Shown piece by piece: positions 1-64,000 of a DNA stretch of 64,000 bases. The position numbers and the translations under genes are program-made. The stretch's first letter is position 1. The number at the start of each line of letters is the position of its first letter. Under the pieces are notes generated by a model, which saw only the letters and a list, made by a program, of their open reading frames with translations, was not told where the DNA came from and did not search any database. The stretch is from Roseivirga misakiensis (lineage in GTDB: Bacteria > Bacteroidota > Bacteroidia > Cytophagales > Cyclobacteriaceae), in assembly GCF_001747105.1 (NCBI RefSeq), contig NZ_MDGQ01000003.1, positions 930,001 to 994,000 on the forward strand, written 5' to 3'.

Positions 1-736
1 CAAAACGGAATTACCAAATACCGAAGGACTTTGGCATGATATAAGCCTATCAGACCTCAATAATGATGGACGTTTGGACATTATAGGCGGCAATCATGGA
101 AATAATAGTCGGCTTAAAGCGGATGCTGATCACCCATTGAGAATGTACATTAACGACTTCGATAAAAATGGAAGCATCGAGCAAATAGTAACTCAATTTG
201 AAGGAGATAAGTCCTACCCCATCACTTTATTGCCAGATTTAGTCAAGCAATTACCAGGTTTGAGGAAGAAATACGTGAAACACGAAAGCTATAAAGACCA
301 AACCATAACAGATATTTTCGAAGCCGTATCCCTAGAAAACTCCATTACGCTGAGCGCAAAAATGCTGGAAACGACCGCTTTCATTCAAGACGAAAACGGA
401 GGCTTCAACAGCATCAGTCTTCCAAACGAAGTACAGTTTTCACAGGTTTTCGCCATACTTCCGACCGATATTAATGGAGACGGCGCCATAGATTTGATTT
501 TGGGTGGAAACCAGACTAGAATGAAGCCCGAAATGGGTATCAATAATGCCTCATATGGCTTAACTTTACTCAACGATGGCAATGGACAATTCAAAGCCCT
601 AAAGCCATCTGAATCAGGTATTTTGGTAAAAGACGATACCCGTCAAATCCAAAAGATTAATCTGGGTGGACAAGCGATATATTTATTTGTCAGAAACAAT
701 GCAAAAAGTATTGGCTACAAAAAAATTGAAGAATGA
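1..736 (+). CDS. VCBS/FG-GAP repeat protein, C-terminal part (5' truncated by window)
   Basis: The reading frame is open from base 2 of the window, so the gene begins upstream; any start inside the window would be internal. The visible ~244 residues match the C-terminal quarter of the two large proteins encoded next. They share the DLNNDGRLD and DINGDGAID calcium-loop motifs, the GGNHG segment, a Tyr-Ile-Asn-Asp-Phe-Asp block and a closing region rich in short beta strands. It is therefore the third, partial member of a tandem family of exported beta-propeller lipoproteins related to the ASPIC/UnbV (CRTAC1-like) group. The stop overlaps the next start as ATGA, which indicates translational coupling. 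The exact ligand is unknown; in Bacteroidota such proteins are often encoded near SusC/SusD transporters. Confidence 0.85.
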   Translation, partial: KTELPNTEGLWHDISLSDLNNDGRLDIIGGNHGNNSRLKADADHPLRMYINDFDKNGSIEQIVTQFEGDKSYPITLLPDLVKQLPGLRKKYVKHESYKDQTITDIFEAVSLENSITLSAKMLETTAFIQDENGGFNSISLPNEVQFSQVFAILPTDINGDGAIDLILGGNQTRMKPEMGINNASYGLTLLNDGNGQFKALKPSESGILVKDDTRQIQKINLGGQAIYLFVRNNAKSIGYKKIEE

Positions 737-1305
737 AGAAGGGATTAATTAGCACGATCATATTAGTGATCATCTTGGCATACACATCGTGCCAACGTAA
801 ATCAGAATATCAAAAGCTGGTAGACACTGAGTTGGCCTCAAATGTGAGACAAGACAGTTTATTCTTAGGTATTAGTCTCCAAATGGACTCTAAAACCTTT
901 TTCGGGCATTGCTGGGAGCTAAATAAAAAAGGCGTACTCACTAATGGTGTCGGGAGCCAGATAAAATATGACGCCAGTGAATACTTCGAACATGACACAG
1001 ATATGTTCTTTTATCCGAAATTTCAGGATAAGAAAATCATTGAAATGCCCATGCATTTCAAATATGCCAATTGGTCGCTGTGGAATGAGGAGCTGAAAGT
1101 AGAAACCTTAATAGAAGAGGTAAAAGCTGCGCTAGTAAACTGGTACGGAGGCGAATTCATAAAAATGGTGAGCGACGATGGTTCAAAAACTGTTTGGGTC
1201 AAAGTAGATGGTAACAGGAGAATCAGAGTTTACCGACAGAGTATTTCATCAGTGGCGGTAGTCATTACTGATCTTTTAGCCCCTGAAAAAGAAGAAAAAT
1301 CATAA
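733..1305 (+). CDS. small lipoprotein of unknown function
   Basis: A 190-residue protein with an N-terminal hydrophobic segment (residues 5-17) ending in TSC, a plausible lipobox that would make Cys20 the lipid-anchored residue. The rest is a mixed alpha/beta domain without a motif I recognise. The ATG overlaps the previous stop by four bases and the next gene starts 13 bases after its stop, so it lies in one operon with the VCBS-repeat lipoproteins and probably acts with them at the cell envelope. No catalytic residues are apparent. The function is not known to me. Confidence 0.8.
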   Translation: MKKGLISTIILVIILAYTSCQRKSEYQKLVDTELASNVRQDSLFLGISLQMDSKTFFGHCWELNKKGVLTNGVGSQIKYDASEYFEHDTDMFFYPKFQDKKIIEMPMHFKYANWSLWNEELKVETLIEEVKAALVNWYGGEFIKMVSDDGSKTVWVKVDGNRRIRVYRQSISSVAVVITDLLAPEKEEKS

Positions 1306-1318
1306 GGCACATCATCAA

Positions 1319-4300
1319 ATGAGATTCTTAAAAACAACCCTTTCTCTTAGTCTTTTGGTGATTCTATTCGGATGCTCAACCCCCACTGATCAGGAGAAAG
1401 TATTTAACAAGTTGACGCCACAGGCATCAGGTGTCTCTTTTACGAATGACCTTCCTTTTGATGAGGAATTCAATATTTACACCTACCGAAATTTCTACAA
1501 TGGCGGAGGAGTAGCTATTGGAGACATAGACAATGACGGTCTAAGCGATATCTACTTCACGGGAAACTTAGTAAAGAACAAACTTTACAAGAATTTAGGA
1601 GACTTAAAGTTTGAAGACATCAGTGAAAAATCGGGTGTATCAGGTCAAAGAGCTTGGAGCACAGGAGTGAGTATGGCCGATGTAAACGGCGACGGATTTC
1701 TAGACATATACGTTTGTAATTCCGGCGATATAGCTGGTGATAACAAGCAAAACGAGCTCTTCATCAACAACGGAAACGGTACATTTTCAGAACAAGCGGA
1801 AGCCTATGGACTAGCCGATAGAGGATTTTCGACGCATGCCGCATTCTTTGATTATGACAGAGACGGAGACTTAGATGCTTACCTCCTCAACAACTCTTAC
1901 ACAGCCATCAAAAGCTTTAATCTTAGGAAAAATGAGCGACCAATTCGCGATGAAGTTGGTGGAGACAAATTATATAGAAACGATAGTGGGAAATTTGTCG
2001 ATGTTAGTGAAGAAGCAGGAATTTATGGTAGTGTTATAGGCTTTGGACTCGGGGTGACCGTTGGTGATATCAATGACGATAACTGGCTCGATATTTTTAT
2101 TTCCAATGACTTCTTCGAAAGAGATTACCTATACATAAACAATGGCGATGGCACATTCTCAGAGTCATTAGAAAATAGCATGCGCTCCATAAGTCAAGCC
2201 TCTATGGGGGCTGATATGGCCGACATTAACAATGATGGCAAATCAGATATTTTCGTTACCGATATGCTACCTGAGCCAGACGAAAGGTTAAAGCAAGTCA
2301 CAACTTTTGAAAGCTGGGATCGCTACGATTATGGTGTCCAAAACGGCTACCACCATCAGTTTATTCGAAATATGCTGCACATGAACAATGGTGATGGAAC
2401 CTACACAGAAGTAGGTAGACTAGCTGGTGTGGAGGCGACTGACTGGAGCTGGGGAGCATTGTTCTTTGATATGGATAACGATGGCTTCAAAGACCTTTTC
2501 GTGGCCAATGGAATTTACCAAGACATCACCGACCTGGATTATTTAAATTTTGCGGCGGATAGTGAAACAAAAGCCAGAACCATCAAACAAGATGGCGTTG
2601 ACTATAAGGCATTAATTGACCCTATGCCTGTAAATCCGATACCAAATTATGCCTACAAAAATCTCGGAAATCTGGCTTTTGAAAACAAAGCAAAAGAGTG
2701 GGGATTAGGAGATCCAGCCCACTCCAATGGATCGGCCTTTGGTGATCTTGATAACGATGGTGATTTGGATCTGGTCGTTAATAACGTTAATGCGCTTTCT
2801 AATATTTTCGAAAACAAAACCTCGGATAATGCCGAAAAGAGCAGCTATTTGAAATTCCAATTAACAGGGAAAGACAAGAATACCTTTGCCATCGGCACCA
2901 AGATAAATATTCGAGCAGGCGACCAACAATTTTACATTGAGCAAGTACCAATCAGAGGATTTCAGTCAACAGTAGATCCGCGACCAAATGTTGGCTTAGG
3001 AGCATTAACTGAAGTGGATTTAGTAGAAGTTACTTGGCCTGATGGTACTAAAACCATCTTGAATAATGTGACAACCAATCAAACATTAGCCCTGAATTGG
3101 GCAGATTCAAAAGCAATGGAAGCTGCAACCGAAGAGACTAAAACGACTCTCTTTACAGTCATAAATGCCGAAGAAGTACTTGACTTTAACCATGAAGAAA
3201 GCAACTTCATTGACTTTGACCGAGACAGGCTTACCTATCACATGGTTTCTAACGAAGGCCCCCAATTTGCCAGTGCTGATGTGAACGGAGATGGACTTGA
3301 AGACCTATTCATTGGCGGCGCAAAAGAACAAGTGAGTGCCATATATATACAAACCACCGATGGGAAATATAAGAAGCTAGAACAACCAGCTTTTGAGCAA
3401 CACAAACTTTCCGAAGATGTAGATGCAACGTTCTTCGACATGGATAACGACGGAGACCAAGACCTAATGGTGGCTAGTGGAGGCAACGAATTCGGATTGG
3501 GCTCCATACAGTTGGCAGATAGGTTATACATCAACAATGGCAACGGACTTTTTGAAGCCAAAGTAGACCCGATACTATCGGCCAATAATTGGAGTACTGG
3601 TACCATCATTCCAACCGACATAAATGGCGATGGCTATATGGACGTATTCGTGGGCTCGCGATTAAGACCATTCTTATACGGCGTTTCTGCCCCAAGCTTT
3701 ATCTTCTTAAATAACAAAAAGGGAGGGTTTGAAAATGCTACCAATGAATTGGCACCCATGCTCAATGATTTAGGAATGGTCACCAGTGCAACTTGGAGCG
3801 ATATCGATCAAGATGGAGATAGCGACTTGGTAGTAGTAGGTGAATGGATGATGCCGACGGTGCTGCTAAATAATAATGGAAAATTCGAAGACATATCTTC
3901 AAAAAGTAATTTGGCAAATCATAGAGGTTGGTATAACAAGGTCCACACAGCCGACCTAGACAACGACGGTGATGATGACTTTATCTTAGGCAACCACGGT
4001 CTAAATTCAAGGTTTAGAGCCTCCGCTACTGAACCTATCAAACTGTACGTCAATGATTTTGATCAAAATGGAAGTGCAGAACAGATATTTACAAGAACGA
4101 TCGACGGAAAAAATCTGCCTTACACCTTGAAACACGAGCTGCAAATGCAGATTCCGGCCATTAAAAAGCGCTACCTGAAATACGAGGCATTTAGAGATCA
4201 AACAATCGAGGATATTTTCACACCAGATCAGTTAGAAAAAGCTGTTGTTTCCGAAGTGAACGATCTAGCGAGTATGATCATGATGAATAATGGTGACGGT

Positions 4301-4627
4301 ACATTCGAAATCGTTAAAATGCCCCTCGAGGCGCAGCTCTCTCCTATTTATGCTGTGAGCACCAATGACTTTAACAACGACGGGAACCTTGATATACTCC
4401 TTGGTGGCAACTTGCACAGAGTTAAGCCACAAGTTGGGAAATACGATGCCAACTATGGCGTGGTCTTACTGGGCGATGGAAAAGGAAACTTTAAAACGTT
4501 GGATAAAAACGAAACTGGTTTGTCCATTTCAGGAGAAGTAAGAGACTTTAAAGTACAGACTTTAAATGGCGAAAAGTACTTGTTGATCGCGATGAATAAC
4601 GAGCCTGTCAAAGCCTATAAGTTTTAG
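1319..4627 (+). CDS. VCBS/FG-GAP repeat lipoprotein with ASPIC/UnbV domain
   Basis: A 1102-residue exported protein. Its signal peptide ends in LFGC, so Cys19 is the likely lipidated residue. About thirteen DxDxDG-type loops (for example DIDNDGLSD, DVNGDGFLD, DMDNDGDQD, DLDNDGDDD) recur along the chain; in FG-GAP/VCBS proteins such loops bind calcium between propeller blades. Around residues 500-590 lies an ASPIC/UnbV-like domain (FAIGTKINIRAGDQ followed by RGFQS and VEVTWPDGT). The architecture is two propeller halves flanking the ASPIC domain. It is followed after 5 bases by a paralogue of nearly the same length. Probable role: surface adhesin or carbohydrate/protein-binding component; the substrate cannot be told from sequence. 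Confidence 0.9.
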   Translation: MRFLKTTLSLSLLVILFGCSTPTDQEKVFNKLTPQASGVSFTNDLPFDEEFNIYTYRNFYNGGGVAIGDIDNDGLSDIYFTGNLVKNKLYKNLGDLKFEDISEKSGVSGQRAWSTGVSMADVNGDGFLDIYVCNSGDIAGDNKQNELFINNGNGTFSEQAEAYGLADRGFSTHAAFFDYDRDGDLDAYLLNNSYTAIKSFNLRKNERPIRDEVGGDKLYRNDSGKFVDVSEEAGIYGSVIGFGLGVTVGDINDDNWLDIFISNDFFERDYLYINNGDGTFSESLENSMRSISQASMGADMADINNDGKSDIFVTDMLPEPDERLKQVTTFESWDRYDYGVQNGYHHQFIRNMLHMNNGDGTYTEVGRLAGVEATDWSWGALFFDMDNDGFKDLFVANGIYQDITDLDYLNFAADSETKARTIKQDGVDYKALIDPMPVNPIPNYAYKNLGNLAFENKAKEWGLGDPAHSNGSAFGDLDNDGDLDLVVNNVNALSNIFENKTSDNAEKSSYLKFQLTGKDKNTFAIGTKINIRAGDQQFYIEQVPIRGFQSTVDPRPNVGLGALTEVDLVEVTWPDGTKTILNNVTTNQTLALNWADSKAMEAATEETKTTLFTVINAEEVLDFNHEESNFIDFDRDRLTYHMVSNEGPQFASADVNGDGLEDLFIGGAKEQVSAIYIQTTDGKYKKLEQPAFEQHKLSEDVDATFFDMDNDGDQDLMVASGGNEFGLGSIQLADRLYINNGNGLFEAKVDPILSANNWSTGTIIPTDINGDGYMDVFVGSRLRPFLYGVSAPSFIFLNNKKGGFENATNELAPMLNDLGMVTSATWSDIDQDGDSDLVVVGEWMMPTVLLNNNGKFEDISSKSNLANHRGWYNKVHTADLDNDGDDDFILGNHGLNSRFRASATEPIKLYVNDFDQNGSAEQIFTRTIDGKNLPYTLKHELQMQIPAIKKRYLKYEAFRDQTIEDIFTPDQLEKAVVSEVNDLASMIMMNNGDGTFEIVKMPLEAQLSPIYAVSTNDFNNDGNLDILLGGNLHRVKPQVGKYDANYGVVLLGDGKGNFKTLDKNETGLSISGEVRDFKVQTLNGEKYLLIAMNNEPVKAYKF

Positions 4628-4632
4628 GCTAA

Positions 4633-7600
4633 ATGAGAAAGCACCTACTTTACCTATCCCTATTTATTTGCCTCGGTTGTGCCGATAAAAGCAAAGAAGC
4701 ACCGGTATTCCAATTATTATCATCCTCTGAAACTGGATTGAACTTCAAAAATGAAATCAACTCGACCAAGGATTTCAATATTCTCGAATATCTTTATTTC
4801 TATAACGGTGGTGGAGTTGCCGCAGGTGATATCAACAATGATGGATTAGTAGACCTCTATTTTACCTCAAACCAAGCGTCAAACAAACTCTATCTGAACA
4901 AAGGCGACCTAAAGTTTGAAGATGTTACAGATCAAGCTGGAGTATCAGGAAATAGTACTTGGTCCACAGGCGTTACGATGGCCGACGTTAATAATGATGG
5001 CTACCTCGACATTTATGTGTCACAAGTAGGTGACTACAAATTGGCAAAGGGTAAAAATGAGCTATTCATTAATAACCAAGACGGTACTTTTAGCGAATCT
5101 GCCGCTTTATACGGACTCGACTTTGTTGGATTTTCGACCCAAGCCGCCTTTTTCGATTATGATAAAGATGGTGACTTAGACATGTACTTGTTAAACCACT
5201 CCATTAAAAATCCAGAGGTATTTACAGAGGCTGAATCAAGAAAAAAAGCAAGTGATCAGGGCGATAAGCTATTTCAAAATCAAGCGAGTGAGGGTTTAGT
5301 AGGATTTAAGGACGTTACGGAAGAAGCTGGCATTTACTCAAGCATAATTGGGTTTGGTTTGGGCATTGCCATCAGCGATATCAATAATGACAATTGGCCA
5401 GATATTTATGTCTCTAACGACTTTACAGAAAATGACTACCTCTATGTAAACAATCAAGATGGCACCTTTTCGGAGCAACTGGAAACTCGGATACAGCACA
5501 CGAGTCGCTTTTCTATGGGAAATGAGATTGCCGATCTCAACAACGATGGGCTGGGTGAAATAATCACCACGGATATGCTCCCTTCAGACCCAACTATTTG
5601 GAAAAAATCCGTAGTGGAAGACAAGTCAGAAGTCTATAAAATTAAACTAGGCTTCGGCTATGGGCATCAGTACGTACGCAATACCCTACAACACAACCTA
5701 GGCAATGGCCAGTTTTCAGACCTCAGCCTTTTTACAAACTCATTCGCCTCCGACTGGAGTTGGTCTCCGCTCATTTTTGACATGGATAATGATGGTTTTC
5801 AAGACATCCACATTACCAACGGCATTTATAAAAGACCAAATGATCTAGATTATCTAAACTACCAATCAGGTGCTAGTGAAATCCGGCAAAAAAGCATGGA
5901 TGAGCTAGAAGAATTCTTGATTGAAACGCTGCCCACCCTCAAAATCTCAAATTACACCGGCCAAAACCTCGGCAATTTCAACATCAAAAATAAAGCTGCG
6001 GATTGGGGGCTAGACCAACCGTCTTACTCCAACGGTTCCACCTATGCCGACTTAGATAATGATGGCGATCTGGAGCTGATTATCAACAATGTGGCGCAAG
6101 AAGCCTTTGTTTATAAAAACACCACGGATTCGAAAAAAGCTTACTTGAAAATTCGTTTTCAGGGACCAGAAAAGAACCCTTTTGGGATTGGGGCAAAAGT
6201 TATGGTTAGAACGGGTGACCAAGTAATGACCAGAGAAAACTTCAATACAAGAGGTTTTCAGTCTGCCACAGCCCCAGAGCTTTATTTTGGACTGGGAAAA
6301 CAATCAAAAAAGATCGATCAGTTGATAGTTATCTGGCCCAATGGTAACGAACAAACGCTCACAAACCTCGACCCAAATAGAACAATAACACTCGATTATA
6401 AAAGTGCTGACCGATCGGTAAGAACAGCGCAGAAACCAAAAACAGCACAACTTGAGAATCTGACCTTACCTTTTGAATTTGTCCATAAAGACGATGAATT
6501 CAACGATTTTGACAGAGAGTATCTAATGCCACGCAACTTCAACCATGAAGGTCCCGCACTGGCCATTGCAGATGTAAATGGAGATGGCCTAGACGACGTT
6601 TATTTTGGTGGCGCTAAAGATCAGGCAGGGGAACTTTGGATGCAAATGGCCAATGGAGAATTCAAAAATAGTCCCTCAACCGTATTTCAACAATTAGCGC
6701 GTGCGGAAGACGTTTCTTCTCACTTTTTTGATGCTGACCAAGATGGCGATCAAGACCTGTATATCAGTACTGGAGGCAATGAATTTCCTGAAGGTCAATT
6801 GTTCTCTTACGACAGGCTTTATCTAAACGACGGCAAGGGAAATTTCCGCTTTTCGCCAAGTGCATTACCACAAATAGGTTCGCAAGGCAAAGCCATAGCT
6901 ATCGAAGATATTGATGGAGATGGTGACCTCGATGTATTTGTAGGCTCCAACATTGTTTCTGGCGCCTATGGCAAAAACCCTCAACATTACTTATTGATCA
7001 ATAATGGCCGTGGTCGTTTTCAAAACGAAATCACTCAAAGGCTAACCAGCCACGAAAATTTGGGCATGCTTAACTCCGCTAAATGGTTTGATTTTGACGG
7101 AGATGGCGATCAAGATTTGGTTATGGCTGGGGAGTGGACTTCGGTTCAGGTTTATGCTAATAATGGGTCTGGACAATTCGAAAAACTGGCAAACGAAATA
7201 TTAGACGCTAACAGTGGCTGGTGGTATAGTTTGTCTATTGCCGATGTAAATCAAGATGGCAAACCGGATATAATCGCTGGAAATCTCGGCCTTAATAGCA
7301 AACTAAAAGCATCTGAAAAAGAGCCAGCTAGGCTTTACCTAAACGACTTTGACGATAATGGTCAAACCGACCCCTTTGTTTTCCATTATCAAAATGGTAT
7401 CGAGTCGCCTTACGCCACACGCGATGATCTGATCAAACAAATGGCAGCGATAAAGAAGCTACATCCGGATTACGGATCGTATGCAGCACTAAAAGGTCCA
7501 GAAGATTTATTGGGTGACAAACTCAATGAAAATACGCTGGTTAAAGAAGCCAAAACGTTTGAGTCTAAGGTTTTCATCAACAAGGGTAATCGTAATTTCG

Positions 7601-7926
7601 AAGCAATTGCTATGCCTCAAGAAGCCCAATACAGCCCCATTATGGATATTATAGCTGATGATATAAACCAAGACGGAGCACAAGACCTTTTACTTTTTGG
7701 AAACAATTTCACCTTTAGAAACGACTACGGCCGAGCGGATGCCAAACCAATTACATTAGTCCTAGGCGATGGAAAAGGAAATTTCACCCACAGTAATGAT
7801 ACGCATCTAAACACTCAGGAGAACTGGGGGGAATATCGATCGGCCGGGAAAATTAATATTAAGGGGCGACAAGCTTATCTTGCCCTCCGAAACAATTCAG
7901 CACCCGTTCTTTTAGGCAATCGCTAA
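4633..7926 (+). CDS. VCBS/FG-GAP repeat lipoprotein with ASPIC/UnbV domain, paralogue
   Basis: A 1097-residue paralogue of the preceding gene. The signal peptide ends in CLGC, giving Cys16 as the lipid anchor. It carries about thirteen DxDxDG-like loops (DINNDGLVD, DYDKDGDLD, DADQDGDQD, DIDGDGDLD) and a central ASPIC/UnbV domain (FGIGAKVMVRTGDQ, RGFQSATAPE, VIWPNGNEQ, about residues 500-590). The collinearity with its neighbour over the whole length indicates gene duplication rather than shared repeats alone. One loop has Glu instead of the final Asp (DLNNDGLGE), a conservative change. It closes the visible run of the operon; the amidase gene starts 66 bases on with no clear terminator between. 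Confidence 0.9.
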   Translation: MRKHLLYLSLFICLGCADKSKEAPVFQLLSSSETGLNFKNEINSTKDFNILEYLYFYNGGGVAAGDINNDGLVDLYFTSNQASNKLYLNKGDLKFEDVTDQAGVSGNSTWSTGVTMADVNNDGYLDIYVSQVGDYKLAKGKNELFINNQDGTFSESAALYGLDFVGFSTQAAFFDYDKDGDLDMYLLNHSIKNPEVFTEAESRKKASDQGDKLFQNQASEGLVGFKDVTEEAGIYSSIIGFGLGIAISDINNDNWPDIYVSNDFTENDYLYVNNQDGTFSEQLETRIQHTSRFSMGNEIADLNNDGLGEIITTDMLPSDPTIWKKSVVEDKSEVYKIKLGFGYGHQYVRNTLQHNLGNGQFSDLSLFTNSFASDWSWSPLIFDMDNDGFQDIHITNGIYKRPNDLDYLNYQSGASEIRQKSMDELEEFLIETLPTLKISNYTGQNLGNFNIKNKAADWGLDQPSYSNGSTYADLDNDGDLELIINNVAQEAFVYKNTTDSKKAYLKIRFQGPEKNPFGIGAKVMVRTGDQVMTRENFNTRGFQSATAPELYFGLGKQSKKIDQLIVIWPNGNEQTLTNLDPNRTITLDYKSADRSVRTAQKPKTAQLENLTLPFEFVHKDDEFNDFDREYLMPRNFNHEGPALAIADVNGDGLDDVYFGGAKDQAGELWMQMANGEFKNSPSTVFQQLARAEDVSSHFFDADQDGDQDLYISTGGNEFPEGQLFSYDRLYLNDGKGNFRFSPSALPQIGSQGKAIAIEDIDGDGDLDVFVGSNIVSGAYGKNPQHYLLINNGRGRFQNEITQRLTSHENLGMLNSAKWFDFDGDGDQDLVMAGEWTSVQVYANNGSGQFEKLANEILDANSGWWYSLSIADVNQDGKPDIIAGNLGLNSKLKASEKEPARLYLNDFDDNGQTDPFVFHYQNGIESPYATRDDLIKQMAAIKKLHPDYGSYAALKGPEDLLGDKLNENTLVKEAKTFESKVFINKGNRNFEAIAMPQEAQYSPIMDIIADDINQDGAQDLLLFGNNFTFRNDYGRADAKPITLVLGDGKGNFTHSNDTHLNTQENWGEYRSAGKINIKGRQAYLALRNNSAPVLLGNR

Positions 7927-7992
7927 CCAGTCTAAGCCTTCCATTAGTATAATTCGGCATAATCATTAAACATCAATCAGTATATTGGTAGG

Positions 7993-9669
7993 ATGATGAA
8001 AACATTGCTGCAATCACTTCTTATCGTGGCCTTTCTTGGACTCCTATCCGCCTGCAAAAGTTCAGATCTGAATTTCACCAAAAAAGATGTTGAAAGTAGC
8101 CAGAAACTAGTTGGTCTAGACATCGATGAAAAATATTTCGGTGATATGCACAGGTATCTGGGGCGAAATAGAGCGGGGTACGATTCCATGAGGAAGTATC
8201 CTATCAACAACGAGACATTTCCTGCCCTAACCTTCGATCCCCACCCTACAGGGTTTGAGTATCCAGCAATTAGAGAGACAAATAACCAATGGAAGATCCC
8301 CACTGGAACCCCATTGCCTGAAAGCGACGCTGAAATCGCCTTTTTGAGCATTCCTGAACTGGCCGATCTTTTACGATCGAAAAAGCTAAGCTCGGAAAGG
8401 CTCACAAAGATATACCTCGATAGAATCGATCGATTTGACGGACAACTGCTGAGTGTTATCACCGTCACAAGAGAACTTGCGCTTAAACAGGCAAAACAAG
8501 CTGATAGGGAAATACAAAGCGGGAACTACAAAGGCTTGCTACATGGAATTCCGTATGGGGTAAAAGATTTGATAGCGGTAAAAGGATACCCCACTACTTG
8601 GGGAGCCGCACCCTATAAAGATCAAATGATCGACTATACGGGAACGGTTGTAAAGAAGCTTGAAGAAAAAGGAGCCGTACTGATCGCCAAGCTAGTATCA
8701 GGCTCCCTGGCCCGGGGAGACGTTTGGTTTGGTGGTAAAACCAAGAATCCATGGGATTTAAAACAAGGTGCTAGCGGATCGTCTGCTGGACCAGGTTCTG
8801 CCACAGCAGCTGGGTTAGTCGCCTTCTCATTAGGAACGGAAACCTTAGGCTCTATTACATCGCCCTCCACTCGAAACGGTATCACTGGCTTAAGGCCAAC
8901 TTATGGAAGAGTAAGCCGAAATGGAACAATGAGCCTGAGTTGGTCTATGGACAAAATAGGTCCAATGTGCAGGTCAGCTGAAGATTGTGAAATCGTTTTT
9001 GACGCCATTTATGGCAAAGATGATCTAGACCCTACTACCAATGACGTGGCTTTTCATCAGGTTAAAAAATCTGCTAGCCAACTGAAAGTGGCGTACCTAA
9101 AAGACGACATTATGGCCGATTCGAGCTCTTCCATGGGTAAAAATCTCATAAAAGGACTGGAAGTACTAAAAGGACTTGGTGTAAACCCATCGGCCGTTTC
9201 ATTGCCTAAGAATTACCCCTTCAACGTTTTTGACATTATTCTACGCGCTGAAGCTGGTGCCTTTTTCGATGAATTAGTCTATTCGAAAGAAGTGGACAAT
9301 ATGGTAGAGCAAAACTATGGCTCACGAGCAAACTCTTTGAGGCAGTCGCGTTTTATTCCAGCTGTAGAATACTTGCAAGCCAATCGGCAACGGCGGCAAT
9401 TGATCGATGATGTTCATCAAATATTCAAAGATTATGATGTGATCATAGCGCCATCTTTCAGAGGAAGGCAACTTTTCATTACAAATCTAACCGGCCACCC
9501 AGTGGTTAGTATTCCCACAGGTTTTGATAATAGAGGCCGACCGACAAGTATGACATTCATCGGTAATTTGTACGATGAAGGCAGTATTTTGGCTTTGGCC
9601 AAAGCATATCAAGCAGAAACAGATTTCGACGAAAAACACCCTCCACTTTTTTCAAAAGCAGACCAATGA
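7993..9669 (+). CDS. secreted amidase-signature family hydrolase (lipoprotein)
   Basis: A 558-residue amidase-signature enzyme with a lipoprotein signal (LLSAC, Cys21). The catalytic Ser-cisSer-Lys set is intact: Lys191 in GIPYGVKDL, the Gly/Ser-rich stretch with Ser263-Ser264 in GASGSSAGPGSA, and the nucleophile Ser287 in GTETLGSIT. The family includes GatA, but the signal peptide and the absence of gatB/gatC nearby argue for a stand-alone periplasmic amide hydrolase. The start is the first of two adjacent ATG codons. The stop overlaps the start of the VOC lipoprotein gene by four bases, so the two are probably made together. Substrate unknown. Confidence 0.92.
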   Translation: MMKTLLQSLLIVAFLGLLSACKSSDLNFTKKDVESSQKLVGLDIDEKYFGDMHRYLGRNRAGYDSMRKYPINNETFPALTFDPHPTGFEYPAIRETNNQWKIPTGTPLPESDAEIAFLSIPELADLLRSKKLSSERLTKIYLDRIDRFDGQLLSVITVTRELALKQAKQADREIQSGNYKGLLHGIPYGVKDLIAVKGYPTTWGAAPYKDQMIDYTGTVVKKLEEKGAVLIAKLVSGSLARGDVWFGGKTKNPWDLKQGASGSSAGPGSATAAGLVAFSLGTETLGSITSPSTRNGITGLRPTYGRVSRNGTMSLSWSMDKIGPMCRSAEDCEIVFDAIYGKDDLDPTTNDVAFHQVKKSASQLKVAYLKDDIMADSSSSMGKNLIKGLEVLKGLGVNPSAVSLPKNYPFNVFDIILRAEAGAFFDELVYSKEVDNMVEQNYGSRANSLRQSRFIPAVEYLQANRQRRQLIDDVHQIFKDYDVIIAPSFRGRQLFITNLTGHPVVSIPTGFDNRGRPTSMTFIGNLYDEGSILALAKAYQAETDFDEKHPPLFSKADQ

Positions 9670-11012
9670 TAAGCAGATCAAAATCTATCAGCCTATTTCT
9701 AATCTCTTGTTACCTCATTTTTAGCTGCACTTCGCTAGAAAATATGGAAAGAGAATTAGGAGTAGTTTCAACGTTTTCAGAATTGGTGAATGCTGGCGTA
9801 AAAGTCTTAGCCTTAAGTAGCCCGATGACACCTGCTGAAATGGAGCGGTTTTACCCATTAGCGAAAGAGGAAGCAGCCAAATACGGCGTTTCGGCGGTTA
9901 GAGAAGCTGACTTGATTAAAACAGCCCTTTTCCCTGAGGATATCGCGGAGGGAAAAGAGGTTTTATTGCTCTTTCAGGGTAATACCAAATATGCATACGA
10001 TCAGATAAAGGCAGATCAGGCTGCTTTAATTAAGGAGAACGCCTACGATGAGTCTGCCCAAATAGAAATTGCCAGAAGGTTCGGCCGTCTACTTAGTTAT
10101 ACCCCAAGAAAAATCAACCGATTACTGGCTGAAAATACGGATTACAGAACCCTAGATGATTTTAATATCCAGGCCACCAATGTTTTTCTTTACTATAAAG
10201 ACTTAAAGAAGGCAACCGACTTTTATACCCAAACACTTGGTCTAGAACTCCTGACTACATACGATAATGCAAGCATTTTGAAGATAACTGACGAAGCACT
10301 ACTCGTGCTTGTCGATGCTGCCAAGGGCATGCATAGTGCAGATGAACCTAAAACCGTGGCGCTTGCCTTACTGACAGATCAGTTACCAGAATGGTACGAC
10401 TACTTGCAAAAGGAAGGTGTCCCTATTAAATATACTTATAAGCCGAAAGAAGGCGGTCCGCATGATGGATTTGTCGCCATTGATCCTGAGGGATATTTGT
10501 TGGAGTTTGAACTCTTTAAGCAGCACAAAGAAAACGAAGATTTTGTTCCATACTTAGAGCAAAATGAACCGACCAACACTAAGGTAACGTACGGGGGAAA
10601 AACGTTGAATTTCCACGGTGCTATTACTTGGCTGTACTATCAAGACGTTTTGGCGATGCAGGACTTCTCTGAGGATATCATGGGGTTTGAACTCGTGGCA
10701 GACCAAGGCTGGACCAAAATCTATCGCGTAACAGATTCAGGGTTTATTGGGTTGGTGGATGAAAGACGAGGTATGCACAAGTTCTCCAAAGAAAAAGCAG
10801 TAACAGTATCGTTTATTCTGGAAGACTTAGATGGCTGGTACGATTATGTAAACCGTAAAAAGCCGTTTGAATTAAGAGATGGAGGGTTCGAAGAAGAACC
10901 TGATGGTCGATACAAGGCTTTTGTAGGTTATGACTTAGGACAATACTATTATGAGTTCGATAAGTTCTTCGATCATCCTGATAATGAGAAACTAATGCCT
11001 TTGTTCAAATAG
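9666..11012 (+). CDS. lipoprotein with two glyoxalase/VOC domains
   Basis: A 448-residue protein with a lipoprotein signal ending in IFSC (Cys21). After an unassigned helical N-terminal region (to about residue 165) come two vicinal-oxygen-chelate-type modules. The first runs roughly over residues 170-285 (FLYYKDLKKATDFY, then GLELL) and the second over about 315-440 (WLYYQDVLAMQDFSEDIMGF, then FELVAD). VOC enzymes act on small reactive or aromatic compounds using a metal; I could not confirm a full metal-ligand set. The four-base overlap with the amidase gene suggests a common pathway, for example breakdown of an amide followed by handling of the product. The extracytoplasmic location is unusual for a VOC protein. 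Confidence 0.85.
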   Translation: MISRSKSISLFLISCYLIFSCTSLENMERELGVVSTFSELVNAGVKVLALSSPMTPAEMERFYPLAKEEAAKYGVSAVREADLIKTALFPEDIAEGKEVLLLFQGNTKYAYDQIKADQAALIKENAYDESAQIEIARRFGRLLSYTPRKINRLLAENTDYRTLDDFNIQATNVFLYYKDLKKATDFYTQTLGLELLTTYDNASILKITDEALLVLVDAAKGMHSADEPKTVALALLTDQLPEWYDYLQKEGVPIKYTYKPKEGGPHDGFVAIDPEGYLLEFELFKQHKENEDFVPYLEQNEPTNTKVTYGGKTLNFHGAITWLYYQDVLAMQDFSEDIMGFELVADQGWTKIYRVTDSGFIGLVDERRGMHKFSKEKAVTVSFILEDLDGWYDYVNRKKPFELRDGGFEEEPDGRYKAFVGYDLGQYYYEFDKFFDHPDNEKLMPLFK

Positions 11013-11045
11013 GGAAGGTTCTCACCTAAATACTTAGTCTAAGAA

Positions 11046-11093
11046 TTGAGTTTATGGCCATAAAATGTTACTTTTTATAGTCAATAAACTCAA
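11046..11093 (+). promoter_or_regulatory. perfect 10-bp inverted repeat before the SusC-like gene
   Basis: TTGAGTTTAT (11046-11055) and its exact reverse complement ATAAACTCAA (11084-11093) flank a 28-base AT-rich spacer. The second arm ends three bases before the ATG at 11097. In RNA this could fold into a hairpin burying the start region; in DNA it could be two half-sites around a promoter. No T-run follows, so it is not an ordinary terminator. Confidence 0.55.
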
Positions 11094-11096
11094 CCA

Positions 11097-13751
11097 ATGA
11101 ACAAACTAACTCGGCTCCTCTTATCGTCCCTCCTCTGTTTTTCAATTGTCTTTGCAGCATCCGCTCAGCATGTCAATCTAGATTCAACCCAGAAAATAAC
11201 AGACCTCAATAAAGGAAACCTTTACGATCCCATACAGCTATTGCAAGGTAGGGTTGCGGGTGTATCAATTACCCGACCAGGAGGCGATCTAAATGAAGCT
11301 TATCAAATAAGAATAAGAGGTATAAATGCCCTGAGTCCCGAGAATAGACCATTGGTAATTCTTGATAATATGGTCGGGGTTTCCCTGGAAAACATTGACC
11401 CAAATGATATAGAGAGCTTTACCATTTTAAAAGAAACTGCAGCTACAGCCTTATATGGAATGCGAGGTGCTAATGGTGTAATTATTGTCACTTCTAAACG
11501 AGCAAAAAGTGATACCCCCATTATAAACGTTCATTCTTCCGTCAGTATCGATCGGATCGGTAAAACCTATGACGTACTTGATAGAGCAGCATTTCTTGAT
11601 CTTGGCGGCCCTGATTTTGGCGCAAACACGGACTGGATCGAAGAATCTACACAAACTGGACTCTCAGAAGCAGCTGGTTTTCTAGTTAGCCAACAACTCG
11701 AAAAAACCACCTTTAGTTTATCCGCTAACTACAGAGACATTGAAGGAATTGTGAGTCCTTCATTCCAAAAACGTTTAAACACAAGGTTTGCCATTGATCA
11801 TTTACTGCTCAACGATAAACTTCAGGTTTCAGGCCAAATCTTTTTTACCAATTCAGAAAGGGGAACAGTTAACCCGCTCGTTTTTCAGGAAATGACGGTT
11901 TATAATCCGACCGCCCCAATTTTTGATCCTTCAAATACAAGCACAGGTGGCTTCTTTCAGCAAAACCTTTTCGATTCCTACAACCCCATAGCCTTGCTAA
12001 ATCAACAGCAAGATATTTTAGAGGACAAGCGGCTCCTTTTAGGTTTCTCCGCTTCCTATGAAGTCCTAGATAACCTTAACATCCGAGGATCTTACACTCA
12101 GGACAATAGAAACAGTTTTGGAGGACAATATTGGAGTAAAGATGATTATGAACGGGGTATCTGGTTCAACGGTATAGGCAATCGTTCAACCTCAGATCGG
12201 TTCACTGAAATCGTCGATTTCTCTGTAGACTATCAAAAAAGAATTAAAGAAATTAATTTTAAATTTTTAGTGGGAACAGGGTTTCAGAACCGTGAAAATG
12301 AAACATTCTTTGCACAGGTCAACCAATTTCTCTTTGATGCACAAACCTTTAATAACCTTGGCTTTGGGGCTATAGCCTCTGGTCCGGGTGCTCAGATAAG
12401 CAGTTCCAGAGTCGACGATCGCCTCAACTCATACTATGGAAGAATTGATGCTCAATTTAGTGACGCCTTCGGTGCTTATTTAAACCTTCGGGCAGATTCA
12501 TATAGCGGTTTTATCGACAACAAAACAGGGCTTTTCTATGGATTGGGGCTTCAGTATGACCTAATTAATACAATAGAAGCTGGCAGTTTTAGCCAATTGA
12601 GCCTTCGAGCAAGTTATGGAACAAGTGGAAACTTACCGCCGAACCCCAACCTAGGAGAAAGTTTAATTATACCTAATGCACCACAAGACCTTGATGGTGA
12701 TGCTAACACCACAGATGATATTTTTGTATCTGGTTTTCGCCCAAACTCTAGAAACCCTTTGCTTCAGTGGGAAGAGACGAAAGAGTTTAATCTAGGAATT
12801 GATTTTGCTTTGACGTCGATTGGACTTTCTGGTTCATTTGACTATTTCAATCGTAAATCAGAAGACCTTATTCTGGATGAGTTGGCAATTATTGGATCAC
12901 CCAATAGATTGGACCCGGGTACATTCCATACCACAACTACCATATTTGCAAACGCCATCGACTTATCTACATCGGGCATTGAACTAACCCTCAATTATCA
13001 AAAAAGCTTCGACGCGTTAACTTGGAATAGTAGCATTAATATCACTCGGTACCAGCCCAACTCAATAGACAGAATGGGCTCATTTTCCGATAATCAATTG
13101 ACTACTTTTTTCGGAGGGTTTTCATTCTCTCCAGGCGGGCGATCTAACCTGACTACAAGGAATTTATTAGGAGGTACCGTAGGAGGACTTTACGCCCCTA
13201 GGTTATTATCGGTGGACGCTAACGGAAATGTAGAAGTTTCTACTCAGCTAAACACTGAATGGGAAGAAGTTGGCAACGCAATTCCCACAACAGACTTGGG
13301 TTTCTACAATGAAATAAACTTTGGCAGCTGGACGATGAACTTTTTATTGAGAGGTAGTTTTGGTCATTCCATGCTGAACGTTACTCGTATGTTTTATGAA
13401 CCGCAGTCTCCTTTCACAGCTAGTTTTAACAACGTGTTGACCGACCAATATGTAGGAGCACGAGACTTCACCTTTTCTGATAACTATGTTGAAAAAGCAT
13501 CCTTTCTGAGGCTCAATCATCTGGCTATTTCAAGAACTCTAGCATTAAGTAATCAGCGCTTTCTGACCTTAGAAATAATAGGTCAAAACTTATTTACTAT
13601 TACGAACTATACGGGCCTTGACCCTGAACCTCGGCTCTTCCACTCAAGAGGTGCAAACTGGATAGTTCAAGGTTTTACAGCAGGGGAAGCCGAAAGACAA
13701 TTTCACTTTACCACCAGAACGTACACCTTGGCCCTAAAACTAAGCCTGTAA
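11097..13751 (+). CDS. SusC/RagA-like TonB-dependent outer-membrane receptor
   Basis: An 884-residue protein with a signal peptide (cut near AASAQ). The plug domain follows at once (LLQGRVAGVSIT, then IRIRGINAL, LVILDNM and ALYGMRGANGVIIVTSKR, residues about 40-140). A long beta-barrel rich in alternating aromatic/polar strands follows and ends in LALKLSL. It lacks the N-terminal carboxypeptidase-like domain of many SusC proteins, so it is short for the class. No SusD partner is encoded on either side, which is unusual. The next gene encodes a secreted GH65 glucosidase, so a role in import of alpha-glucosides is possible, but this rests on position only. Confidence 0.9.
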   Translation: MNKLTRLLLSSLLCFSIVFAASAQHVNLDSTQKITDLNKGNLYDPIQLLQGRVAGVSITRPGGDLNEAYQIRIRGINALSPENRPLVILDNMVGVSLENIDPNDIESFTILKETAATALYGMRGANGVIIVTSKRAKSDTPIINVHSSVSIDRIGKTYDVLDRAAFLDLGGPDFGANTDWIEESTQTGLSEAAGFLVSQQLEKTTFSLSANYRDIEGIVSPSFQKRLNTRFAIDHLLLNDKLQVSGQIFFTNSERGTVNPLVFQEMTVYNPTAPIFDPSNTSTGGFFQQNLFDSYNPIALLNQQQDILEDKRLLLGFSASYEVLDNLNIRGSYTQDNRNSFGGQYWSKDDYERGIWFNGIGNRSTSDRFTEIVDFSVDYQKRIKEINFKFLVGTGFQNRENETFFAQVNQFLFDAQTFNNLGFGAIASGPGAQISSSRVDDRLNSYYGRIDAQFSDAFGAYLNLRADSYSGFIDNKTGLFYGLGLQYDLINTIEAGSFSQLSLRASYGTSGNLPPNPNLGESLIIPNAPQDLDGDANTTDDIFVSGFRPNSRNPLLQWEETKEFNLGIDFALTSIGLSGSFDYFNRKSEDLILDELAIIGSPNRLDPGTFHTTTTIFANAIDLSTSGIELTLNYQKSFDALTWNSSINITRYQPNSIDRMGSFSDNQLTTFFGGFSFSPGGRSNLTTRNLLGGTVGGLYAPRLLSVDANGNVEVSTQLNTEWEEVGNAIPTTDLGFYNEINFGSWTMNFLLRGSFGHSMLNVTRMFYEPQSPFTASFNNVLTDQYVGARDFTFSDNYVEKASFLRLNHLAISRTLALSNQRFLTLEIIGQNLFTITNYTGLDPEPRLFHSRGANWIVQGFTAGEAERQFHFTTRTYTLALKLSL

Positions 13752-13867
13752 CAATAGAGAGGCCAATTATGGTGTTTTCCGATTAGAAAGTAACCCTCAA
13801 AATTCGTATACTTATTCTAGATTTCTTTTCGAAGAAGTATTCTTGAAACGCGCTAATTAATTGAATT

Positions 13868-15880
13868 ATGAAAACAGTTGTCTCCAGTTTTCTGCTACTA
13901 TTTACTGTTGTAGCATTTGCTCAGAACTACGACCAATCTCCATGGCACATTCCGGCCAAAAACATCGATCCTAATAATTACTATGGCATTACTGTAGGCA
14001 ACGGTATGGTAGGAATAGTTTCCTCACCTGAGCCAATGAGAGTGCAAGATGTAGTGCTTAATGGCGTATACGACAACTACCAAAGAGGAAGGGTATCTAA
14101 TATCTTGAAAACCTTCAACCATGTCAATTTCGATCTCGATATCAATAGAAGAAGAGTAGGTGGCAAAATGGTAAGCAACTATCAACAGGTGCTTGACATG
14201 AAAAAGGCCATTTTGACGACAACTTTTGACATAGAAGATAAAGCGACAGTTGAACACCAAGTGATGTCACTCAGACACCTACCTTTCACTGCAATGGTGA
14301 TCATGAAAATTACGGCAAAGGAAGATATATTAATTACGCCTATAAGTGTAATGGAAGCACCGGATCACCTGACTGATGTGAGACAATTCTATGCACAAAT
14401 AGATCGACCGCACGTATCATTTCCTTTAATGACATCCGTAGGAAAAAGCCCTTCAGGTTCCAGTACCGTCGCCGCATCATCCACATTTATATTTCCTGAA
14501 GAGCACGGGCACGAACCAAAAGTAATCCATGAAGATTGGGACTTTAATAGGCACTGGGCAAAGTTCGATAAACAGTTAAAAGCTGGAGAAACATATGAAT
14601 TTGCTTTAGTGGCATCTACTATGGCGAGCGAACATTTCAGCGACCCTCAAAACGAAGCGGAAAGATTAACGATTTATGCAAGATTGGAAGGCAAGGAACG
14701 GTTGCTAGAGAGACACATTGCAGCGTGGGACGAATTATGGGAAAGCGACATTGTCATCGAAGGAGATTTGCAATCTCAAAAAGATGTGAGATCGGCACTT
14801 TACCACCTCTATTCATTCGCTAGGGCAGGTACAGCCTACTCTTTATCCCCAATGGGCCTATCAGGTTTAGGCTATAATGGCCATGTATTTTGGGATACGG
14901 AGCTATGGATGTATCCGCCATTGTTAATGCTACAACCAGATATCGCTAAGTCATTATTAGAATATCGTTTTCAGCGGTTAGGTGCGGCAAAACAAAACGC
15001 ATTTGCCCATGGCTATAAAGGCGCTCAGTTCCCATGGGAATCTGCAGATGACGGATCAGAAGACACGCCAGTATGGGCTCTTACTGGACCTTTTGAACAC
15101 CATATCACCGGCTGTGTTGGCTGGGCATTCTGGAAATACTACCAAGTTACAGGTGACAAAGAATGGTTGAAAGAAAGAGGGTGGCCAATATTAAAAGAAG
15201 TAGCCACATTCTGGGCAAGCAGAGTTGAACGCAACGGACCAGGGCAATACGATATTAAAAATGTGATTGGCGCCAATGAATGGGAAGAAAATATAGACAA
15301 CAACGCCTTTACGAATGCCATTGCTAAACTCACTTTGGGATATGCCTCGGAAGCCGCGCAAGTTTTAGGGCTAAAAGCAGACCCAGATTGGGCACATGTA
15401 GCGGAAAACATCCCAGTTCTGAAATATGCCGATGGTACTACCAAAGAAAACGCGACATATGCAGACGTTATGATCAAACAAGCGGATGTGAACTTACTGT
15501 CTTATCCACTCCAATTTTACAAGGACAACAGTCAGATAGAGAAAGACCTTAAGTTTTATGAAACCAAAATGGCACCTGACGGCCCTGCTATGGGATTTTG
15601 CGTATTAGCGACCATCTATGCACGTTTAGGAGATTCAAACAAAGCTTTTGACGTTTGGACAAACAGCTTCAGACCAAATGCAGTCCCTCCTTTTGGTGTA
15701 TTATCTGAAACAAGAGGTGGCACTAATCCATACTTTGCGACAGGAGCAGGTGGCATGTTGCAAACGGTTCTTGGCGGATTTGGTGGCTTAGATATCACCA
15801 ATGATGGAATTGTAAAAGGAAAACAGAACCTACCCAAAGGGTGGAAAAGTATGGAAATAAAGGGGTTTTATAGAAAATAA
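13868..15880 (+). CDS. secreted GH65 glycoside hydrolase (kojibiosidase/trehalase-like)
   Basis: A 670-residue protein with a cleavable signal peptide ending in AFAQ. The (alpha/alpha)6 catalytic domain shows GH65 hallmarks: GHVFWDTELWMYPP, the general-acid region GANEWEENIDNNAFTN (Glu471 and Glu474) and GVLSETRGG with Glu614. The late Glu suits a hydrolase; GH65 phosphorylases replace that base with phosphate-binding residues. Flavobacterial GH65 kojibiose hydrolases are the closest known type I can recall. Likely reaction: release of glucose from an alpha-1,2- or other alpha-linked disaccharide in the periplasm. It lies 116 bases after the SusC-like gene, and its 3' end nearly touches the convergent HlyD gene. 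Confidence 0.85.
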   Translation: MKTVVSSFLLLFTVVAFAQNYDQSPWHIPAKNIDPNNYYGITVGNGMVGIVSSPEPMRVQDVVLNGVYDNYQRGRVSNILKTFNHVNFDLDINRRRVGGKMVSNYQQVLDMKKAILTTTFDIEDKATVEHQVMSLRHLPFTAMVIMKITAKEDILITPISVMEAPDHLTDVRQFYAQIDRPHVSFPLMTSVGKSPSGSSTVAASSTFIFPEEHGHEPKVIHEDWDFNRHWAKFDKQLKAGETYEFALVASTMASEHFSDPQNEAERLTIYARLEGKERLLERHIAAWDELWESDIVIEGDLQSQKDVRSALYHLYSFARAGTAYSLSPMGLSGLGYNGHVFWDTELWMYPPLLMLQPDIAKSLLEYRFQRLGAAKQNAFAHGYKGAQFPWESADDGSEDTPVWALTGPFEHHITGCVGWAFWKYYQVTGDKEWLKERGWPILKEVATFWASRVERNGPGQYDIKNVIGANEWEENIDNNAFTNAIAKLTLGYASEAAQVLGLKADPDWAHVAENIPVLKYADGTTKENATYADVMIKQADVNLLSYPLQFYKDNSQIEKDLKFYETKMAPDGPAMGFCVLATIYARLGDSNKAFDVWTNSFRPNAVPPFGVLSETRGGTNPYFATGAGGMLQTVLGGFGGLDITNDGIVKGKQNLPKGWKSMEIKGFYRK

Positions 15881-15887
15881 TGACTCC

Positions 15888-17204
15888 TTAACCACGACTG
15901 AGCACTTCTCTCAATTGGTAAAAAATACGCTGAAGAATAGTTAGTTCTTCCGTCACAATTTCAGCAGAACCCTGCATTTCTTGTTTAAAAGCCATAGTCT
16001 TTCCAAAAGAAGTATTCAGGTCTGCGATACTCACTTGTATAGCGTATTCAGCGAGACCCTGTTTAGGAACCGAAGAGATATTGGTCACAAAACCTTTGAG
16101 GCTACCCCATTCGGCGTGAGGATAGTTATCAATCTTAATAATAACCTTTTGGCCAATACTTACCTTTCCAGAATTCTGAACTGGTAAAACAACGCGGCCA
16201 ATAATAGCACCAACCTTTACAGGGACTACCGTAAAGAGTACCGTTCCAACATTCACATTTTGATACTCATTCCAGATATCAAACAGTGTGACTCTTCCAT
16301 TAATTGGGCTTTTTATAAGGTATCGTTGTTCCCAATCAGCTATTGCATTCTTTAAATTCTGAACCGCTTGCTCCAATGATTGATTATTATTGTATAGTGT
16401 TTCCTCATCGGAAAGTAGTAAACGAGTCTTGCTACCGTTAAGGTTAGAAATGCTAATCTTCGTGGTCGCGACCTGTACCTTAAGTCCTTCCAATCTCTGT
16501 TTATCACCCAGATAACTCCTTGATATGGACTCAAATTCAGCGGTAGAAATAATGGCGCTATCTAGCAAACTCAAGCTTCGGTGGTAAGCATTTAATGACA
16601 ATTCGAGTTCTTTTTCGAATAATCGAATCTGGTTTTTCTGTTTTTCTAAAAGACCTAACTGCTCACTAATTTGGTCAGTTAATAAATTAGCCTGAATTAG
16701 ATTTGGTTGATTCTTCAGATAAAGTAGGTAGTTCTGATATTGAGTAATAAACTGTGAATAAGCGTTTTGAATTTCACCTATCGACAGTGTTAAAGGATAT
16801 CTGAGGTGCAAAGAATCCAAGTCAGAAGGAATTATTTTAAAGTCATCTATAAGCCGTCTGACCAATAGAACATCATTTAAAAGTGCTGTGTTCTCTATAA
16901 CCGCCAAGACCTCGTCCTTGACAACAAGCTGATCAGGCTCAACAAAAATATCGGTGACCTTGCCCGTGCTTCTTGCCTCAATATATACTGGAGGGTCATA
17001 ACTAGTAACAGTAATTCTAGCAGGTATAATATCATCGTAGCTGATCAACGCAGACCCTAGAATTATTAAAGACACGATTAACAGAACTACAGTAATCCCC
17101 CACCTGATGACCCAATTCGGTGCCTGACCCATTATTTCCGTCACTGCAGATGATCTGATATCTAAACCAGTCTTTTCAGATTTTTCTTTTGCCTCTGTTA
17201 TCAT
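15888..17204 (-). CDS. HlyD-family periplasmic adaptor of the peptide exporter
   Basis: A 438-residue membrane fusion protein: a short cytoplasmic N-terminus, one membrane helix (about residues 33-55), a biotinyl/lipoyl-like half (ARSTGKVTDIFVEPDQLVVK), a long coiled coil (about 110-270) and the second lipoyl and beta-barrel part (IKSPINGRVTLFDIW). It links an inner-membrane ABC exporter to an outer-membrane TolC channel; none is encoded here. Its ATG overlaps the stop of the peptidase-ABC gene by four bases, so the two are co-transcribed. Together they form the export arm of the adjoining lanthipeptide cluster, divergent from the biosynthetic genes. Confidence 0.92.
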   Translation of the reverse strand: MITEAKEKSEKTGLDIRSSAVTEIMGQAPNWVIRWGITVVLLIVSLIILGSALISYDDIIPARITVTSYDPPVYIEARSTGKVTDIFVEPDQLVVKDEVLAVIENTALLNDVLLVRRLIDDFKIIPSDLDSLHLRYPLTLSIGEIQNAYSQFITQYQNYLLYLKNQPNLIQANLLTDQISEQLGLLEKQKNQIRLFEKELELSLNAYHRSLSLLDSAIISTAEFESISRSYLGDKQRLEGLKVQVATTKISISNLNGSKTRLLLSDEETLYNNNQSLEQAVQNLKNAIADWEQRYLIKSPINGRVTLFDIWNEYQNVNVGTVLFTVVPVKVGAIIGRVVLPVQNSGKVSIGQKVIIKIDNYPHAEWGSLKGFVTNISSVPKQGLAEYAIQVSIADLNTSFGKTMAFKQEMQGSAEIVTEELTILQRIFYQLREVLSRG

Positions 17205-19408
17205 GATCCTAGCTCCAATTGATTTTTCACAAGTTTATAGTAAGCACCTTTTTGACTTACCAGTGCGTCATGATCTCCTGTCTCAATAATTTGCCCCTTG
17301 TCCAAAACCAAAATTTGATCAGCATCTCTTACTGTACTTAATCGATGTGCGACAACAACTACGGTACGGCCTTGATAGAACTCTCCCAAATTCTCCATGA
17401 TGGTTTTTTCATTATTCGCATCAAGGGCACTCGTAGCTTCATCAAAAAACAAGTACTTAGGATCCTTATATACGGCCCTTGCAATAAAAATACGCTGTGC
17501 TTGCCCTCCACTAATATTCACACCACTACCTCCAATTTTCGTTTCTAAACCTCCTGGTAGCTCTTCAATAAAGGTTTCGATATTTGCAATTCTTATGGCC
17601 TCTGCCAGTCTTTCATGATCAGTGCTACCATCAGAATCAGATTCAGTAATATTTCTTGAGATGGTATCACCAAACAGGAAGCCATCTTGCATAACGGTGC
17701 CACAAGATTTTCGCCAAGTCCTAATACTTAAGTCTTCTAATTTGGAAGCACCAACCTGAATGCTTCCACTTTCAGGTTCATAAAACCGAAGTAACAGTTT
17801 TAATAATGTGGTTTTGCCGCTACCACTTGTACCCACAATGGCCGTCACTTTTCCTTCAGGTATATTGCAACTGATATTGTCAAGTGCCAATGCCGAGCTC
17901 TTACTTCCATATCTAAAGTTTAAATTGCTCAATTTAATATTGGCGACAGACGGAAGTGTTTTAATATTGGTCTGAAAAGGGTCATCCTCATCTTCTTTGA
18001 TATGAATCTCTCCTAGACGTTCAATACTAATCTTGGCATCCTGACCGGCTTGAATAAAAGAAATGAAGTTTTGAATGGGCATATTCAATTGGCCAATGAT
18101 GTATTGCACCGATAACATCATTCCGAGCGTGAGTTCGCCTGAGATTACGGCACTAGCAGCAACAAAGGTGATGAGGATATTCTTCACTTCGTTAATGAAT
18201 CCACCACCATTATTCTGGGTCTGAGAAAGTGCTAGACCTTTGACTGAAACCTTAAAGAGCTTTACTTGAATTGCCTCCCACTCCCACCTTCTTCTTCTTT
18301 CAGAACCGTTCAATTTAATCTCTTGCATCCCTGAAATCAATTGGTATATACTACTTTGGTTATCGGCAGATTGATCGAATCGCTTGTAGTCAAGCTCTTT
18401 TCTCCTCTTTAAGAATAATACCGTCCAACCTACATAAATCAAGGAACCTACCATGAAGATTGAGAAGATGGTCAGATTATAATAGGCCAAAACGACACCA
18501 AAAATGACCAAGTTGAAGGCCGAAAAAAGAGTATTCAAAGTTGTAGACGATAGGAAACTTTGAATTCTACTATGATCATGAATCCGTTGTACGATATCTC
18601 CTGTATTCTTTGAGTCGAAGAACGATATTGGCAAACGCATCAGCTTTATTAGAAAATCAGAGATCAGGTTAATGTTGATTCTGCTCGTCATATGCAGAAG
18701 CAACCAACCGCGTATAATACCGACAGTAGTTTGTGAGATAAACAAGGTCAACTGGGCAATTAACATTAGGTAGATAAATCCAATGTTCTGAAAGTTGATA
18801 CCATAGTCAACTACTGATTGTGTGATAAAGGGGAAAATCAATTGGAGTAAACTACCTACCAATAGACCCAAAAACAGCTGTGATATATATCTGTGATATG
18901 GCTTGAAATACCTTAATAGAAACTTAAAACCAAACTTCTTCGTGTCGCGACTGTCCGCATTTTCATAAAACAGCGGTGTTGGCTCAAGCACTAATAAATA
19001 GCCTTCCGAACCAGACGGAGCTTCCTTACCCAACCAACCATTGAGAAACTCAGAAATACTATAGACAACCAGCCCATGGGCGGGATCCGCAACATAGACT
19101 TTACTCCTAGTTATTCTATACACCACGACAAAATGTCGCTGTCGCCAGTGTGCAATACAAGGCAGAAAAACATCTTCTTTAAAGGTTTCAAAATCAACTT
19201 TCACCGGAAGTGAATGAAAACCAAAGTTCTCAGCTGCTTCAGCAATACCCCCCAAAGAAACCCCATCTCGACCAATCGCGGATGCTGTTCTTAAACGGTC
19301 AGCTGAAATCTGTTTCCCATGAAATTTGGTAATCATCCTTAAACAAGTGGGACCACAGTCCATTTGGTCTAGCTGTTTGTAAAAGGGGAATTTCTTAAGT
19401 GGATTCAT
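17201..19408 (-). CDS. C39 peptidase-containing ABC exporter (leader-cleaving, LanT-type)
   Basis: A 735-residue bifunctional transporter. The N-terminal C39 protease has Cys18 in DCGPTCL, His92 in RHFVVVY and Asp108 in ADPAHG, the full papain-like triad that cuts after Gly-Gly of peptide leaders. Transmembrane helices span about residues 170-330 and 400-455. The nucleotide-binding domain has Walker A GTSGSGKTT (526-534), signature ISGGQ (about 632-636), Walker B FFDEAT (about 654-659) and a switch His in AHRLS. It would cleave and export the double-glycine precursor encoded at 24415-24645. It is transcribed away from the lanC/lanB genes from a shared 163-base intergenic region. Confidence 0.95.
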   Translation of the reverse strand: MNPLKKFPFYKQLDQMDCGPTCLRMITKFHGKQISADRLRTASAIGRDGVSLGGIAEAAENFGFHSLPVKVDFETFKEDVFLPCIAHWRQRHFVVVYRITRSKVYVADPAHGLVVYSISEFLNGWLGKEAPSGSEGYLLVLEPTPLFYENADSRDTKKFGFKFLLRYFKPYHRYISQLFLGLLVGSLLQLIFPFITQSVVDYGINFQNIGFIYLMLIAQLTLFISQTTVGIIRGWLLLHMTSRININLISDFLIKLMRLPISFFDSKNTGDIVQRIHDHSRIQSFLSSTTLNTLFSAFNLVIFGVVLAYYNLTIFSIFMVGSLIYVGWTVLFLKRRKELDYKRFDQSADNQSSIYQLISGMQEIKLNGSERRRRWEWEAIQVKLFKVSVKGLALSQTQNNGGGFINEVKNILITFVAASAVISGELTLGMMLSVQYIIGQLNMPIQNFISFIQAGQDAKISIERLGEIHIKEDEDDPFQTNIKTLPSVANIKLSNLNFRYGSKSSALALDNISCNIPEGKVTAIVGTSGSGKTTLLKLLLRFYEPESGSIQVGASKLEDLSIRTWRKSCGTVMQDGFLFGDTISRNITESDSDGSTDHERLAEAIRIANIETFIEELPGGLETKIGGSGVNISGGQAQRIFIARAVYKDPKYLFFDEATSALDANNEKTIMENLGEFYQGRTVVVVAHRLSTVRDADQILVLDKGQIIETGDHDALVSQKGAYYKLVKNQLELGS

Positions 19409-19488
19409 ATGTCATTAAGACTTGCTAGGTATAGGATTATCCCCAGTGATTTTTAAGCGTCCTATATGACTGTTACAAAAAATGGGCT

Positions 19489-19530
19489 GAGGTAATCAAT
19501 CGATAATTTTTTTTTAAAAGTGATTACCTC
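19489..19530. promoter_or_regulatory. perfect 10-bp inverted repeat between the export and biosynthesis arms
   Basis: GAGGTAATCA (19489-19498) and TGATTACCTC (19521-19530) are exact reverse complements around a 22-base AT-rich spacer. The centres lie 32 bases apart, about three helical turns, and the spacer holds TAATTTTT, close to the Bacteroidota -7 box. The site sits in the only intergenic region between the divergent operons, as expected for a shared operator. The cluster's LytTR protein is a candidate binder, though this is inference. Confidence 0.55.
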
Positions 19531-19571
19531 CATGGCATTTCTGACAACTCCTATCATAAACGCGGAAACCT

Positions 19572-20783
19572 ATGTTACAGAAAAAAGACCTAGAGAAAAA
19601 ACTAGAAGAGATTGCCCAAGCCTTAGAGACTAAACAGATGGAAAGCCCCCACCTTGGTGTACTAGCTGGCATTTCAGGGGTTGCCATGTTCTTCTTTTAC
19701 TACGCCAAATACAAGCGAGACAATCATTATGGAACAGTCGGAAACCGAGTGCTTGAGGAGTGTCTTAATAGAATAAGCAATGGGTATAGTTTTCCCACCT
19801 ATTGTACTGGAATTGCAGGAGTGGGTTGGGTTTTTGAACACCTATCGGAAAATAATTTCATTGAGATTAAAAATGATAAGCTTCTTCCTGATATAGAAGA
19901 TCATCTCTATCATAAGATGAAAGAACGTATCTCAATAGGTCACTATGATTTCCTTCATGGAGCTATTGGCTATGGCGTTTACTTTCTTAAGCGTTACAAA
20001 AACACTCAATCAGAAAAGCTGAAAATAAAGTATGAGGCTTATTTAAAGGAGTTATTAGAAGGGTTAAAGGAAACCTCAGAAAAAGATAAGAGTGGCATCA
20101 AGTGGTCTTCCGAAATCAAAAAAGGCCAGAGTCCAGAAATTGTATATAATCTTAGCCTCTCACATGGCATGTCCAGCATCGTAAACTTTCTTGCACGGAC
20201 CTATGAGTTTGACGAATTTCAAAGTTTAGCTTATCCTCTACTAAAGGGAAGTATAAGTTATATACTGTCTCAAGAAAAATCCATTGAACATTCACTATTT
20301 CCAAGTACTATTTCAAAAAATTCAAAAACAGTGCCTGTCGAATCACGCCTCTCATGGTGTTATGGCGACCTAGGTGTGGGCCTCTCGTTACATAAAGCAT
20401 CTCAAATACTAAAAGATCAAGAACTCAGTGAAGATGCCAGCCGAATACTATTACATAGTACAAACAGAAAAGGCTTAAAAGCTTGTGGAGTAGTAGATGC
20501 CAGCCCCTGCCACGGTGCTTTTGGACTAGCTCAAATCTACGGAACCATGTTTAAGCTAACCAAGCTTAAAGCGTTGGGTAAGGCTACAGATTACTGGGTA
20601 AGCGAAGGCCTAAAATTAGCAATATATAAAGATGGGTACGCTGGCTTCAAACAACAAAGGTGGAATGACTCTCCTGTAAACGAAGTCAATCTACTAGAAG
20701 GAATAGCTGGTATTGGCTTATGTATTATATCCTATCTCTCTGACTTTGAGCCGAACTGGGAAGAGTCTTTGATGATTAAATAA
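19572..20783 (+). CDS. LanC-type lanthipeptide cyclase
   Basis: A 403-residue alpha-toroid protein of the length usual for LanC. The zinc ligands of the family are visible: Cys263 in SWCYGD, then Cys313-His314 in SPCHGA. Further family motifs are FLHGAIGYG, LSLSHGMSS (His198) and the closing LLEGIAGIG. LanC enzymes catalyse addition of Cys thiols to dehydroalanine/dehydrobutyrine to form (methyl)lanthionine rings. It is the first gene of the plus-strand biosynthetic operon and is separated by 4 bases from lanB, so it is probably translationally coupled. It starts with ATG 41 bases downstream of the inverted repeat. No truncation or loss of ligands is seen. Confidence 0.93.
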   Translation: MLQKKDLEKKLEEIAQALETKQMESPHLGVLAGISGVAMFFFYYAKYKRDNHYGTVGNRVLEECLNRISNGYSFPTYCTGIAGVGWVFEHLSENNFIEIKNDKLLPDIEDHLYHKMKERISIGHYDFLHGAIGYGVYFLKRYKNTQSEKLKIKYEAYLKELLEGLKETSEKDKSGIKWSSEIKKGQSPEIVYNLSLSHGMSSIVNFLARTYEFDEFQSLAYPLLKGSISYILSQEKSIEHSLFPSTISKNSKTVPVESRLSWCYGDLGVGLSLHKASQILKDQELSEDASRILLHSTNRKGLKACGVVDASPCHGAFGLAQIYGTMFKLTKLKALGKATDYWVSEGLKLAIYKDGYAGFKQQRWNDSPVNEVNLLEGIAGIGLCIISYLSDFEPNWEESLMIK

Positions 20784-20787
20784 TTTA

Positions 20788-23031
20788 ATGACCATGAAAA
20801 AGAACCCCTACAGAAGTTTTGATAAATGTGTAGTACGAACACCATTGCTCCCACTCTCTTACTTTAAAGAATTAACAAAAGAAGACAATGTAGATGTTGA
20901 GGATTTGAAGCAGACCTACGCTACAAATGCTATTATAAAGGAAGCTATTTTCCTAGCTTCTCCTACACTTTATGAACGACTTGAAAAATGGTGCTCGAAT
21001 GAAATCACTGACAAGAAAGAGGCTGAAAAATTAGTTTATTCATTGCTTAAGTACTTAAGCCGTATGTCTTCGCGTTGTACTCCTTTTGGGTTATTTGCTG
21101 GGACTGGTATTGGATCTTTTAATGAGAGGACAAGTATAGAGTTGGAACCTTATGAAAAGTTCGGAAGGCATACACGTTTCGACATGAACTATTTAATTGC
21201 CCTGTCTCAGAATCTAGTAAGAGAGCCCTCAATCAAAAAGCAACTTCTCTTTTACCCAAATAGCAGTTTGTATAGGGTGGGAAACGAATGGCGTTACATA
21301 GAATACATCTATCATAACAAAAAGAGAAATCATCAAATGGTATCATTGGAGAATGATGATAACCTGCGAAGAATTATATCTGCCGCAAAGCCGGGGGCTT
21401 ATCTCAGTGACTTGTCAAAACTGCTAGTAGATGACGAAATTACAACTGGAGATGCCATCGCCTTTATTGATGAACTCGTCAGTAGTCAGCTATTAGTTAG
21501 CGAGTTAGAGCCTTCCGTTTCAGGGCCAGAGTTTTCATTTCAACTAACAACTTATCTTAAAAAACTAAAAGGAATTCAATTACTACTAGAGACTTTTTCT
21601 CAAGCTAATCAAAACTTAGAATCGCTTGATAAAAAGTTAGGTAACCCTATCAAAAGTTATTTGAAAATAGCCAATTCTTTAAAAAATCTGGAAACCAAAT
21701 TCGAGTTGAAGCACATGTTTCAAACAGACATGATACTGCATCTAAAAGAAAATCAGCTGGGCCACGCCACAATAGATAAAGCCTTAAAGGCACTGACACT
21801 ATTTAACAAAATCACACCGCCAAGGGAGGAAACAATGCTTAGTCAATTTGGGAAAGCACTCTATGAACGCTATGAAAATAGAGAGGTGCCTTTAGCCAAA
21901 GCACTCGATATGGAGATAGGTATTGGCTATAAACAAAACCAAGGCAGCGGAGATGTAAACCAACTGATTGATGACATTGTAACACCAACGAGTAACAAGA
22001 ATACATTTCAAAAAATTAGTTTAACCGCCTACCAAAAAATACTACATCAAAAGCTAATTGAAAGTATTAAACTTGAGTATCCTGTAATTCATTTAAGCGA
22101 TAAGGATTTCGAAAAATTTGAGGTGAACTGGGACGACCTAGCTGACACAATATCAGCAATGATTCAAGTTGTTCAAGAGCAGGGGAATGATAAATTATTT
22201 ATCTCTGGCTTTGGTGGATCATCATCGGCTAATCTTCTTGCTCGATTCTGTCATGGGGACAAAGAAATTAATCTTCATACACGGCACATTGTTGAGCGAG
22301 AGCATAAGATGAATCCGAATAAAATTCTTGCAGAAATTGTTCATCTTCCCGAATCTAGGGTGGGAAATATTTTGATGAGACCAGCATTCAGAAACTATGA
22401 AATACCATATTTGGCCAAATCAATTCTACCTACGGAAAAGCAACTAAGCATAGACGACCTTGTCATTAGTGCAAGACGTGATGGGCGAGTTACACTCAGG
22501 TCAATCTCAATGCAAAAAGAGGTTATTCCAAGACTTTCTAATGCCCATAACTTCTCTAACCAATCCCTGCCGATTTATAATTTCCTCGCAGACCTGCAAA
22601 CTCAAGGGAGAAGAATGCTCGGCTTCGGTTGGGGTGGATTAGCTGAATTATATAAGTTCCTACCAAGAGTTGAATTCGAAGGAGTAATCTTAAGCAAAGC
22701 ACAGTGGACTATCTCGAAAAAAGAGATTGAAAACCTCATGCTGGAAGATACCAGTGATGCCAAACTGAAAGTTGCACTGAAGTTATGGAAGAAAACTTAT
22801 CAAATACCTCAATATGTATTATTGATAGAAAGTGACAACGAGTTGCTCATTAATACCGATAACCTCACAGCCGTGCGCATGCTACTCAACGAGGTAAAAA
22901 AGAAAGCACGGTTCAAACTAAGTGAGTTTCTCTTCGGAGAAGAAACAATAGTGAAACAGGGTTCAAACCAATACACCAATCAAATGATAATATCCTTTGT
23001 CAACACTCAAAAACAAAATGGCCATGAATAA
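20788..23031 (+). CDS. lantibiotic dehydratase, glutamylation protein (LanB N-terminal type)
   Basis: A 747-residue protein equal to the large N-terminal domain of class I LanB. The motif SSRCTPFGLFAG (residues 94-105) corresponds to the conserved R-x-TPFG-x-F-AG of the family, and the N-terminus VVRTPLLPL also fits. These proteins use glutamyl-tRNA(Glu) to glutamylate Ser and Thr of the precursor. The glutamate-elimination domain that completes one-piece LanB proteins (about 1000 residues) is absent here and is supplied by the next, overlapping gene. Split dehydratases are known in Bacteroidota (pinensin cluster) and thiopeptide clusters. A tRNA-Glu gene lies within the same neighbourhood, at 24697. 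Confidence 0.93.
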   Translation: MTMKKNPYRSFDKCVVRTPLLPLSYFKELTKEDNVDVEDLKQTYATNAIIKEAIFLASPTLYERLEKWCSNEITDKKEAEKLVYSLLKYLSRMSSRCTPFGLFAGTGIGSFNERTSIELEPYEKFGRHTRFDMNYLIALSQNLVREPSIKKQLLFYPNSSLYRVGNEWRYIEYIYHNKKRNHQMVSLENDDNLRRIISAAKPGAYLSDLSKLLVDDEITTGDAIAFIDELVSSQLLVSELEPSVSGPEFSFQLTTYLKKLKGIQLLLETFSQANQNLESLDKKLGNPIKSYLKIANSLKNLETKFELKHMFQTDMILHLKENQLGHATIDKALKALTLFNKITPPREETMLSQFGKALYERYENREVPLAKALDMEIGIGYKQNQGSGDVNQLIDDIVTPTSNKNTFQKISLTAYQKILHQKLIESIKLEYPVIHLSDKDFEKFEVNWDDLADTISAMIQVVQEQGNDKLFISGFGGSSSANLLARFCHGDKEINLHTRHIVEREHKMNPNKILAEIVHLPESRVGNILMRPAFRNYEIPYLAKSILPTEKQLSIDDLVISARRDGRVTLRSISMQKEVIPRLSNAHNFSNQSLPIYNFLADLQTQGRRMLGFGWGGLAELYKFLPRVEFEGVILSKAQWTISKKEIENLMLEDTSDAKLKVALKLWKKTYQIPQYVLLIESDNELLINTDNLTAVRMLLNEVKKKARFKLSEFLFGEETIVKQGSNQYTNQMIISFVNTQKQNGHE

Positions 23032-23935
23032 TATAGACACTGTTCAAAGGTCGTTTATGATAGGTGACTCTTGGCTTTATTATAAAGTATATACGGGTCA
23101 TAAAACCGCAGACCGCATTCTGGCCGAGGTTATAAGACCACTAGCCCAACGGTTGTTAAATGAATGCATGATAGAAAAATGGTTCTTTATTCGTTATTCA
23201 GACCCTAAACCTCATTTAAGAATAAGGTTTTGCCTTAAAGATAAAGGGGCTGTTTCTTCAATCATCACATTGTTTTATGATAGCCTCTCACTTTATGTCA
23301 AAGAAGAGCTTGTCTGGAAATTTCAAATAGAGGATTATCATCGTGAATTAGAACGATATGGTCATAATACCATGGAAGAGGCTGAATCTCTATTTCAATA
23401 CGACAGTCAATTTGTTGTAAGCCTATTGAACTTAATAGAGGGTGAAGAAGGAGAGGAGCTCAAGTGGCTTTTGGCATTACGCGGCATAGACAGCCTACTC
23501 AGTGCCTTTAATTATTCGTTAGAAGAAAAACTGAACTTAACCGATAAAATGAAAAACAGCTTTGCCAATGAATTTGGCATGTCAAGATTCCTTAAAAAAC
23601 AGTTGGACGAAAAGTACAGGGTATTCCGAAAAAAAATAGATCAATTCTTGAACGAGAGCTTGCAACAAGAGCAAGAACTGGCTCCTATTCTAGTTTTGCT
23701 AAAACAAAGAGAAGTTGGTCTTAAGGCTGTAGCCAAACAAATAAGTCTGAAAGAAAAGGATCAAGTAATTCATATCTCAATTGATGACTTGATGTCTAGC
23801 TACATTCACATGTTTATGAATCGCTTGTTTCGATCACAAAATCGCAAGTATGAATTAGTGATTCATGACTTTCTCCACCGCTCTTACAATTCGCAACATG
23901 CCAGGCTCAGGCATCAGAAATCAGACCAACCTTGA
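23018..23935 (+). CDS. thiopeptide-type bacteriocin biosynthesis protein (LanB elimination domain)
   Basis: About 305 residues, matching the C-terminal SpaB_C/elimination part of class I LanB. It shows SWLYYKVYTGHKTAD near the start, then WFFIRYSDPKPHLRIRF, a hallmark of the domain. It removes glutamate from glutamylated Ser/Thr to leave dehydro residues. The reading frame opens further upstream at a TTG (22997), but ATG 23018 or 23024 is the more likely start; all overlap the end of lanB, by 14 or 8 bases for the ATGs, so translation is coupled. Its stop is one base before the ATG of the LytTR gene. It should work as a partner of the 747-residue protein. Confidence 0.9.
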   Translation: MAMNNIDTVQRSFMIGDSWLYYKVYTGHKTADRILAEVIRPLAQRLLNECMIEKWFFIRYSDPKPHLRIRFCLKDKGAVSSIITLFYDSLSLYVKEELVWKFQIEDYHRELERYGHNTMEEAESLFQYDSQFVVSLLNLIEGEEGEELKWLLALRGIDSLLSAFNYSLEEKLNLTDKMKNSFANEFGMSRFLKKQLDEKYRVFRKKIDQFLNESLQQEQELAPILVLLKQREVGLKAVAKQISLKEKDQVIHISIDDLMSSYIHMFMNRLFRSQNRKYELVIHDFLHRSYNSQHARLRHQKSDQP

Positions 23936-23936
23936 T

Positions 23937-24275
23937 ATGAGAAAAGAAAATAACATACTCATACCAACAACTAAGGGCGTGCAACTCGAGAAGATCAAAA
24001 ACATTCTTTGTGTATGTGCAGAAGGAAGTTATAGTGAACTCATTTTAACCTCAGGTGCCAAGCATATGATAAGTAAAAACCTATCGAATCTTACGAGCTT
24101 ATTACCTGATCAAACATTCTTTAGGATTCATTCTTCAGTAATCATTAACATAAGTCATATAGTGGAAATCATTGAAAATGAAGTGGTCATGACAAATGAT
24201 TTTCATTTTCCTATAGCACAACGTAGGAAGAAAGAGTTTCTCGAGTTTCTCAAAAGGAATTCTCTGGCCTTGTAG
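23937..24275 (+). CDS. stand-alone LytTR DNA-binding regulator
   Basis: A 112-residue protein that is essentially only a LytTR domain. It has the early strand KIKNILCVCAEGSYSELIL, the middle KNLSNLTSLLP and the signature FFRIHSSVIINISHI that precedes the DNA-contacting beta strands. An in-frame ATG at 23865 lies inside the previous gene; ATG 23937, one base after that gene's stop, is preferred because the LytTR fold begins right after it. There is no receiver domain and no partner kinase in the cluster. LytTR proteins usually bind pairs of short repeats, so the inverted repeats at 19489-19530 and 24323-24344 are candidate targets. Probably a cluster-specific regulator. Confidence 0.88.
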   Translation: MRKENNILIPTTKGVQLEKIKNILCVCAEGSYSELILTSGAKHMISKNLSNLTSLLPDQTFFRIHSSVIINISHIVEIIENEVVMTNDFHFPIAQRRKKEFLEFLKRNSLAL

Positions 24276-24322
24276 TAATCAGTTTTATGCTTTTGATCAT
24301 CAGTTATACTCCCAGAATTATC

Positions 24323-24344
24323 GGATATAAAAGATGTTATATCC
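24323..24344. promoter_or_regulatory. 8-bp perfect palindrome upstream of the precursor gene
   Basis: GGATATAA (24323-24330), six bases, then TTATATCC (24337-24344). The arms are exact reverse complements, and the site ends 70 bases before the precursor ATG, in a 139-base gap otherwise AT-rich. It is placed as an operator would be; no T-run follows, so termination is less likely. Confidence 0.5.
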
Positions 24345-24414
24345 ATTCATAATCTCGTTTTAATACTATATACATTGCTTTAATTAAAAAAATGTAAAAC
24401 CTAAATTTAAAAAA

Positions 24415-24645
24415 ATGAAAAAGCAAAAATTTAACGGAAAACTGAGATTAAAGAAAAATGTGATTTCTAATCTTAGTGCTGGTGCACTAAGGGGAGGTAC
24501 GAATGACAGTTTCTTACCTCAATGCGAACTAACCTTTGACACTTGTAATACAGGTTCACTCTGTACATACGGTTGCCCTCCGATAGAAACGCAACATGTA
24601 GACTGTAGAACTGAACATGTCCAAACTGACTGTCGTTGTCTATAA
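24415..24645 (+). CDS. class I lanthipeptide precursor peptide (Gly-Gly leader)
   Basis: A 76-residue peptide. The 28-residue basic leader has the pattern K-L-x-L-K-K-x-V-I-x-x-L and ends in LRGG, as in the Bacteroidota GG-leader natural-product precursor family. The 48-residue core has seven Cys (core positions 9, 16, 22, 26, 36, 45, 47) and ten Ser/Thr (1, 4, 12, 15, 18, 20, 23, 31, 38, 43). Short Ser/Thr-to-Cys spacings such as CTYGC and TDCRC could form small thioether rings. The C39 domain of the minus-strand exporter should cut after Gly28. It lies 139 bases behind the LytTR gene and is followed by a strong hairpin. I do not recognise the core as any named lantibiotic. Confidence 0.9.
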   Translation: MKKQKFNGKLRLKKNVISNLSAGALRGGTNDSFLPQCELTFDTCNTGSLCTYGCPPIETQHVDCRTEHVQTDCRCL

Positions 24646-24654
24646 TAAAGATTA

Positions 24655-24688
24655 GGGGTAAGTCTTTGTCTATGGCAAGACTTACTCC
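24655..24688 (+). terminator. strong hairpin after the precursor gene
   Basis: GGGGTAAGTCTT (24655-24666) pairs with AAGACTTACTCC (24677-24688) as a 12-bp stem with one G-U pair and a 10-base loop. It begins nine bases after the precursor stop and ends eight bases before the tRNA. There is no real T-run, so it may protect the 3' end of the message or mark a processing site as well as end transcription. Confidence 0.65.
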
Positions 24689-24696
24689 ATCTTTAT

Positions 24697-24768
24697 AGTC
24701 CGTTCGTCTAGGGGTTAGGACATCAGGGTTTCATCCTGAAAAGAGAGGTTCGATTCCTCTACGGACTA
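24697..24768 (+). tRNA. tRNA-Glu (anticodon TTC)
   Basis: A full cloverleaf folds here. The acceptor AGTCCGT pairs with ACGGACT over 7 bp; the D arm is GTCT/GGAC around AGGGGTTA; the anticodon stem TCAGG/CCTGA encloses loop GTTTCAT with anticodon TTC; the T arm AGAGG/CCTCT encloses TTCGATT. The discriminator is A and CCA is not encoded. It lies directly behind the lanthipeptide precursor, and glutamyl-tRNA is the co-substrate of the LanB enzyme, although a link is unproven. Confidence 0.95.
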
Positions 24769-24937
24769 CTTTATTTTTTTAAATGCTTGCGAAAACTAAA
24801 ATCATCCTTCAAATCAACATTTCCATAATTGTTTCATTTTAGTCTACCCTTTTTATACTAAAAATATTTAATTTCTCCTTGTTACTTTACAAATAAAATT
24901 CGTTTCATTTACAGCACAAGATTCCTGACCTGTTGCA

Positions 24938-25507
24938 ATGGGAGAAAAAGAAAAAAGCTCAAAATTAGTTGAGCGAATACTTTCTGTCAATCCAAAAAAG
25001 AGAAGCACTGCTCTTACACAAGTCTATAATGAATGTTTTCCAATGGTAAAACGGTACATAGTCAAAAACAATGGCAGTGTAGAGGAAGCTAAAGACATTT
25101 TTCAAGAAACCATTACCATAGTCTATCATAATCTGATTGAACAAAAATACAGAGGAGAGTCCGCTTTAAACAAGTACATTATCGGCATAGCAAGAAACCT
25201 ATGGCTGCTAAAGCTTCGCAAAAAAGACGTCCCTACGGTAACAATAGATGGACAGCACAGCTTAACTCAAGAGCCCGACGAAAAGTTAGATACGCATCTT
25301 GTAAGTTATGTCTTAGAGCACTTGAATTCAGGTTGTCGTAACATTCTCAAATGGTTTTATTTTGAAACTCAGAGCATGGAAGAGATAGCTAAAAATCTTA
25401 ATCTTGGTAGCGCACAAGCTGCCAAAACAAAGAAATTAAGGTGCATGAAAAAATTGGCTAGCTTAATCAAAGAACACGGCCTAGAAAAACATCATTTCAC
25501 ACTATGA
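24938..25507 (+). CDS. ECF-type RNA polymerase sigma factor
   Basis: A 189-residue sigma-70 family protein of extracytoplasmic-function size. Region 2 is recognisable in AKDIFQETITIVYHNL and GIARNLWLLKLRKK (about residues 50-100). Region 4 is in LNSGCRNILKWFYFE and SMEEIAKNLNLGSAQAAKTK (about 130-175), a helix-turn-helix that would read the -35 element. Its stop overlaps the next gene, which encodes a membrane protein placed as anti-sigma factors are. It would direct transcription of a regulon, possibly including its own operon, under control of the downstream proteins. A link with the preceding lanthipeptide genes is only positional. Confidence 0.92.
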   Translation: MGEKEKSSKLVERILSVNPKKRSTALTQVYNECFPMVKRYIVKNNGSVEEAKDIFQETITIVYHNLIEQKYRGESALNKYIIGIARNLWLLKLRKKDVPTVTIDGQHSLTQEPDEKLDTHLVSYVLEHLNSGCRNILKWFYFETQSMEEIAKNLNLGSAQAAKTKKLRCMKKLASLIKEHGLEKHHFTL

Positions 25508-26199
25508 GCCAGAAAGACCAACACATAGATCTTTTTGATAAGTATCAGACCAATCAACTCTCTGAAAACGAAAGAATTGCTTTTGATGAGAGGATCCAAA
25601 ATGATGCAGAGTTCTCGCAAGCGTTTGAGCAATATATTGCTGAGGTAAATGTAATTAAGGCAATAAGTGCTGGGGAGGAAATGCAGTCAATTATGAACAG
25701 CGACTCTAAAATTAGCCTTAAACCAACTATTCGTAGGTGGCTGATTCCGGTAAGCGTTGCTGCTGCAATCGCTTTGTTTCTAATATTCACACAAATTAGT
25801 CAACGCAATCATAACTCACTTTTTAATGAATATTTCACGCCATACCCTGATGCTGTGACAAGTCGAAACGTGGGAAATGGGCTGAGCAATGCCCTACATT
25901 TTTACTCACAACAAGAATACGCCAAAGCGTTAGAAGGTTTCGAAGCTCTTGCGGAAAGCGATACAGTAGAGTTTTACGAAGGCATCTGTTTACTCGCTCT
26001 CAAACGACCAGAAGAAGCACTTGACAAATTAAATACAATTGGAATCAATAGTATCTTTAGAAACCAATCCCAATGGTTCAAAGGACTGTCATTTTTGCTT
26101 CTTGAAGAAAGTGACTCAACTATCAAAAGCTTTGAGAAAATAAAAGCACTGAGCAAGTATAAGAAACAGTCTCTCGAACTTATAAAAAGGCTTCAATGA
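25504..26199 (+). CDS. anti-sigma-like membrane protein with periplasmic TPR-type region
   Basis: A 231-residue single-pass protein. An acidic, helical N-terminal region of about 75 residues resembles the cytoplasmic sigma-binding parts of Bacteroidota anti-sigma proteins. One membrane helix spans about residues 79-98, and the periplasmic part contains TPR-like helical pairs (SNALHFYSQQEYAKALEGFE; YEGICLLALKRPEEALDKL). It lacks a clear zinc-type HxxxCxxC motif, so the mode of sigma binding is inferred. The ATG overlaps the sigma-factor stop by four bases. The TPR part could sense or bind the large TPR-CHAT protein encoded next. Confidence 0.78.
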   Translation: MSQKDQHIDLFDKYQTNQLSENERIAFDERIQNDAEFSQAFEQYIAEVNVIKAISAGEEMQSIMNSDSKISLKPTIRRWLIPVSVAAAIALFLIFTQISQRNHNSLFNEYFTPYPDAVTSRNVGNGLSNALHFYSQQEYAKALEGFEALAESDTVEFYEGICLLALKRPEEALDKLNTIGINSIFRNQSQWFKGLSFLLLEESDSTIKSFEKIKALSKYKKQSLELIKRLQ

Positions 26200-26271
26200 T
26201 TTGTTTTAGTGCCTTGCATACATGTGATCAACTAGTGAAAGCAAAAAGAACAAAAAATAACTTGACCATAT

Positions 26272-29200
26272 ATGATTGAACAGTTGAAAGAACTCCGGTT
26301 AATCACTATTCTACTTATTTTAGGCGGTTTAGTTCACCCTCTCTTAAACTATCAATTAAGTGGTCAGGACAATGCTGAGCTTCTTATGGGAAAGGCTAAG
26401 GAATATTCTCAAATCTATGATTTTGATAATGCGATTGAGACATTAGAAAGGGCTTCATCCCTCTATTTGAAAAAACAAGATTCTCTCAACTATTTCTTTG
26501 CCAGAATAAAAGTAGCCTCCCAGCTTGCCAAAAAAAGAAGTTTTGAAGAAGCATATAGCGTCATTAGCGGTATTATTAATAGAAACGAGAATTCTCAAAT
26601 ACTATTAGAAGCATATATTACAAAGGCCGAAATCCTAAGGCTATCACGAAAATGGCCTGAAGTCTTGGAGACTCTTAACTCCACTTCGAGATTTATGGAT
26701 GGAAACTCCTATAAGGGAGTTTTAGGGATTGCTCGTTCTAAGGTTATTCAGGGTAAAACCGAAGCAGCTACTGGAAAATTCACAGAGGCATTGACCTCCC
26801 TAACCGAAAGCCTTGCGATATATGACAGCTTAAATCTAAAACCTGAGCTCGCCCAAGTTTATTATGAACTTGGCAGAGTTAATTCAATGAACTCTGATCC
26901 TAATAATGCGCTCATTCACCTTAATAAAGCTGACTTAATAAATACTGCAGTCGCAAGCAGCAAAAAGAGTTTTTTTATAGCCAAGGTTTACTCACAACTT
27001 GGAATGGCATACTCGCAATTAGGAATGTATCCAAATGCATTACAAGAGCTCTTTAAAGCCACAGATATCGCAAGAGAGTTAAACCCAGAAAGTGAAGAGT
27101 TAATAATTGCTTTAACTAGAATTTCGGGGGTCTACAATGATATGGAACAGCCAAAAGAAGGAATATCTTCAATGAAAGAAGCAGCCAACCTTGCCGAACT
27201 TATCTACGGGCAGAACTCTTTAGAAACGATTGCCACCTATAGGGCTTTAGGAAGAGCTTACCTTGTAGACGGTGTATATAACGGAGCATACGAAATTGCT
27301 CGGAAAAATGCTTTGGCAAGTTACAATAAGGCTTTAGAATTATTGAAAACTCATTTCCCTGAAGAGCAAAAGAATCTTGCAACTTTGACCTACGATATAG
27401 GGACAGTTGAACTTTACTTTGGAAATGCAGATGAAGGGTTAAGGCTAATGGCTAATGGTTTGGAAATTGCCATGAAAATTCCTTTTGGTTTTAAGCCAAA
27501 GGCTACTAAACTGGCAAACGATTTGGCCGTTGCATTTTTATCTAAACCTGAAGGGCCTCAGCCTGATTCAGCCATGAAGTACTTTCAAAAAGCATTAGTG
27601 GCTAGTACTAAAAACTTCAAAAGTGAACTCCTTGAGATTAACCCGCAAATTGATGACGTGGTTACTACATATGAGTTTTATCGAGCAATCATTGGGAAGT
27701 CGTATTCAATGGATATTAAATACGAGATAGAACCTAAAACTGAGTTATTAACCTATGCTTTTGATGCTACACTAATAGCAGATAGCATTGCAAATAAACT
27801 GAGAGAATTACCGCTAGGTTATACTAATAAGACCATACTAAATTCTGGAATTGCGGAAAGTCAACATTATGCTATCAGAATTGCGCACAAACTTTTTGAG
27901 ATTACAGCTGATTATAAGTATGCAGAGTTTGCCTACACCTTCTTTGAAAAAAGTAAAGCTAATCAGGCATTTTTTGATCTTAATCCACCAGATATCCCCA
28001 AATCTTACATAGATCAAGAAGAAGCGATCGGCAAGGAACTCTCTTTGTTAGAAACGCTTGTTTATACCAAGGAAAGCAAGATAGAGAACTTGGATAATCG
28101 AAAGTTGAAAGACCTTAAGGAACGCATATTACAATTAAACAAGCAATTGTTAGGACTAAGGCAAAAAATCAAGCGCGATTTCCCTAACTACTACTCATTA
28201 AAGTACAATAACAATTATTTGAATATTGATGAGACAAGAGAAAAGCTATTGGGCGATAAAGAACTCCTTTTAAACTACAATATCTTTGGCAGAAGTATGT
28301 ATTCATTCAGAATTGATAAATCAGGGTTCGATTTTATTAAGCACCTAGACGGGTCAGATTCCACCTTATTTAAGTACATAGATCAATTTACAAGGCAACT
28401 AAAAAGGCCTGGTAGTACTCCCCAAAATATTTCAGAAATGAAGTCTTCATCTTCCAAATTATCTGAATTATTATTTACTGACTCTTTGGATTTTAGTCGT
28501 TACAATAAGGTTACTATAATTGCTGATGGCATACTTCATAAAATTCCTTTTGAGGTTCTACTGACGAAAGGAGTTGATGCAGAATTAGAGGACCATGACC
28601 TACCCTTTCTAATAAAGACCCATGATGTTAGATATGCTACCTCTGCCACTTCTTTAAAACAACTTAATTCATCAAAAAAGCATTCTGGCCAAAAAGTCTT
28701 AGCCTTCGCTCCTTTATTCAATATCAAAAGCACAAACAACCCATCAAATTTTGATTCGACAAGAGCAACTATGGGAAATCTTGCCTATACCCAAGGCGAA
28801 GTGACAGCTATAAAAGATCATTTTGATACCAAGCTTCTTTTAGACCTCGAAGCGACTGAAAGAGCCTTCCGAAAAAATGCATCCGATTATGCAGTAGTGC
28901 ACTTGGCTACTCATGGCATAATTGATGAGGAAAATTCTCTATACTCAAGGTTACTGTTTTCTCCATTTGATCAGGACTCTATTAGTGATGGGTACTTAAA
29001 TATGAGGGAAATTCTTGGCTTAGATGTTCCAGCGAACATGGTTGTCCTCAGCGCTTGTAATTCAGGTTCAGGTAAAATATTATCAGGAGAAGGTGCTTTA
29101 AGTATTGCGAATGGCTTCTTCTACGCGGGTGCTAAAAGTGTGATAATGACGCATTGGACAGCTAACGACAATAGCACCGCGAATATAATGGGTGCTTTTT

Positions 29201-29451
29201 ACAGTTACCTAGCTAAGGGTCAAACCAAAAGTCAAGCTATGAGAAATGCCAAATTGGCTTATCTAAGAGAAAATGACGGCCTCTTGGCACATCCTTATTA
29301 TTGGGCGCACTTCACAGTAAATGGCGATGACAGTCCTATTGTAAAAGCGGGTATTGCCTGGTACTATTGGATAATCATTTTATTGATAAGCATAGGTGTA
29401 ATAGGCTTGATGATAAGAAGAAAGAAAACTGCTTTATCACTGACTGAATAA
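26272..29451 (+). CDS. TPR-repeat protein with C-terminal CHAT (caspase-like) protease domain
   Basis: A 1059-residue protein. An N-terminal hydrophobic segment is followed by tandem TPR helices (about residues 30-500), a coiled linker and a CHAT domain. The domain's caspase-clan dyad is intact: His881 in LATHG and Cys929 in LSACNSG. GEGALSIANGFFYAGAKSV and HPYYWAHF are further CHAT landmarks. A membrane helix near residues 1030-1047 followed by RRKK suggests that most of the protein is periplasmic and anchored at its C-terminus. In Bacteroidota such genes often follow ECF sigma/anti-sigma pairs, as here. It may be the sensor or protease of a regulated-proteolysis circuit; its substrate is unknown. 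Confidence 0.9.
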   Translation: MIEQLKELRLITILLILGGLVHPLLNYQLSGQDNAELLMGKAKEYSQIYDFDNAIETLERASSLYLKKQDSLNYFFARIKVASQLAKKRSFEEAYSVISGIINRNENSQILLEAYITKAEILRLSRKWPEVLETLNSTSRFMDGNSYKGVLGIARSKVIQGKTEAATGKFTEALTSLTESLAIYDSLNLKPELAQVYYELGRVNSMNSDPNNALIHLNKADLINTAVASSKKSFFIAKVYSQLGMAYSQLGMYPNALQELFKATDIARELNPESEELIIALTRISGVYNDMEQPKEGISSMKEAANLAELIYGQNSLETIATYRALGRAYLVDGVYNGAYEIARKNALASYNKALELLKTHFPEEQKNLATLTYDIGTVELYFGNADEGLRLMANGLEIAMKIPFGFKPKATKLANDLAVAFLSKPEGPQPDSAMKYFQKALVASTKNFKSELLEINPQIDDVVTTYEFYRAIIGKSYSMDIKYEIEPKTELLTYAFDATLIADSIANKLRELPLGYTNKTILNSGIAESQHYAIRIAHKLFEITADYKYAEFAYTFFEKSKANQAFFDLNPPDIPKSYIDQEEAIGKELSLLETLVYTKESKIENLDNRKLKDLKERILQLNKQLLGLRQKIKRDFPNYYSLKYNNNYLNIDETREKLLGDKELLLNYNIFGRSMYSFRIDKSGFDFIKHLDGSDSTLFKYIDQFTRQLKRPGSTPQNISEMKSSSSKLSELLFTDSLDFSRYNKVTIIADGILHKIPFEVLLTKGVDAELEDHDLPFLIKTHDVRYATSATSLKQLNSSKKHSGQKVLAFAPLFNIKSTNNPSNFDSTRATMGNLAYTQGEVTAIKDHFDTKLLLDLEATERAFRKNASDYAVVHLATHGIIDEENSLYSRLLFSPFDQDSISDGYLNMREILGLDVPANMVVLSACNSGSGKILSGEGALSIANGFFYAGAKSVIMTHWTANDNSTANIMGAFYSYLAKGQTKSQAMRNAKLAYLRENDGLLAHPYYWAHFTVNGDDSPIVKAGIAWYYWIIILLISIGVIGLMIRRKKTALSLTE

Positions 29452-29452
29452 A

Positions 29453-29484
29453 TTGTTCATCTTCATTTTCATTCCTTAACTTTG
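29453..29484 (+). promoter_or_regulatory. Bacteroidota-type promoter of the haloperoxidase-like gene
   Basis: TTG at 29453-29455 and a perfect TAnnTTTG box (TAACTTTG, 29477-29484) are 21 bases apart, a normal -33/-7 arrangement. Because the box covers the GTG at 29484, that codon cannot be the start; the ATG at 29508 is preferred. Confidence 0.65.
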
Positions 29485-29507
29485 TGGAAGTGAAAAAGAT
29501 ACATGAG

Positions 29508-30839
29508 ATGAAGAAGCATTACTTATTACTGGCACTGACCGTATTACTTTTTAGTGCCTGTGACTCGGGTAAGAAAGAAATTACGATATCGTCAGATGTA
29601 TATCATGACTCAATGGAGAAACTCTCAGAGGTCATTGTTCATGACATATTTTCGCCACCTGTGGCAAGCCGAATTTATGCCTACCCGAGTATCGGTATGT
29701 ACGAAATTTTGGCTAAAACCGACCCAGCTTACAAAAGTCTGGCAGGGCAATTAACAGAGCTCACGGCCATCCCTGAACCTACAGAAGAAGTGAGCTATGA
29801 ACTGGCTGCACTTGAAGCATTTATTAAGCTTGGTACCAACTTCATTTTCTCTGAGGAGAAAATGGATACCTACAAAGCCGAACTATTCAAAGAGCTAAAG
29901 AAAGGGGTGAATAAAACTTATTTTAATGCCTCTTTGGCTTATGGAGATCAAGTAGCGGAACATATCTTGGCTTGGGCCGATGGCGATATGTACAAGCAAA
30001 CACGTACTTTCCCCAAATTTACAGTAACTGATGACCCGACCAGATGGCAACCAACCCCTCCCGGGTATATGGAGGCAATCGAACCAAGTTGGTCTAGAAT
30101 AAGACCGTTTGCGATCGATTCGGCTACACAGTTTGTTCCCGAACGACCTACTCCTTTTGATATGACTGTTGGAAGCCCTTTTTACAAAGAGGTTATGGAA
30201 GTGTATACTGTGGGTAATAACCTATCTGAAGAGGAAAAAGAAATTGCCTCTTTCTGGGATTGCAATCCCTATGTAATGAATGTGACGGGTCATGTAATGG
30301 CTGCGACTAAAAAGATTACACCGGGTGGACACTGGATAGGCATTGTGAAAATTGCTTGTCAGAAAGAAGAAACCCAGCCTATGAAAACAGCAGCTGCCTA
30401 TGCTTTGACCTCAATCGCCTTAGCAGATGGATTTATTAGCTGTTGGGATGAGAAATTTAGAAGTAATCTGATCAGACCAGAGACCCTGATCAATAAGCAT
30501 ATTGATGAAGAATGGTTGCCACTATTGCAAACGCCTCCATTTCCAGAATATACCAGCGGCCACTCTGTAATCTCAAATGCAGCGGCTATAGCTTTAAGTT
30601 CAATTTTTGGAGACAACTTCGCTTTTGACGATGATACGGAAGTTAAATATGGTCTTCCTATCCGATCATTTACTTCATTTATCGATGCCTCAGAAGAAGC
30701 GGCTATCAGCAGGATGTACGGCGGGATTCATTACATGCCGGCCATTGCAAATGGCGTGACTCAAGGGAAAGCACTTGGGAAATATGTAATCGATAAAGTG
30801 TCGCTAAAAAATGAAAGCATAGCGCAGAAAGAAGACTAA
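29508..30839 (+). CDS. vanadium haloperoxidase-like PAP2 superfamily lipoprotein
   Basis: A 443-residue protein from ATG 29508, with lipobox LFSAC giving Cys18. All three vanadate/phosphate-binding blocks are present: Lys316-x6-Arg323-Pro324 (KFRSNLIRP), Ser350-Gly351-His352 in YTSGHS and Arg402-x5-His408 (SRMYGGIHY). The Lys-to-Arg and Arg-to-His distances equal those of fungal vanadium chloroperoxidase. Members act either as vanadate-dependent halide oxidases or as acid phosphatases; sequence alone does not decide. The lipid anchor places it in the periplasm or at the outer membrane. A strong terminator follows, so it is a single-gene unit with its own promoter. Confidence 0.88.
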   Translation: MKKHYLLLALTVLLFSACDSGKKEITISSDVYHDSMEKLSEVIVHDIFSPPVASRIYAYPSIGMYEILAKTDPAYKSLAGQLTELTAIPEPTEEVSYELAALEAFIKLGTNFIFSEEKMDTYKAELFKELKKGVNKTYFNASLAYGDQVAEHILAWADGDMYKQTRTFPKFTVTDDPTRWQPTPPGYMEAIEPSWSRIRPFAIDSATQFVPERPTPFDMTVGSPFYKEVMEVYTVGNNLSEEEKEIASFWDCNPYVMNVTGHVMAATKKITPGGHWIGIVKIACQKEETQPMKTAAAYALTSIALADGFISCWDEKFRSNLIRPETLINKHIDEEWLPLLQTPPFPEYTSGHSVISNAAAIALSSIFGDNFAFDDDTEVKYGLPIRSFTSFIDASEEAAISRMYGGIHYMPAIANGVTQGKALGKYVIDKVSLKNESIAQKED

Positions 30840-30855
30840 GAATAATTCAAATTTC

Positions 30856-30889
30856 AAAAAAAGCCAGTGTCTATGCACTGGCTTTTTTT
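30856..30889 (+). terminator. rho-independent terminator
   Basis: GCCAGTG (30863-30869), six-base loop, CACTGGC (30876-30882), then seven T; the stem is preceded by seven A, so it could work in both directions. It ends the haloperoxidase-like transcript 17 bases after the stop. Confidence 0.9.
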
Positions 30890-30966
30890 GTTGCACAATA
30901 TGCCGTTTACTGGCCAAAAACTATGATTTCCAATAGCAATAGCGTATACTTATAGGTATGTCTTTT

Positions 30967-30980
30967 TGCAATCGATTGCA
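30967..30980. promoter_or_regulatory. perfect 14-bp palindrome, LacI/GalR-type operator candidate
   Basis: TGCAATCGATTGCA reads the same on both strands and has the central CG and TGnAAnCGnTTnCA form bound by LacI/GalR-family regulators. It lies 32 bases before the ATG of the sugar symporter gene, where a repressor would block transcription. No LacI-type regulator gene is in the window. Confidence 0.6.
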
Positions 30981-31012
30981 TAAAAGTCCTACTTCAACCT
31001 TAACAAGAGCAA

Positions 31013-32713
31013 ATGGAAACTATTGGACTGGGGAACATCGATATTGCTATTATCGTGGTGTATCTCGTGGGTATCGTTTGGTATGGTATCCGAAAAGGAA
31101 AGCAAGAAAGTTCTGAGGATTATTTTTTGGCAGGTCGTAACATGGCTTGGCCAATTGTCGGTATTTCGCTTTTTGCAGCAAACATCGGTAGTAATACACT
31201 CATTGGACTTACTTCTGACGCCTTCAATACCGACGTAGCCGTTTATAACTATGAGTGGATGGCCGCGGTGGTCCTAGTCATTTTTGCCATTTTCTTTCTC
31301 CCCTTCTACCTCAAATCCAAGGTCTATACCATGCCTGAGTTCTTGGAAAGAAGGTACGATACAAGAACACGATATCTGTTTTCAGGAATTACCATTATAG
31401 GTAATGTTATCATTGATACGGCCTCTGGTCTGTATGCAGGAAACCTGATTCTTAAAATTATTTTCCCAGACATGCCATCTTGGATCATCATTGCACTTCT
31501 GGCCTTTGCGGCCGCGGCTTATACCATTCCTGGTGGTTTATCATCAGTGGTTCACACAGAGGTAATTCAAGCTGTCCTCCTCATTTTTGGCTCCGTACTC
31601 GTGACTTACTTTGCTTTCAACGAAGTCGGTGGGTGGAGAGCTATGATCGATGGACTAAATGCATTGAACGAATCTGGCGGAATAGATAAAAATGCTGGAG
31701 AAGTCCTGAGTCTCATACGGCCAGCTTCCGATGAATCCATGCCTTGGCCTGGCCTGCTTTTTGGTGTTCCATTACTCGGATTCTATTTCTGGGCCAACAA
31801 CCAATTTATGGTACAAAGAGTACTGTCAGCAAAAGATCTTAACCATGGCCGTTGGGGCGCAATTTTCGCTGGGCTTTTAAAATTACCAGTGCTATTTATT
31901 ATGGTAATTCCAGGCGTATTGGCCATTCTTTTGTTCTCTGATACTGATATAAGCTTCCTAAACTATCCAATCCCAGTAGAAGGAGGGTTCGAAACATGTG
32001 GTGCCTTAGCGGATTGTCCTAATATGACCTATCCTGTGCTAATTTATTCCTTACTACCTACAGGTATCTTAGGGCTTGTGATAGCCGGTTTATTAGCCGC
32101 CATGTCATCGAGTATATCGGCCACGCTGAACTCTGCCTCTACCTTGATTACCATGGATTTTGTGCAAAAACTTAAGCCAGGAATCAGTTCAAAAGGACTT
32201 GTAAGAGCCGGTCAGATCGCTACCATAGTACTCGTAATACTTGCGGCGATCTGGGCACCGATGATAGAATCCTTCCGATCGTTATGGACTTACTTACAAC
32301 AGATTCTAGGCTTTATATCACCACCAATTGTCGCTGCGTTTGTTATGGGTCTATTTAGTAGAAGATCGAACGCAAATGGCGGCTTTTGGAGTTTAGTCCT
32401 TTCTTATGCGCTGGTGCTGGTTTGGATAGGCTACTGTTTCATGACTTATGGAGGAATCAGTACTGGTGACACGGGAGTACATTTCCTATACATAGTGCCA
32501 ACACTATTCGTAATCGCCTTAATAATAAATGCCGTGGTGAGTTCATTTAGTCCAGCACCAACCGACGAGAAGCTTGAAGGCATGATTTGGAGCAAACAAA
32601 TCTACCGCGACGAAACCAAAGAATTGGTTGGGCTTCCTTGGTATAAAAATTACAGAGTACTTTCAGTATTATTGCTCATTTTGACAGCTATAATAGTTAT
32701 TTCGTTTATTTAA
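31013..32713 (+). CDS. sodium:solute symporter (SSS family), probable sugar importer
   Basis: A 566-residue polytopic membrane protein with about 14 hydrophobic segments. Early residues show GIRKGKQESSEDYFLAGRN, a hallmark of SGLT-type symporters, and AANIGSNTLIGL follows in the first core helix that contributes to the sodium and substrate sites. A Cys-containing extracellular loop (ETCGALADCPN) is visible. As first gene of the locus before amylosucrase, alpha-glucosidase and glucokinase genes, it most likely brings in sucrose or another alpha-glucoside with sodium. A perfect palindrome 32 bases upstream points to repressor control, and a terminator follows, so the enzyme genes may have a separate transcript. 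Confidence 0.9.
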   Translation: METIGLGNIDIAIIVVYLVGIVWYGIRKGKQESSEDYFLAGRNMAWPIVGISLFAANIGSNTLIGLTSDAFNTDVAVYNYEWMAAVVLVIFAIFFLPFYLKSKVYTMPEFLERRYDTRTRYLFSGITIIGNVIIDTASGLYAGNLILKIIFPDMPSWIIIALLAFAAAAYTIPGGLSSVVHTEVIQAVLLIFGSVLVTYFAFNEVGGWRAMIDGLNALNESGGIDKNAGEVLSLIRPASDESMPWPGLLFGVPLLGFYFWANNQFMVQRVLSAKDLNHGRWGAIFAGLLKLPVLFIMVIPGVLAILLFSDTDISFLNYPIPVEGGFETCGALADCPNMTYPVLIYSLLPTGILGLVIAGLLAAMSSSISATLNSASTLITMDFVQKLKPGISSKGLVRAGQIATIVLVILAAIWAPMIESFRSLWTYLQQILGFISPPIVAAFVMGLFSRRSNANGGFWSLVLSYALVLVWIGYCFMTYGGISTGDTGVHFLYIVPTLFVIALIINAVVSSFSPAPTDEKLEGMIWSKQIYRDETKELVGLPWYKNYRVLSVLLLILTAIIVISFI

Positions 32714-32731
32714 ATTTGTGTAGAAACTAAT

Positions 32732-32765
32732 CCTCGATCGACGTGAGTCTGGTCGAGGGTTTTTT
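32732..32765 (+). terminator. rho-independent terminator after the symporter gene
   Basis: CCTCGA (32732-32737) pairs with TCGAGG (32753-32758), followed by G and six T (32760-32765). It separates the symporter from the amylosucrase gene. Confidence 0.8.
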
Positions 32766-32824
32766 AATTCTTAGCAGAATTTTCAAAGAACTTAACGCGC
32801 AAACTTCAAGCTGAGCACAGCCTC

Positions 32825-34771
32825 ATGTATCATCCTACCGCACACCTTTTACTTAAAAAGCTGCTCCCAGAATTAAAAAAAGCAGCTGGTGATCAATCGA
32901 TCGCTGATTTTGAAAGAAGATATGTTGCTCTGTTTAGTGACATTTACGACCGATTTCATCAATTGTATGGACAACACCCTGATGCTGTAGAGGCATTTGA
33001 AAAATTGAGTCAAGTACTACTCAACGGTTTCTTAAAAAGACCGAGCTACCTTAAAAAGTCCGACTTAGAAAGAGAAACAAACCCGGCCTGGTTTCGAAGC
33101 CAAGAAATCAATGGTATGATGCTCTATGTCGATCGCTTCAACAAAGACTTAAAGGGCTTATCTGAAAAAGTAGGTTACTTCGAAGAGCTTGGTATTAATT
33201 TCTTGCATTTGATGCCAGTTTTGGAAAGCCCAAAGGTGAAGAATGATGGTGGTTATGCGGTGAGTAACTATCGAAAAATAGACCGTCGATTTGGCACCAA
33301 TGCTGACTTTAAAAAAACTGCCAAAACACTAAGAGATCGAGGAACGATACTTATGCTTGATTTAGTAGTCAATCACACGTCCGATGAACATGAATGGGCC
33401 GTGAAAGCGAAATCTGGCGACCAAAAATATCAAGACTTTTACTACGCTTTCGAAGACCGATCGATACCCTATATGTACGAGCGATCTATGCCGGAAGTCT
33501 TTCCAGAAAGCGCCCCAGGGAATTTCACCTTCAACGAGGAAATGCAAAAGTGGGTCATGACGGTTTTCAACACCTATCAATGGGATCTGAACTATACAAA
33601 CCCACATGTATTGGTGGAAATGCTAGATGTTATTCTGCACCTCGCTAATATGGGAGTAGATGTGTTCAGAATGGATGCCGTAGCCTTCGTTTGGAAACAG
33701 ATCGGCACTGCATGTCAGAATCTACCACAGGCCCACCTAATTCACCAGCTCTTTAAACTTTGTACGCAAATAGCAGCACCGGGAGTAGCCTTTTTAGCGG
33801 AAGCCATAGTTGCCCCTACTGAAATTGTAAAATACTTCGGGCAGTCTAAGGTTTGGAGTAATGAACATGATATTGCCTACAATGCCACGCTGATGGCCTT
33901 ACTCTGGAATTCATTGGCTACACGAAGTACAAGAGTGATGAAAGCGAGCTTGAGGGATGTACCTGCGAAACCCAATGGCACCACTTGGATAAATTATGCT
34001 CGCTGCCATGATGATATCGGAATGGGTTTTGAAGACAGACACATTCAAGAAGCTGGATTTGACGCTGGTGCACACAGGCAGTTCTTGACCAAATTCTTGA
34101 CGGGTGATTTCCATGGCTCATTTGCCAAAGGCTTGCCTTTCATGTACAACCCTAAAACTGGTGATGCACGAATTTCAGGTGCCATGGCCTCATTAGCTGG
34201 ACTGGAACAAGCACTAGAAGAAGATAACAAATTGGGCATCAGACGGGCGATAGACCGTATCAATTTGATGCACTCCATTATCCTTTCTTATGGTGGAATT
34301 CCTGTGATTTATGCAGGTGACGAAATTGCTACCCTTAATGATTATTCTTTTCTAAAAGACGATGCCAAAAGTGATGACAATCGTTGGATGCATCGGCCAG
34401 AGATGGATTGGAAAAAATCGAAAAAGAGAAACACAAAGAAATCTGTTGAATTCGAAGTTTTTCAGTCGTTGAAAAAGATGATAGCCGTCAGAAAAACGGT
34501 AGCTGAATTTGCAGATCATAACAATACACACTTGATAGAAGTATCGAACGATCATGTTTTCGCTTTTGAGAGAAAATTTGAGTCAAAAAGTACTTTTGTC
34601 GTTGCCAATTTTAAGGACTCCGATCAAGAGATCTATCCTCATTTGGTGTTTCCGCAAACAGGAGTAAATCCTTTTAAAATGGTGGACCGAATAACTGGAA
34701 AGTCCGTAAAAGCGGTTGAGGGAAAGATTATGCTCAAACCTTATCAATACTATTGGTTAACAAATAAATAA
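32825..34771 (+). CDS. amylosucrase-like GH13 enzyme (subfamily 4 type)
   Basis: A 648-residue enzyme with a helical N-terminal domain of about 90 residues before the (beta/alpha)8 barrel, as in amylosucrase. The catalytic nucleophile is Asp284 in VFRMDAVAF, the acid/base Glu326 in FLAEAIV, and the transition-state Asp lies in ARCHDDIGMG. The first two almost match the Neisseria polysaccharea numbering (286 and 328). The family splits sucrose and transfers glucose to alpha-1,4-glucan, or in sucrose hydrolases to water. No signal peptide is present, so it is cytoplasmic. It is followed after five bases by a GH13 alpha-glucosidase gene. Choice between synthase and hydrolase cannot be made by eye. 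Confidence 0.88.
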   Translation: MYHPTAHLLLKKLLPELKKAAGDQSIADFERRYVALFSDIYDRFHQLYGQHPDAVEAFEKLSQVLLNGFLKRPSYLKKSDLERETNPAWFRSQEINGMMLYVDRFNKDLKGLSEKVGYFEELGINFLHLMPVLESPKVKNDGGYAVSNYRKIDRRFGTNADFKKTAKTLRDRGTILMLDLVVNHTSDEHEWAVKAKSGDQKYQDFYYAFEDRSIPYMYERSMPEVFPESAPGNFTFNEEMQKWVMTVFNTYQWDLNYTNPHVLVEMLDVILHLANMGVDVFRMDAVAFVWKQIGTACQNLPQAHLIHQLFKLCTQIAAPGVAFLAEAIVAPTEIVKYFGQSKVWSNEHDIAYNATLMALLWNSLATRSTRVMKASLRDVPAKPNGTTWINYARCHDDIGMGFEDRHIQEAGFDAGAHRQFLTKFLTGDFHGSFAKGLPFMYNPKTGDARISGAMASLAGLEQALEEDNKLGIRRAIDRINLMHSIILSYGGIPVIYAGDEIATLNDYSFLKDDAKSDDNRWMHRPEMDWKKSKKRNTKKSVEFEVFQSLKKMIAVRKTVAEFADHNNTHLIEVSNDHVFAFERKFESKSTFVVANFKDSDQEIYPHLVFPQTGVNPFKMVDRITGKSVKAVEGKIMLKPYQYYWLTNK

Positions 34772-34776
34772 GATCC

Positions 34777-36429
34777 ATGAAAAGAGTCTGGTGGAAAGAG
34801 AGTATAGTCTATCAAATCTATCCTAGAAGTTTCAATGATGCTAACAATGATGGCATCGGTGACATACCGGGGATTATCGAAAAGCTAGATTACATTGCTT
34901 CTTTGGGCATAGATGTTATCTGGCTTTGCCCCGTTTATAAATCGCCAAACGACGACAATGGCTATGATATTTCGGACTATAGAAACATCATGGACGAGTT
35001 CGGTTCTATGGCCGACTTTGATCTGCTTTTGGAGGGCATCCATGAGCGAGGCATGAAGATTATCATGGATTTAGTGGTTAACCACAGTTCTGACGAACAC
35101 GCTTGGTTTGAAGCCTCAAAATCTTCAAAAGACAATCTATATCGTGATTACTATATCTGGAAACCCGGCAAAAATGGTGGTCCTCCAAACGACTGGGAAG
35201 CATTTTTTGGAGGTTCGGCGTGGCAATACGATGAAAAAACAGAGGAGTATTACTTACACCTTTTTACTACCAAACAGCCTGACCTTAATTGGGAGAATCC
35301 GAAAGTTCAGTCAGAGGTAAATGACATCGTAAAATATTGGTTCGATAAAGGGGTTGATGGTTTTAGAATGGACGTGATATCACTCATCTCCAAACGCCCT
35401 GAATACAGCGATATGATATCTCCTGTATTTGAGGAGACGATTGCTAAGCAATATGCCAATGGCCCAAGAGTACATGAGTTTTTGCGCAATTTGAATAAGG
35501 AAGTGCTGTCGAAATATGACATCATGACTGTTGGGGAAGGACCTGGAATTACATTGGAGCATGGGCTCGATTATGTGGGAGAAGATCGCGAAGAATTGAA
35601 TATGGTTTTCCACTTCGATCATATGTTTATGGATATGGGTGAAGGGGGAAAGTTCGATCCGATACCTTATTCTCTGGTTGAATTTAAGAATGTATTCAAC
35701 CAATGGGACGAAAAATTAGCGGGTAAAGGCTGGGGCAGTATATTCCTTGGCAATCATGATTTCCCAAGAATTGTTTCGCGTTTTGCTTCTGACCAAGAGC
35801 ACCGAATAAAAGCGGCAAAACTGCTGGCTTCTATGTTACTTTCCATGCGTGGCACGCCTTACATCTACCAAGGAGATGAGATCGGCATGACCAATGTAGC
35901 CTTTGAATCGCCGTCTGATTACAGAGATATAGAAACCCTTAATTATTTCAAATCGCTGGAAGCTGATAACAAAAACCCATTGGACTACATTCACAATGTT
36001 CATAAAATGGGAAGGGATAATGCCAGAACTCCGATGCAGTGGACGGATGGCAAAAATGCAGGTTTTTCTGAACAGACGCCATGGATTAATTTGAATCCGA
36101 ATTTCCCTGATATCAATGTTGAAGACCAAGAAAGGAATACGGAGTCGGTATTGAATTTTTACCGAAGAATGATTCAATTCAGAAAAGACAACCCAACTTT
36201 AGTTTATGGCGATTATGAGTCGATTGAGAATAATCATGAGCAAATCTACGCTTACCGAAGATGGGACGAGACTAATGAGTACTTAGTCGTGCTAAACTTT
36301 TCTGATCAGGAAGTAGATTTCAACCCGATCATTACTGGACTAGAACTATTGATTTACAATTATTCTGATGCTACAGAAGATCTGTTAATGCGACCTTGGG
36401 AAGCCAAAATATTTAGGGTAAACGACTAG
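34777..36429 (+). CDS. GH13 alpha-glucosidase (oligo-1,6-glucosidase-like)
   Basis: A 550-residue cytoplasmic enzyme. It opens with WWKESIVYQIYPRSF and has the calcium-type loop DANNDGIGD, conserved region MDLVVNHSSDEH, nucleophile region GFRMDVISLI, acid/base Glu in VGEGPG and NHDFPRIVSRF. Val directly after the nucleophilic Asp is the feature linked with activity on alpha-1,6 bonds in this group, whereas alpha-1,4/sucrose enzymes often have Ala or Thr. It probably releases glucose from isomaltose-type oligosaccharides or sucrose isomers. The gene forms an operon with amylosucrase (five-base gap); its end overlaps the convergent lipoprotein gene by four bases. Confidence 0.9.
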   Translation: MKRVWWKESIVYQIYPRSFNDANNDGIGDIPGIIEKLDYIASLGIDVIWLCPVYKSPNDDNGYDISDYRNIMDEFGSMADFDLLLEGIHERGMKIIMDLVVNHSSDEHAWFEASKSSKDNLYRDYYIWKPGKNGGPPNDWEAFFGGSAWQYDEKTEEYYLHLFTTKQPDLNWENPKVQSEVNDIVKYWFDKGVDGFRMDVISLISKRPEYSDMISPVFEETIAKQYANGPRVHEFLRNLNKEVLSKYDIMTVGEGPGITLEHGLDYVGEDREELNMVFHFDHMFMDMGEGGKFDPIPYSLVEFKNVFNQWDEKLAGKGWGSIFLGNHDFPRIVSRFASDQEHRIKAAKLLASMLLSMRGTPYIYQGDEIGMTNVAFESPSDYRDIETLNYFKSLEADNKNPLDYIHNVHKMGRDNARTPMQWTDGKNAGFSEQTPWINLNPNFPDINVEDQERNTESVLNFYRRMIQFRKDNPTLVYGDYESIENNHEQIYAYRRWDETNEYLVVLNFSDQEVDFNPIITGLELLIYNYSDATEDLLMRPWEAKIFRVND

Positions 36430-37595
36430 TTATCTTCTACTATTCTAATCTTTAAAAAAGTATAATAATCTCGTTCGTCCTGATATTCTCGACGAACCCA
36501 GATATACCCGTTTTTGTCTCCAAAATATCGGTAATCCGTTGTGCCTAAGTCCCAAGAAATGGGGCCTTTAAACCCTTCTCTGTCAAAAAGCAAGAATTCA
36601 GACTTTATGTATTTCTTCTCTAATTGCTTGAGCTCAGGAGATTCGTACCAACGAGGTAATTTCCTCAGGGCTTTAAATTCAGGTTCAGGTATCAGACCTT
36701 GATACTTCACTATGAACCGATCTCCAAGACTGTAAACATTTGATATAACCTTCAACTTATTCGGTGCCTCTTTAGCGTCAAAAGGAACTGGTTCGATAAT
36801 AGGCCAATACGCTTCTGGCAACGTTAAGGTGGCCATTATACTATCACGTTCCGCGTCCATAATGTAGATGTTTTTGTCTGCTTCATAGCCTATCACAAAC
36901 TCGCTACCATCCAAATGATCTATGGTAGGAAAACCATTGCCTAAGTATTCTCCACCTGTTCTATAAATACTTTCTTCGGGCTTGCCAAAAATGGGTTGTG
37001 TGGACTGTGAACCGAAGTCTAACTTAAAAACTATTTGAGCACTGTCATGATATTCTTGGTTACGGCTAACCTGGCCAAAAGCAATAGGCATTAAAGAAAC
37101 AACACCTAATTTATCCCCTGAAGAGTAAGTCAAAATACGTCTTGGATTGTAGTTTAATGTAAGCTGACCTCCAGTTTCAACAGGATGTGCAATTCTTTGA
37201 ACACGTTTACCAGCTGGGGAATAACGGTAAGTATGGGTCCAGCCATAGCCAACAATTTCATCTTGGCCATAAAAACTCCAACCAGAGCTTCCATTTCCTA
37301 TGTAATTAGGGCCTTCGACAAAGGGATTAAAACTCACTTTTACTTCTCCTTCCCTATCTACCACAAGCATATCGCCTTGCTGCTCATCCATCAATAACAG
37401 GGTCTCATTATTGGCATTATACGCTTGCATAGAAACAACTGAAAGTCTTTGAACAACCACAGAATCAGCTATTTCAGCTTTATAATTGGAGATTGCCTCG
37501 CCATTGTTATTAGCCTCTTCAGTAGAACTGCTGCAGCCATAAAATAGGGCGACGATTAACACCAAAATCGAGAATTGATAAATCGGTTTGTGCAT
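36426..37595 (-). CDS. lipoprotein of unknown function, probable beta-propeller (DUF4221-like?)
   Basis: A 389-residue protein with lipobox LFYGC (Cys21) and a Ser/Glu/Asn-rich linker. The rest has repeated short strands (LLLMDEQQGDMLVVDREGEV; HTYRYSPAGKRVQRI; NIYIMDAERDSIMATL) like the blades of six-bladed propeller proteins. It may belong to DUF4221, which I cannot confirm. It lies on the opposite strand between the alpha-glucosidase and glucokinase genes, so it interrupts the sugar locus and is probably expressed separately from a short divergent region shared with the glucokinase gene. Confidence 0.8.
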   Translation of the reverse strand: MHKPIYQFSILVLIVALFYGCSSSTEEANNNGEAISNYKAEIADSVVVQRLSVVSMQAYNANNETLLLMDEQQGDMLVVDREGEVKVSFNPFVEGPNYIGNGSSGWSFYGQDEIVGYGWTHTYRYSPAGKRVQRIAHPVETGGQLTLNYNPRRILTYSSGDKLGVVSLMPIAFGQVSRNQEYHDSAQIVFKLDFGSQSTQPIFGKPEESIYRTGGEYLGNGFPTIDHLDGSEFVIGYEADKNIYIMDAERDSIMATLTLPEAYWPIIEPVPFDAKEAPNKLKVISNVYSLGDRFIVKYQGLIPEPEFKALRKLPRWYESPELKQLEKKYIKSEFLLFDREGFKGPISWDLGTTDYRYFGDKNGYIWVRREYQDERDYYTFLKIRIVEDN

Positions 37596-37641
37596 TGCTT
37601 ATCTATTTATAAATTATGAGAAGTTAAAAAGAATTATAGCG

Positions 37642-38553
37642 ATGTCAGAGCAGCTTTGGGGAATTGATTTGGGCGGTACCAAAATAGAGGGAATTGTGAT
37701 GAAATCTCCCACAGAACCAGAAGTCTTGATCCGAAAACGTATAGATACGGAATCCGATCAGGGTTATGAGCATGTGCTGAACAGAATTAAGAACCTCATC
37801 GACGATATGGCTGAATCGGTTGGTAGCCACCCAATCAAGCTTGGCATTGGTACACCAGGGGCAATCGATCCGCCTACTGGATTGTTGAAAAACAGCAACT
37901 CACAATCCATCAATAAGATGCCTTTCCAAAAAGATTTGCAAGCTCTTTTAGGCATACCCGTCATTACGGCTAATGATGCTAACTGCTTTGCTTTAGCCGA
38001 AACCAAAATGGGGGTAGTTCCAGAAGTAGACCCAGAGGCAAAAGTGGTCTTCGGTGTCATTATGGGTACGGGCTGCGGTGGTGGTTTAGTGGTAAATGGA
38101 CAGGTGATCAACGGAAAACAGGGTATCGGCGGCGAATGGGGTCATAATTTCTTAGACAGCTCCGGTGGTGACTGCTACTGTGGTAAATCTGGCTGCACAG
38201 AAAAAATTATCTCAGGCACTGGCTTGGAAAATTATTATGAGGAAATCACGGGTGTTAGAAAGCGTCTAAAGGAAATTATTCCTGATGCCAGATCTGGAAA
38301 AGACCCCAATGCTGTGAAAACCCTCGATCGTTTGATTCATTTCTTTGGTTTAGGGATATCTACGGTGATTAATATTGTTGACCCAGACGTGATCGTACTC
38401 GGTGGTGGTGTTGGAAATATAGAGGAACTCTATACTGAAGGGATTAAATCTGCTCAAAAACACGTTTTCAACCCAAGGTTAGACACAAAAATCGTAAGAC
38501 CAAAACTCGGCGATAGCGCTGGTGTTTTTGGTGCAGCCTTCCTTACAGTTTAA
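37642..38553 (+). CDS. ROK-family glucokinase
   Basis: A 303-residue ROK kinase. The N-terminal phosphate motif WGIDLGGTKIEG starts at residue 6. The catalytic Asp112 lies in TANDANCFA, and the zinc site is His168 with Cys178, Cys180 and Cys185 (GDCYCGKSGCTE). It lacks the N-terminal helix-turn-helix of ROK repressors, so it is an enzyme: ATP-dependent phosphorylation of glucose or a related hexose. The frame opens at a TTG (37588), but the ATG at 37642 sits directly before the conserved motif. It would phosphorylate glucose released by the two GH13 enzymes encoded upstream. Confidence 0.92.
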   Translation: MSEQLWGIDLGGTKIEGIVMKSPTEPEVLIRKRIDTESDQGYEHVLNRIKNLIDDMAESVGSHPIKLGIGTPGAIDPPTGLLKNSNSQSINKMPFQKDLQALLGIPVITANDANCFALAETKMGVVPEVDPEAKVVFGVIMGTGCGGGLVVNGQVINGKQGIGGEWGHNFLDSSGGDCYCGKSGCTEKIISGTGLENYYEEITGVRKRLKEIIPDARSGKDPNAVKTLDRLIHFFGLGISTVINIVDPDVIVLGGGVGNIEELYTEGIKSAQKHVFNPRLDTKIVRPKLGDSAGVFGAAFLTV

Positions 38554-38706
38554 TCGGGCACTTATCCATTACCTTTTAAGAGAAGGATTGGCACGCCGAT
38601 GAATTCTTCGAATAACCTTTTTCCAGAAAGTTGAGGTTAAAATCTATCGTTGGCTATTTTAATTAGTATTAAGCTATTATTTTTAGTTTACTAAATATTA
38701 TAGCAA

Positions 38707-39756
38707 TTGTTTAAAGGAAGAGGTGCCCAAATTCAAGTAAAAAACAAGTTCTTAGCGCATGAATACGTTCAAGAACACATAGAAGGTATCGATGAATTTG
38801 ATGAAGCAGCACCAGGCACGAAATACATCAAAATCTTTCCTAAAACTATCGTCAATAAAGTAGAAAGCCCTGATGTAGGCATGGACTATTCCTTAAATCC
38901 TTATCAAGGTTGCGAGCATGGATGTATTTACTGTTACGCTAGAAATTCGCATGAATATTGGGGCTACAATGCTGGTTTGGACTTTGAGCGAGTAATTCTT
39001 TACAAGCCAAATGCCGCTCAATTACTTGAAAAACACTTTCAAAACCCGAGGTGGAATCCCAGAACCATTGTGCTTTCTGGAAATACAGATTGCTACCAAC
39101 CCATTGAAAGAAAGCTTAAAATCACACGGAGTTTATTAGAAGTCTTTTTAAAGTACAAGCACCCGGTAGGGCTCATTACAAAGAATGTGATCATTACCAG
39201 AGACATCGACCTGCTGGGGCCACTGGCTGACTTAAATTTAGTCGGGCTACATTTTTCACTTACCTCATTAGATGAAAAAGTTCGACGGAAGCTTGAGCCC
39301 AGAACGGCTACAGCCAAGCAGAAATTAAAAACAATTGAAAAGTTGAGTCAACGCGGTATTCCTGTGAGTATAATGATTGGGCCCGTAATACCAGGTCTCA
39401 ATGATCATGAAATTCCAGCACTCATAAAGGCCGCGGCAAATGCTGGCGCAAGAGGCGCTGGTTTTACCATGGTAAGACTGAATGGTCAAATTGGGGAAGT
39501 ATTCGAGAATTGGGTGCAGCAAGCCTTTCCTGATAGGGCTGAAAAAATTCTAAGTCAAATAAAGGGTGCTCATGGCGGTAAATTAAACGACAGTCGATTT
39601 GGTAAACGCATGCGGGGTGACGGCAGGATTGTGCAGTCGATTCACCGAATGTTTGAACTTAGCAAAGCCAAATGTTTTACGGGGATTCCCCACCGACCTC
39701 CGCTAAGAACCGATCTCTTTGTCAAAACCAACAAAGGCCAAATGGGGCTGTTTTAG
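38707..39756 (+). CDS. radical SAM protein, PA0069/SPL-like family, TTG start
   Basis: A 349-residue protein with Cys69-x3-Cys73-x2-Cys76 (GCEHGCIYCYARN), the iron-sulphur motif of radical SAM enzymes, and the downstream YWGYNAGLDFE and SGNTDCYQPIE typical of the PA0069 family. The function of that family is not established. An in-frame TAG lies at 38701 and the conserved N-terminus KGRGAQ begins at the second codon after TTG 38707, so TTG is very likely the true start; the next ATG would delete about 58 residues. It ends 3 bases from the convergent glycyl-tRNA synthetase gene. Confidence 0.9.
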   Translation: MFKGRGAQIQVKNKFLAHEYVQEHIEGIDEFDEAAPGTKYIKIFPKTIVNKVESPDVGMDYSLNPYQGCEHGCIYCYARNSHEYWGYNAGLDFERVILYKPNAAQLLEKHFQNPRWNPRTIVLSGNTDCYQPIERKLKITRSLLEVFLKYKHPVGLITKNVIITRDIDLLGPLADLNLVGLHFSLTSLDEKVRRKLEPRTATAKQKLKTIEKLSQRGIPVSIMIGPVIPGLNDHEIPALIKAAANAGARGAGFTMVRLNGQIGEVFENWVQQAFPDRAEKILSQIKGAHGGKLNDSRFGKRMRGDGRIVQSIHRMFELSKAKCFTGIPHRPPLRTDLFVKTNKGQMGLF

Positions 39757-39759
39757 CCC

Positions 39760-41310
39760 TTAGAGCTTCCTTAAAAGCGACTCCATAGAAGTCGTTTCTT
39801 TCAGTTTGCCCTTGACTTCGTCTATCGAAACTCTGATTTGCGAAAGATCATCTCTATCACGAATGGTTACCGTATTATCTTCCAAAGTTTGGTGATCTAC
39901 CGTTATACAATACGGTGTTCCGATTGCGTCTTGTCTTCTATAACGCTTACCAATGGCATCTTTCTCGTCGTACTGACAGTTGAAATCAAACTGAAGTTCG
40001 GTCAAGATTTCACGAGCTTTCGCTGGCAAGCCAGACTCAACTTTCTTCAATAAAGGAAGTACTGCTACATGATATGGTGCCAATGGCGCCGGTAATTTCA
40101 GTACGGTTCTTTCACTTCCGTCCTCTAGCGTTTCCTCCGTATAAGCACTTGATAAAACGGCTAAGAACATACGATCTAAACCAAGCGAAGTCTCTACCAC
40201 ATAAGGCACATAAGCCTTATTTTCTACCGTATCAAAGAACTGTAGCTTCTTGCCTGAGTGTTCCTCATGTGCTTTTAAGTCAAAATCCGTTCTCGAATGA
40301 ATTCCTTCTAGCTCTTTAAAACCCATTGGGAAATTAAACTGAATATCGGCGGCGGCATTGGCGTAGTGTGCCAAATTCAAGTGATCGTGGAAACGGTAAT
40401 TATCCTCACCTAAGCCCAGTGATTTGTGCCATGCTATACGCTTTGCTTTCCAGGTTTGGTACCATTCTATTTCCTCTCCTGGCTTCACGAAGTATTGCAT
40501 CTCCATTTGTTCAAATTCACGCATTCGGAAAATGAACTGTCGGGCGATAATTTCATTTCTGAAGGCTTTTCCAATTTGGGCTATGCCAAAAGGAATCTTC
40601 ATCCGACCAGTTTTCTGCACATTTAAGAAATTGACAAATATGCCTTGTGCCGTTTCAGGTCTTAGGTAAATCTTGTTGGCGTCTTCGGCAACAGAACCCA
40701 TTTCGGTAGAAAACATTAGGTTAAACTGACGCACATCGGTCCAGTTTTTAGACCCAGAAACGGGATCGGCGATGCCTAACTCCTCAATCAGTGCTTTGAT
40801 ATCGGCTAAATCACCATTCTCGAGACCATTACCTAGCCTTTCGTTGATGCTATCGATTTTCGATTGGTTTCTCAGAACATTTGGATTTGTAGCTAAGAAC
40901 TGCTCTTTGTCAAACGCGTCACCAAATCGCTTTTCGGCCTTGGTTACTTCCTTTTGAATTTTTGCCTCTACTTTAGCGATGTATTCTTCAATCAGAACAT
41001 CGGCTCTATATCTCTTTTTAGAATCCTTATTATCGATCATCGGATCGTTAAAGGCATCCACATGGCCAGAAGCTTTCCAAGTAGTAGGGTGCATGAAAAT
41101 AGAGGCGTCAATACCCACAATGTTTTCGTGCATTTGCACCATTGCTTTCCACCAATATTGCTTAATACTGTTCTTAAGTTCTACACCGTTTTGCCCATAG
41201 TCATACGCAGCCCCAAGGCCATCATATATTTCACTAGACGGAAATATAAAGCCGTATTCCTTTGCGTGACTCGCGATTTTTTTGAGCAAATTATCTTCAT
41301 TCTGTGCCAT
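39760..41310 (-). CDS. glyQS: glycyl-tRNA synthetase, dimeric (eukaryote/archaea-like) type
   Basis: A 516-residue class II synthetase that charges tRNA-Gly. The N-terminal YGFIFPSSEIYDGL and AAYDYGQNGVELKN, motif 2 region RNEIIARQFIFRMREFEQME, LRPETAQGIFVNF and FHDHLNLAHYANAA are characteristic of the alpha2 type, unlike the alpha2beta2 type. A C-terminal anticodon-binding domain occupies about residues 390-500. The length fits the family. A perfect -7 box ends five bases before the ATG, so the message is probably leaderless. Confidence 0.95.
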   Translation of the reverse strand: MAQNEDNLLKKIASHAKEYGFIFPSSEIYDGLGAAYDYGQNGVELKNSIKQYWWKAMVQMHENIVGIDASIFMHPTTWKASGHVDAFNDPMIDNKDSKKRYRADVLIEEYIAKVEAKIQKEVTKAEKRFGDAFDKEQFLATNPNVLRNQSKIDSINERLGNGLENGDLADIKALIEELGIADPVSGSKNWTDVRQFNLMFSTEMGSVAEDANKIYLRPETAQGIFVNFLNVQKTGRMKIPFGIAQIGKAFRNEIIARQFIFRMREFEQMEMQYFVKPGEEIEWYQTWKAKRIAWHKSLGLGEDNYRFHDHLNLAHYANAAADIQFNFPMGFKELEGIHSRTDFDLKAHEEHSGKKLQFFDTVENKAYVPYVVETSLGLDRMFLAVLSSAYTEETLEDGSERTVLKLPAPLAPYHVAVLPLLKKVESGLPAKAREILTELQFDFNCQYDEKDAIGKRYRRQDAIGTPYCITVDHQTLEDNTVTIRDRDDLSQIRVSIDEVKGKLKETTSMESLLRKL

Positions 41311-41314
41311 GCCG

Positions 41315-41322
41315 CAAAGATA
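41315..41322 (-). promoter_or_regulatory. -7 promoter box of glyQS, suggesting a leaderless transcript
   Basis: On the minus strand this reads TATCTTTG, a perfect TAnnTTTG, preceded by a TTG about 22 bases upstream. Only four bases separate it from the ATG at 41310, so transcription would start at or next to the start codon. Confidence 0.7.
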
Positions 41323-41433
41323 TGCAAAAGGGGGGCAACTAAAACAAGGCGGATAGAAAAAAGGAAAACTGGCCTAGCCGCTCCGCACAAGTAATATCTC
41401 GGTTAAAAAAACAGCTCTATTCAGGTATTTGGG

Positions 41434-41441
41434 TATCTTTA
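41434..41441 (+). promoter_or_regulatory. -7-like box before the DUF2911 gene
   Basis: TATCTTTA differs in one base from TAnnTTTG and ends six bases before the ATG at 41448. If used, the transcript would again have almost no leader. Confidence 0.45.
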
Positions 41442-41447
41442 CAAGCG

Positions 41448-41990
41448 ATGTCTAGGCGGTTAACAGTCATTTTTGGAAGTATAATTGTCATTTTGTTGGC
41501 CATCATTGCCATACAACAATATCAGTTATATCAGACTAAACAATATAGCCCAGAGTCCACATCTCAGTTTACCAATAGCGAGGTAAACATTCGGGTAACT
41601 TATAGTAGACCTTCCAAAAACGGGAGAGTGATTTTTGGTGATTTAGTCCCTTTCGGAAAATGGTGGAGAACTGGTGCCAACGAAACGACAGAAATAGAGC
41701 TTTCAAAAGATATTTTGTTCTCCAATAATCAGTTATTACCAGCTGGTAATTACTCCTTGGTGACCATCCCAAATAAAGAGGAATGGACGGTCATCTTTAA
41801 CACTGAAATCCCAGATTGGGGTACGGATTATTATCCCGAATTTGATGTAGCCAGAGTCCCCGGGAAAGTAGAGAATTTACCCGATGTAGTTGAGTTATTT
41901 ACTATCGACTTTACTGAGAATAACGGTACTCCTGTGCTGATTTTTGCTTGGGACGACACCAAAGTGACTGTACCTTTCACAGTTCAGTAA
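41448..41990 (+). CDS. DUF2911 domain membrane-anchored protein
   Basis: A 180-residue protein with an N-terminal membrane anchor (residues 6-24) and a beta-rich DUF2911 domain: VNIRVTYSRPSKNGRVIFGDLVPFGKWWR is split across its first strands, then GANETTEIELSKD and AGNYSLVTIPN. The family is widespread in Bacteroidota and is exported, but its biochemical role is unknown. It is divergent from glyQS across a 137-base region and is probably a single-gene unit. Confidence 0.88.
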   Translation: MSRRLTVIFGSIIVILLAIIAIQQYQLYQTKQYSPESTSQFTNSEVNIRVTYSRPSKNGRVIFGDLVPFGKWWRTGANETTEIELSKDILFSNNQLLPAGNYSLVTIPNKEEWTVIFNTEIPDWGTDYYPEFDVARVPGKVENLPDVVELFTIDFTENNGTPVLIFAWDDTKVTVPFTVQ

Positions 41991-42088
41991 TTCCATCTTT
42001 CAGGCTTTCTAACCAATAAAATTTTTGGTGGCTCATTAAACCTTTTGATTTTCAGTACATCCAAACTGCACATTAAAAGAAAAAAATC

Positions 42089-42610
42089 ATGAGGTCATTT
42101 ATTAAATTATTTTTTATAGCTGCTGCGGTTTTTTCCAGCAGCCAACTCCTAGCTCAGGACAAGAATAAAACGCTACTCCAAACCGAACGCATGGCGAAGG
42201 CGCTTGAGCTTACAGACAAGCAAAAGGCGGCCCTAGATAAAGAACTAAAAGCGGCAAAAGAGGAACGCCAAGTGGCCATGGAAAAAGCGAAGGCAATCCG
42301 AGAAGAAATGAGGCGAGATGCTTTTGTAGCGAGAGAGGCTCGCGAAGCAAAATTGAAGGACATTCTTACGGAGGAGCAATGGGCTAAATACGAAAGCGCC
42401 AAAAAGAGAGGCAGAGGGGCCATGCTTAACAGGGCTAAAAGAGGTCAAGATTCACGACAAGGAGGACGTTTTCAGAGAAGAGGCCAAATCAGAGAAGATG
42501 GAAGAAGACCGATGAGAGATACGCTTAGAAGAAGAGTAGTCAAAAGAAGGGTAGAGATGCTTAAAGAGAAAAAAGAAACCGAGGAGAAAGAAAATGGTGG
42601 TGGAAACTAG
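42089..42610 (+). CDS. exported charged helical protein (Spy/LTXXQ-like?)
   Basis: A 173-residue protein with a signal peptide (AVFSSSQLLAQ, cut near residue 22). It is followed by a highly charged helical region including LELTDKQKAALDKELKAAKE and ILTEEQWAKYES, the pattern of Spy/CpxP-like and other heavy-metal- or stress-related periplasmic proteins. The C-terminal third is Arg/Gly/Lys-rich, low in complexity and very basic. The assignment to the Spy fold is tentative. A terminator lies 19 bases after the stop. Confidence 0.8.
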   Translation: MRSFIKLFFIAAAVFSSSQLLAQDKNKTLLQTERMAKALELTDKQKAALDKELKAAKEERQVAMEKAKAIREEMRRDAFVAREAREAKLKDILTEEQWAKYESAKKRGRGAMLNRAKRGQDSRQGGRFQRRGQIREDGRRPMRDTLRRRVVKRRVEMLKEKKETEEKENGGGN

Positions 42611-42628
42611 TTTCCACTAATTCTGAGC

Positions 42629-42659
42629 AAAAAGGGGCTTTGGGAATGGCCCCTTTTTT
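42629..42659. terminator. bidirectional rho-independent terminator
   Basis: GGGGC (42634-42638) pairs with GCCCC (42649-42653), extended by five A and six T on either side. It serves both the exported helical protein and the convergent amidohydrolase gene, whose stop lies in its 3' edge. Confidence 0.85.
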
Positions 42660-44016
42660 ATTTCCAATCCGTTTCACTTTTTGGGCCCATTTTTCCTTCC
42701 ACACTTTTTAAAAGGGCTTTTGCATCATAAACCTTACCTCCTTTTATCACCACACTCACATTTCTGGTGTTAGTAATCTCTTCCAAAGGATTACCAGTAA
42801 TAATAAAGGCATCGGCCAGTTTACTCACAGAAATACTACCCAAAATATCACTCTTTCTAAGGGCAGTAGCCCCGTTAATGGTCGCGATTTTCAATACATC
42901 GGCATTTGGAATTCCAATAGAAACCAAAGCTTCCATTTCTCTATGGGCACTAAACCCAGGTATAAACTCTCCAACGGATGGATGATCTGTCCCTAGCGTA
43001 ATTTTTCCTCCTTTGTCGAAATATCTTTTGATCGTTACTTTTTTCACGTCAAATATTTTCTGGAACATGCCCAATTCTTGACGCGTTTCTTTCGTGATTT
43101 CAAAGGCATAAGGAGTTAAATACTTGCGCTCATCGTGCCAATAGTCATAAAAACTTTCCCTATGCCCGTAGTAGCCATATGCAGTCAAGGTGGCATCGAA
43201 AAAGACCCCGTTTTGAATGAAATGATCGATTTGTTTATCGATTGCTGGGTCGCTGGTATCCAAGTTTTGTAGTGTGGCGTAAGCCGATTGTGTGTTGGGC
43301 AGTGCATCGCCACCTAAAAAGTGCTCAATCCGATCGATACCCATGGTAATAGCATCACGTGGGTTGACGGTATTTCGAAAACCTGAACCCAAATGCCCCG
43401 TTACGGGTAGGCCATGCATGTGCGCTCTTTCAATTAAAGCTTTCAGTAGTACTGGAGAAATTCCCTTTGCCTTGAAACCCGCTACGCCTAACTCGGCCCA
43501 TTTATCTACTTTATCGTAAATATCCTGTATGGTAGTCCCTCGATTCCAAGCAGGAAATGCTGTGCCGAAATATGGGCCAGAACTATGGATTCGAGCACCA
43601 ACTTTTTCACCACGATCGATCTTTCTTCTCGCCTCAAGCATCACCTCTGGTTGGATTTCTCCGCCGGGAAAAGTAGATGTCACACCATTGGCAAGAAAAA
43701 TTACCGGGTTCGCTTCAACTTCATCTCTACGAACACCATCAAAAGTTACACGGTAGTGAGCATGTAAGTCGAAAATACCAGGTAGCAAATATTGATCATC
43801 GCTCAGCGTAACGACTTCATATTCTTCTGTATTATCCAGTCTTTGATTTACTGAAACAAACTTTCCACTTCGAATCACAATGCCATTATTCTCAATCATG
43901 GCGCCGGTTTCTGTATCGAAGTAGTGCCCTCCTTTAATGTAAAGGTTTTGCGCCATGAGCGAAGACCCGATCAGGCAAAACAAAAGGCTAAAAATGAACG
44001 ATAAAGGTGTTTTCAT
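42658..44016 (-). CDS. exported metal-dependent amidohydrolase
   Basis: A 452-residue protein with a signal peptide (SSLMAQ). The TIM-barrel amidohydrolase metal ligands are visible: His85 and His87 in FDLHAHYRV, a His in VTGHLGSG, a second in RIEHFLGG and the Asp in LGTDHPSVG. It resembles imidazolonepropionase-like hydrolases of the secreted type, which can act on cyclic amides or dipeptides; the substrate is not predictable. The small N- and C-terminal beta sandwich (LYIKGGHYFDTETGAMIE; VVIKGGKVYD) completes the fold. Confidence 0.9.
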   Translation of the reverse strand: MKTPLSFIFSLLFCLIGSSLMAQNLYIKGGHYFDTETGAMIENNGIVIRSGKFVSVNQRLDNTEEYEVVTLSDDQYLLPGIFDLHAHYRVTFDGVRRDEVEANPVIFLANGVTSTFPGGEIQPEVMLEARRKIDRGEKVGARIHSSGPYFGTAFPAWNRGTTIQDIYDKVDKWAELGVAGFKAKGISPVLLKALIERAHMHGLPVTGHLGSGFRNTVNPRDAITMGIDRIEHFLGGDALPNTQSAYATLQNLDTSDPAIDKQIDHFIQNGVFFDATLTAYGYYGHRESFYDYWHDERKYLTPYAFEITKETRQELGMFQKIFDVKKVTIKRYFDKGGKITLGTDHPSVGEFIPGFSAHREMEALVSIGIPNADVLKIATINGATALRKSDILGSISVSKLADAFIITGNPLEEITNTRNVSVVIKGGKVYDAKALLKSVEGKMGPKSETDWK

Positions 44017-44086
44017 GCGCTTAAGGTTTACCGAAAGTTACTAAACTTGGAAAGAAGTAGTATACGGTTTGTTTGACAGCCCTTAC

Positions 44087-46012
44087 CTAGCGATCGAAAC
44101 GTAGAGCAACATCTTGAAGACTATCGTTGGAACCTACCATGGTCAATACATCGCCTAACCGAAGTCTGGTATAGCCGTGGGTAATAATGCTCTGTCCTCC
44201 ACGATTCACAGAAAGCACAATGATATCGGAAGGCAAACGCAAATCTCGAAGTGGCAATCCTCTCAGGTTCGGGTTCTGAACTTCGACATCCATAGTATCC
44301 TGATTTTCTTGCATACCCAATAAAAGTGTCGCTGCTTGCGGAGATCTTACGAGGTGATCCATCAAGCTTACCATAGCGGTAGATGGGTCTACGATTAAAC
44401 AATCGAGTTTATGGAACTTCTCGAAATTATATCGATGATTTAATCGAACGACTATGTCTTTCGTCCCCACCTGTTCGTAGAGAATCTCGGCGATTGCCAA
44501 ATTTTCGTCATCCGTTAAGGTAAGTACTACAGCCTCCGCCTTTTGAATATTATGAGCCGTGAGAGAATCCAAAGTGAATTCATCGACTTTATGGATAACC
44601 AAATCGGGATACTCATCTACTTGAATATCTTGTTTCTTAGTAATTAATTCAGCCTCCCAGCCGTGTTCTTTCAATTGCTTAGCGAGTGCTACAGATTGAG
44701 ACTCTACTCCAATGATCATAGCATCACGAATTCCATCAAAATGAGGCGTATTTGCTTTTACCCTAGCTTCACCAACCATTTGGATTGACCATTTAAAGAG
44801 CGGTGGCCCAACGAACTGGTTCAATACAATCACTGCCACTACAATGGTTTGAAATTCTGAGCCCCAAGCAGGAAATGCGTTCGCCACAATGGTGGCAAGT
44901 CCTAGACCAACACCGGCTTGTGTAACGAATGGCATCCATCCGATCTTTCTGAACAGCGCTGAATCTCCAGCTAAAGAACCTCCTAAAAGGGAACCCGCGA
45001 TCATGGTAACCAAACGAATACCAAATAGCATAAATGCTACACCTATTACTTTAACAAGTATATCTATAGAAACTGAGGCGCCTGTTAGGGTAAAGAAACA
45101 GATGTAAATAATAGGCCCCATTTCCTCCAGAAGCTTGATGAACTCATGTCTGAAACGAGAATAGTTAGTGACAATAAAACTACCAATGATACAAATCAAG
45201 AGTGGTTCTATATGGAACTCAAATCCAAAGTGATCTTCCGTATAATGCTTTACGAAATAATAGAGGAGATAAACGGCATAACCCACCGCTAAGACGAGCC
45301 CCATTTTTACATAAGCATTAAGTCTTATGCTCAAGACCAATATTAGCAGCCTACCCACTATATAGCCAATGGCAAACGAAGCTGCCAACTCTGCTAGTAA
45401 AACGAGTAAAAACTGAATGTTAAAAGGGTCTCCGTTGATTAATGTGGTAGCAACTGATAGACAAACCGCGAATAAAATGATGACTAGAAAGTCCTTAATC
45501 ACCGTAACGCCCATGGCCATTTGGACGAAAGGCCCCTTAGCTCTCATTTCATTGATCACGGCAATGGCTGAGGCGGGTGATCGCGCCACAAAAATTGTGG
45601 CCATCATTATGGATACTCCAATTTTTGACGCTGAGTTCATGGAGCTCATAAACTCAATCTGATCGGCCAAGAAATAGATTAGGACGGAACTTCCGACAAA
45701 CGTTACCATGAGTTGTCCGAATGTCATCCACTTGATGCTTTTCATACGACCTCTTAGCTCTTTCAAATAGAGCTCTGCCGCAGCGGCAAAGGCTATAAAA
45801 GCCAGAGATATATCATTAATGAATTGAAGCCCAGTGCCCGTATTCTGAGGCAATAGTTTGAAGATAAAAGGGCCTGAAAAGAGGCCTACCACTAGAATTC
45901 CCGTGATAAAGGGAAGCTTGATTTTCTGAAAAAAACCAGCTATTTGATTTGCAGCCACCGCCACAATGATAAAGCCTCCAAGCAATAATAAAACTTGTTG
46001 ATAATCAGTCAT
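44087..46012 (-). CDS. CPA2 cation:proton antiporter with TrkA-type regulatory domains
   Basis: A 641-residue protein. About 12 membrane helices (to residue ~395) form a Na+/H+ exchanger domain (LPFITGILVVGLFSGP; MATIFVARSPASAIAVINE), followed by a TrkA-N-like domain (about 410-530) and a TrkA-C-like domain (about 555-635: LRGLPLRDLRL, LRLGDVLTMVG). The nucleotide-binding glycine motif GxGxxG is degenerate here (MIIGVESQSVALAKQL), so NAD(H) control may be altered. Likely role: potassium or sodium efflux and pH homeostasis. Confidence 0.88.
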   Translation of the reverse strand: MTDYQQVLLLLGGFIIVAVAANQIAGFFQKIKLPFITGILVVGLFSGPFIFKLLPQNTGTGLQFINDISLAFIAFAAAAELYLKELRGRMKSIKWMTFGQLMVTFVGSSVLIYFLADQIEFMSSMNSASKIGVSIMMATIFVARSPASAIAVINEMRAKGPFVQMAMGVTVIKDFLVIILFAVCLSVATTLINGDPFNIQFLLVLLAELAASFAIGYIVGRLLILVLSIRLNAYVKMGLVLAVGYAVYLLYYFVKHYTEDHFGFEFHIEPLLICIIGSFIVTNYSRFRHEFIKLLEEMGPIIYICFFTLTGASVSIDILVKVIGVAFMLFGIRLVTMIAGSLLGGSLAGDSALFRKIGWMPFVTQAGVGLGLATIVANAFPAWGSEFQTIVVAVIVLNQFVGPPLFKWSIQMVGEARVKANTPHFDGIRDAMIIGVESQSVALAKQLKEHGWEAELITKKQDIQVDEYPDLVIHKVDEFTLDSLTAHNIQKAEAVVLTLTDDENLAIAEILYEQVGTKDIVVRLNHRYNFEKFHKLDCLIVDPSTAMVSLMDHLVRSPQAATLLLGMQENQDTMDVEVQNPNLRGLPLRDLRLPSDIIVLSVNRGGQSIITHGYTRLRLGDVLTMVGSNDSLQDVALRFDR

Positions 46013-46117
46013 TCACGAACAGATCAATGGTTTTTTGACAAAATTCAGTTTTGCGTAAGCTACCAAATTAACAAATTTCGCTTACGAAACGCGTCTAATG
46101 GGGACAAATCAACGGGA

Positions 46118-47326
46118 TTATTTTAGGACAGTGGTTACCTGTAGCCCCTTAGTCAATGTTTTATGAACAGGACATTTATCGGCAATTTCAACGATCCTAT
46201 TCCTTTGGTCTTCCGTTAGGTTGCCTGTCAGTTCTAATTCTCGGTCTATAAATTCCACTTTGCTTTTTTCATCCAAGTTGATCGCATCGGTAGCATGCCG
46301 CTTCTCTCTTGATAAATGCACCTTTACTTCCTGTAAATCGATGTCTTTGTCATTGGCGTAAAGCCTAATGGTCATCGCAGTACAAGCGCCAAGGGAAGCC
46401 ACTAAAAGATCGTAAGGTGTGCCACCTAAATCAGTTCCCCCGACATCTGTGGGCTCATCCGTAACCAAATAGTGCCCATTGGCCAAGACTTCGGTCAGTA
46501 AGCCATTTTCTTTTTCATTTCTAACCACCACCTGCCGATCGGTAGTTAGGTCTAGTTTTTCTTCGTAACTAACATACCTTTTCGCCCATGAGGCAACCAC
46601 CTCTCCGACATATTGAGCATCAGCTTTTTTAGATAACAAGTGATCAGCCCCGTCGAGGGAAATATAGCTCTTAGGATGCATTGCAGCGGTATAAATCTTC
46701 TCCGCGTTTTTAATATCCACAGTTTCATCCTGTGGCGAATGTAAAATGAGCAATGGCTTGTTCAAGTTTTTGATGCCTTCAGAATCCTCATAGTGCTGAA
46801 GGTCATCTATAAATTGTTTTTTTATGGTGAATGGGCGACCGCCAAGGGAAACATCTGCTTTTCCAGAGACTTTAATCTCTTCAATAGAATTGCCAAACAG
46901 GTGCTGAACATGCGGTGGATCGGCTGGTGCTCCAACAGTCGCTACAGCCTCAATATAGGCTAACTTTCCAGCGGCAATCAATACGGCTGCACCGCCTAAT
47001 GAATGACCGACTAGTAGTTTCGGCGCTTCATACTCCGATTTTAAGTACTCGGCAGCCACAATTAAGTCTTCTACATTGCTAGAGAAATTAGTGTCCTCAA
47101 AATCTCCCTCACTTTCACCTAAGCCTGTAAAATCGAACCTTAAAACGGCTATTCCCTTGGCCGTAAGACCTCTACTAATATGGGTTACGGCCATTAGATT
47201 TTTAGAGCAGGTAAAACAATGCGCAAAAAGCGCATAAGCCACTGGTTTTTTGTCTACCGGCATTTCCAACTTAGCCGACAGTTGCTCGCCATTTGCATTG
47301 GGGAATTGAAGTCTGATGGTTTTCAT
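46118..47326 (-). CDS. alpha/beta hydrolase - OsmC fusion protein
   Basis: A 402-residue two-domain protein. Residues 1-250 form an alpha/beta hydrolase with nucleophile Ser109 (GHSLGG), Asp200 in HSPQDETVD and His229 in DGADHLL. Residues about 265-402 form an OsmC/Ohr domain with its two redox cysteines Cys315 (SLGACTAM) and Cys385 (DKCPVHKT). OsmC proteins reduce organic hydroperoxides; the fusion is a known architecture, in which the hydrolase may release a peroxide or acyl product for the OsmC part. No signal peptide is present, so it is cytoplasmic. Confidence 0.92.
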   Translation of the reverse strand: MKTIRLQFPNANGEQLSAKLEMPVDKKPVAYALFAHCFTCSKNLMAVTHISRGLTAKGIAVLRFDFTGLGESEGDFEDTNFSSNVEDLIVAAEYLKSEYEAPKLLVGHSLGGAAVLIAAGKLAYIEAVATVGAPADPPHVQHLFGNSIEEIKVSGKADVSLGGRPFTIKKQFIDDLQHYEDSEGIKNLNKPLLILHSPQDETVDIKNAEKIYTAAMHPKSYISLDGADHLLSKKADAQYVGEVVASWAKRYVSYEEKLDLTTDRQVVVRNEKENGLLTEVLANGHYLVTDEPTDVGGTDLGGTPYDLLVASLGACTAMTIRLYANDKDIDLQEVKVHLSREKRHATDAINLDEKSKVEFIDRELELTGNLTEDQRNRIVEIADKCPVHKTLTKGLQVTTVLK

Positions 47327-47373
47327 AGCTCAGGTTTATTAGAAAAGCCTCTTGCCATCAAAAAAGTTCGAAC

Positions 47374-47622
47374 TCACCTTTTGAATTTAATGATGGTGGT
47401 GGAATATAGGGAAACGAAAAAGGGTACTGAATAGGTGATCAACAATTTCGGAAGATTGAGCTGATCCAACTCTTGATTCACGAGACACTCTCCTTGATTA
47501 ATGCAGTTCAATATAGTACCGACAACAAGTGACATTTTAATAGCGAGCACCAAATTGGACTTATCCGAAAAAATGTGCTTCAACAAATTTCTCTTTTTGT
47601 TGTGTACCCGTAATTGACCCAT
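47374..47622 (-). CDS. small membrane protein, NrtS-like (nitrate/nitrite transporter)
   Basis: An 82-residue protein from ATG 47622 (an in-frame TTG lies two codons earlier). Two hydrophobic stretches carry SLVVGTILNCINQGE and LPKLLITYSVPFFVS, the pattern I remember for the small NrtS nitrate/nitrite transporters of cyanobacteria and marine bacteria. No nitrate-assimilation gene is nearby, so it would be an orphan component. The identification rests on motif memory only and should be treated as tentative. Confidence 0.6.
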   Translation of the reverse strand: MGQLRVHNKKRNLLKHIFSDKSNLVLAIKMSLVVGTILNCINQGECLVNQELDQLNLPKLLITYSVPFFVSLYSTTIIKFKR

Positions 47623-47628
47623 GACCAA

Positions 47629-47951
47629 ACAAAAATCGACTACTGAGATGATAGAAGGTGTCTTTTAAACAACATAAGGGCGTAATTTCTATTATCCTAA
47701 GGGTATTTCAGCGTTCGATTGTTAATTATAGGACTACCATTTAAGTCCGTTGTTCATATCGATAGCTACCGGAAAGAGAGGAAATTACTGGTTGCAACAA
47801 AAATTCGATTCGGTAACGAGACCATAAATCACGAGCCCTGTCTACCTAGATGGGGCTTTATTTTTTCGACGACATCATCTTTCTTAAGAAATAGGCCTTA
47901 TCAGCAAAACAAATATCTTTGCGATCTGTTTTGGTGCAATAGTCTACACAA
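47629..47951 (+). other. intergenic region with possible small RNA or terminator hairpin
   Basis: No convincing gene lies in these ~320 bases; a weak plus-strand frame here has no family signature. AGCCC (47834-47838) pairs with GGGCT (47853-47857), followed by TTATTTTTT, which looks like a terminator 95 bases before hemH although no gene ends there. Upstream, ACCGG near 47768 can pair with CTGGT near 47790. Together these suggest a small RNA of about 100-150 bases ending near 47866, or a terminator left from a lost gene. Confidence 0.35.
47914..47921 (+). promoter_or_regulatory. -7 promoter box of hemH
   Basis: TATCTTTG is a perfect TAnnTTTG box and lies 30 bases before the hemH ATG. A clear -33 TTG at the right distance is not seen. 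Confidence 0.6.
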
Positions 47952-48971
47952 ATGGGAAAAGAAAAAATAGGCGTATTACTTGTCAATTTAGGAACACCTG
48001 ATAGTCCTGCTACTAAAGATGTAAGGAAGTATCTAAGAGAATTCTTAATGGATGGCCGGGTCATAGATATTCCTGCAATTCCTCGATTTATTCTCGTCAA
48101 TGGAATTATTGCCCCATTAAGAGCGCCAAAATCGGCCAAAGAGTATGCAAAACTTTGGGTCGAAAGAGGTTCTCCTCTGAAATTCTATGGCTACGACGTA
48201 AGAGACATGCTTCAGAAGTCGCTTGGCGATGACTATAAGGTTACGTTGGCCATGAGATACCAAAACCCGAGTATTGAAGAAGGGTTAAATGAGCTTAAGG
48301 CAGTAAATGTTAAGCGAATTATTGTAATACCTCTATTTCCTCAATATGCTTCCGCAAGTACAGGTTCTGTTTCAGAAAAAGTGAATGAATTGGTAAGCAA
48401 ATGGCAGATTATCCCATCTGTTGCACATATCAATCAGTTCATGGATCACCCAAAATTCCTTGAAGCTTTCGCCAATAATGGCAAGGCGCTAATGGAGAAG
48501 CAGGATTATGACCATGTCATCTTTAGTTATCATGGACTTCCAGAGCGACATATTCGAAAGGGCTCCGTTGGTAATCAGTGCCAACTTGGATCTTGTTGCA
48601 GTGTACTGCATGAAAGAAACCGGTATTGCTACCGGGCACAGTGTTTTTATACTTCCAGAGAATTAGCAAAAAGACTAGGCTTAAAAGAGGATGGTTATAC
48701 CACTACTTTCCAATCTAGATTAGGTAAAGACCCATGGATTAAGCCTTATACGGACGAGGTTCTAGAAGAATTACCAGAAAAAGGAATCAAAAAGGCACTT
48801 GTATTTTCTCCAGCCTTCATTTCAGACTGTCTAGAAACGACGATTGAAGTCGGTGAAGAATTTAAAGAAGAGTTTATGGAAGCTGGCGGTGAAGTCTGGG
48901 ACTTAGTACCGAGCTTAAATGATTCTGAAACGTGGATTGAATGCCTTGAAGATTTAGTAAAAACGGCTTAG
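47952..48971 (+). CDS. hemH: ferrochelatase
   Basis: A 339-residue enzyme that inserts iron into protoporphyrin IX, the last step of the classical haem pathway. Family motifs are VLLVNLGTPDSP, the catalytic His194 in FSYHGLPERH and AFISDCLETTIE with the conserved Glu. It carries five cysteines between residues 210 and 231 (NQCQLGSCCSVLHERN then YCYRAQC), a pattern that could bind a [2Fe-2S] cluster as in some bacterial ferrochelatases. Its stop overlaps the convergent small lipoprotein gene by four bases. Confidence 0.94.
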   Translation: MGKEKIGVLLVNLGTPDSPATKDVRKYLREFLMDGRVIDIPAIPRFILVNGIIAPLRAPKSAKEYAKLWVERGSPLKFYGYDVRDMLQKSLGDDYKVTLAMRYQNPSIEEGLNELKAVNVKRIIVIPLFPQYASASTGSVSEKVNELVSKWQIIPSVAHINQFMDHPKFLEAFANNGKALMEKQDYDHVIFSYHGLPERHIRKGSVGNQCQLGSCCSVLHERNRYCYRAQCFYTSRELAKRLGLKEDGYTTTFQSRLGKDPWIKPYTDEVLEELPEKGIKKALVFSPAFISDCLETTIEVGEEFKEEFMEAGGEVWDLVPSLNDSETWIECLEDLVKTA

Positions 48972-49285
48972 TTACTCTCTATTTCTCGAATAAAGACTAC
49001 TTCTACCATTGGTGGAGAATCTCTTCTACAAGTAGCTAATTGTGTACTGTTGGTCAATATTACCTCTACTTTTAAGCCATCTTGCTGAAAAGCTGGGTCT
49101 AGATCAACAGGAACTACTATTGAACTAAATTCATTGTCGAATTGGATTACCCAACCGCAGGTTTGGAAGCCTGCAACGTTTGCCCCATCTCTGATAGTAG
49201 CCAACTGTTCGGCTTTTACTTCTACCGTTTTACAACCGTATAAGCATAATATCAGGCTTAAAAATGCTATGTGTTTTAATTTCAT
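48968..49285 (-). CDS. small lipoprotein, unknown function (pair member 1)
   Basis: A 105-residue protein from ATG 49285; a GTG lies four codons earlier. The lipobox CLYGC makes Cys18 the anchor. The mature part has three further Cys and the pattern TCGWVIQF, then QQDGLKVEVIL and TC, which recurs in the lipoprotein encoded next to it. Such small beta-rich lipoproteins are frequent in Bacteroidota without assigned function. It may form a two-gene unit with the upstream paralogue. Confidence 0.75.
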   Translation of the reverse strand: MKLKHIAFLSLILCLYGCKTVEVKAEQLATIRDGANVAGFQTCGWVIQFDNEFSSIVVPVDLDPAFQQDGLKVEVILTNSTQLATCRRDSPPMVEVVFIREIESN

Positions 49286-49376
49286 GTTTTCTATCACCTT
49301 AATTCACGTAACTATTTTGTGAAATGAATCGGTAAGCATACATGTTGAGGATTTCGCTTACAATATACGGACAATA

Positions 49377-49688
49377 TCAATCCGAAGGACTAATTTGTTG
49401 AATTCTGACCATTGAAATATCGTCACCACTCGTATTACAGCCACTTATTTGGTTTAAAAATTCAACTTTAAGAAAAACGTCAAGACCGTCTTGTTCGTAT
49501 TCCAAGTTCAAATAAGTTGGCTGGTATAGCGTTCCCTCTATTCGCAGTAAAAAACCACAGTCGGCCAATCCTGATTGGGTAGAACCGTCCACAATGGTGC
49601 CGCTAGTGGTAATTACCTCAATGTCATCATCGCTGCATGCTACGATAGCAAACAAAAAAAGACATAAAAAAAGAGGTTTTAGGTTCAT
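49377..49688 (-). CDS. small lipoprotein, unknown function (pair member 2)
   Basis: A 103-residue protein from ATG 49688; the frame opens slightly earlier at a TTG. Lipobox FAIVAC gives Cys18. The mature part is acidic and contains DCGFLLRI, then EQDGLDVFLKVEFLN and SGC, matching the order of motifs in the neighbouring lipoprotein at 48968-49285. The two appear to be diverged paralogues, both with two spaced Cys likely to form a disulphide. Confidence 0.75.
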   Translation of the reverse strand: MNLKPLFLCLFLFAIVACSDDDIEVITTSGTIVDGSTQSGLADCGFLLRIEGTLYQPTYLNLEYEQDGLDVFLKVEFLNQISGCNTSGDDISMVRIQQISPSD

Positions 49689-49739
49689 CACTTGCAAACA
49701 GTTACTTAAGATAGACTGCCAAGAGGAAAAAAGGTTGTA

Positions 49740-50879
49740 TTAGGCCATCACTGGCTCTAAAATTTCCACCAGTTTTTCTAAGACGAAATCAACTTCATCG
49801 GCTGTATTGTACTTAGAAAAAGAGAATCGAATGCCTTGTCTATCTGATGCCGCGTTTATTCCAGTTAAAACATGTGACCCAGTAGATGCACCACTATTAC
49901 AAGCACTTCCTCCCGAGGCAGACACCCCGTTGATATCGAGATTGAACAATAACATATCGTTATCATCTGATGGCGGAAAGCTTACGTTCAAAACGGTGTA
50001 TAGACTATGGCCATCTCTTACATCACCATTGAATGAAACACCCGGAATTCTTTCTGTCAGGCCAGCAATCATTCTATCCTTCAGGCCTCTGATATGCTTT
50101 TCGTGTTGTTCCATTTCACGATAGGCAATTTCAAGCGCTTTAGCCATTCCTACTATACCATATAGGTTTTCTGTTCCTCCTCTATGATTGCGCTCTTGGC
50201 CACCGCCATGAATGAAACGACCAATTCTTTTGCTCTTACAAACTCGCAAGAAGCCAACTCCTTTCGGGCCATGAAATTTATGCCCGGCGCCTACCAAAAA
50301 ATGGCATTTTAGGTTTTGGGTATCATGGGCAAAATGACCCATGGTTTGAACGGTATCGGAATGAAATATAGCATCATACTCAGATGCCAGTTCACCGATA
50401 GCGTTTATATCATTTAAAGTGCCTATTTCATTATTGGCATGCATAATTGACACCAAGGAACGGCTGTTATTTTTAAGCAATGATTGCAGGTGATCCATGT
50501 TTATATGGCCCTGATGATCAAGGTCAACAAAACTTACTTTGGCGAGCCCAAGTTCCTCCATTTTCATAGCGGTTTCCAAGACTGCCTTGTGCTCAATTTT
50601 CGAAGTGATAATATGCTTTAGTCCATAAGCGTCTACACAACAAGTAATCGCTGTATTATCTGCTTCTGTACCTCCAGAAGTAAAAAAGATCTCTGAAGGA
50701 GTGGTATTCAACAAATCAGCAACTTTTCTTCTGGCGTGTTCAATTTTTGTCCGCGCCTCTCGGCCGTGGGCATGTGTAGAAGATGGGTTCCCAAAGACAT
50801 CTAACATTAGAGGTTTCATTTCCTCAAAAACCTCAGGGTCTAATGGTGTTGTTGCCGCGTTGTCGAAATAGATATTCAT
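49740..50879 (-). CDS. cysteine desulfurase (NifS/IscS-type)
   Basis: A 379-residue PLP enzyme from ATG 50879 (MNIYFDNAATTP), which removes sulphur from cysteine for iron-sulphur or thio-cofactor synthesis. Lys201 in GAGHKFHGPKG should hold PLP, His at HSDTVQ-type and HANNEIGT motifs are present, and the persulphide-forming Cys327 lies in SGGSACNSGASTGSH. The short active-site loop is of the NifS/IscS kind. It lies 10 bases behind glmM and is probably co-transcribed with it. Confidence 0.92.
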   Translation of the reverse strand: MNIYFDNAATTPLDPEVFEEMKPLMLDVFGNPSSTHAHGREARTKIEHARRKVADLLNTTPSEIFFTSGGTEADNTAITCCVDAYGLKHIITSKIEHKAVLETAMKMEELGLAKVSFVDLDHQGHINMDHLQSLLKNNSRSLVSIMHANNEIGTLNDINAIGELASEYDAIFHSDTVQTMGHFAHDTQNLKCHFLVGAGHKFHGPKGVGFLRVCKSKRIGRFIHGGGQERNHRGGTENLYGIVGMAKALEIAYREMEQHEKHIRGLKDRMIAGLTERIPGVSFNGDVRDGHSLYTVLNVSFPPSDDNDMLLFNLDINGVSASGGSACNSGASTGSHVLTGINAASDRQGIRFSFSKYNTADEVDFVLEKLVEILEPVMA

Positions 50880-50889
50880 CTCATTTGCA

Positions 50890-52272
50890 TTAATTGGACA
50901 CAATTTCTTTTATATCAGAAATAATCTTGTTGGCTAAGTGTTCTGCCGTATTCAACGATTCAGACTCAGCATATATTCTTATAATCGGTTCTGTATTTGA
51001 CTTTCTCAAATGTACCCATTCTTTGTCAAACTCGATTTTTACCCCGTCAATGGTGTTTACGGGCTTGTCGCTATACTTTTCTTCCATAGCTGTCAATACC
51101 TTATCTACATCAATATCTGGAGATAAATCGATCTTGTTTTTAGAAATAAAGTAACTCGGATAAGTAGACCGAAGTCTTGATACAGGCTTGCCAAATTTTG
51201 CCAAATGCGTTAGGAATAAAGCGATACCGACTAAGGCATCTCTCCCGTAATGCGAGTCTGGATAGATGATACCACCATTCCCTTCTCCACCAATTACAGC
51301 ATTCGTCTCTTTCATTTTCGTGACAACATTCACTTCACCCACAGCCGAAGCAGTATACGTACCGCCATGCTTTTCAGTAACGTCTCTTAAAGCCCTAGTC
51401 GAAGATAGGTTGGAAACAGTATTGCCTTTGGTTTGTGACAAAACATAATCTGCCACAGCTACTAATGTATATTCTTCACCGAATGGAGTCCCATCTTCTG
51501 ACAAAAATGCCAAACGATCGACATCTGGATCTACAACGATTCCAAGGTCATATTTTCGACTTTCCATTGCCGAAGAAATCTGGCTCAAGTGCTCAGGAAG
51601 TGGCTCTGGATTATGTGGAAACATTCCATTCGGCTCACAGAACATTTCTTCCACTTCTACACCAAGTGCTTTCAAAAGTGGTGGTAAAGAAATTCCACCC
51701 GTTGAGTTTACACAGTCTATAATTACCTTGAAACGCGCTTCTTTTACGGCGTCAACATCTACCAAGGCTAAATCCAAAACTGATTGGATGTGCTTGTCAA
51801 TGTAGGTGTCGTCTTGAGTGATTTTACCTAACTCCTTTACCTCCGCAAACTGGTATGCATCACTTTCAGCAATTGCCAGTACCTCTTTTCCATCCTGACC
51901 ACTGATAAATTCACCAGTTTCATTCAGCAGTTTAAGGGCATTCCATTGTACCGGATTGTGGCTAGCCGTTAAAATTATACCTCCACCAGCATTTTCCAGT
52001 GGCACGGCAAATTCAACCGTTGGTGTAGTTGACAATCCTAGGTCAACGACATCTATACCAAGACCAACTAGAGTAGAAGAAACGAGGTTCGCGATCATTT
52101 CACCAGAAGGGCGAGCATCTCTACCGATCACTATTTTGGATTTACCTGATTTCTCTTTGACCCAAGTACCAAATGCTGCTGCAAATTTTACGGCATCGAT
52201 GGGTGTCAGGGCTTGATCTACGCTTCCACCGATGGTTCCGCGAATTCCTGAAATTGACTTAATTAATGTCAC
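50890..52272 (-). CDS. glmM: phosphoglucosamine mutase
   Basis: A 460-residue phosphohexomutase. The active phosphoserine is Ser104 in ILTASHNPVQWNA, the metal loop is VDPDVDRLAF, the sugar loop GEGNGGIIYPDSHYGRDA and the phosphate loop RKSNTEPIIRIYAES. It converts glucosamine-6-phosphate to glucosamine-1-phosphate for peptidoglycan and LPS; the Bacteroidota version is closer to phosphomannomutase in parts. The family N-terminus is TLIKSISGIRGTIGG, which begins at GTG 52272; a TTG at 52311 would add 13 residues. It heads a unit with the cysteine desulfurase. Confidence 0.9.
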   Translation of the reverse strand: MTLIKSISGIRGTIGGSVDQALTPIDAVKFAAAFGTWVKEKSGKSKIVIGRDARPSGEMIANLVSSTLVGLGIDVVDLGLSTTPTVEFAVPLENAGGGIILTASHNPVQWNALKLLNETGEFISGQDGKEVLAIAESDAYQFAEVKELGKITQDDTYIDKHIQSVLDLALVDVDAVKEARFKVIIDCVNSTGGISLPPLLKALGVEVEEMFCEPNGMFPHNPEPLPEHLSQISSAMESRKYDLGIVVDPDVDRLAFLSEDGTPFGEEYTLVAVADYVLSQTKGNTVSNLSSTRALRDVTEKHGGTYTASAVGEVNVVTKMKETNAVIGGEGNGGIIYPDSHYGRDALVGIALFLTHLAKFGKPVSRLRSTYPSYFISKNKIDLSPDIDVDKVLTAMEEKYSDKPVNTIDGVKIEFDKEWVHLRKSNTEPIIRIYAESESLNTAEHLANKIISDIKEIVSN

Positions 52273-52362
52273 AGTGTTTTGGTTGTTACAGCCACAAAAG
52301 TAGCAAAACAAGTGCAGAAACTAGTCAATAATAAAGGATGTAAAAGGAAATAAAATGAGGGG

Positions 52363-52593
52363 TTATTTAAACTTGGCCAAGACTTTATCAACCTCGTTAT
52401 CAGGGTTGCCACATGACTCGCCAGGCTGCACATCTTTACCACAGAATCCACATCGAACGCCTTCTTTATTTAAGAAGGGACTTTGAGAAGCACACGTTCC
52501 TTTGAATTCGCCATTCTTTAATAAAATGAGTCTCACCGACATCCCTACAAAGAATAACCCTACTAAAATTAATGTTAATACAAGCGTGGTCAT
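52363..52593 (-). CDS. small membrane protein with CxxC motif
   Basis: A 76-residue protein: one membrane helix (residues 4-25), then a short Cys-rich domain with four cysteines (GTCASQ, CGFCGK and SCGNP). The pattern matches a conserved small Bacteroidota membrane protein annotated without function; the cysteines could bind a metal. It is divergent from mazG and 90 bases from the glmM start. Confidence 0.75.
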   Translation of the reverse strand: MTTLVLTLILVGLFFVGMSVRLILLKNGEFKGTCASQSPFLNKEGVRCGFCGKDVQPGESCGNPDNEVDKVLAKFK

Positions 52594-52640
52594 AACAGAC
52601 TAATTTGGCTCAAATTTAAATATACTTGAGTTCATAACAC

Positions 52641-52648
52641 TACCTTTG
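52641..52648 (+). promoter_or_regulatory. -7 promoter box of mazG
   Basis: TACCTTTG is a perfect TAnnTTTG box, 32 bases before the mazG ATG. No good -33 element is visible at the usual spacing. Confidence 0.55.
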
Positions 52649-52680
52649 CAACATAAGTTTCGATAAAACCCATAAGCTCC

Positions 52681-53493
52681 ATGATTCAACCCCCAAAAGA
52701 TCTTCGAAGGAAAGAAAAGCTTGAGGCCTTTGATCGATTATTGACCATAATGGATGAGTTAAGGCTCAATTGTCCATGGGATAAAAAGCAGACTCTTGAA
52801 ACGATTAGGCACTTAACAATTGAAGAGACTTATGAATTATCGGATGCCATTATCAACGAGAATCTAGATGAGGTTAAAAAGGAGATCGGTGACCTAATGT
52901 TGCATATGGTTTTTTACTCGAAAATCGCAGACGAAAAAGGTGCTTTTGATGTGGCAGATGCGCTCTCGGCGATTAGCGATAAGCTTGTCCATAGACACCC
53001 TCATATTTACGGCGATGTGCAGGCCGATGACGAAGAAGCTGTAAAAGCCAACTGGGAGAAAATCAAATTGAAAGAAAAAGGTAACGTCTCTGTTTTAGGC
53101 GGCGTGCCCAACTCCTTACCCGCTCTGGTAAAGGCCATTAGGATACAAGATAAGGCAAGAGGAATAGGCTTTGATTGGGAGAAAAAAGAACAGGTTTGGG
53201 AAAAGGTCGAAGAGGAAATGCAGGAATTTAAGGATGAATTCAATGTAGATTCCGATACACCGATCGATAAACAAAAGGCTCAAGCAGAATTTGGAGACCT
53301 TCTTTTCTCTTTAGTAAATTATTCCAGATTCATCGATATCGATCCTGAAGAGGCACTGGAACGAACAAATCTCAAATTCATCAAAAGGTTTCAGTACTTA
53401 GAAAGTGAGTCGCAGAAAGACGGCAAAAGCATTTCTGATATGAGTCTAGACGAAATGGATGAATATTGGGAGAGAGCCAAATCAATCAAATGA
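52681..53493 (+). CDS. mazG: nucleoside triphosphate pyrophosphohydrolase MazG
   Basis: A 270-residue all-alpha NTP pyrophosphatase with two MazG repeats. The first has CPWDKKQTLETIRHLTIEE and the metal-binding EIGDLMLHMVFYSKIA. The second has VWEKVEEEMQEF and AEFGDLLFSLVNYSRF. It hydrolyses NTPs or non-canonical nucleotides to NMP and pyrophosphate. Length fits E. coli MazG. The last codon overlaps the chloride-channel ATG as ATGA. Confidence 0.94.
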   Translation: MIQPPKDLRRKEKLEAFDRLLTIMDELRLNCPWDKKQTLETIRHLTIEETYELSDAIINENLDEVKKEIGDLMLHMVFYSKIADEKGAFDVADALSAISDKLVHRHPHIYGDVQADDEEAVKANWEKIKLKEKGNVSVLGGVPNSLPALVKAIRIQDKARGIGFDWEKKEQVWEKVEEEMQEFKDEFNVDSDTPIDKQKAQAEFGDLLFSLVNYSRFIDIDPEEALERTNLKFIKRFQYLESESQKDGKSISDMSLDEMDEYWERAKSIK

Positions 53494-55256
53494 TTTTGAA
53501 AAGGTTACTGGGTAAATTTCTAGTCTGGAGAATCCGACATTTAAGCATTAAGAATTTTGTAATTCTTTTGGCGGGCTTAACGGGTGTTATCGGAGGGCTA
53601 GCCGCAGTTACTTTAAAAGGAACTGTTCATTTCATACAGGCCAAGCTACTTTCATTAGACATCTCTTTTATTCATGTATTTCTACCTGTAGTTGGTATTC
53701 TGGTGACTGCACTCCTAGCCAAATATGTGTTAAAAGAAACTCTAGGCCACGGCGTCACTTCTATTCTTTATTATATATCTAAAAAATCGAGTATCGTCAG
53801 CCGAATTAAAATGTATAGCCGAATGCTAACTTCTGCACTGACCGTCGGCTTTGGAGGTTCTGTCGGTTTGGAGGCACCTATTGTAGTGACAGGATCTGCC
53901 ATCGGATCTAACATTGGGCGCTTAATGCACCTGAACTATAAGCAGAGAACTCTGATGATTGGTTGTGGCGCCGCTGCCGCGATTTCTGGCATCTTTAATT
54001 CACCTGTGGCGGGTGTGATCTTTAGTATAGAAGTCATTTTAAGTGAGGTAACCATTGGAGCGTTTATACCATTACTTATCGCCTCCGTACTTGGTTCCCT
54101 AATATCGATGCTCTTTTCTGGTGACAATGTTTTGTTTTCATTCGATCTAACTGATCCATTTCAAACAAGTGACTTTCTGTTCTACCTTGTCTTGGGTGCT
54201 ATTTGTGGGCTTGTCGCCTATTATTTTACCAATACCACACTGTTTGCCGAGAAATTAGTAGCCAAAATCAAGCGGCCGATATTTAAGGCTATCATAGGCG
54301 GCTTGGCCTTAGGCTTACTTATCTTATTATTCAACCCTCTTTTTGGTGAAGGCTATAATACAATTAAGCTGATCTTAAACGGTCAAGCTTCGGAAGTATT
54401 CAGTAATAGCGAATTGTTCGCAGGAATTTCAGATCCATGGGCCATTGTGGCATTCGCATTTATGGTGCTTTTACTCAAACCATTCGCCACTGGTTTTACA
54501 ATCGGAGCGGGCGGCAATGGCGGTATCTTCGCCCCTTCCCTTTTCATTGGGGGCATTACTGGTTTCTTATTTGCCTCCATTAACAACCTCCTAGACCTAG
54601 GCAAAACACTATCTGTCAGCAACTTTACATTAGTCGGTATGTGTGGTGTTATGAGTGGTGTCTTGCATGCACCATTAACCGCCATTTTCTTGATTGCAGA
54701 AATCACGAGTGGCTATACATTGTTCCTACCCCTGATGCTCGTGTCGGCAGTGGCCTTTAGTGCCAATAGTTATTTTCAAAAGCACTCCTTTTACACGGCC
54801 AAATTGATAGAGTCTGGAGACTTAATACCCTACGATAAGGACAAGCAATTACTCAGTTTGATGAACATTAGCAAATTGATTGAAAAGGATTTATTGACCA
54901 TCCATCCAGAAAATAAGTTGGACGATTTGGTGGATCTTGTCAAAAAATCTAAGCGTAATATCTTTCCAGTAGTGGATGAAAATAATGTCTTAAAAGGCAT
55001 AATCACACTCGATGATATTAGGGAAATCATGTTTGACAGTGAATCTCAGAAAAATGTAATTGTTGGAACATTAATGAGTAAACCGCCTGAAACAGTAAAT
55101 TCTAATGAAAACATGCAGCAGGTTATGGGCAAATTCGAAAAAACAGGCGCTTGGAACTTACCTGTCATCGATAATGATGAATATATAGGCATCGTATCTA
55201 AATCTAGAATTTTCAATACTTACCGCACAAAGCTTAAACGGCAAAATAAAGAATAG
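53490..55256 (+). CDS. ClC-family chloride channel/antiporter with two CBS domains
   Basis: A 588-residue membrane protein from ATG 53490; a TTG 24 bases earlier is less likely because the ATG overlaps the mazG stop. The gating Glu128 lies in GGSVGLEAPIV, and GAGGNGGIFAPSLF is the second anion-selectivity signature. Two cytoplasmic CBS domains follow (about residues 460-515 and 530-585). A conserved Glu at the gate fits either an antiporter or a channel. It would move chloride, perhaps in exchange for protons. Confidence 0.92.
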   Translation: MILKRLLGKFLVWRIRHLSIKNFVILLAGLTGVIGGLAAVTLKGTVHFIQAKLLSLDISFIHVFLPVVGILVTALLAKYVLKETLGHGVTSILYYISKKSSIVSRIKMYSRMLTSALTVGFGGSVGLEAPIVVTGSAIGSNIGRLMHLNYKQRTLMIGCGAAAAISGIFNSPVAGVIFSIEVILSEVTIGAFIPLLIASVLGSLISMLFSGDNVLFSFDLTDPFQTSDFLFYLVLGAICGLVAYYFTNTTLFAEKLVAKIKRPIFKAIIGGLALGLLILLFNPLFGEGYNTIKLILNGQASEVFSNSELFAGISDPWAIVAFAFMVLLLKPFATGFTIGAGGNGGIFAPSLFIGGITGFLFASINNLLDLGKTLSVSNFTLVGMCGVMSGVLHAPLTAIFLIAEITSGYTLFLPLMLVSAVAFSANSYFQKHSFYTAKLIESGDLIPYDKDKQLLSLMNISKLIEKDLLTIHPENKLDDLVDLVKKSKRNIFPVVDENNVLKGIITLDDIREIMFDSESQKNVIVGTLMSKPPETVNSNENMQQVMGKFEKTGAWNLPVIDNDEYIGIVSKSRIFNTYRTKLKRQNKE

Positions 55257-55865
55257 GCTCTCAAAACGGCCTCAAAGTCCCTGAAAACCAACAAGATGAT
55301 TTTTTAGAATTTTTACTTTGATCTAAAATTCAAAATAGTTATCAACAAAATTCTAGTTTTAAATTTTACTCATAACTATCTTTTAATCAGGTGATTATAG
55401 CAATTTTGATAAAGTCTGTGGATAAAAAATCGAAATTGTGGAAAAAAAATGAGCCAAATTTTTGATTCTTTTTTTTGTCTAAAAACTGTCAAAATATCGC
55501 GACAAAAAAAATATGGTTTTACCAGTATTTCGCTTAATATTAAGCTTAAAAAAAATTCAAACTTTTTATACATAAAATTAGTTTGGGCCTACCCCAGCGC
55601 CCAAAAATGTTTTAAATAGTTGATTACCTAAATATTATGAGGGGTCGAATTGGTAACGCTCGTTTTTCACATTCCGATAACTTAAAGCAAACACTAACTG
55701 AAAATTTAAAATTGGCACTATAAGAATAATACAATTTTTGAAAATGAAGAACTTTTCGTTTTAATGGCTGTCAGTTTCAAAAAATTGCATTCCATTAAAT
55801 CCTAGTTCTAGGACTAATTCCTGATAGAATATTAGAAACGGTTTAATTAATTTGAGCAGCCTTTT
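55257..55865. other. 609-base AT-rich intergenic region with DnaA-box-like sites (candidate oriC)
   Basis: No gene is found in either strand. TGTGGATAA (55417-55425) is the exact reverse complement of the DnaA box TTATCCACA. TTATCAACA (55339-55347) and TGTGGAAAA (55437-55445) are one-base variants, and TTTTTCACA (55663-55671) is weaker. The boxes are followed by a very AT-rich stretch (55440-55580) holding a perfect palindrome GCTTAATATTAAGC (55532-55545), and then by a hairpin TTTGGGC/GCCCAAA (55582-55605). This is the make-up of a replication origin, but the flanking genes converge on it and no dnaA or dnaN is nearby. Confidence 0.4.
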
Positions 55866-57398
55866 TTAATCAATATGATCAACGCTCATTAGCTTGAGAA
55901 TGTCATCTAAATATTCTCTGGAATTTGAAAGCCTTGGCACCTTATGCTGGCCACCCAACTTTCCTCGGTTTCTCATCCATTCGTAAAAAGTACCCGGTGC
56001 TGCGTGATGAATAATCGGTTGAGTCAGGGCTAAACTCCTGTGACGTTTGGCATCATAATCAGAGTTAATATCTCTAAGTGTTTCGTCCAGTAACTTTACA
56101 AAACGATCGATATCGTCTGGGTCCTTTTCGAATTCAACTATCCACTCGTGAGCACCTTTTTCATTTTCCTTAAAATACCGCGGTGCAGCTGTAAAGTTAT
56201 TGATCTGCGCTCCCGTTTTTTCCGCGGCCATGGCAATCGCTCTTTCTGCATTTTCGACCACCACTTCTTCACCAAAAGCATTAATGAAATGCTTGGTTCT
56301 GCCCGATATTTTAAATCTAAAAGGGTTAGTAGATGTGAACTGAATGGTATCGCCGATCTTGTAGCGCCAAAGGCCAGCATTTGTAGAAATAATTAAAGCA
56401 TACTGCTCTCCGACCACTACCTCGCTTAAACCTACCGTTTTTGGAGACTCTTTATGAATTTCTGAGAACGGAATGAACTCGTAGTAGATACCATAATCGA
56501 GCATCAGTAGCATATCTTCTGATCCAATTTCATTCTGAATTCCAAAAAAGCCTTCTGAAGCATTATAGGTCTCCAAATAGCGCATTTGATCGGATGGAAT
56601 AATGCTCTTAAAAATACTCTTGTAAGGGCCGAAAGCGACTGCACCATGGAAGAAAACTTCTAGGTTAGGCCAAACTTCATGGATATTATCAACCCCCTTT
56701 AATTCCATAATCTTTTGAAGCAATATGATGGTCCAAGTCGGCACGCCTGAAATACTTGTGACGTTTTCATCCATGGTATGCTTTGCCATGAGATCAATCT
56801 TGGATTCCCATTCTTCTAGGAGCGCAATATCTAATGTGGGTGTTCTAACGAACTTAGTCCAATAAGGAAGATTGGACATAATTACCGCGGAAACGTCGCC
56901 ATAGAATGATTCACTATTGCTATCAAATTGGTTGATTTGCTGGCTTCCACCAATTGTAAGTCCTTTTCCATCAAACATTTTAGTCTGTGGATAATTGTTA
57001 CAATAAATAGAAAGCATATCCTTACCACCTTTAAAGTGGCACTCTTCTAATGCTTCATAGGAAACGGGTATAAACTTACTTCTTGCGTTGGTGGTACCCG
57101 ATGATTTAGCAAACCACTTGACATCTGACGGCCACAGGAGGTTTTGTTCTCCTGCCATATTTCGTTCTATATAGGGGCAAATGTCTTCGTATGAAGAAAT
57201 TGGAATGAGTTTCCTAAACTGTTCTTCAGTATGAACGTCGGCAAAACCGTGGGTGCGACCAAATTCAGTGTTTCGGCCTGTGGTTACCAGTTTTTTAAAT
57301 AGTTCCTCCTGAACATCATGAGGGTATTTCATGAATAGCTCAATCTGATGCATGCGTTTCTTCATGACCCAGGTGAGAATGGAATTCAGGATTGCCAA
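55866..57398 (-). CDS. GH3 auxin-responsive-like acyl-adenylate family protein
   Basis: A 510-residue protein of the plant GH3-like group, ANL-superfamily enzymes that activate a carboxylate with ATP. Visible motifs are KSSGTTNARSKFIPVS (ATP loop), EVFFHGAVAFGPY, YNASEGFFGIQNE and the C-terminal ISGRTKHFINAFGEEV with a catalytic-type Lys. The bacterial substrate is unknown. The TTG at 57398 is favoured over ATG 57365 because the region between (LNSILTW) fits my recollection of the family N-terminus and TTG leaves a three-base gap to lptB. It lies in one operon with lptB and recJ. Confidence 0.85.
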   Translation of the reverse strand: MAILNSILTWVMKKRMHQIELFMKYPHDVQEELFKKLVTTGRNTEFGRTHGFADVHTEEQFRKLIPISSYEDICPYIERNMAGEQNLLWPSDVKWFAKSSGTTNARSKFIPVSYEALEECHFKGGKDMLSIYCNNYPQTKMFDGKGLTIGGSQQINQFDSNSESFYGDVSAVIMSNLPYWTKFVRTPTLDIALLEEWESKIDLMAKHTMDENVTSISGVPTWTIILLQKIMELKGVDNIHEVWPNLEVFFHGAVAFGPYKSIFKSIIPSDQMRYLETYNASEGFFGIQNEIGSEDMLLMLDYGIYYEFIPFSEIHKESPKTVGLSEVVVGEQYALIISTNAGLWRYKIGDTIQFTSTNPFRFKISGRTKHFINAFGEEVVVENAERAIAMAAEKTGAQINNFTAAPRYFKENEKGAHEWIVEFEKDPDDIDRFVKLLDETLRDINSDYDAKRHRSLALTQPIIHHAAPGTFYEWMRNRGKLGGQHKVPRLSNSREYLDDILKLMSVDHID

Positions 57399-57401
57399 AG
57401 C

Positions 57402-58133
57402 TTAAATTTTTCTTTTCAACTCAAAGTGTTTTCCAAGATACACTTTTCTGACTTGTTCATCAGCAGCTAGTTCTTCGGCTGTACCAGCTTTTAGAAGTTT
57501 ACCCTCGAACATTAGGTATGCTCTATCTGTAATTGACAGGGTTTCTTGAACATTGTGATCGGTGATTAGAATACCAATATTTCTGTCCTTTAGCTTGGCG
57601 ACAATGGTTTGGATTTCCTCCACTGCGATTGGGTCTACCCCAGCAAATGGTTCATCAAGCAATACAAAGTTGGGGTCTACCGAAAGTGCTCTCGCAATTT
57701 CTGTTCGGCGCCTTTCACCTCCCGAAAGCACCCGCCCTAAGTTTTTCCGCACGTGCGTTAGGCTAAACTCTTCCAGCAAGGACTCCATTTTTTCCTTCTG
57801 CACTTGCTTGGGTAGCTTAGTCATTTCGAGCACTGCCATTATATTCTGCTCCACCGTAAGTTTTCGAAAAACCGACGGCTCTTGGGCCAAATATCCCAAG
57901 CCCGCTTGGGCCCTCTTGAACATTGGTAGTGCGGTAATATCCTCACCGTCTAACAAAACATGGCCTTCATTTGGTCTTACAAGGCCAACAATCATATAAA
58001 AGGTGGTGGTTTTTCCCGCACCATTTGGCCCGAGTAACCCAACAATTTCTCCTTGCTTTACCTCAACTGAAACATCGTTGACTACTTTTCTCTTTTTGTA
58101 GGTTTTAACAAGGTGCTCAGCAGATAACTTCAT
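57402..58133 (-). CDS. lptB: LPS export ABC transporter ATP-binding protein
   Basis: A 243-residue ABC ATPase. Walker [10 protein letters not shown] (35-43), Q-loop in YLAQEPSVF, signature LSGGERRR, Walker [13 protein letters not shown] and switch His in ITDHNV are all intact. The LptB-specific [10 protein letters not shown] segment and the C-terminal [13 protein letters not shown] support assignment to LptB. It powers LptFG to take LPS out of the inner membrane toward the outer membrane. It is co-transcribed with recJ (20-base gap). Confidence 0.93.
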
Positions 58134-58152
58134 TTCTGTAAAAATACGCTAA

Positions 58153-59853
58153 TCAATCAAACTTGAGGTCTTTTAGGAAGAGTTGGAGCGATTTTCTTCC
58201 ACGAAAATCATTTTCTTCTACCGAAAATGCGATATGAAATCGCATTCCACTACCGACTAAATCGGCATACTCTGCAAACCCAAAACCGATCACATCGTAA
58301 GCAACATTCGTACCTTCTTGTCTGACTGTGAATTTTAAATGCTGTTCTTTTAGGACTTTAACATTTTCGGCGTAAACATCTTCGGTTACAAGCAGGGGTT
58401 GTGGATTTCCTGGCCCAAATGGGGCCATTTGTGAGATAATACTATAAAATCGATCGTTGATGTCTTCTAAATTCACAAGACTATCAATATTAATAGCTGG
58501 TGTTAGCTGATCTTCGGTAATATCTCTTGAAACTACCTCCTCGAATTTTTTTCTAAAGGCATCCACATTATCGATCGGCATGGTAACTCCTGCGGCATAC
58601 ATATGTCCTCCATATTGCTCAAGCAAATCTGAACATTCGCTTATTGCGGCGTAAACATCAAACCCCATCACCGATCTAGCCGAGCCAGTAACCATGTCAT
58701 TAGATTCAGTTAGAATTACCGTGGGTTTATAAAACTTATCGATGCACCTAGAAGCTACGATCCCGATGACACCTTTGTGCCAATCCTCTTTATATAAAAC
58801 TGTGGACTTTGCATTTCGAAATTCCTCATTTGACATGATCATTTCCAGTGCTTCTTCGGTATTTGCGCTGTCAAAATTTCTTCTAGCGTCATTTTTATCG
58901 TTTACCGTGGCGGCCAAGCTTAACGCCTCCTCTTCGGTACTGGCTAATAACAAGTCTACAGCCGCGCCAGCATCATCCATTCTTCCGGCCGCATTTATTC
59001 TAGGGCCTATACCAAACACAATACTTGAAATGGTGAGTTCTTTTTGTGCTCTACACAGCTCAATAAGTGCTTTAAGTCCTGGTCTAGGGTCTTGATTTAC
59101 CTTTTGCAATCCAAAAAATGCCATCACTCGGTTTTCCCCAGTAATCGGTACTATATCCGAAGCAATACTTACGGCTAGTAAATCCAAATACGGGTAGAGT
59201 TTGGTCAATGCTATGCCAGATTGGATGCAGAAACCTTGCAATAACTTAAAACCAACGCCACACCCCGATAGGTCTTTATATGGGTATTCGCAATCAGCTC
59301 GCTTTGGGTCTAAAACTGCATATGCAGCAGGCAACTCATCTCCTGGAGTATGATGGTCACAGATGATCACATCTAGCCCAAGATCGTTGGCCTCTTTCAC
59401 GCGATCAACGGCTTTTATCCCACAATCTAAGGTGATTATCAAGGAGTATCCTGCCTCTTTGGCGTATTGAATGCCTTGACTCGAAACACCGTAACCCTCT
59501 TTATACCGATTTGGGATATAGTATCCGAGGTTATCATAGAACTCATTCAAAAATCCGAAGCAAGTGGCGACTGACGTAGTGCCGTCCACATCATAATCAC
59601 CGTAAATCATGATTTTTTCACCATTACCGATCGCATCGGTTAGTCGATTTACGGCTTTCGCCATATCTTTCATTAAGAAAGGATCGTGTAAATGATCTAA
59701 GGAAGGACGAAAGAAGGTTTTGGCCTCTTCAAAAGTAGAAACGCCTCTCTGCTCCAATAACTTGGCTATTGTCTCATTTATCTTGACTTCTTCTTGAAGT
59801 ACATTGAGTACATCAGGATTATGCCCCTCTTCAAATAGCCACCGTTTCTGCAT
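58153..59853 (-). CDS. recJ: single-stranded-DNA-specific 5'-3' exonuclease
   Basis: A 566-residue DHH-family nuclease. MIYGDYDVDGTTS holds the first metal-binding Asp residues and VIICDHHTPGD the DHH motif; DPKRADCEYPYKDLSGCG, FGIGPRINAAGRMDDA and the DHHA1 part (YGGHMYAAGV) follow. It degrades single-stranded DNA 5' to 3' in mismatch repair and recombination. The length equals typical RecJ. First gene of the recJ-lptB-GH3 unit. Confidence 0.94.
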   Translation of the reverse strand: MQKRWLFEEGHNPDVLNVLQEEVKINETIAKLLEQRGVSTFEEAKTFFRPSLDHLHDPFLMKDMAKAVNRLTDAIGNGEKIMIYGDYDVDGTTSVATCFGFLNEFYDNLGYYIPNRYKEGYGVSSQGIQYAKEAGYSLIITLDCGIKAVDRVKEANDLGLDVIICDHHTPGDELPAAYAVLDPKRADCEYPYKDLSGCGVGFKLLQGFCIQSGIALTKLYPYLDLLAVSIASDIVPITGENRVMAFFGLQKVNQDPRPGLKALIELCRAQKELTISSIVFGIGPRINAAGRMDDAGAAVDLLLASTEEEALSLAATVNDKNDARRNFDSANTEEALEMIMSNEEFRNAKSTVLYKEDWHKGVIGIVASRCIDKFYKPTVILTESNDMVTGSARSVMGFDVYAAISECSDLLEQYGGHMYAAGVTMPIDNVDAFRKKFEEVVSRDITEDQLTPAINIDSLVNLEDINDRFYSIISQMAPFGPGNPQPLLVTEDVYAENVKVLKEQHLKFTVRQEGTNVAYDVIGFGFAEYADLVGSGMRFHIAFSVEENDFRGRKSLQLFLKDLKFD

Positions 59854-59888
59854 AAGTTAAATTTAAGGGTTAATCAGTTATTTGGGCA

Positions 59889-59918
59889 CAAAAAAACAGT
59901 GCCCTCAAGAAGGCACTG
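59889..59918 (-). terminator. rho-independent terminator (minus strand)
   Basis: On the minus strand CAGTGCC pairs with GGCACTG (plus-strand arms 59897-59903 and 59912-59918) and is followed by eight T. It ends the transcript of the SPOR-like protein gene just before recJ. Confidence 0.9.
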
Positions 59919-59938
59919 CTAAGATAAATTCAAAAATA

Positions 59939-60592
59939 CTAGTTAGACACTTTCTTAATGTCTAGTACATCTTTAAGTGGAACACGCTTGCCATCTCTGT
60001 AAGGGACAATCCAAGCATCTTCAACTCCCATTTCTCTTAAATACCTTTTTAATACGTTGGCGTCATCATAATTTCTAAAATTGCCTATCACATACTTTCT
60101 CAGCTCTTCCATTTCCTCTTCAGAGAAATCTTTCGAACTGTTAGCATATTTATTTAGATCAATTTTACGAAACGCACCTACTTGCACTTTGAACACTACA
60201 CCAACGCTGAAATCTTCTCCGCCATCTCTTTCAACCTTCATAGGAAGTCGATTTGGTTGAGATTTTAAGTTATTAATTTCACGCTGTGACACTTGATAAG
60301 CAGCTTGCATTCGAGTAACCTGCTTTTGCAACTCACTGATCTTATCATCTTTGCTTGACAATTGTCTCTCCAGATTTTCGATCTCTCCCTGACTGGCCGC
60401 TATTTGAGCCTTCTGTGCAACATTTTCATCAGAAAGCCTTTTAAACTCCTCTACTGTAAGTTTCTTTTTTCGCTTTTTCCACTCACTGAGCTCTTTCTTA
60501 GTCAGTGGTCTTACATCTATGGTCTGGGCTAATGCCGCCGTGGCAACAAAAACACCAAGAAGGATGGTAAAAAGTGCTTTTTGACCTTTCAT
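59939..60592 (-). CDS. exported coiled-coil protein with SPOR-like C-terminus
   Basis: A 217-residue protein with signal peptide (TAALAQ, cut near residue 22). A basic region is followed by a coiled coil (about 50-110: LSDENVAQKAQIAASQGE, SSKDDKISELQKQVTRMQ). The C-terminal domain (about 125-205) contains FKVQVGAFRKIDL and GNFRNYDDANVLKRYLREMG, the pattern of SPOR domains that bind denuded peptidoglycan. It may act at the cell wall or septum. Its own terminator separates it from recJ. Confidence 0.85.
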   Translation of the reverse strand: MKGQKALFTILLGVFVATAALAQTIDVRPLTKKELSEWKKRKKKLTVEEFKRLSDENVAQKAQIAASQGEIENLERQLSSKDDKISELQKQVTRMQAAYQVSQREINNLKSQPNRLPMKVERDGGEDFSVGVVFKVQVGAFRKIDLNKYANSSKDFSEEEMEELRKYVIGNFRNYDDANVLKRYLREMGVEDAWIVPYRDGKRVPLKDVLDIKKVSN

Positions 60593-60635
60593 TTGGGTAA
60601 AATTAGATTCAGAAATACAAGTTATGACAATAACA

Positions 60636-62036
60636 TCAGCTTTTCAAACTACCAATCATATCCTCAGGTCTCACCCACTCGTCGAATTCTTCGGCGCTTA
60701 AGTACCCCAGGTTTACTGATTCTTCTTTCAAGGTAGTGCCGTTTTCATGGGCTGTTTTGGCAATTTTTGCCGCCTTCTCATAACCAATTTTCGTATTCAA
60801 CGCGGTTACTAACATTAAAGAGTTATTCAAGTGCTGCTGGATACTTTTATGGTTTGGTTCTATGCCGATCGCACAGTTCTGTTCGAAAGAAACGCAAGCA
60901 TCACCGATCAAACGGGCCGATTGCAATAAGTTGTAAGCCATAACTGGTTTAAACACGTTCAATTCGTAGTGACCTTGTGCGCCAGCTACTGATACGGTAG
61001 TGTCATTACCCATAACTTGTGCACAAACCATGGTCATGGCTTCACATTGCGTAGGATTTACTTTACCTGGCATAATTGAAGAGCCCGGCTCATTAGACGG
61101 GATAATGATTTCTCCGATACCCGACCTTGGCCCTGAAGCTAGCATTCTAATGTCGTTCGCGATCTTGTTCAGTGAAACAGCTAGCTGTTTTAACGCACCA
61201 TGTGTTTCCACAAAAGCATCGTGAGCCGCTAAGGCTTCAAACTTATTCTCAGCAGAAACAAACGGCAGTCCTGTAAACTCTGCTATTTTCTTTGCGACTA
61301 AAGGAGCATATCCTTCAGGTGTATTGATTCCAGTACCTACAGCAGTTCCCCCCAAGGCCAACTCTGAAAGGTGGGCCAAAGTATTCTTCAAAGCTTTCAG
61401 TCCATGATCTAATTGAGAAACATAACCCGAAAATTCTTGTCCTAGAGTAAGCGGTGTAGCATCCATTAAGTGTGTTCTACCAATCTTAACCACATTCATA
61501 AAAGCCTCAGACTTGGCCTTCAGGGTATTCCTTAATTGTTCAACACCCGGAATAGTAGTTTCAATTATCATTTTATAGGCAGCAATGTGCATCCCTGTTG
61601 GGTATGTATCATTGGATGATTGAGATTTATTCACATCATCGTTGGGATGAATAAACGTTTTACCCTCGCCCAGTTTGTTACCCGCCAAAACGTGTGATCT
61701 GTTGGCAACCACTTCGTTTACATTCATATTAGACTGCGTACCTGAACCTGTCTGCCAAACAACCAAAGGAAATTGATCATCCAGCGAACCTGTTAGGATC
61801 TCATCGCAAACAGCAGAAATCAAATCACGCTTTTCTTCACTCAAAACGCCTAGCTCACAATTGGTATGCGCAGCGGCTTTTTTCAAATAAGCAAAGCCAT
61901 GTACCACTTCTAGCGGCATGCTAGCCTCCGGTCCTATTTTAAAGTTATTGCGAGATCTTTGTGTTTGGGCTCCCCAGTACTTGTCTGCTGGTACTTCCAC
62001 ATCGCCCATTGTATCTTTTTCTATTCTGTATTCCAT
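60636..62036 (-). CDS. fumC: fumarate hydratase, class II
   Basis: A 466-residue fumarase that interconverts fumarate and L-malate in the TCA cycle. The signature [15 protein letters not shown] carries the catalytic flexible loop Ser, and [17 protein letters not shown] and [18 protein letters not shown] form the rest of the active site at the tetramer interface. Full length; the iron-sulphur-free class. A perfect -7 box lies 26 bases upstream of its ATG. Confidence 0.95.
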
Positions 62037-62062
62037 AGTGAATGAGATGTTTTAAAGCTATT

Positions 62063-62070
62063 CAAAATTA
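62063..62070 (-). promoter_or_regulatory. -7 promoter box of fumC
   Basis: On the minus strand this reads TAATTTTG, a perfect TAnnTTTG box. A good -33 TTG is not seen at the normal distance. Confidence 0.55.
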
Positions 62071-62158
62071 GGCATTGGGGTGTTTAGGATAAAGGAAAAC
62101 TACGGTTATTCACCGAACGGTAGCGTGAAGCAAAAAATCTTAGTCGAAAGCTCTGACC

Positions 62159-62188
62159 GTTTACCGAGACATGGCGTTTGTTTACCGA
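62159..62188 (+). repeat. direct repeat GTTTACCGA spaced by 21 bases
   Basis: GTTTACCGA occurs at 62159-62167 and 62180-62188, 21 bases (two helical turns) apart, with a related ATTCACCGA at 62108-62116. This lies in the 302-base gap between fumC and the LiaF-like gene. The spacing is that of paired response-regulator sites. Nothing else is recognisable in the gap apart from the fumC promoter. Confidence 0.4.
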
Positions 62189-62338
62189 TTTCACGAACCA
62201 TTTTGGTAGGTGATCGGCGTACATTTGAATAGTCAAAAACAACAAAACAACTTTGGTCGGTACGTCTCTTTGGTCGGAGACATTAAAAGCCCAAAAGTCA
62301 AAACTCAAAAAACAACGAAACGCAAAAAGCTAACAATC

Positions 62339-63049
62339 ATGGAATCAAAAATAAACAGACGAATATTTGTAGGAGCAGCCTTCTTAATCATTGGTCTCTT
62401 ACTGACTTTCGATAATCTAGAAATCTTCAGATTTAATTTACCATACTATCTATTCAGGTGGCATTCAATACTCATCATTGTTGGTGTATTTATGTTATCG
62501 GTAAGAGAGAAAGTTGGATTAGGTATCACCTTATTAATTATAGGTGGAATTTTCCTCTTGGATGATATGGCCGATTACTATTACTGGAACTTTGGTTTCA
62601 ATGATATATTCGACTTATGGCCACTAGCGCTTGTAGGAGTTGGTCTCTCCTTAATCTTGAAGCGTAATAGCCACAAAGACGAGTATGAAAAAAAAAGTTT
62701 TGAGAATGAACTCGACTACGTCGACGAACTGGCAGTATTTTCAGGAGCCGAGCGAGTGGTCACATCCAAAGAATTCAAAGGAGGCAAACTCACTTCGATA
62801 TTTGGAGGAACAAGTTTAAACCTCATTAACTCTGATTTAGCCTGGGGCACGAACGTATTGGATGTATTTGTTCTATTCGGAGGTTGCGACATTAGAGTTC
62901 CTGCAGACATGAATGTGAAAGTAAAAGTCACTGCAATTTTTGGAGGTTTCTCTGATGAGCGCAAGGTCATCAACGAAAATGACGCTAATGATGGAAAAGA
63001 ATTGGTAATTAAAGGTTTGGTGCTCTTTGGAGGAGGAGAGGTTAAATAA
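62339..63049 (+). CDS. LiaF-like membrane protein
   Basis: A 236-residue protein from ATG 62339; a longer GTG-started frame from 62210 would add a basic stretch unlike a protein start. It has four short membrane helices (about residues 9-28, 37-54, 58-75 and 85-106) of the LiaF transmembrane type. A cytoplasmic or exposed C-terminal beta domain follows, with repeated LFGG/IFGG turns (TSIFGGTSLN, VLFGGCDIRVP, AIFGGFSDER, LVLFGGGE). LiaF-like proteins modulate envelope-stress two-component systems. The next gene encodes a LytS-type kinase, so the two are likely partners. Confidence 0.88.
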   Translation: MESKINRRIFVGAAFLIIGLLLTFDNLEIFRFNLPYYLFRWHSILIIVGVFMLSVREKVGLGITLLIIGGIFLLDDMADYYYWNFGFNDIFDLWPLALVGVGLSLILKRNSHKDEYEKKSFENELDYVDELAVFSGAERVVTSKEFKGGKLTSIFGGTSLNLINSDLAWGTNVLDVFVLFGGCDIRVPADMNVKVKVTAIFGGFSDERKVINENDANDGKELVIKGLVLFGGGEVK

Positions 63050-63062
63050 CACCAAGTTTTAA

Positions 63063-63100
63063 AACGGTGGGTCGAAAGTTTATTCTTACGGCTCACCGTT
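63063..63100 (+). terminator. hairpin after the LiaF-like gene
   Basis: AACGGTGGGTCG (63063-63074) pairs with CGGCTCACCGTT (63089-63100) with two G-U pairs. A short T-run follows only after about 14 bases, so it may act as an attenuator or stabilising hairpin rather than a full stop. Confidence 0.5.
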
Positions 63101-63125
63101 AATCACTTCTAGCTTTTTTGTAATT

Positions 63126-63147
63126 TCCGCTTCGCGCGGATTTTTTT
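63126..63147 (+). terminator. hairpin and T-run abutting the histidine kinase start codon
   Basis: TCCGC (63126-63130) pairs with GCGGA (63136-63140), followed by seven T that end at the ATG of the next gene. It has the form of a small rho-independent terminator placed in a leader, so it may reduce read-through into the kinase gene. Confidence 0.55.
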
Positions 63148-64000
63148 ATGAATCACCCTTTCATTCGAAATAGAAACATTATCATTTACACAGGCATCTG
63201 GCTTGTGATCAGCATACTGTTTGCCTTTGGACTTTTCTATTTCAACGATTTAGAAGTTAAAATGGCCGCGATCGATAGTGCCATTTTCAACGGCATTTTC
63301 TATGGGCTGGGGCTATCTTACTGGTTCAATGTTAGGTATAGCTCCTTTGATAAATCACAGCTCCTCAACTTAATTATTAGCCATGTGGCAGCGCTGGTAA
63401 TTTCGGTCGGGTTAGCCCTTTTTATCAGCAATAGTATATTAACCAGACTAGCTGGTGAAGAAGAGTACTTAAACTTTTTGCGCGAGTCATTGCCATGGCG
63501 TGGTGCCCTTGGCCTTATGTATTACTTCATCATCATACTGGTGTATTACCTCATTTTATACTACGATGATGTAAATGAAAAAAACCAAGAGCGCTCTCAG
63601 TTAGAAACCATGCTCAAAAGCTCAGAGCTGGAAATGTTGAAGTCGCAGATCAACCCCCATTTTATCTTCAACAGCTTAAACTCAATTGCATCGCTTACTA
63701 TTATATCTCCTGAAAAGGCGAGGGATATGGTTGTGAAACTCTCTGAATTTTTAAGGTATTCATTAGGCAAAGAAAATGACCAGATGAATACTATGAATGA
63801 TGAGATCACCAACATCATGTTATATCTGGACATAGAGAAAGTCAGGTTTGGCGATCGGCTTTCGGTAGAAACTAATATTGAAAAAGACTGTCTCGCATTG
63901 CACTTACCCAACTTGATTCTTCAACCGATCTTCGAGAATACCATCAAACATGGCATTTATGAGAGCCTAGAACAGGTTACCATTAAATTGAAAGCTTGGC
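63148..64000 (+). CDS. LytS-type sensor histidine kinase (3' truncated by window)
   Basis: The frame runs from ATG 63148 to the window edge (284 residues seen). Four membrane helices (about residues 10-30, 38-55, 70-92 and 115-135) and a short coiled coil lead into the His_kinase domain LKSQINPHFIFNSLNSI with phosphoacceptor His171. The first ATPase element LPNLILQPIFENTIKHGI (N box) is also visible. It is a bacterial LytS/YehU-like kinase whose partner is usually a LytTR response regulator, expected just beyond the window. It follows the LiaF-like gene, which suggests an envelope-stress circuit. Confidence 0.92.
   Translation, partial: MNHPFIRNRNIIIYTGIWLVISILFAFGLFYFNDLEVKMAAIDSAIFNGIFYGLGLSYWFNVRYSSFDKSQLLNLIISHVAALVISVGLALFISNSILTRLAGEEEYLNFLRESLPWRGALGLMYYFIIILVYYLILYYDDVNEKNQERSQLETMLKSSELEMLKSQINPHFIFNSLNSIASLTIISPEKARDMVVKLSEFLRYSLGKENDQMNTMNDEITNIMLYLDIEKVRFGDRLSVETNIEKDCLALHLPNLILQPIFENTIKHGIYESLEQVTIKLKAW

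What the first reader, a model, noticed from the sequence alone, without database searches (positions are those of the whole stretch)
15888..24768. Complete class I lanthipeptide gene cluster of Bacteroidota type
All parts are present and intact: HlyD adaptor, C39-ABC exporter with its Cys-His-Asp triad, LanC with its zinc ligands, split LanB, LytTR regulator and a GG-leader precursor. The core is not one I recognise among named lanthipeptides. Such clusters are rarely characterised in Bacteroidota (pinensins are the known case), so the product may be new. No immunity genes (LanI, LanFEG) are visible, which is itself worth explaining.
Basis: partly seen in the sequence, partly recalled or inferred. 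Interest (0 to 1): 0.88.

Follow-up and report, generated by a model that had tools for sequence, protein, structure and literature searches.

The report
Lanthipeptide cassette carrying its own tRNA
A mobile set of genes for making a ring-shaped modified peptide seems to bring along its own, slightly altered copy of the transfer RNA that its key enzyme uses as a co-substrate, which may help the pathway keep working when it moves to a new host.

Summary
The cluster is real and intact: HlyD, C39-ABC exporter, LanC, split LanB, LytTR and a GG-leader precursor. As such it is an ordinary Bacteroidota class I (pinensin-like) cluster. Of 19 genomes of the genus, two have LanB, and the same two alone hold a third tRNA-Glu copy, 51 and 55 bp behind the precursor. 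These two tRNAs match each other at 68/73 positions and housekeeping copies at 58-64/73; they are 93% alike where cassette DNA is 72%. They keep the listed GluRS determinants but share A1-U72, purine 32 and A51-U63, the last an EF-Tu-weakening change known from S. aureus non-ribosomal tRNA-Gly. The 13.6-kb cassette sits at different places in the two genomes with the tRNA inside it. Against: two cassettes only, no expression data, 0 of 141 other LanB loci examined have a nearby tRNA-Glu, and one phage-like tRNA-Glu shares purine 32 and A51-U63.

The parts
15881..29504 (.). inserted unit (13.6 kb), absent from relative G001
   Evidence: G001 DNA (L237) matches window 12351-15880 and 29505-30892 with 87 bp between
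15888..17204 (-). HlyD-type export adaptor
   Evidence: PF13437, 48 bits
17201..19408 (-). C39 peptidase-ABC exporter (cuts behind Gly-Gly, inferred)
   Evidence: PF03412, PF00664, PF00005; 89% identical in G014
19572..20783 (+). LanC cyclase
   Evidence: PF05147, 158 bits; WCYG and CHG motifs read off
20788..23031 (+). LanB, glutamylation part of split dehydratase
   Evidence: PF04738, 467 bits; aligns to NisB, R83/R87 = R92/R96
23024..23935 (+). LanB, elimination part of split dehydratase
   Evidence: PF14028, 243 bits; matches NisB 732-987; start chosen by likeness to G014
23937..24275 (+). LytTR DNA-binding regulator
   Evidence: PF04397, 56 bits; start chosen by likeness to G014
24415..24645 (+). 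LanA precursor, LxLxKx5L leader ending GG, 48-aa core with 7 Cys and 10 Ser/Thr
   Evidence: NF038153, 25.6 bits, cut-off 22; counts
24645..24696 (+). stable hairpin ending at the base before the tRNA
   Evidence: -24.9 kcal/mol, z -6.0, 0 of 200 shuffles as low
24697..24769 (+). tRNA-Glu(UUC), cassette-borne third copy
   Evidence: ARAGORN, Rfam tRNA 55 bits; 9 of 73 positions differ from the two identical housekeeping copies
24938..25507 (+). ECF-type sigma factor of the inserted unit
   Evidence: PF04542, 24.1 bits, cut-off 24; 58% identical in G014
25504..26199 (+). 231-aa protein of unknown function
   Evidence: no Pfam family above cut-off; 41% identical in G014
26272..29451 (+). TPR-CHAT protein (caspase-like fold family)
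   Evidence: PF12770, 207 bits; 34% identical in G014

Best explanation
This is a horizontally moved class I lanthipeptide cassette that carries its own tRNA-Glu gene, and the tRNA is there to feed the dehydratase. Host GluRS charges the cluster tRNA (inferred: the published strong GluRS determinants are kept). The LanB glutamylation subunit takes glutamate from it to activate Ser/Thr of the precursor, the separate elimination subunit removes glutamate, LanC closes the thioether rings, and the C39-ABC exporter cuts behind Gly-Gly and exports with HlyD (these steps inferred from the families). Shown here: presence, intactness, co-movement and conservation of the tRNA with the cluster. Inferred: its use by LanB, and a benefit in new hosts because LanBs select on the tRNA-Glu acceptor stem. 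More speculative: A51-U63 and purine 32 lower its use in translation and give LanB a pool of its own.
For: tRNA-Glu 51 bp behind the precursor. In the genus LanB is in 2 of 19 genomes and a third tRNA-Glu copy in the same 2 of 19, in G014 55 bp behind its precursor. Cluster tRNAs agree with each other at 68/73 and with housekeeping types at 58-64/73; 93% over the tRNA against 71.6% over 8.6 kb of cassette. All 189 cloverleaf pair cells of nine sequences are standard pairs. The unit sits at different places in the two genomes with the tRNA in its interior. GluRS determinants kept and EF-Tu determinant 51-63 lost, by the lists in PMC9976931 and PMC4052509 (passages). LanBs of Chryseobacterium and Runella need a Bacteroidota tRNA-Glu/GluRS pair in E. 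coli (PMC9993889, passages).
Against: Only two cassettes. No expression or enzyme data. 0 of 141 other LanB loci examined (80, 61) have a tRNA-Glu nearby, so LanBs as a rule do without. The cassette has no GluRS among its genes. A tRNA-Glu on two viral contigs without LanB in the stretch held shares purine 32 and A51-U63. D-loop GG, changed in the S. aureus tRNA-Gly, is kept.
Confidence: 0.58

Rival explanations
1. The tRNA-Glu is a passenger picked up from a phage or other mobile element during the cassette's history. It works, if at all, as an ordinary translational tRNA and has nothing to do with LanB.
For: The same unusual features (A32, A51-U63) are on a tRNA-Glu of two viral contigs, one phage-like, without LanB, LanC or exporter in the stretch held. 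None of 141 other LanB loci examined has a nearby tRNA-Glu.
Against: Of all tRNAs it is the LanB co-substrate. It kept its place behind lanA in two cassettes whose DNA differs by 28%, with pairing kept. The viral tRNA is no closer to the cluster tRNAs (63-64/73) than the housekeeping one is (64/73).
Confidence: 0.25
2. The tRNA gene is an integration site that the cassette landed at.
For: tRNA genes are common integration sites (general knowledge).
Against: The tRNA is in the interior of the inserted unit in both genomes, and the 17 other genomes of the genus have at most two tRNA-Glu copies, so no third copy was waiting as a site.
Confidence: 0.04
3. The tRNA adds decoding capacity for Glu codons of the cassette.
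For: Glu codons are 305 of 4303 (7.1%) in the ten cassette genes against 533 of 9128 (5.8%) in 15 other window ORFs.
Against: The host already has two tRNA-Glu(UUC) genes; the enrichment is slight; the precursor has 3 Glu codons; purine 32 and A51-U63 are not what better decoding would suggest.
Confidence: 0.06
4. Hairpin and tRNA serve as a processing or stabilising 3' end of the lanA transcript.
For: The hairpin ends at the base before the tRNA; a hairpin is at the same place in G014 (read by eye).
Against: A hairpin alone would do. It does not explain why it is tRNA-Glu, why GluRS determinants are kept, or the changes shared by both copies.
Confidence: 0.07

Closest known systems
Pinensin-type Bacteroidota class I lanthipeptide clusters (PMC7268733, passages)
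   Same: split LanB, LanC, LxLxKx5L leader ending GG, C39 protease
   Different: no cluster-borne tRNA-Glu is mentioned in the passages seen; product here unknown
Leptobacterium flavescens LanB locus (L083)
   Same: HlyD 50%, ABC 75%, LanC 49%, LanB 53%, LanB elimination part 51%, LytTR 49% identical; GG-leader precursor
   Different: no tRNA in the 22-kb locus; no ECF, X or CHAT match
Non-proteinogenic tRNA-Gly of Staphylococcus aureus (PMC4052509, PMC9976931; passages)
   Same: tRNA paralogue with A51-U63 and A49-U65 instead of strong EF-Tu pairs; aminoacyl-tRNA spent outside translation
   Different: here in a biosynthetic cassette; A49-U65 is also in housekeeping copies; D-loop GG kept; weak EF-Tu binding untested
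pEVOL tRNA-Glu/GluRS system for LanB expression (PMC9993889, passages)
   Same: a LanB supplied with a matching tRNA-Glu in a foreign host
   Different: engineered and with GluRS; here natural and tRNA only

Membership tests
Class I lanthipeptide cluster | LanB glutamylation and elimination domains | tested here: met
   PF04738 467 bits, PF14028 243 bits; NisB matches
Class I lanthipeptide cluster | stand-alone LanC cyclase with zinc ligands | tested here: met
   PF05147 158 bits; motifs read off the translation
Class I lanthipeptide cluster | class I precursor leader | tested here: met
   NF038153 25.6 bits, cut-off 22
Class I lanthipeptide cluster | dehydrated, thioether-bridged product | not testable with these tools
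   needs mass spectrometry
Pinensin-type cluster | LanB split into two proteins | tested here: met
   separate ORFs 20788-23031 and 23024-23935
Pinensin-type cluster | LxLxKx5L leader, Gly-Gly end, C39 protease | tested here: met
   LRLKKNVISNL...LRGG; PF03412; motif as given
Pinensin-type cluster | precursor family and antifungal activity of pinensins | not tested
   no comparison with the pinensin precursor was run; activity not testable here
Functional tRNA-Glu | intact cloverleaf and GluRS determinants U34 U35 C36 A37, U11-A24, U13-G22:A46, no base 47 | tested here: met
   against the E. coli list; the weak determinants G1-C72 and U2-A71 are absent in housekeeping copies too
Non-ribosomal tRNA of the S. 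aureus tRNA-Gly kind | A51-U63 in place of G51-C63 | tested here: met
   definition
Non-ribosomal tRNA of the S. aureus tRNA-Gly kind | A49-U65 in place of G49-U65 | tested here: inconclusive
   A49-U65 present, but in the housekeeping copies as well
Non-ribosomal tRNA of the S. aureus tRNA-Gly kind | GG at 18-19 replaced | tested here: not met
   D loop AGGGGTTA as in housekeeping copies
Non-ribosomal tRNA of the S. aureus tRNA-Gly kind | weak EF-Tu binding | not testable with these tools
   needs a binding assay

The most novel reading that the evidence does not exclude
A natural-product cassette that carries a dedicated, translation-insulated aminoacyl-tRNA as a portable co-substrate: the cluster tRNA-Glu is charged by host GluRS, is poorly taken up by EF-Tu (A51-U63) and the ribosome (purine 32), and has co-evolved in its first acceptor pair (A1-U72) with the cassette's own LanB, so that the pathway neither depends on nor drains the host's Glu-tRNA pool.
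Probability: 0.33. Interest if true: 0.87.

Novelty: new variant of a known kind. Interest (0 to 1): 0.7.

Why it matters
LanB selectivity for tRNA-Glu is a known obstacle to moving class I lanthipeptide pathways between hosts, met in the laboratory by adding a matching tRNA-Glu and GluRS. A natural cassette that brings its own tRNA-Glu would be evolution's version of that solution. It would make the competition between translation and tRNA-dependent biosynthesis testable with one 73-nt gene, and would give genome mining a new mark to look for: a lone tRNA gene of the co-substrate species inside a biosynthetic cluster.

Tried and rejected
Rejected: (1) the finding as stated (a new lanthipeptide cluster) as the main news: one search found 540 stretches encoding relatives and one search found PF04738 in 103 of 390 genomes of the order. 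(2) A general LanB/tRNA-Glu linkage in Bacteroidota: 0 of the best 80 of 540 named loci (several are cut short by contig ends) and 0 of 61 fetched regions outside the genus (two overlap on one contig, and some matches to PF04738 are partial hits in large proteins; of the 60 places fetched one, L199, was a 200-bp placeholder and was dropped). (3) 'The donor's tRNA': tRNA-Glu in genomes that hold 12 of the nearer LanBs is of the ordinary type in the 11 that gave a match. (4) tRNA as attachment site: it is interior to the insertion. (5) Extra translation capacity: two tRNA-Glu(UUC) genes already exist and Glu codons are only slightly enriched. (6) Direct repeats at the window cassette borders, as in G014: none of note.

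Led nowhere: (pattern with a spacing error of one base; the own genome gave 0, so the result is void; repeated correctly). The paper on MibB tRNA specificity is not held. Paper searches touching a tRNA-Glu gene inside a lanthipeptide or other cluster (listings, plus passages of seven papers) showed none; they cover open-licence full texts only.
Full report
What is there. The leader carries the LxLxKx5L motif described for Bacteroidetes (PMC7268733, passages) and ends LRGG. LanB residues 39-742 align to NisB 31-710, with NisB R83 and R87 at window R92 and R96 (that these residues matter in NisB is recalled). This much is a routine cluster: 540 stretches in one genome collection encode a relative of this LanB, and PF04738 is found in 103 of 390 genomes of the same order.

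What was missed. Class I dehydratases use glutamyl-tRNA-Glu as co-substrate (PMC9993889, passages). A search of the genome with the tRNA finds three places: two identical copies elsewhere, which I call housekeeping, and this one, which differs from them at 9 of 73 positions.

Linkage. I searched 19 genomes of the genus, own included. LanB is in 2 of 19, the window's genome and G014. Within 390 genomes of the family 20 have a LanB match at E 1e-30 or better, and the other 18 are at 36% identity or less. A third tRNA-Glu place is found in the same 2 of 19; the other 17 have two or fewer, and one of them, 80% complete, has none. If the two genomes with an extra copy were drawn at random, exactly these two would come up with a chance of 1 in 171. 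In G014 the extra copy is at L043:11700-11772, 55 bp behind its precursor.

It moved with the cluster and is under selection. The two cluster tRNAs agree at 68 of 73 positions. Each agrees with the common housekeeping type at 64 of 73, and the G014 cluster copy agrees with the housekeeping type of G003 and G005 at 58. The two housekeeping copies of G014 itself were not extracted; they score like those of G003 and G005. Of the 33 housekeeping places listed, 29 were extracted, and 20 of the 29 are identical. From HlyD into the precursor the cassette DNA is 71.6% identical over 8.6 kb; over the tRNA it is 93% over 75 bp. On an alignment of nine distinct tRNA-Glu sequences all 189 pair cells of the cloverleaf are standard pairs. 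The changes that set the cluster copies apart include whole-pair changes at 27-43 and 51-63, and G014 has a further one at 2-71. This looks like a maintained tRNA, not a decaying copy.

It is inside the moved unit. In relative G001, DNA matching the window up to 15880 is followed 87 bp later by DNA matching from 29505 on, so the inserted unit is about 15881-29504 and includes the ECF sigma factor, the 231-aa protein and the TPR-CHAT protein. In G014 the same genes in the same order lie between two copies of a 263-bp, 98.5% repeat that covers the end of atpC (L043 about 2450-2712 and 16344-16606; atpC named by eye). Two insertion sites, one gene content, and the tRNA in the interior in both: the usual 'island landed at a tRNA' reading does not fit.

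What is special about the tRNA. Both cluster copies share A1-U72 (housekeeping G1.U72), a purine at 32 (housekeeping U), U27-A43, A44, and A51-U63 in the T stem (housekeeping G51-C63); standard tRNA numbers were assigned by me, alignment columns 50 and 62 being 51 and 63. A44 is also seen in some housekeeping copies of the genus. The strong GluRS determinants listed for E. coli in PMC9976931 (passages) are kept. Two reviews name the 51-63 pair among the EF-Tu elements lost in S. aureus tRNA-Gly used for cell-wall synthesis, PMC4052509 giving A49-U65 and A51-U63 (passages). A pattern for the A51-U63 form, with no condition on base 32, hits 1 of 395 phylum genomes, this one; among 245 loci held at that time it hits four, all of them the two cluster copies. 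A slightly looser pattern for the G51-C63 form hits 35 of 118 phylum genomes, with 49 copies, all with a pyrimidine at 32 (read by eye). Both patterns also fix a D-arm sequence, so they see only part of all tRNA-Glu genes.

Against this reading. One of the two looks like a phage (a helicase) and neither has LanB, LanC or the exporter in the stretch held. So these changes occur without a LanB and could reflect a mobile-element origin or relaxed use in translation. The D-loop GG changed in the S. aureus tRNAs is kept here. Genomes that hold 12 of the nearer LanBs have ordinary tRNA-Glu in the 11 that gave a match. None of the 141 other LanB loci examined (80, 61) has a tRNA-Glu nearby, so the arrangement is special to this cassette lineage as far as seen, and not a need of the enzyme family. 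Two cassettes are a small sample.

Mechanism. Best supported: host GluRS charges the cluster tRNA, LanB spends it, the elimination subunit and LanC finish the rings, and C39-ABC with HlyD cut and export. The gain would be independence from the host's tRNA-Glu: Chryseobacterium and Runella LanBs failed to complete dehydration in E. coli until a Bacteroidota tRNA-Glu/GluRS pair was supplied (Chryseobacterium's own; for Runella that of Chryseobacterium; PMC9993889, passages), LanBs select on the acceptor stem, and MibB separates isoacceptors of its own genome, although blauticin's LanB accepts both of its host's isoacceptors (PMC10877564, passages). Whether LanB here prefers A1-U72 is untested. 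Between precursor and tRNA lies a very stable hairpin (z -6.0); a hairpin followed by a T-run is at the same place in G014 (read by eye), which could also end transcription before the tRNA. Co-transcription followed by RNase P cutting, or a separate promoter, are both possible.

Other genes of the unit. Between the two cassettes ABC is 89% identical, LanB 71%, the leader identical in its first 18 residues, and the core diverged except for a C-terminal DCxTxHxxTDCxCL; ECF 58%, X 41%, CHAT 34%. No LanI or LanFEG was recognised; the fast-diverging ECF/X/CHAT module is the only candidate left inside the unit for a self-protection or response role, which is a guess.

Verdict. I found no report of this in the searches listed under Tried and rejected. 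Confidence that the tRNA belongs to the cassette is about 0.9, that it serves LanB about 0.58, and that it is also kept out of translation about 0.33.

Noticed in passing
L043 (G014:C9) about 2450-2712 and 16344-16606: The G014 cassette is bracketed by a 263-bp direct repeat (98.5%) covering the end of an atpC-like gene, the right copy lacking the gene's start; no integrase was noticed in the cassette.
   Followed up: partly
L247:362-434 and L248:8880-8952 (IMG/VR contigs): One and the same tRNA-Glu with A32 and A51-U63 on two viral contigs; L247 also holds a tmRNA gene.
   Followed up: partly
window 24938-29451: An ECF sigma / 231-aa / TPR-CHAT set is part of the inserted unit and diverges much faster than the lanthipeptide genes; weak matches to ECF, X and CHAT occur in 12, 6 and 5 of 80 flavobacterial LanB loci.
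   Followed up: partly
window 24415-24645 and L043:11369-11644: Leader identical over 18 residues and a C-terminal DCxTxHxxTDCxCL kept while the rest of the core differs: rapid core change with a fixed end.
   Followed up: no
L044 (G028) 8235-8423 and 16431-16661: A family relative has another LanB cluster (LanB about 35% identical) with two short GG-leader precursors and no tRNA-Glu in the 20 kb fetched.
   Followed up: no
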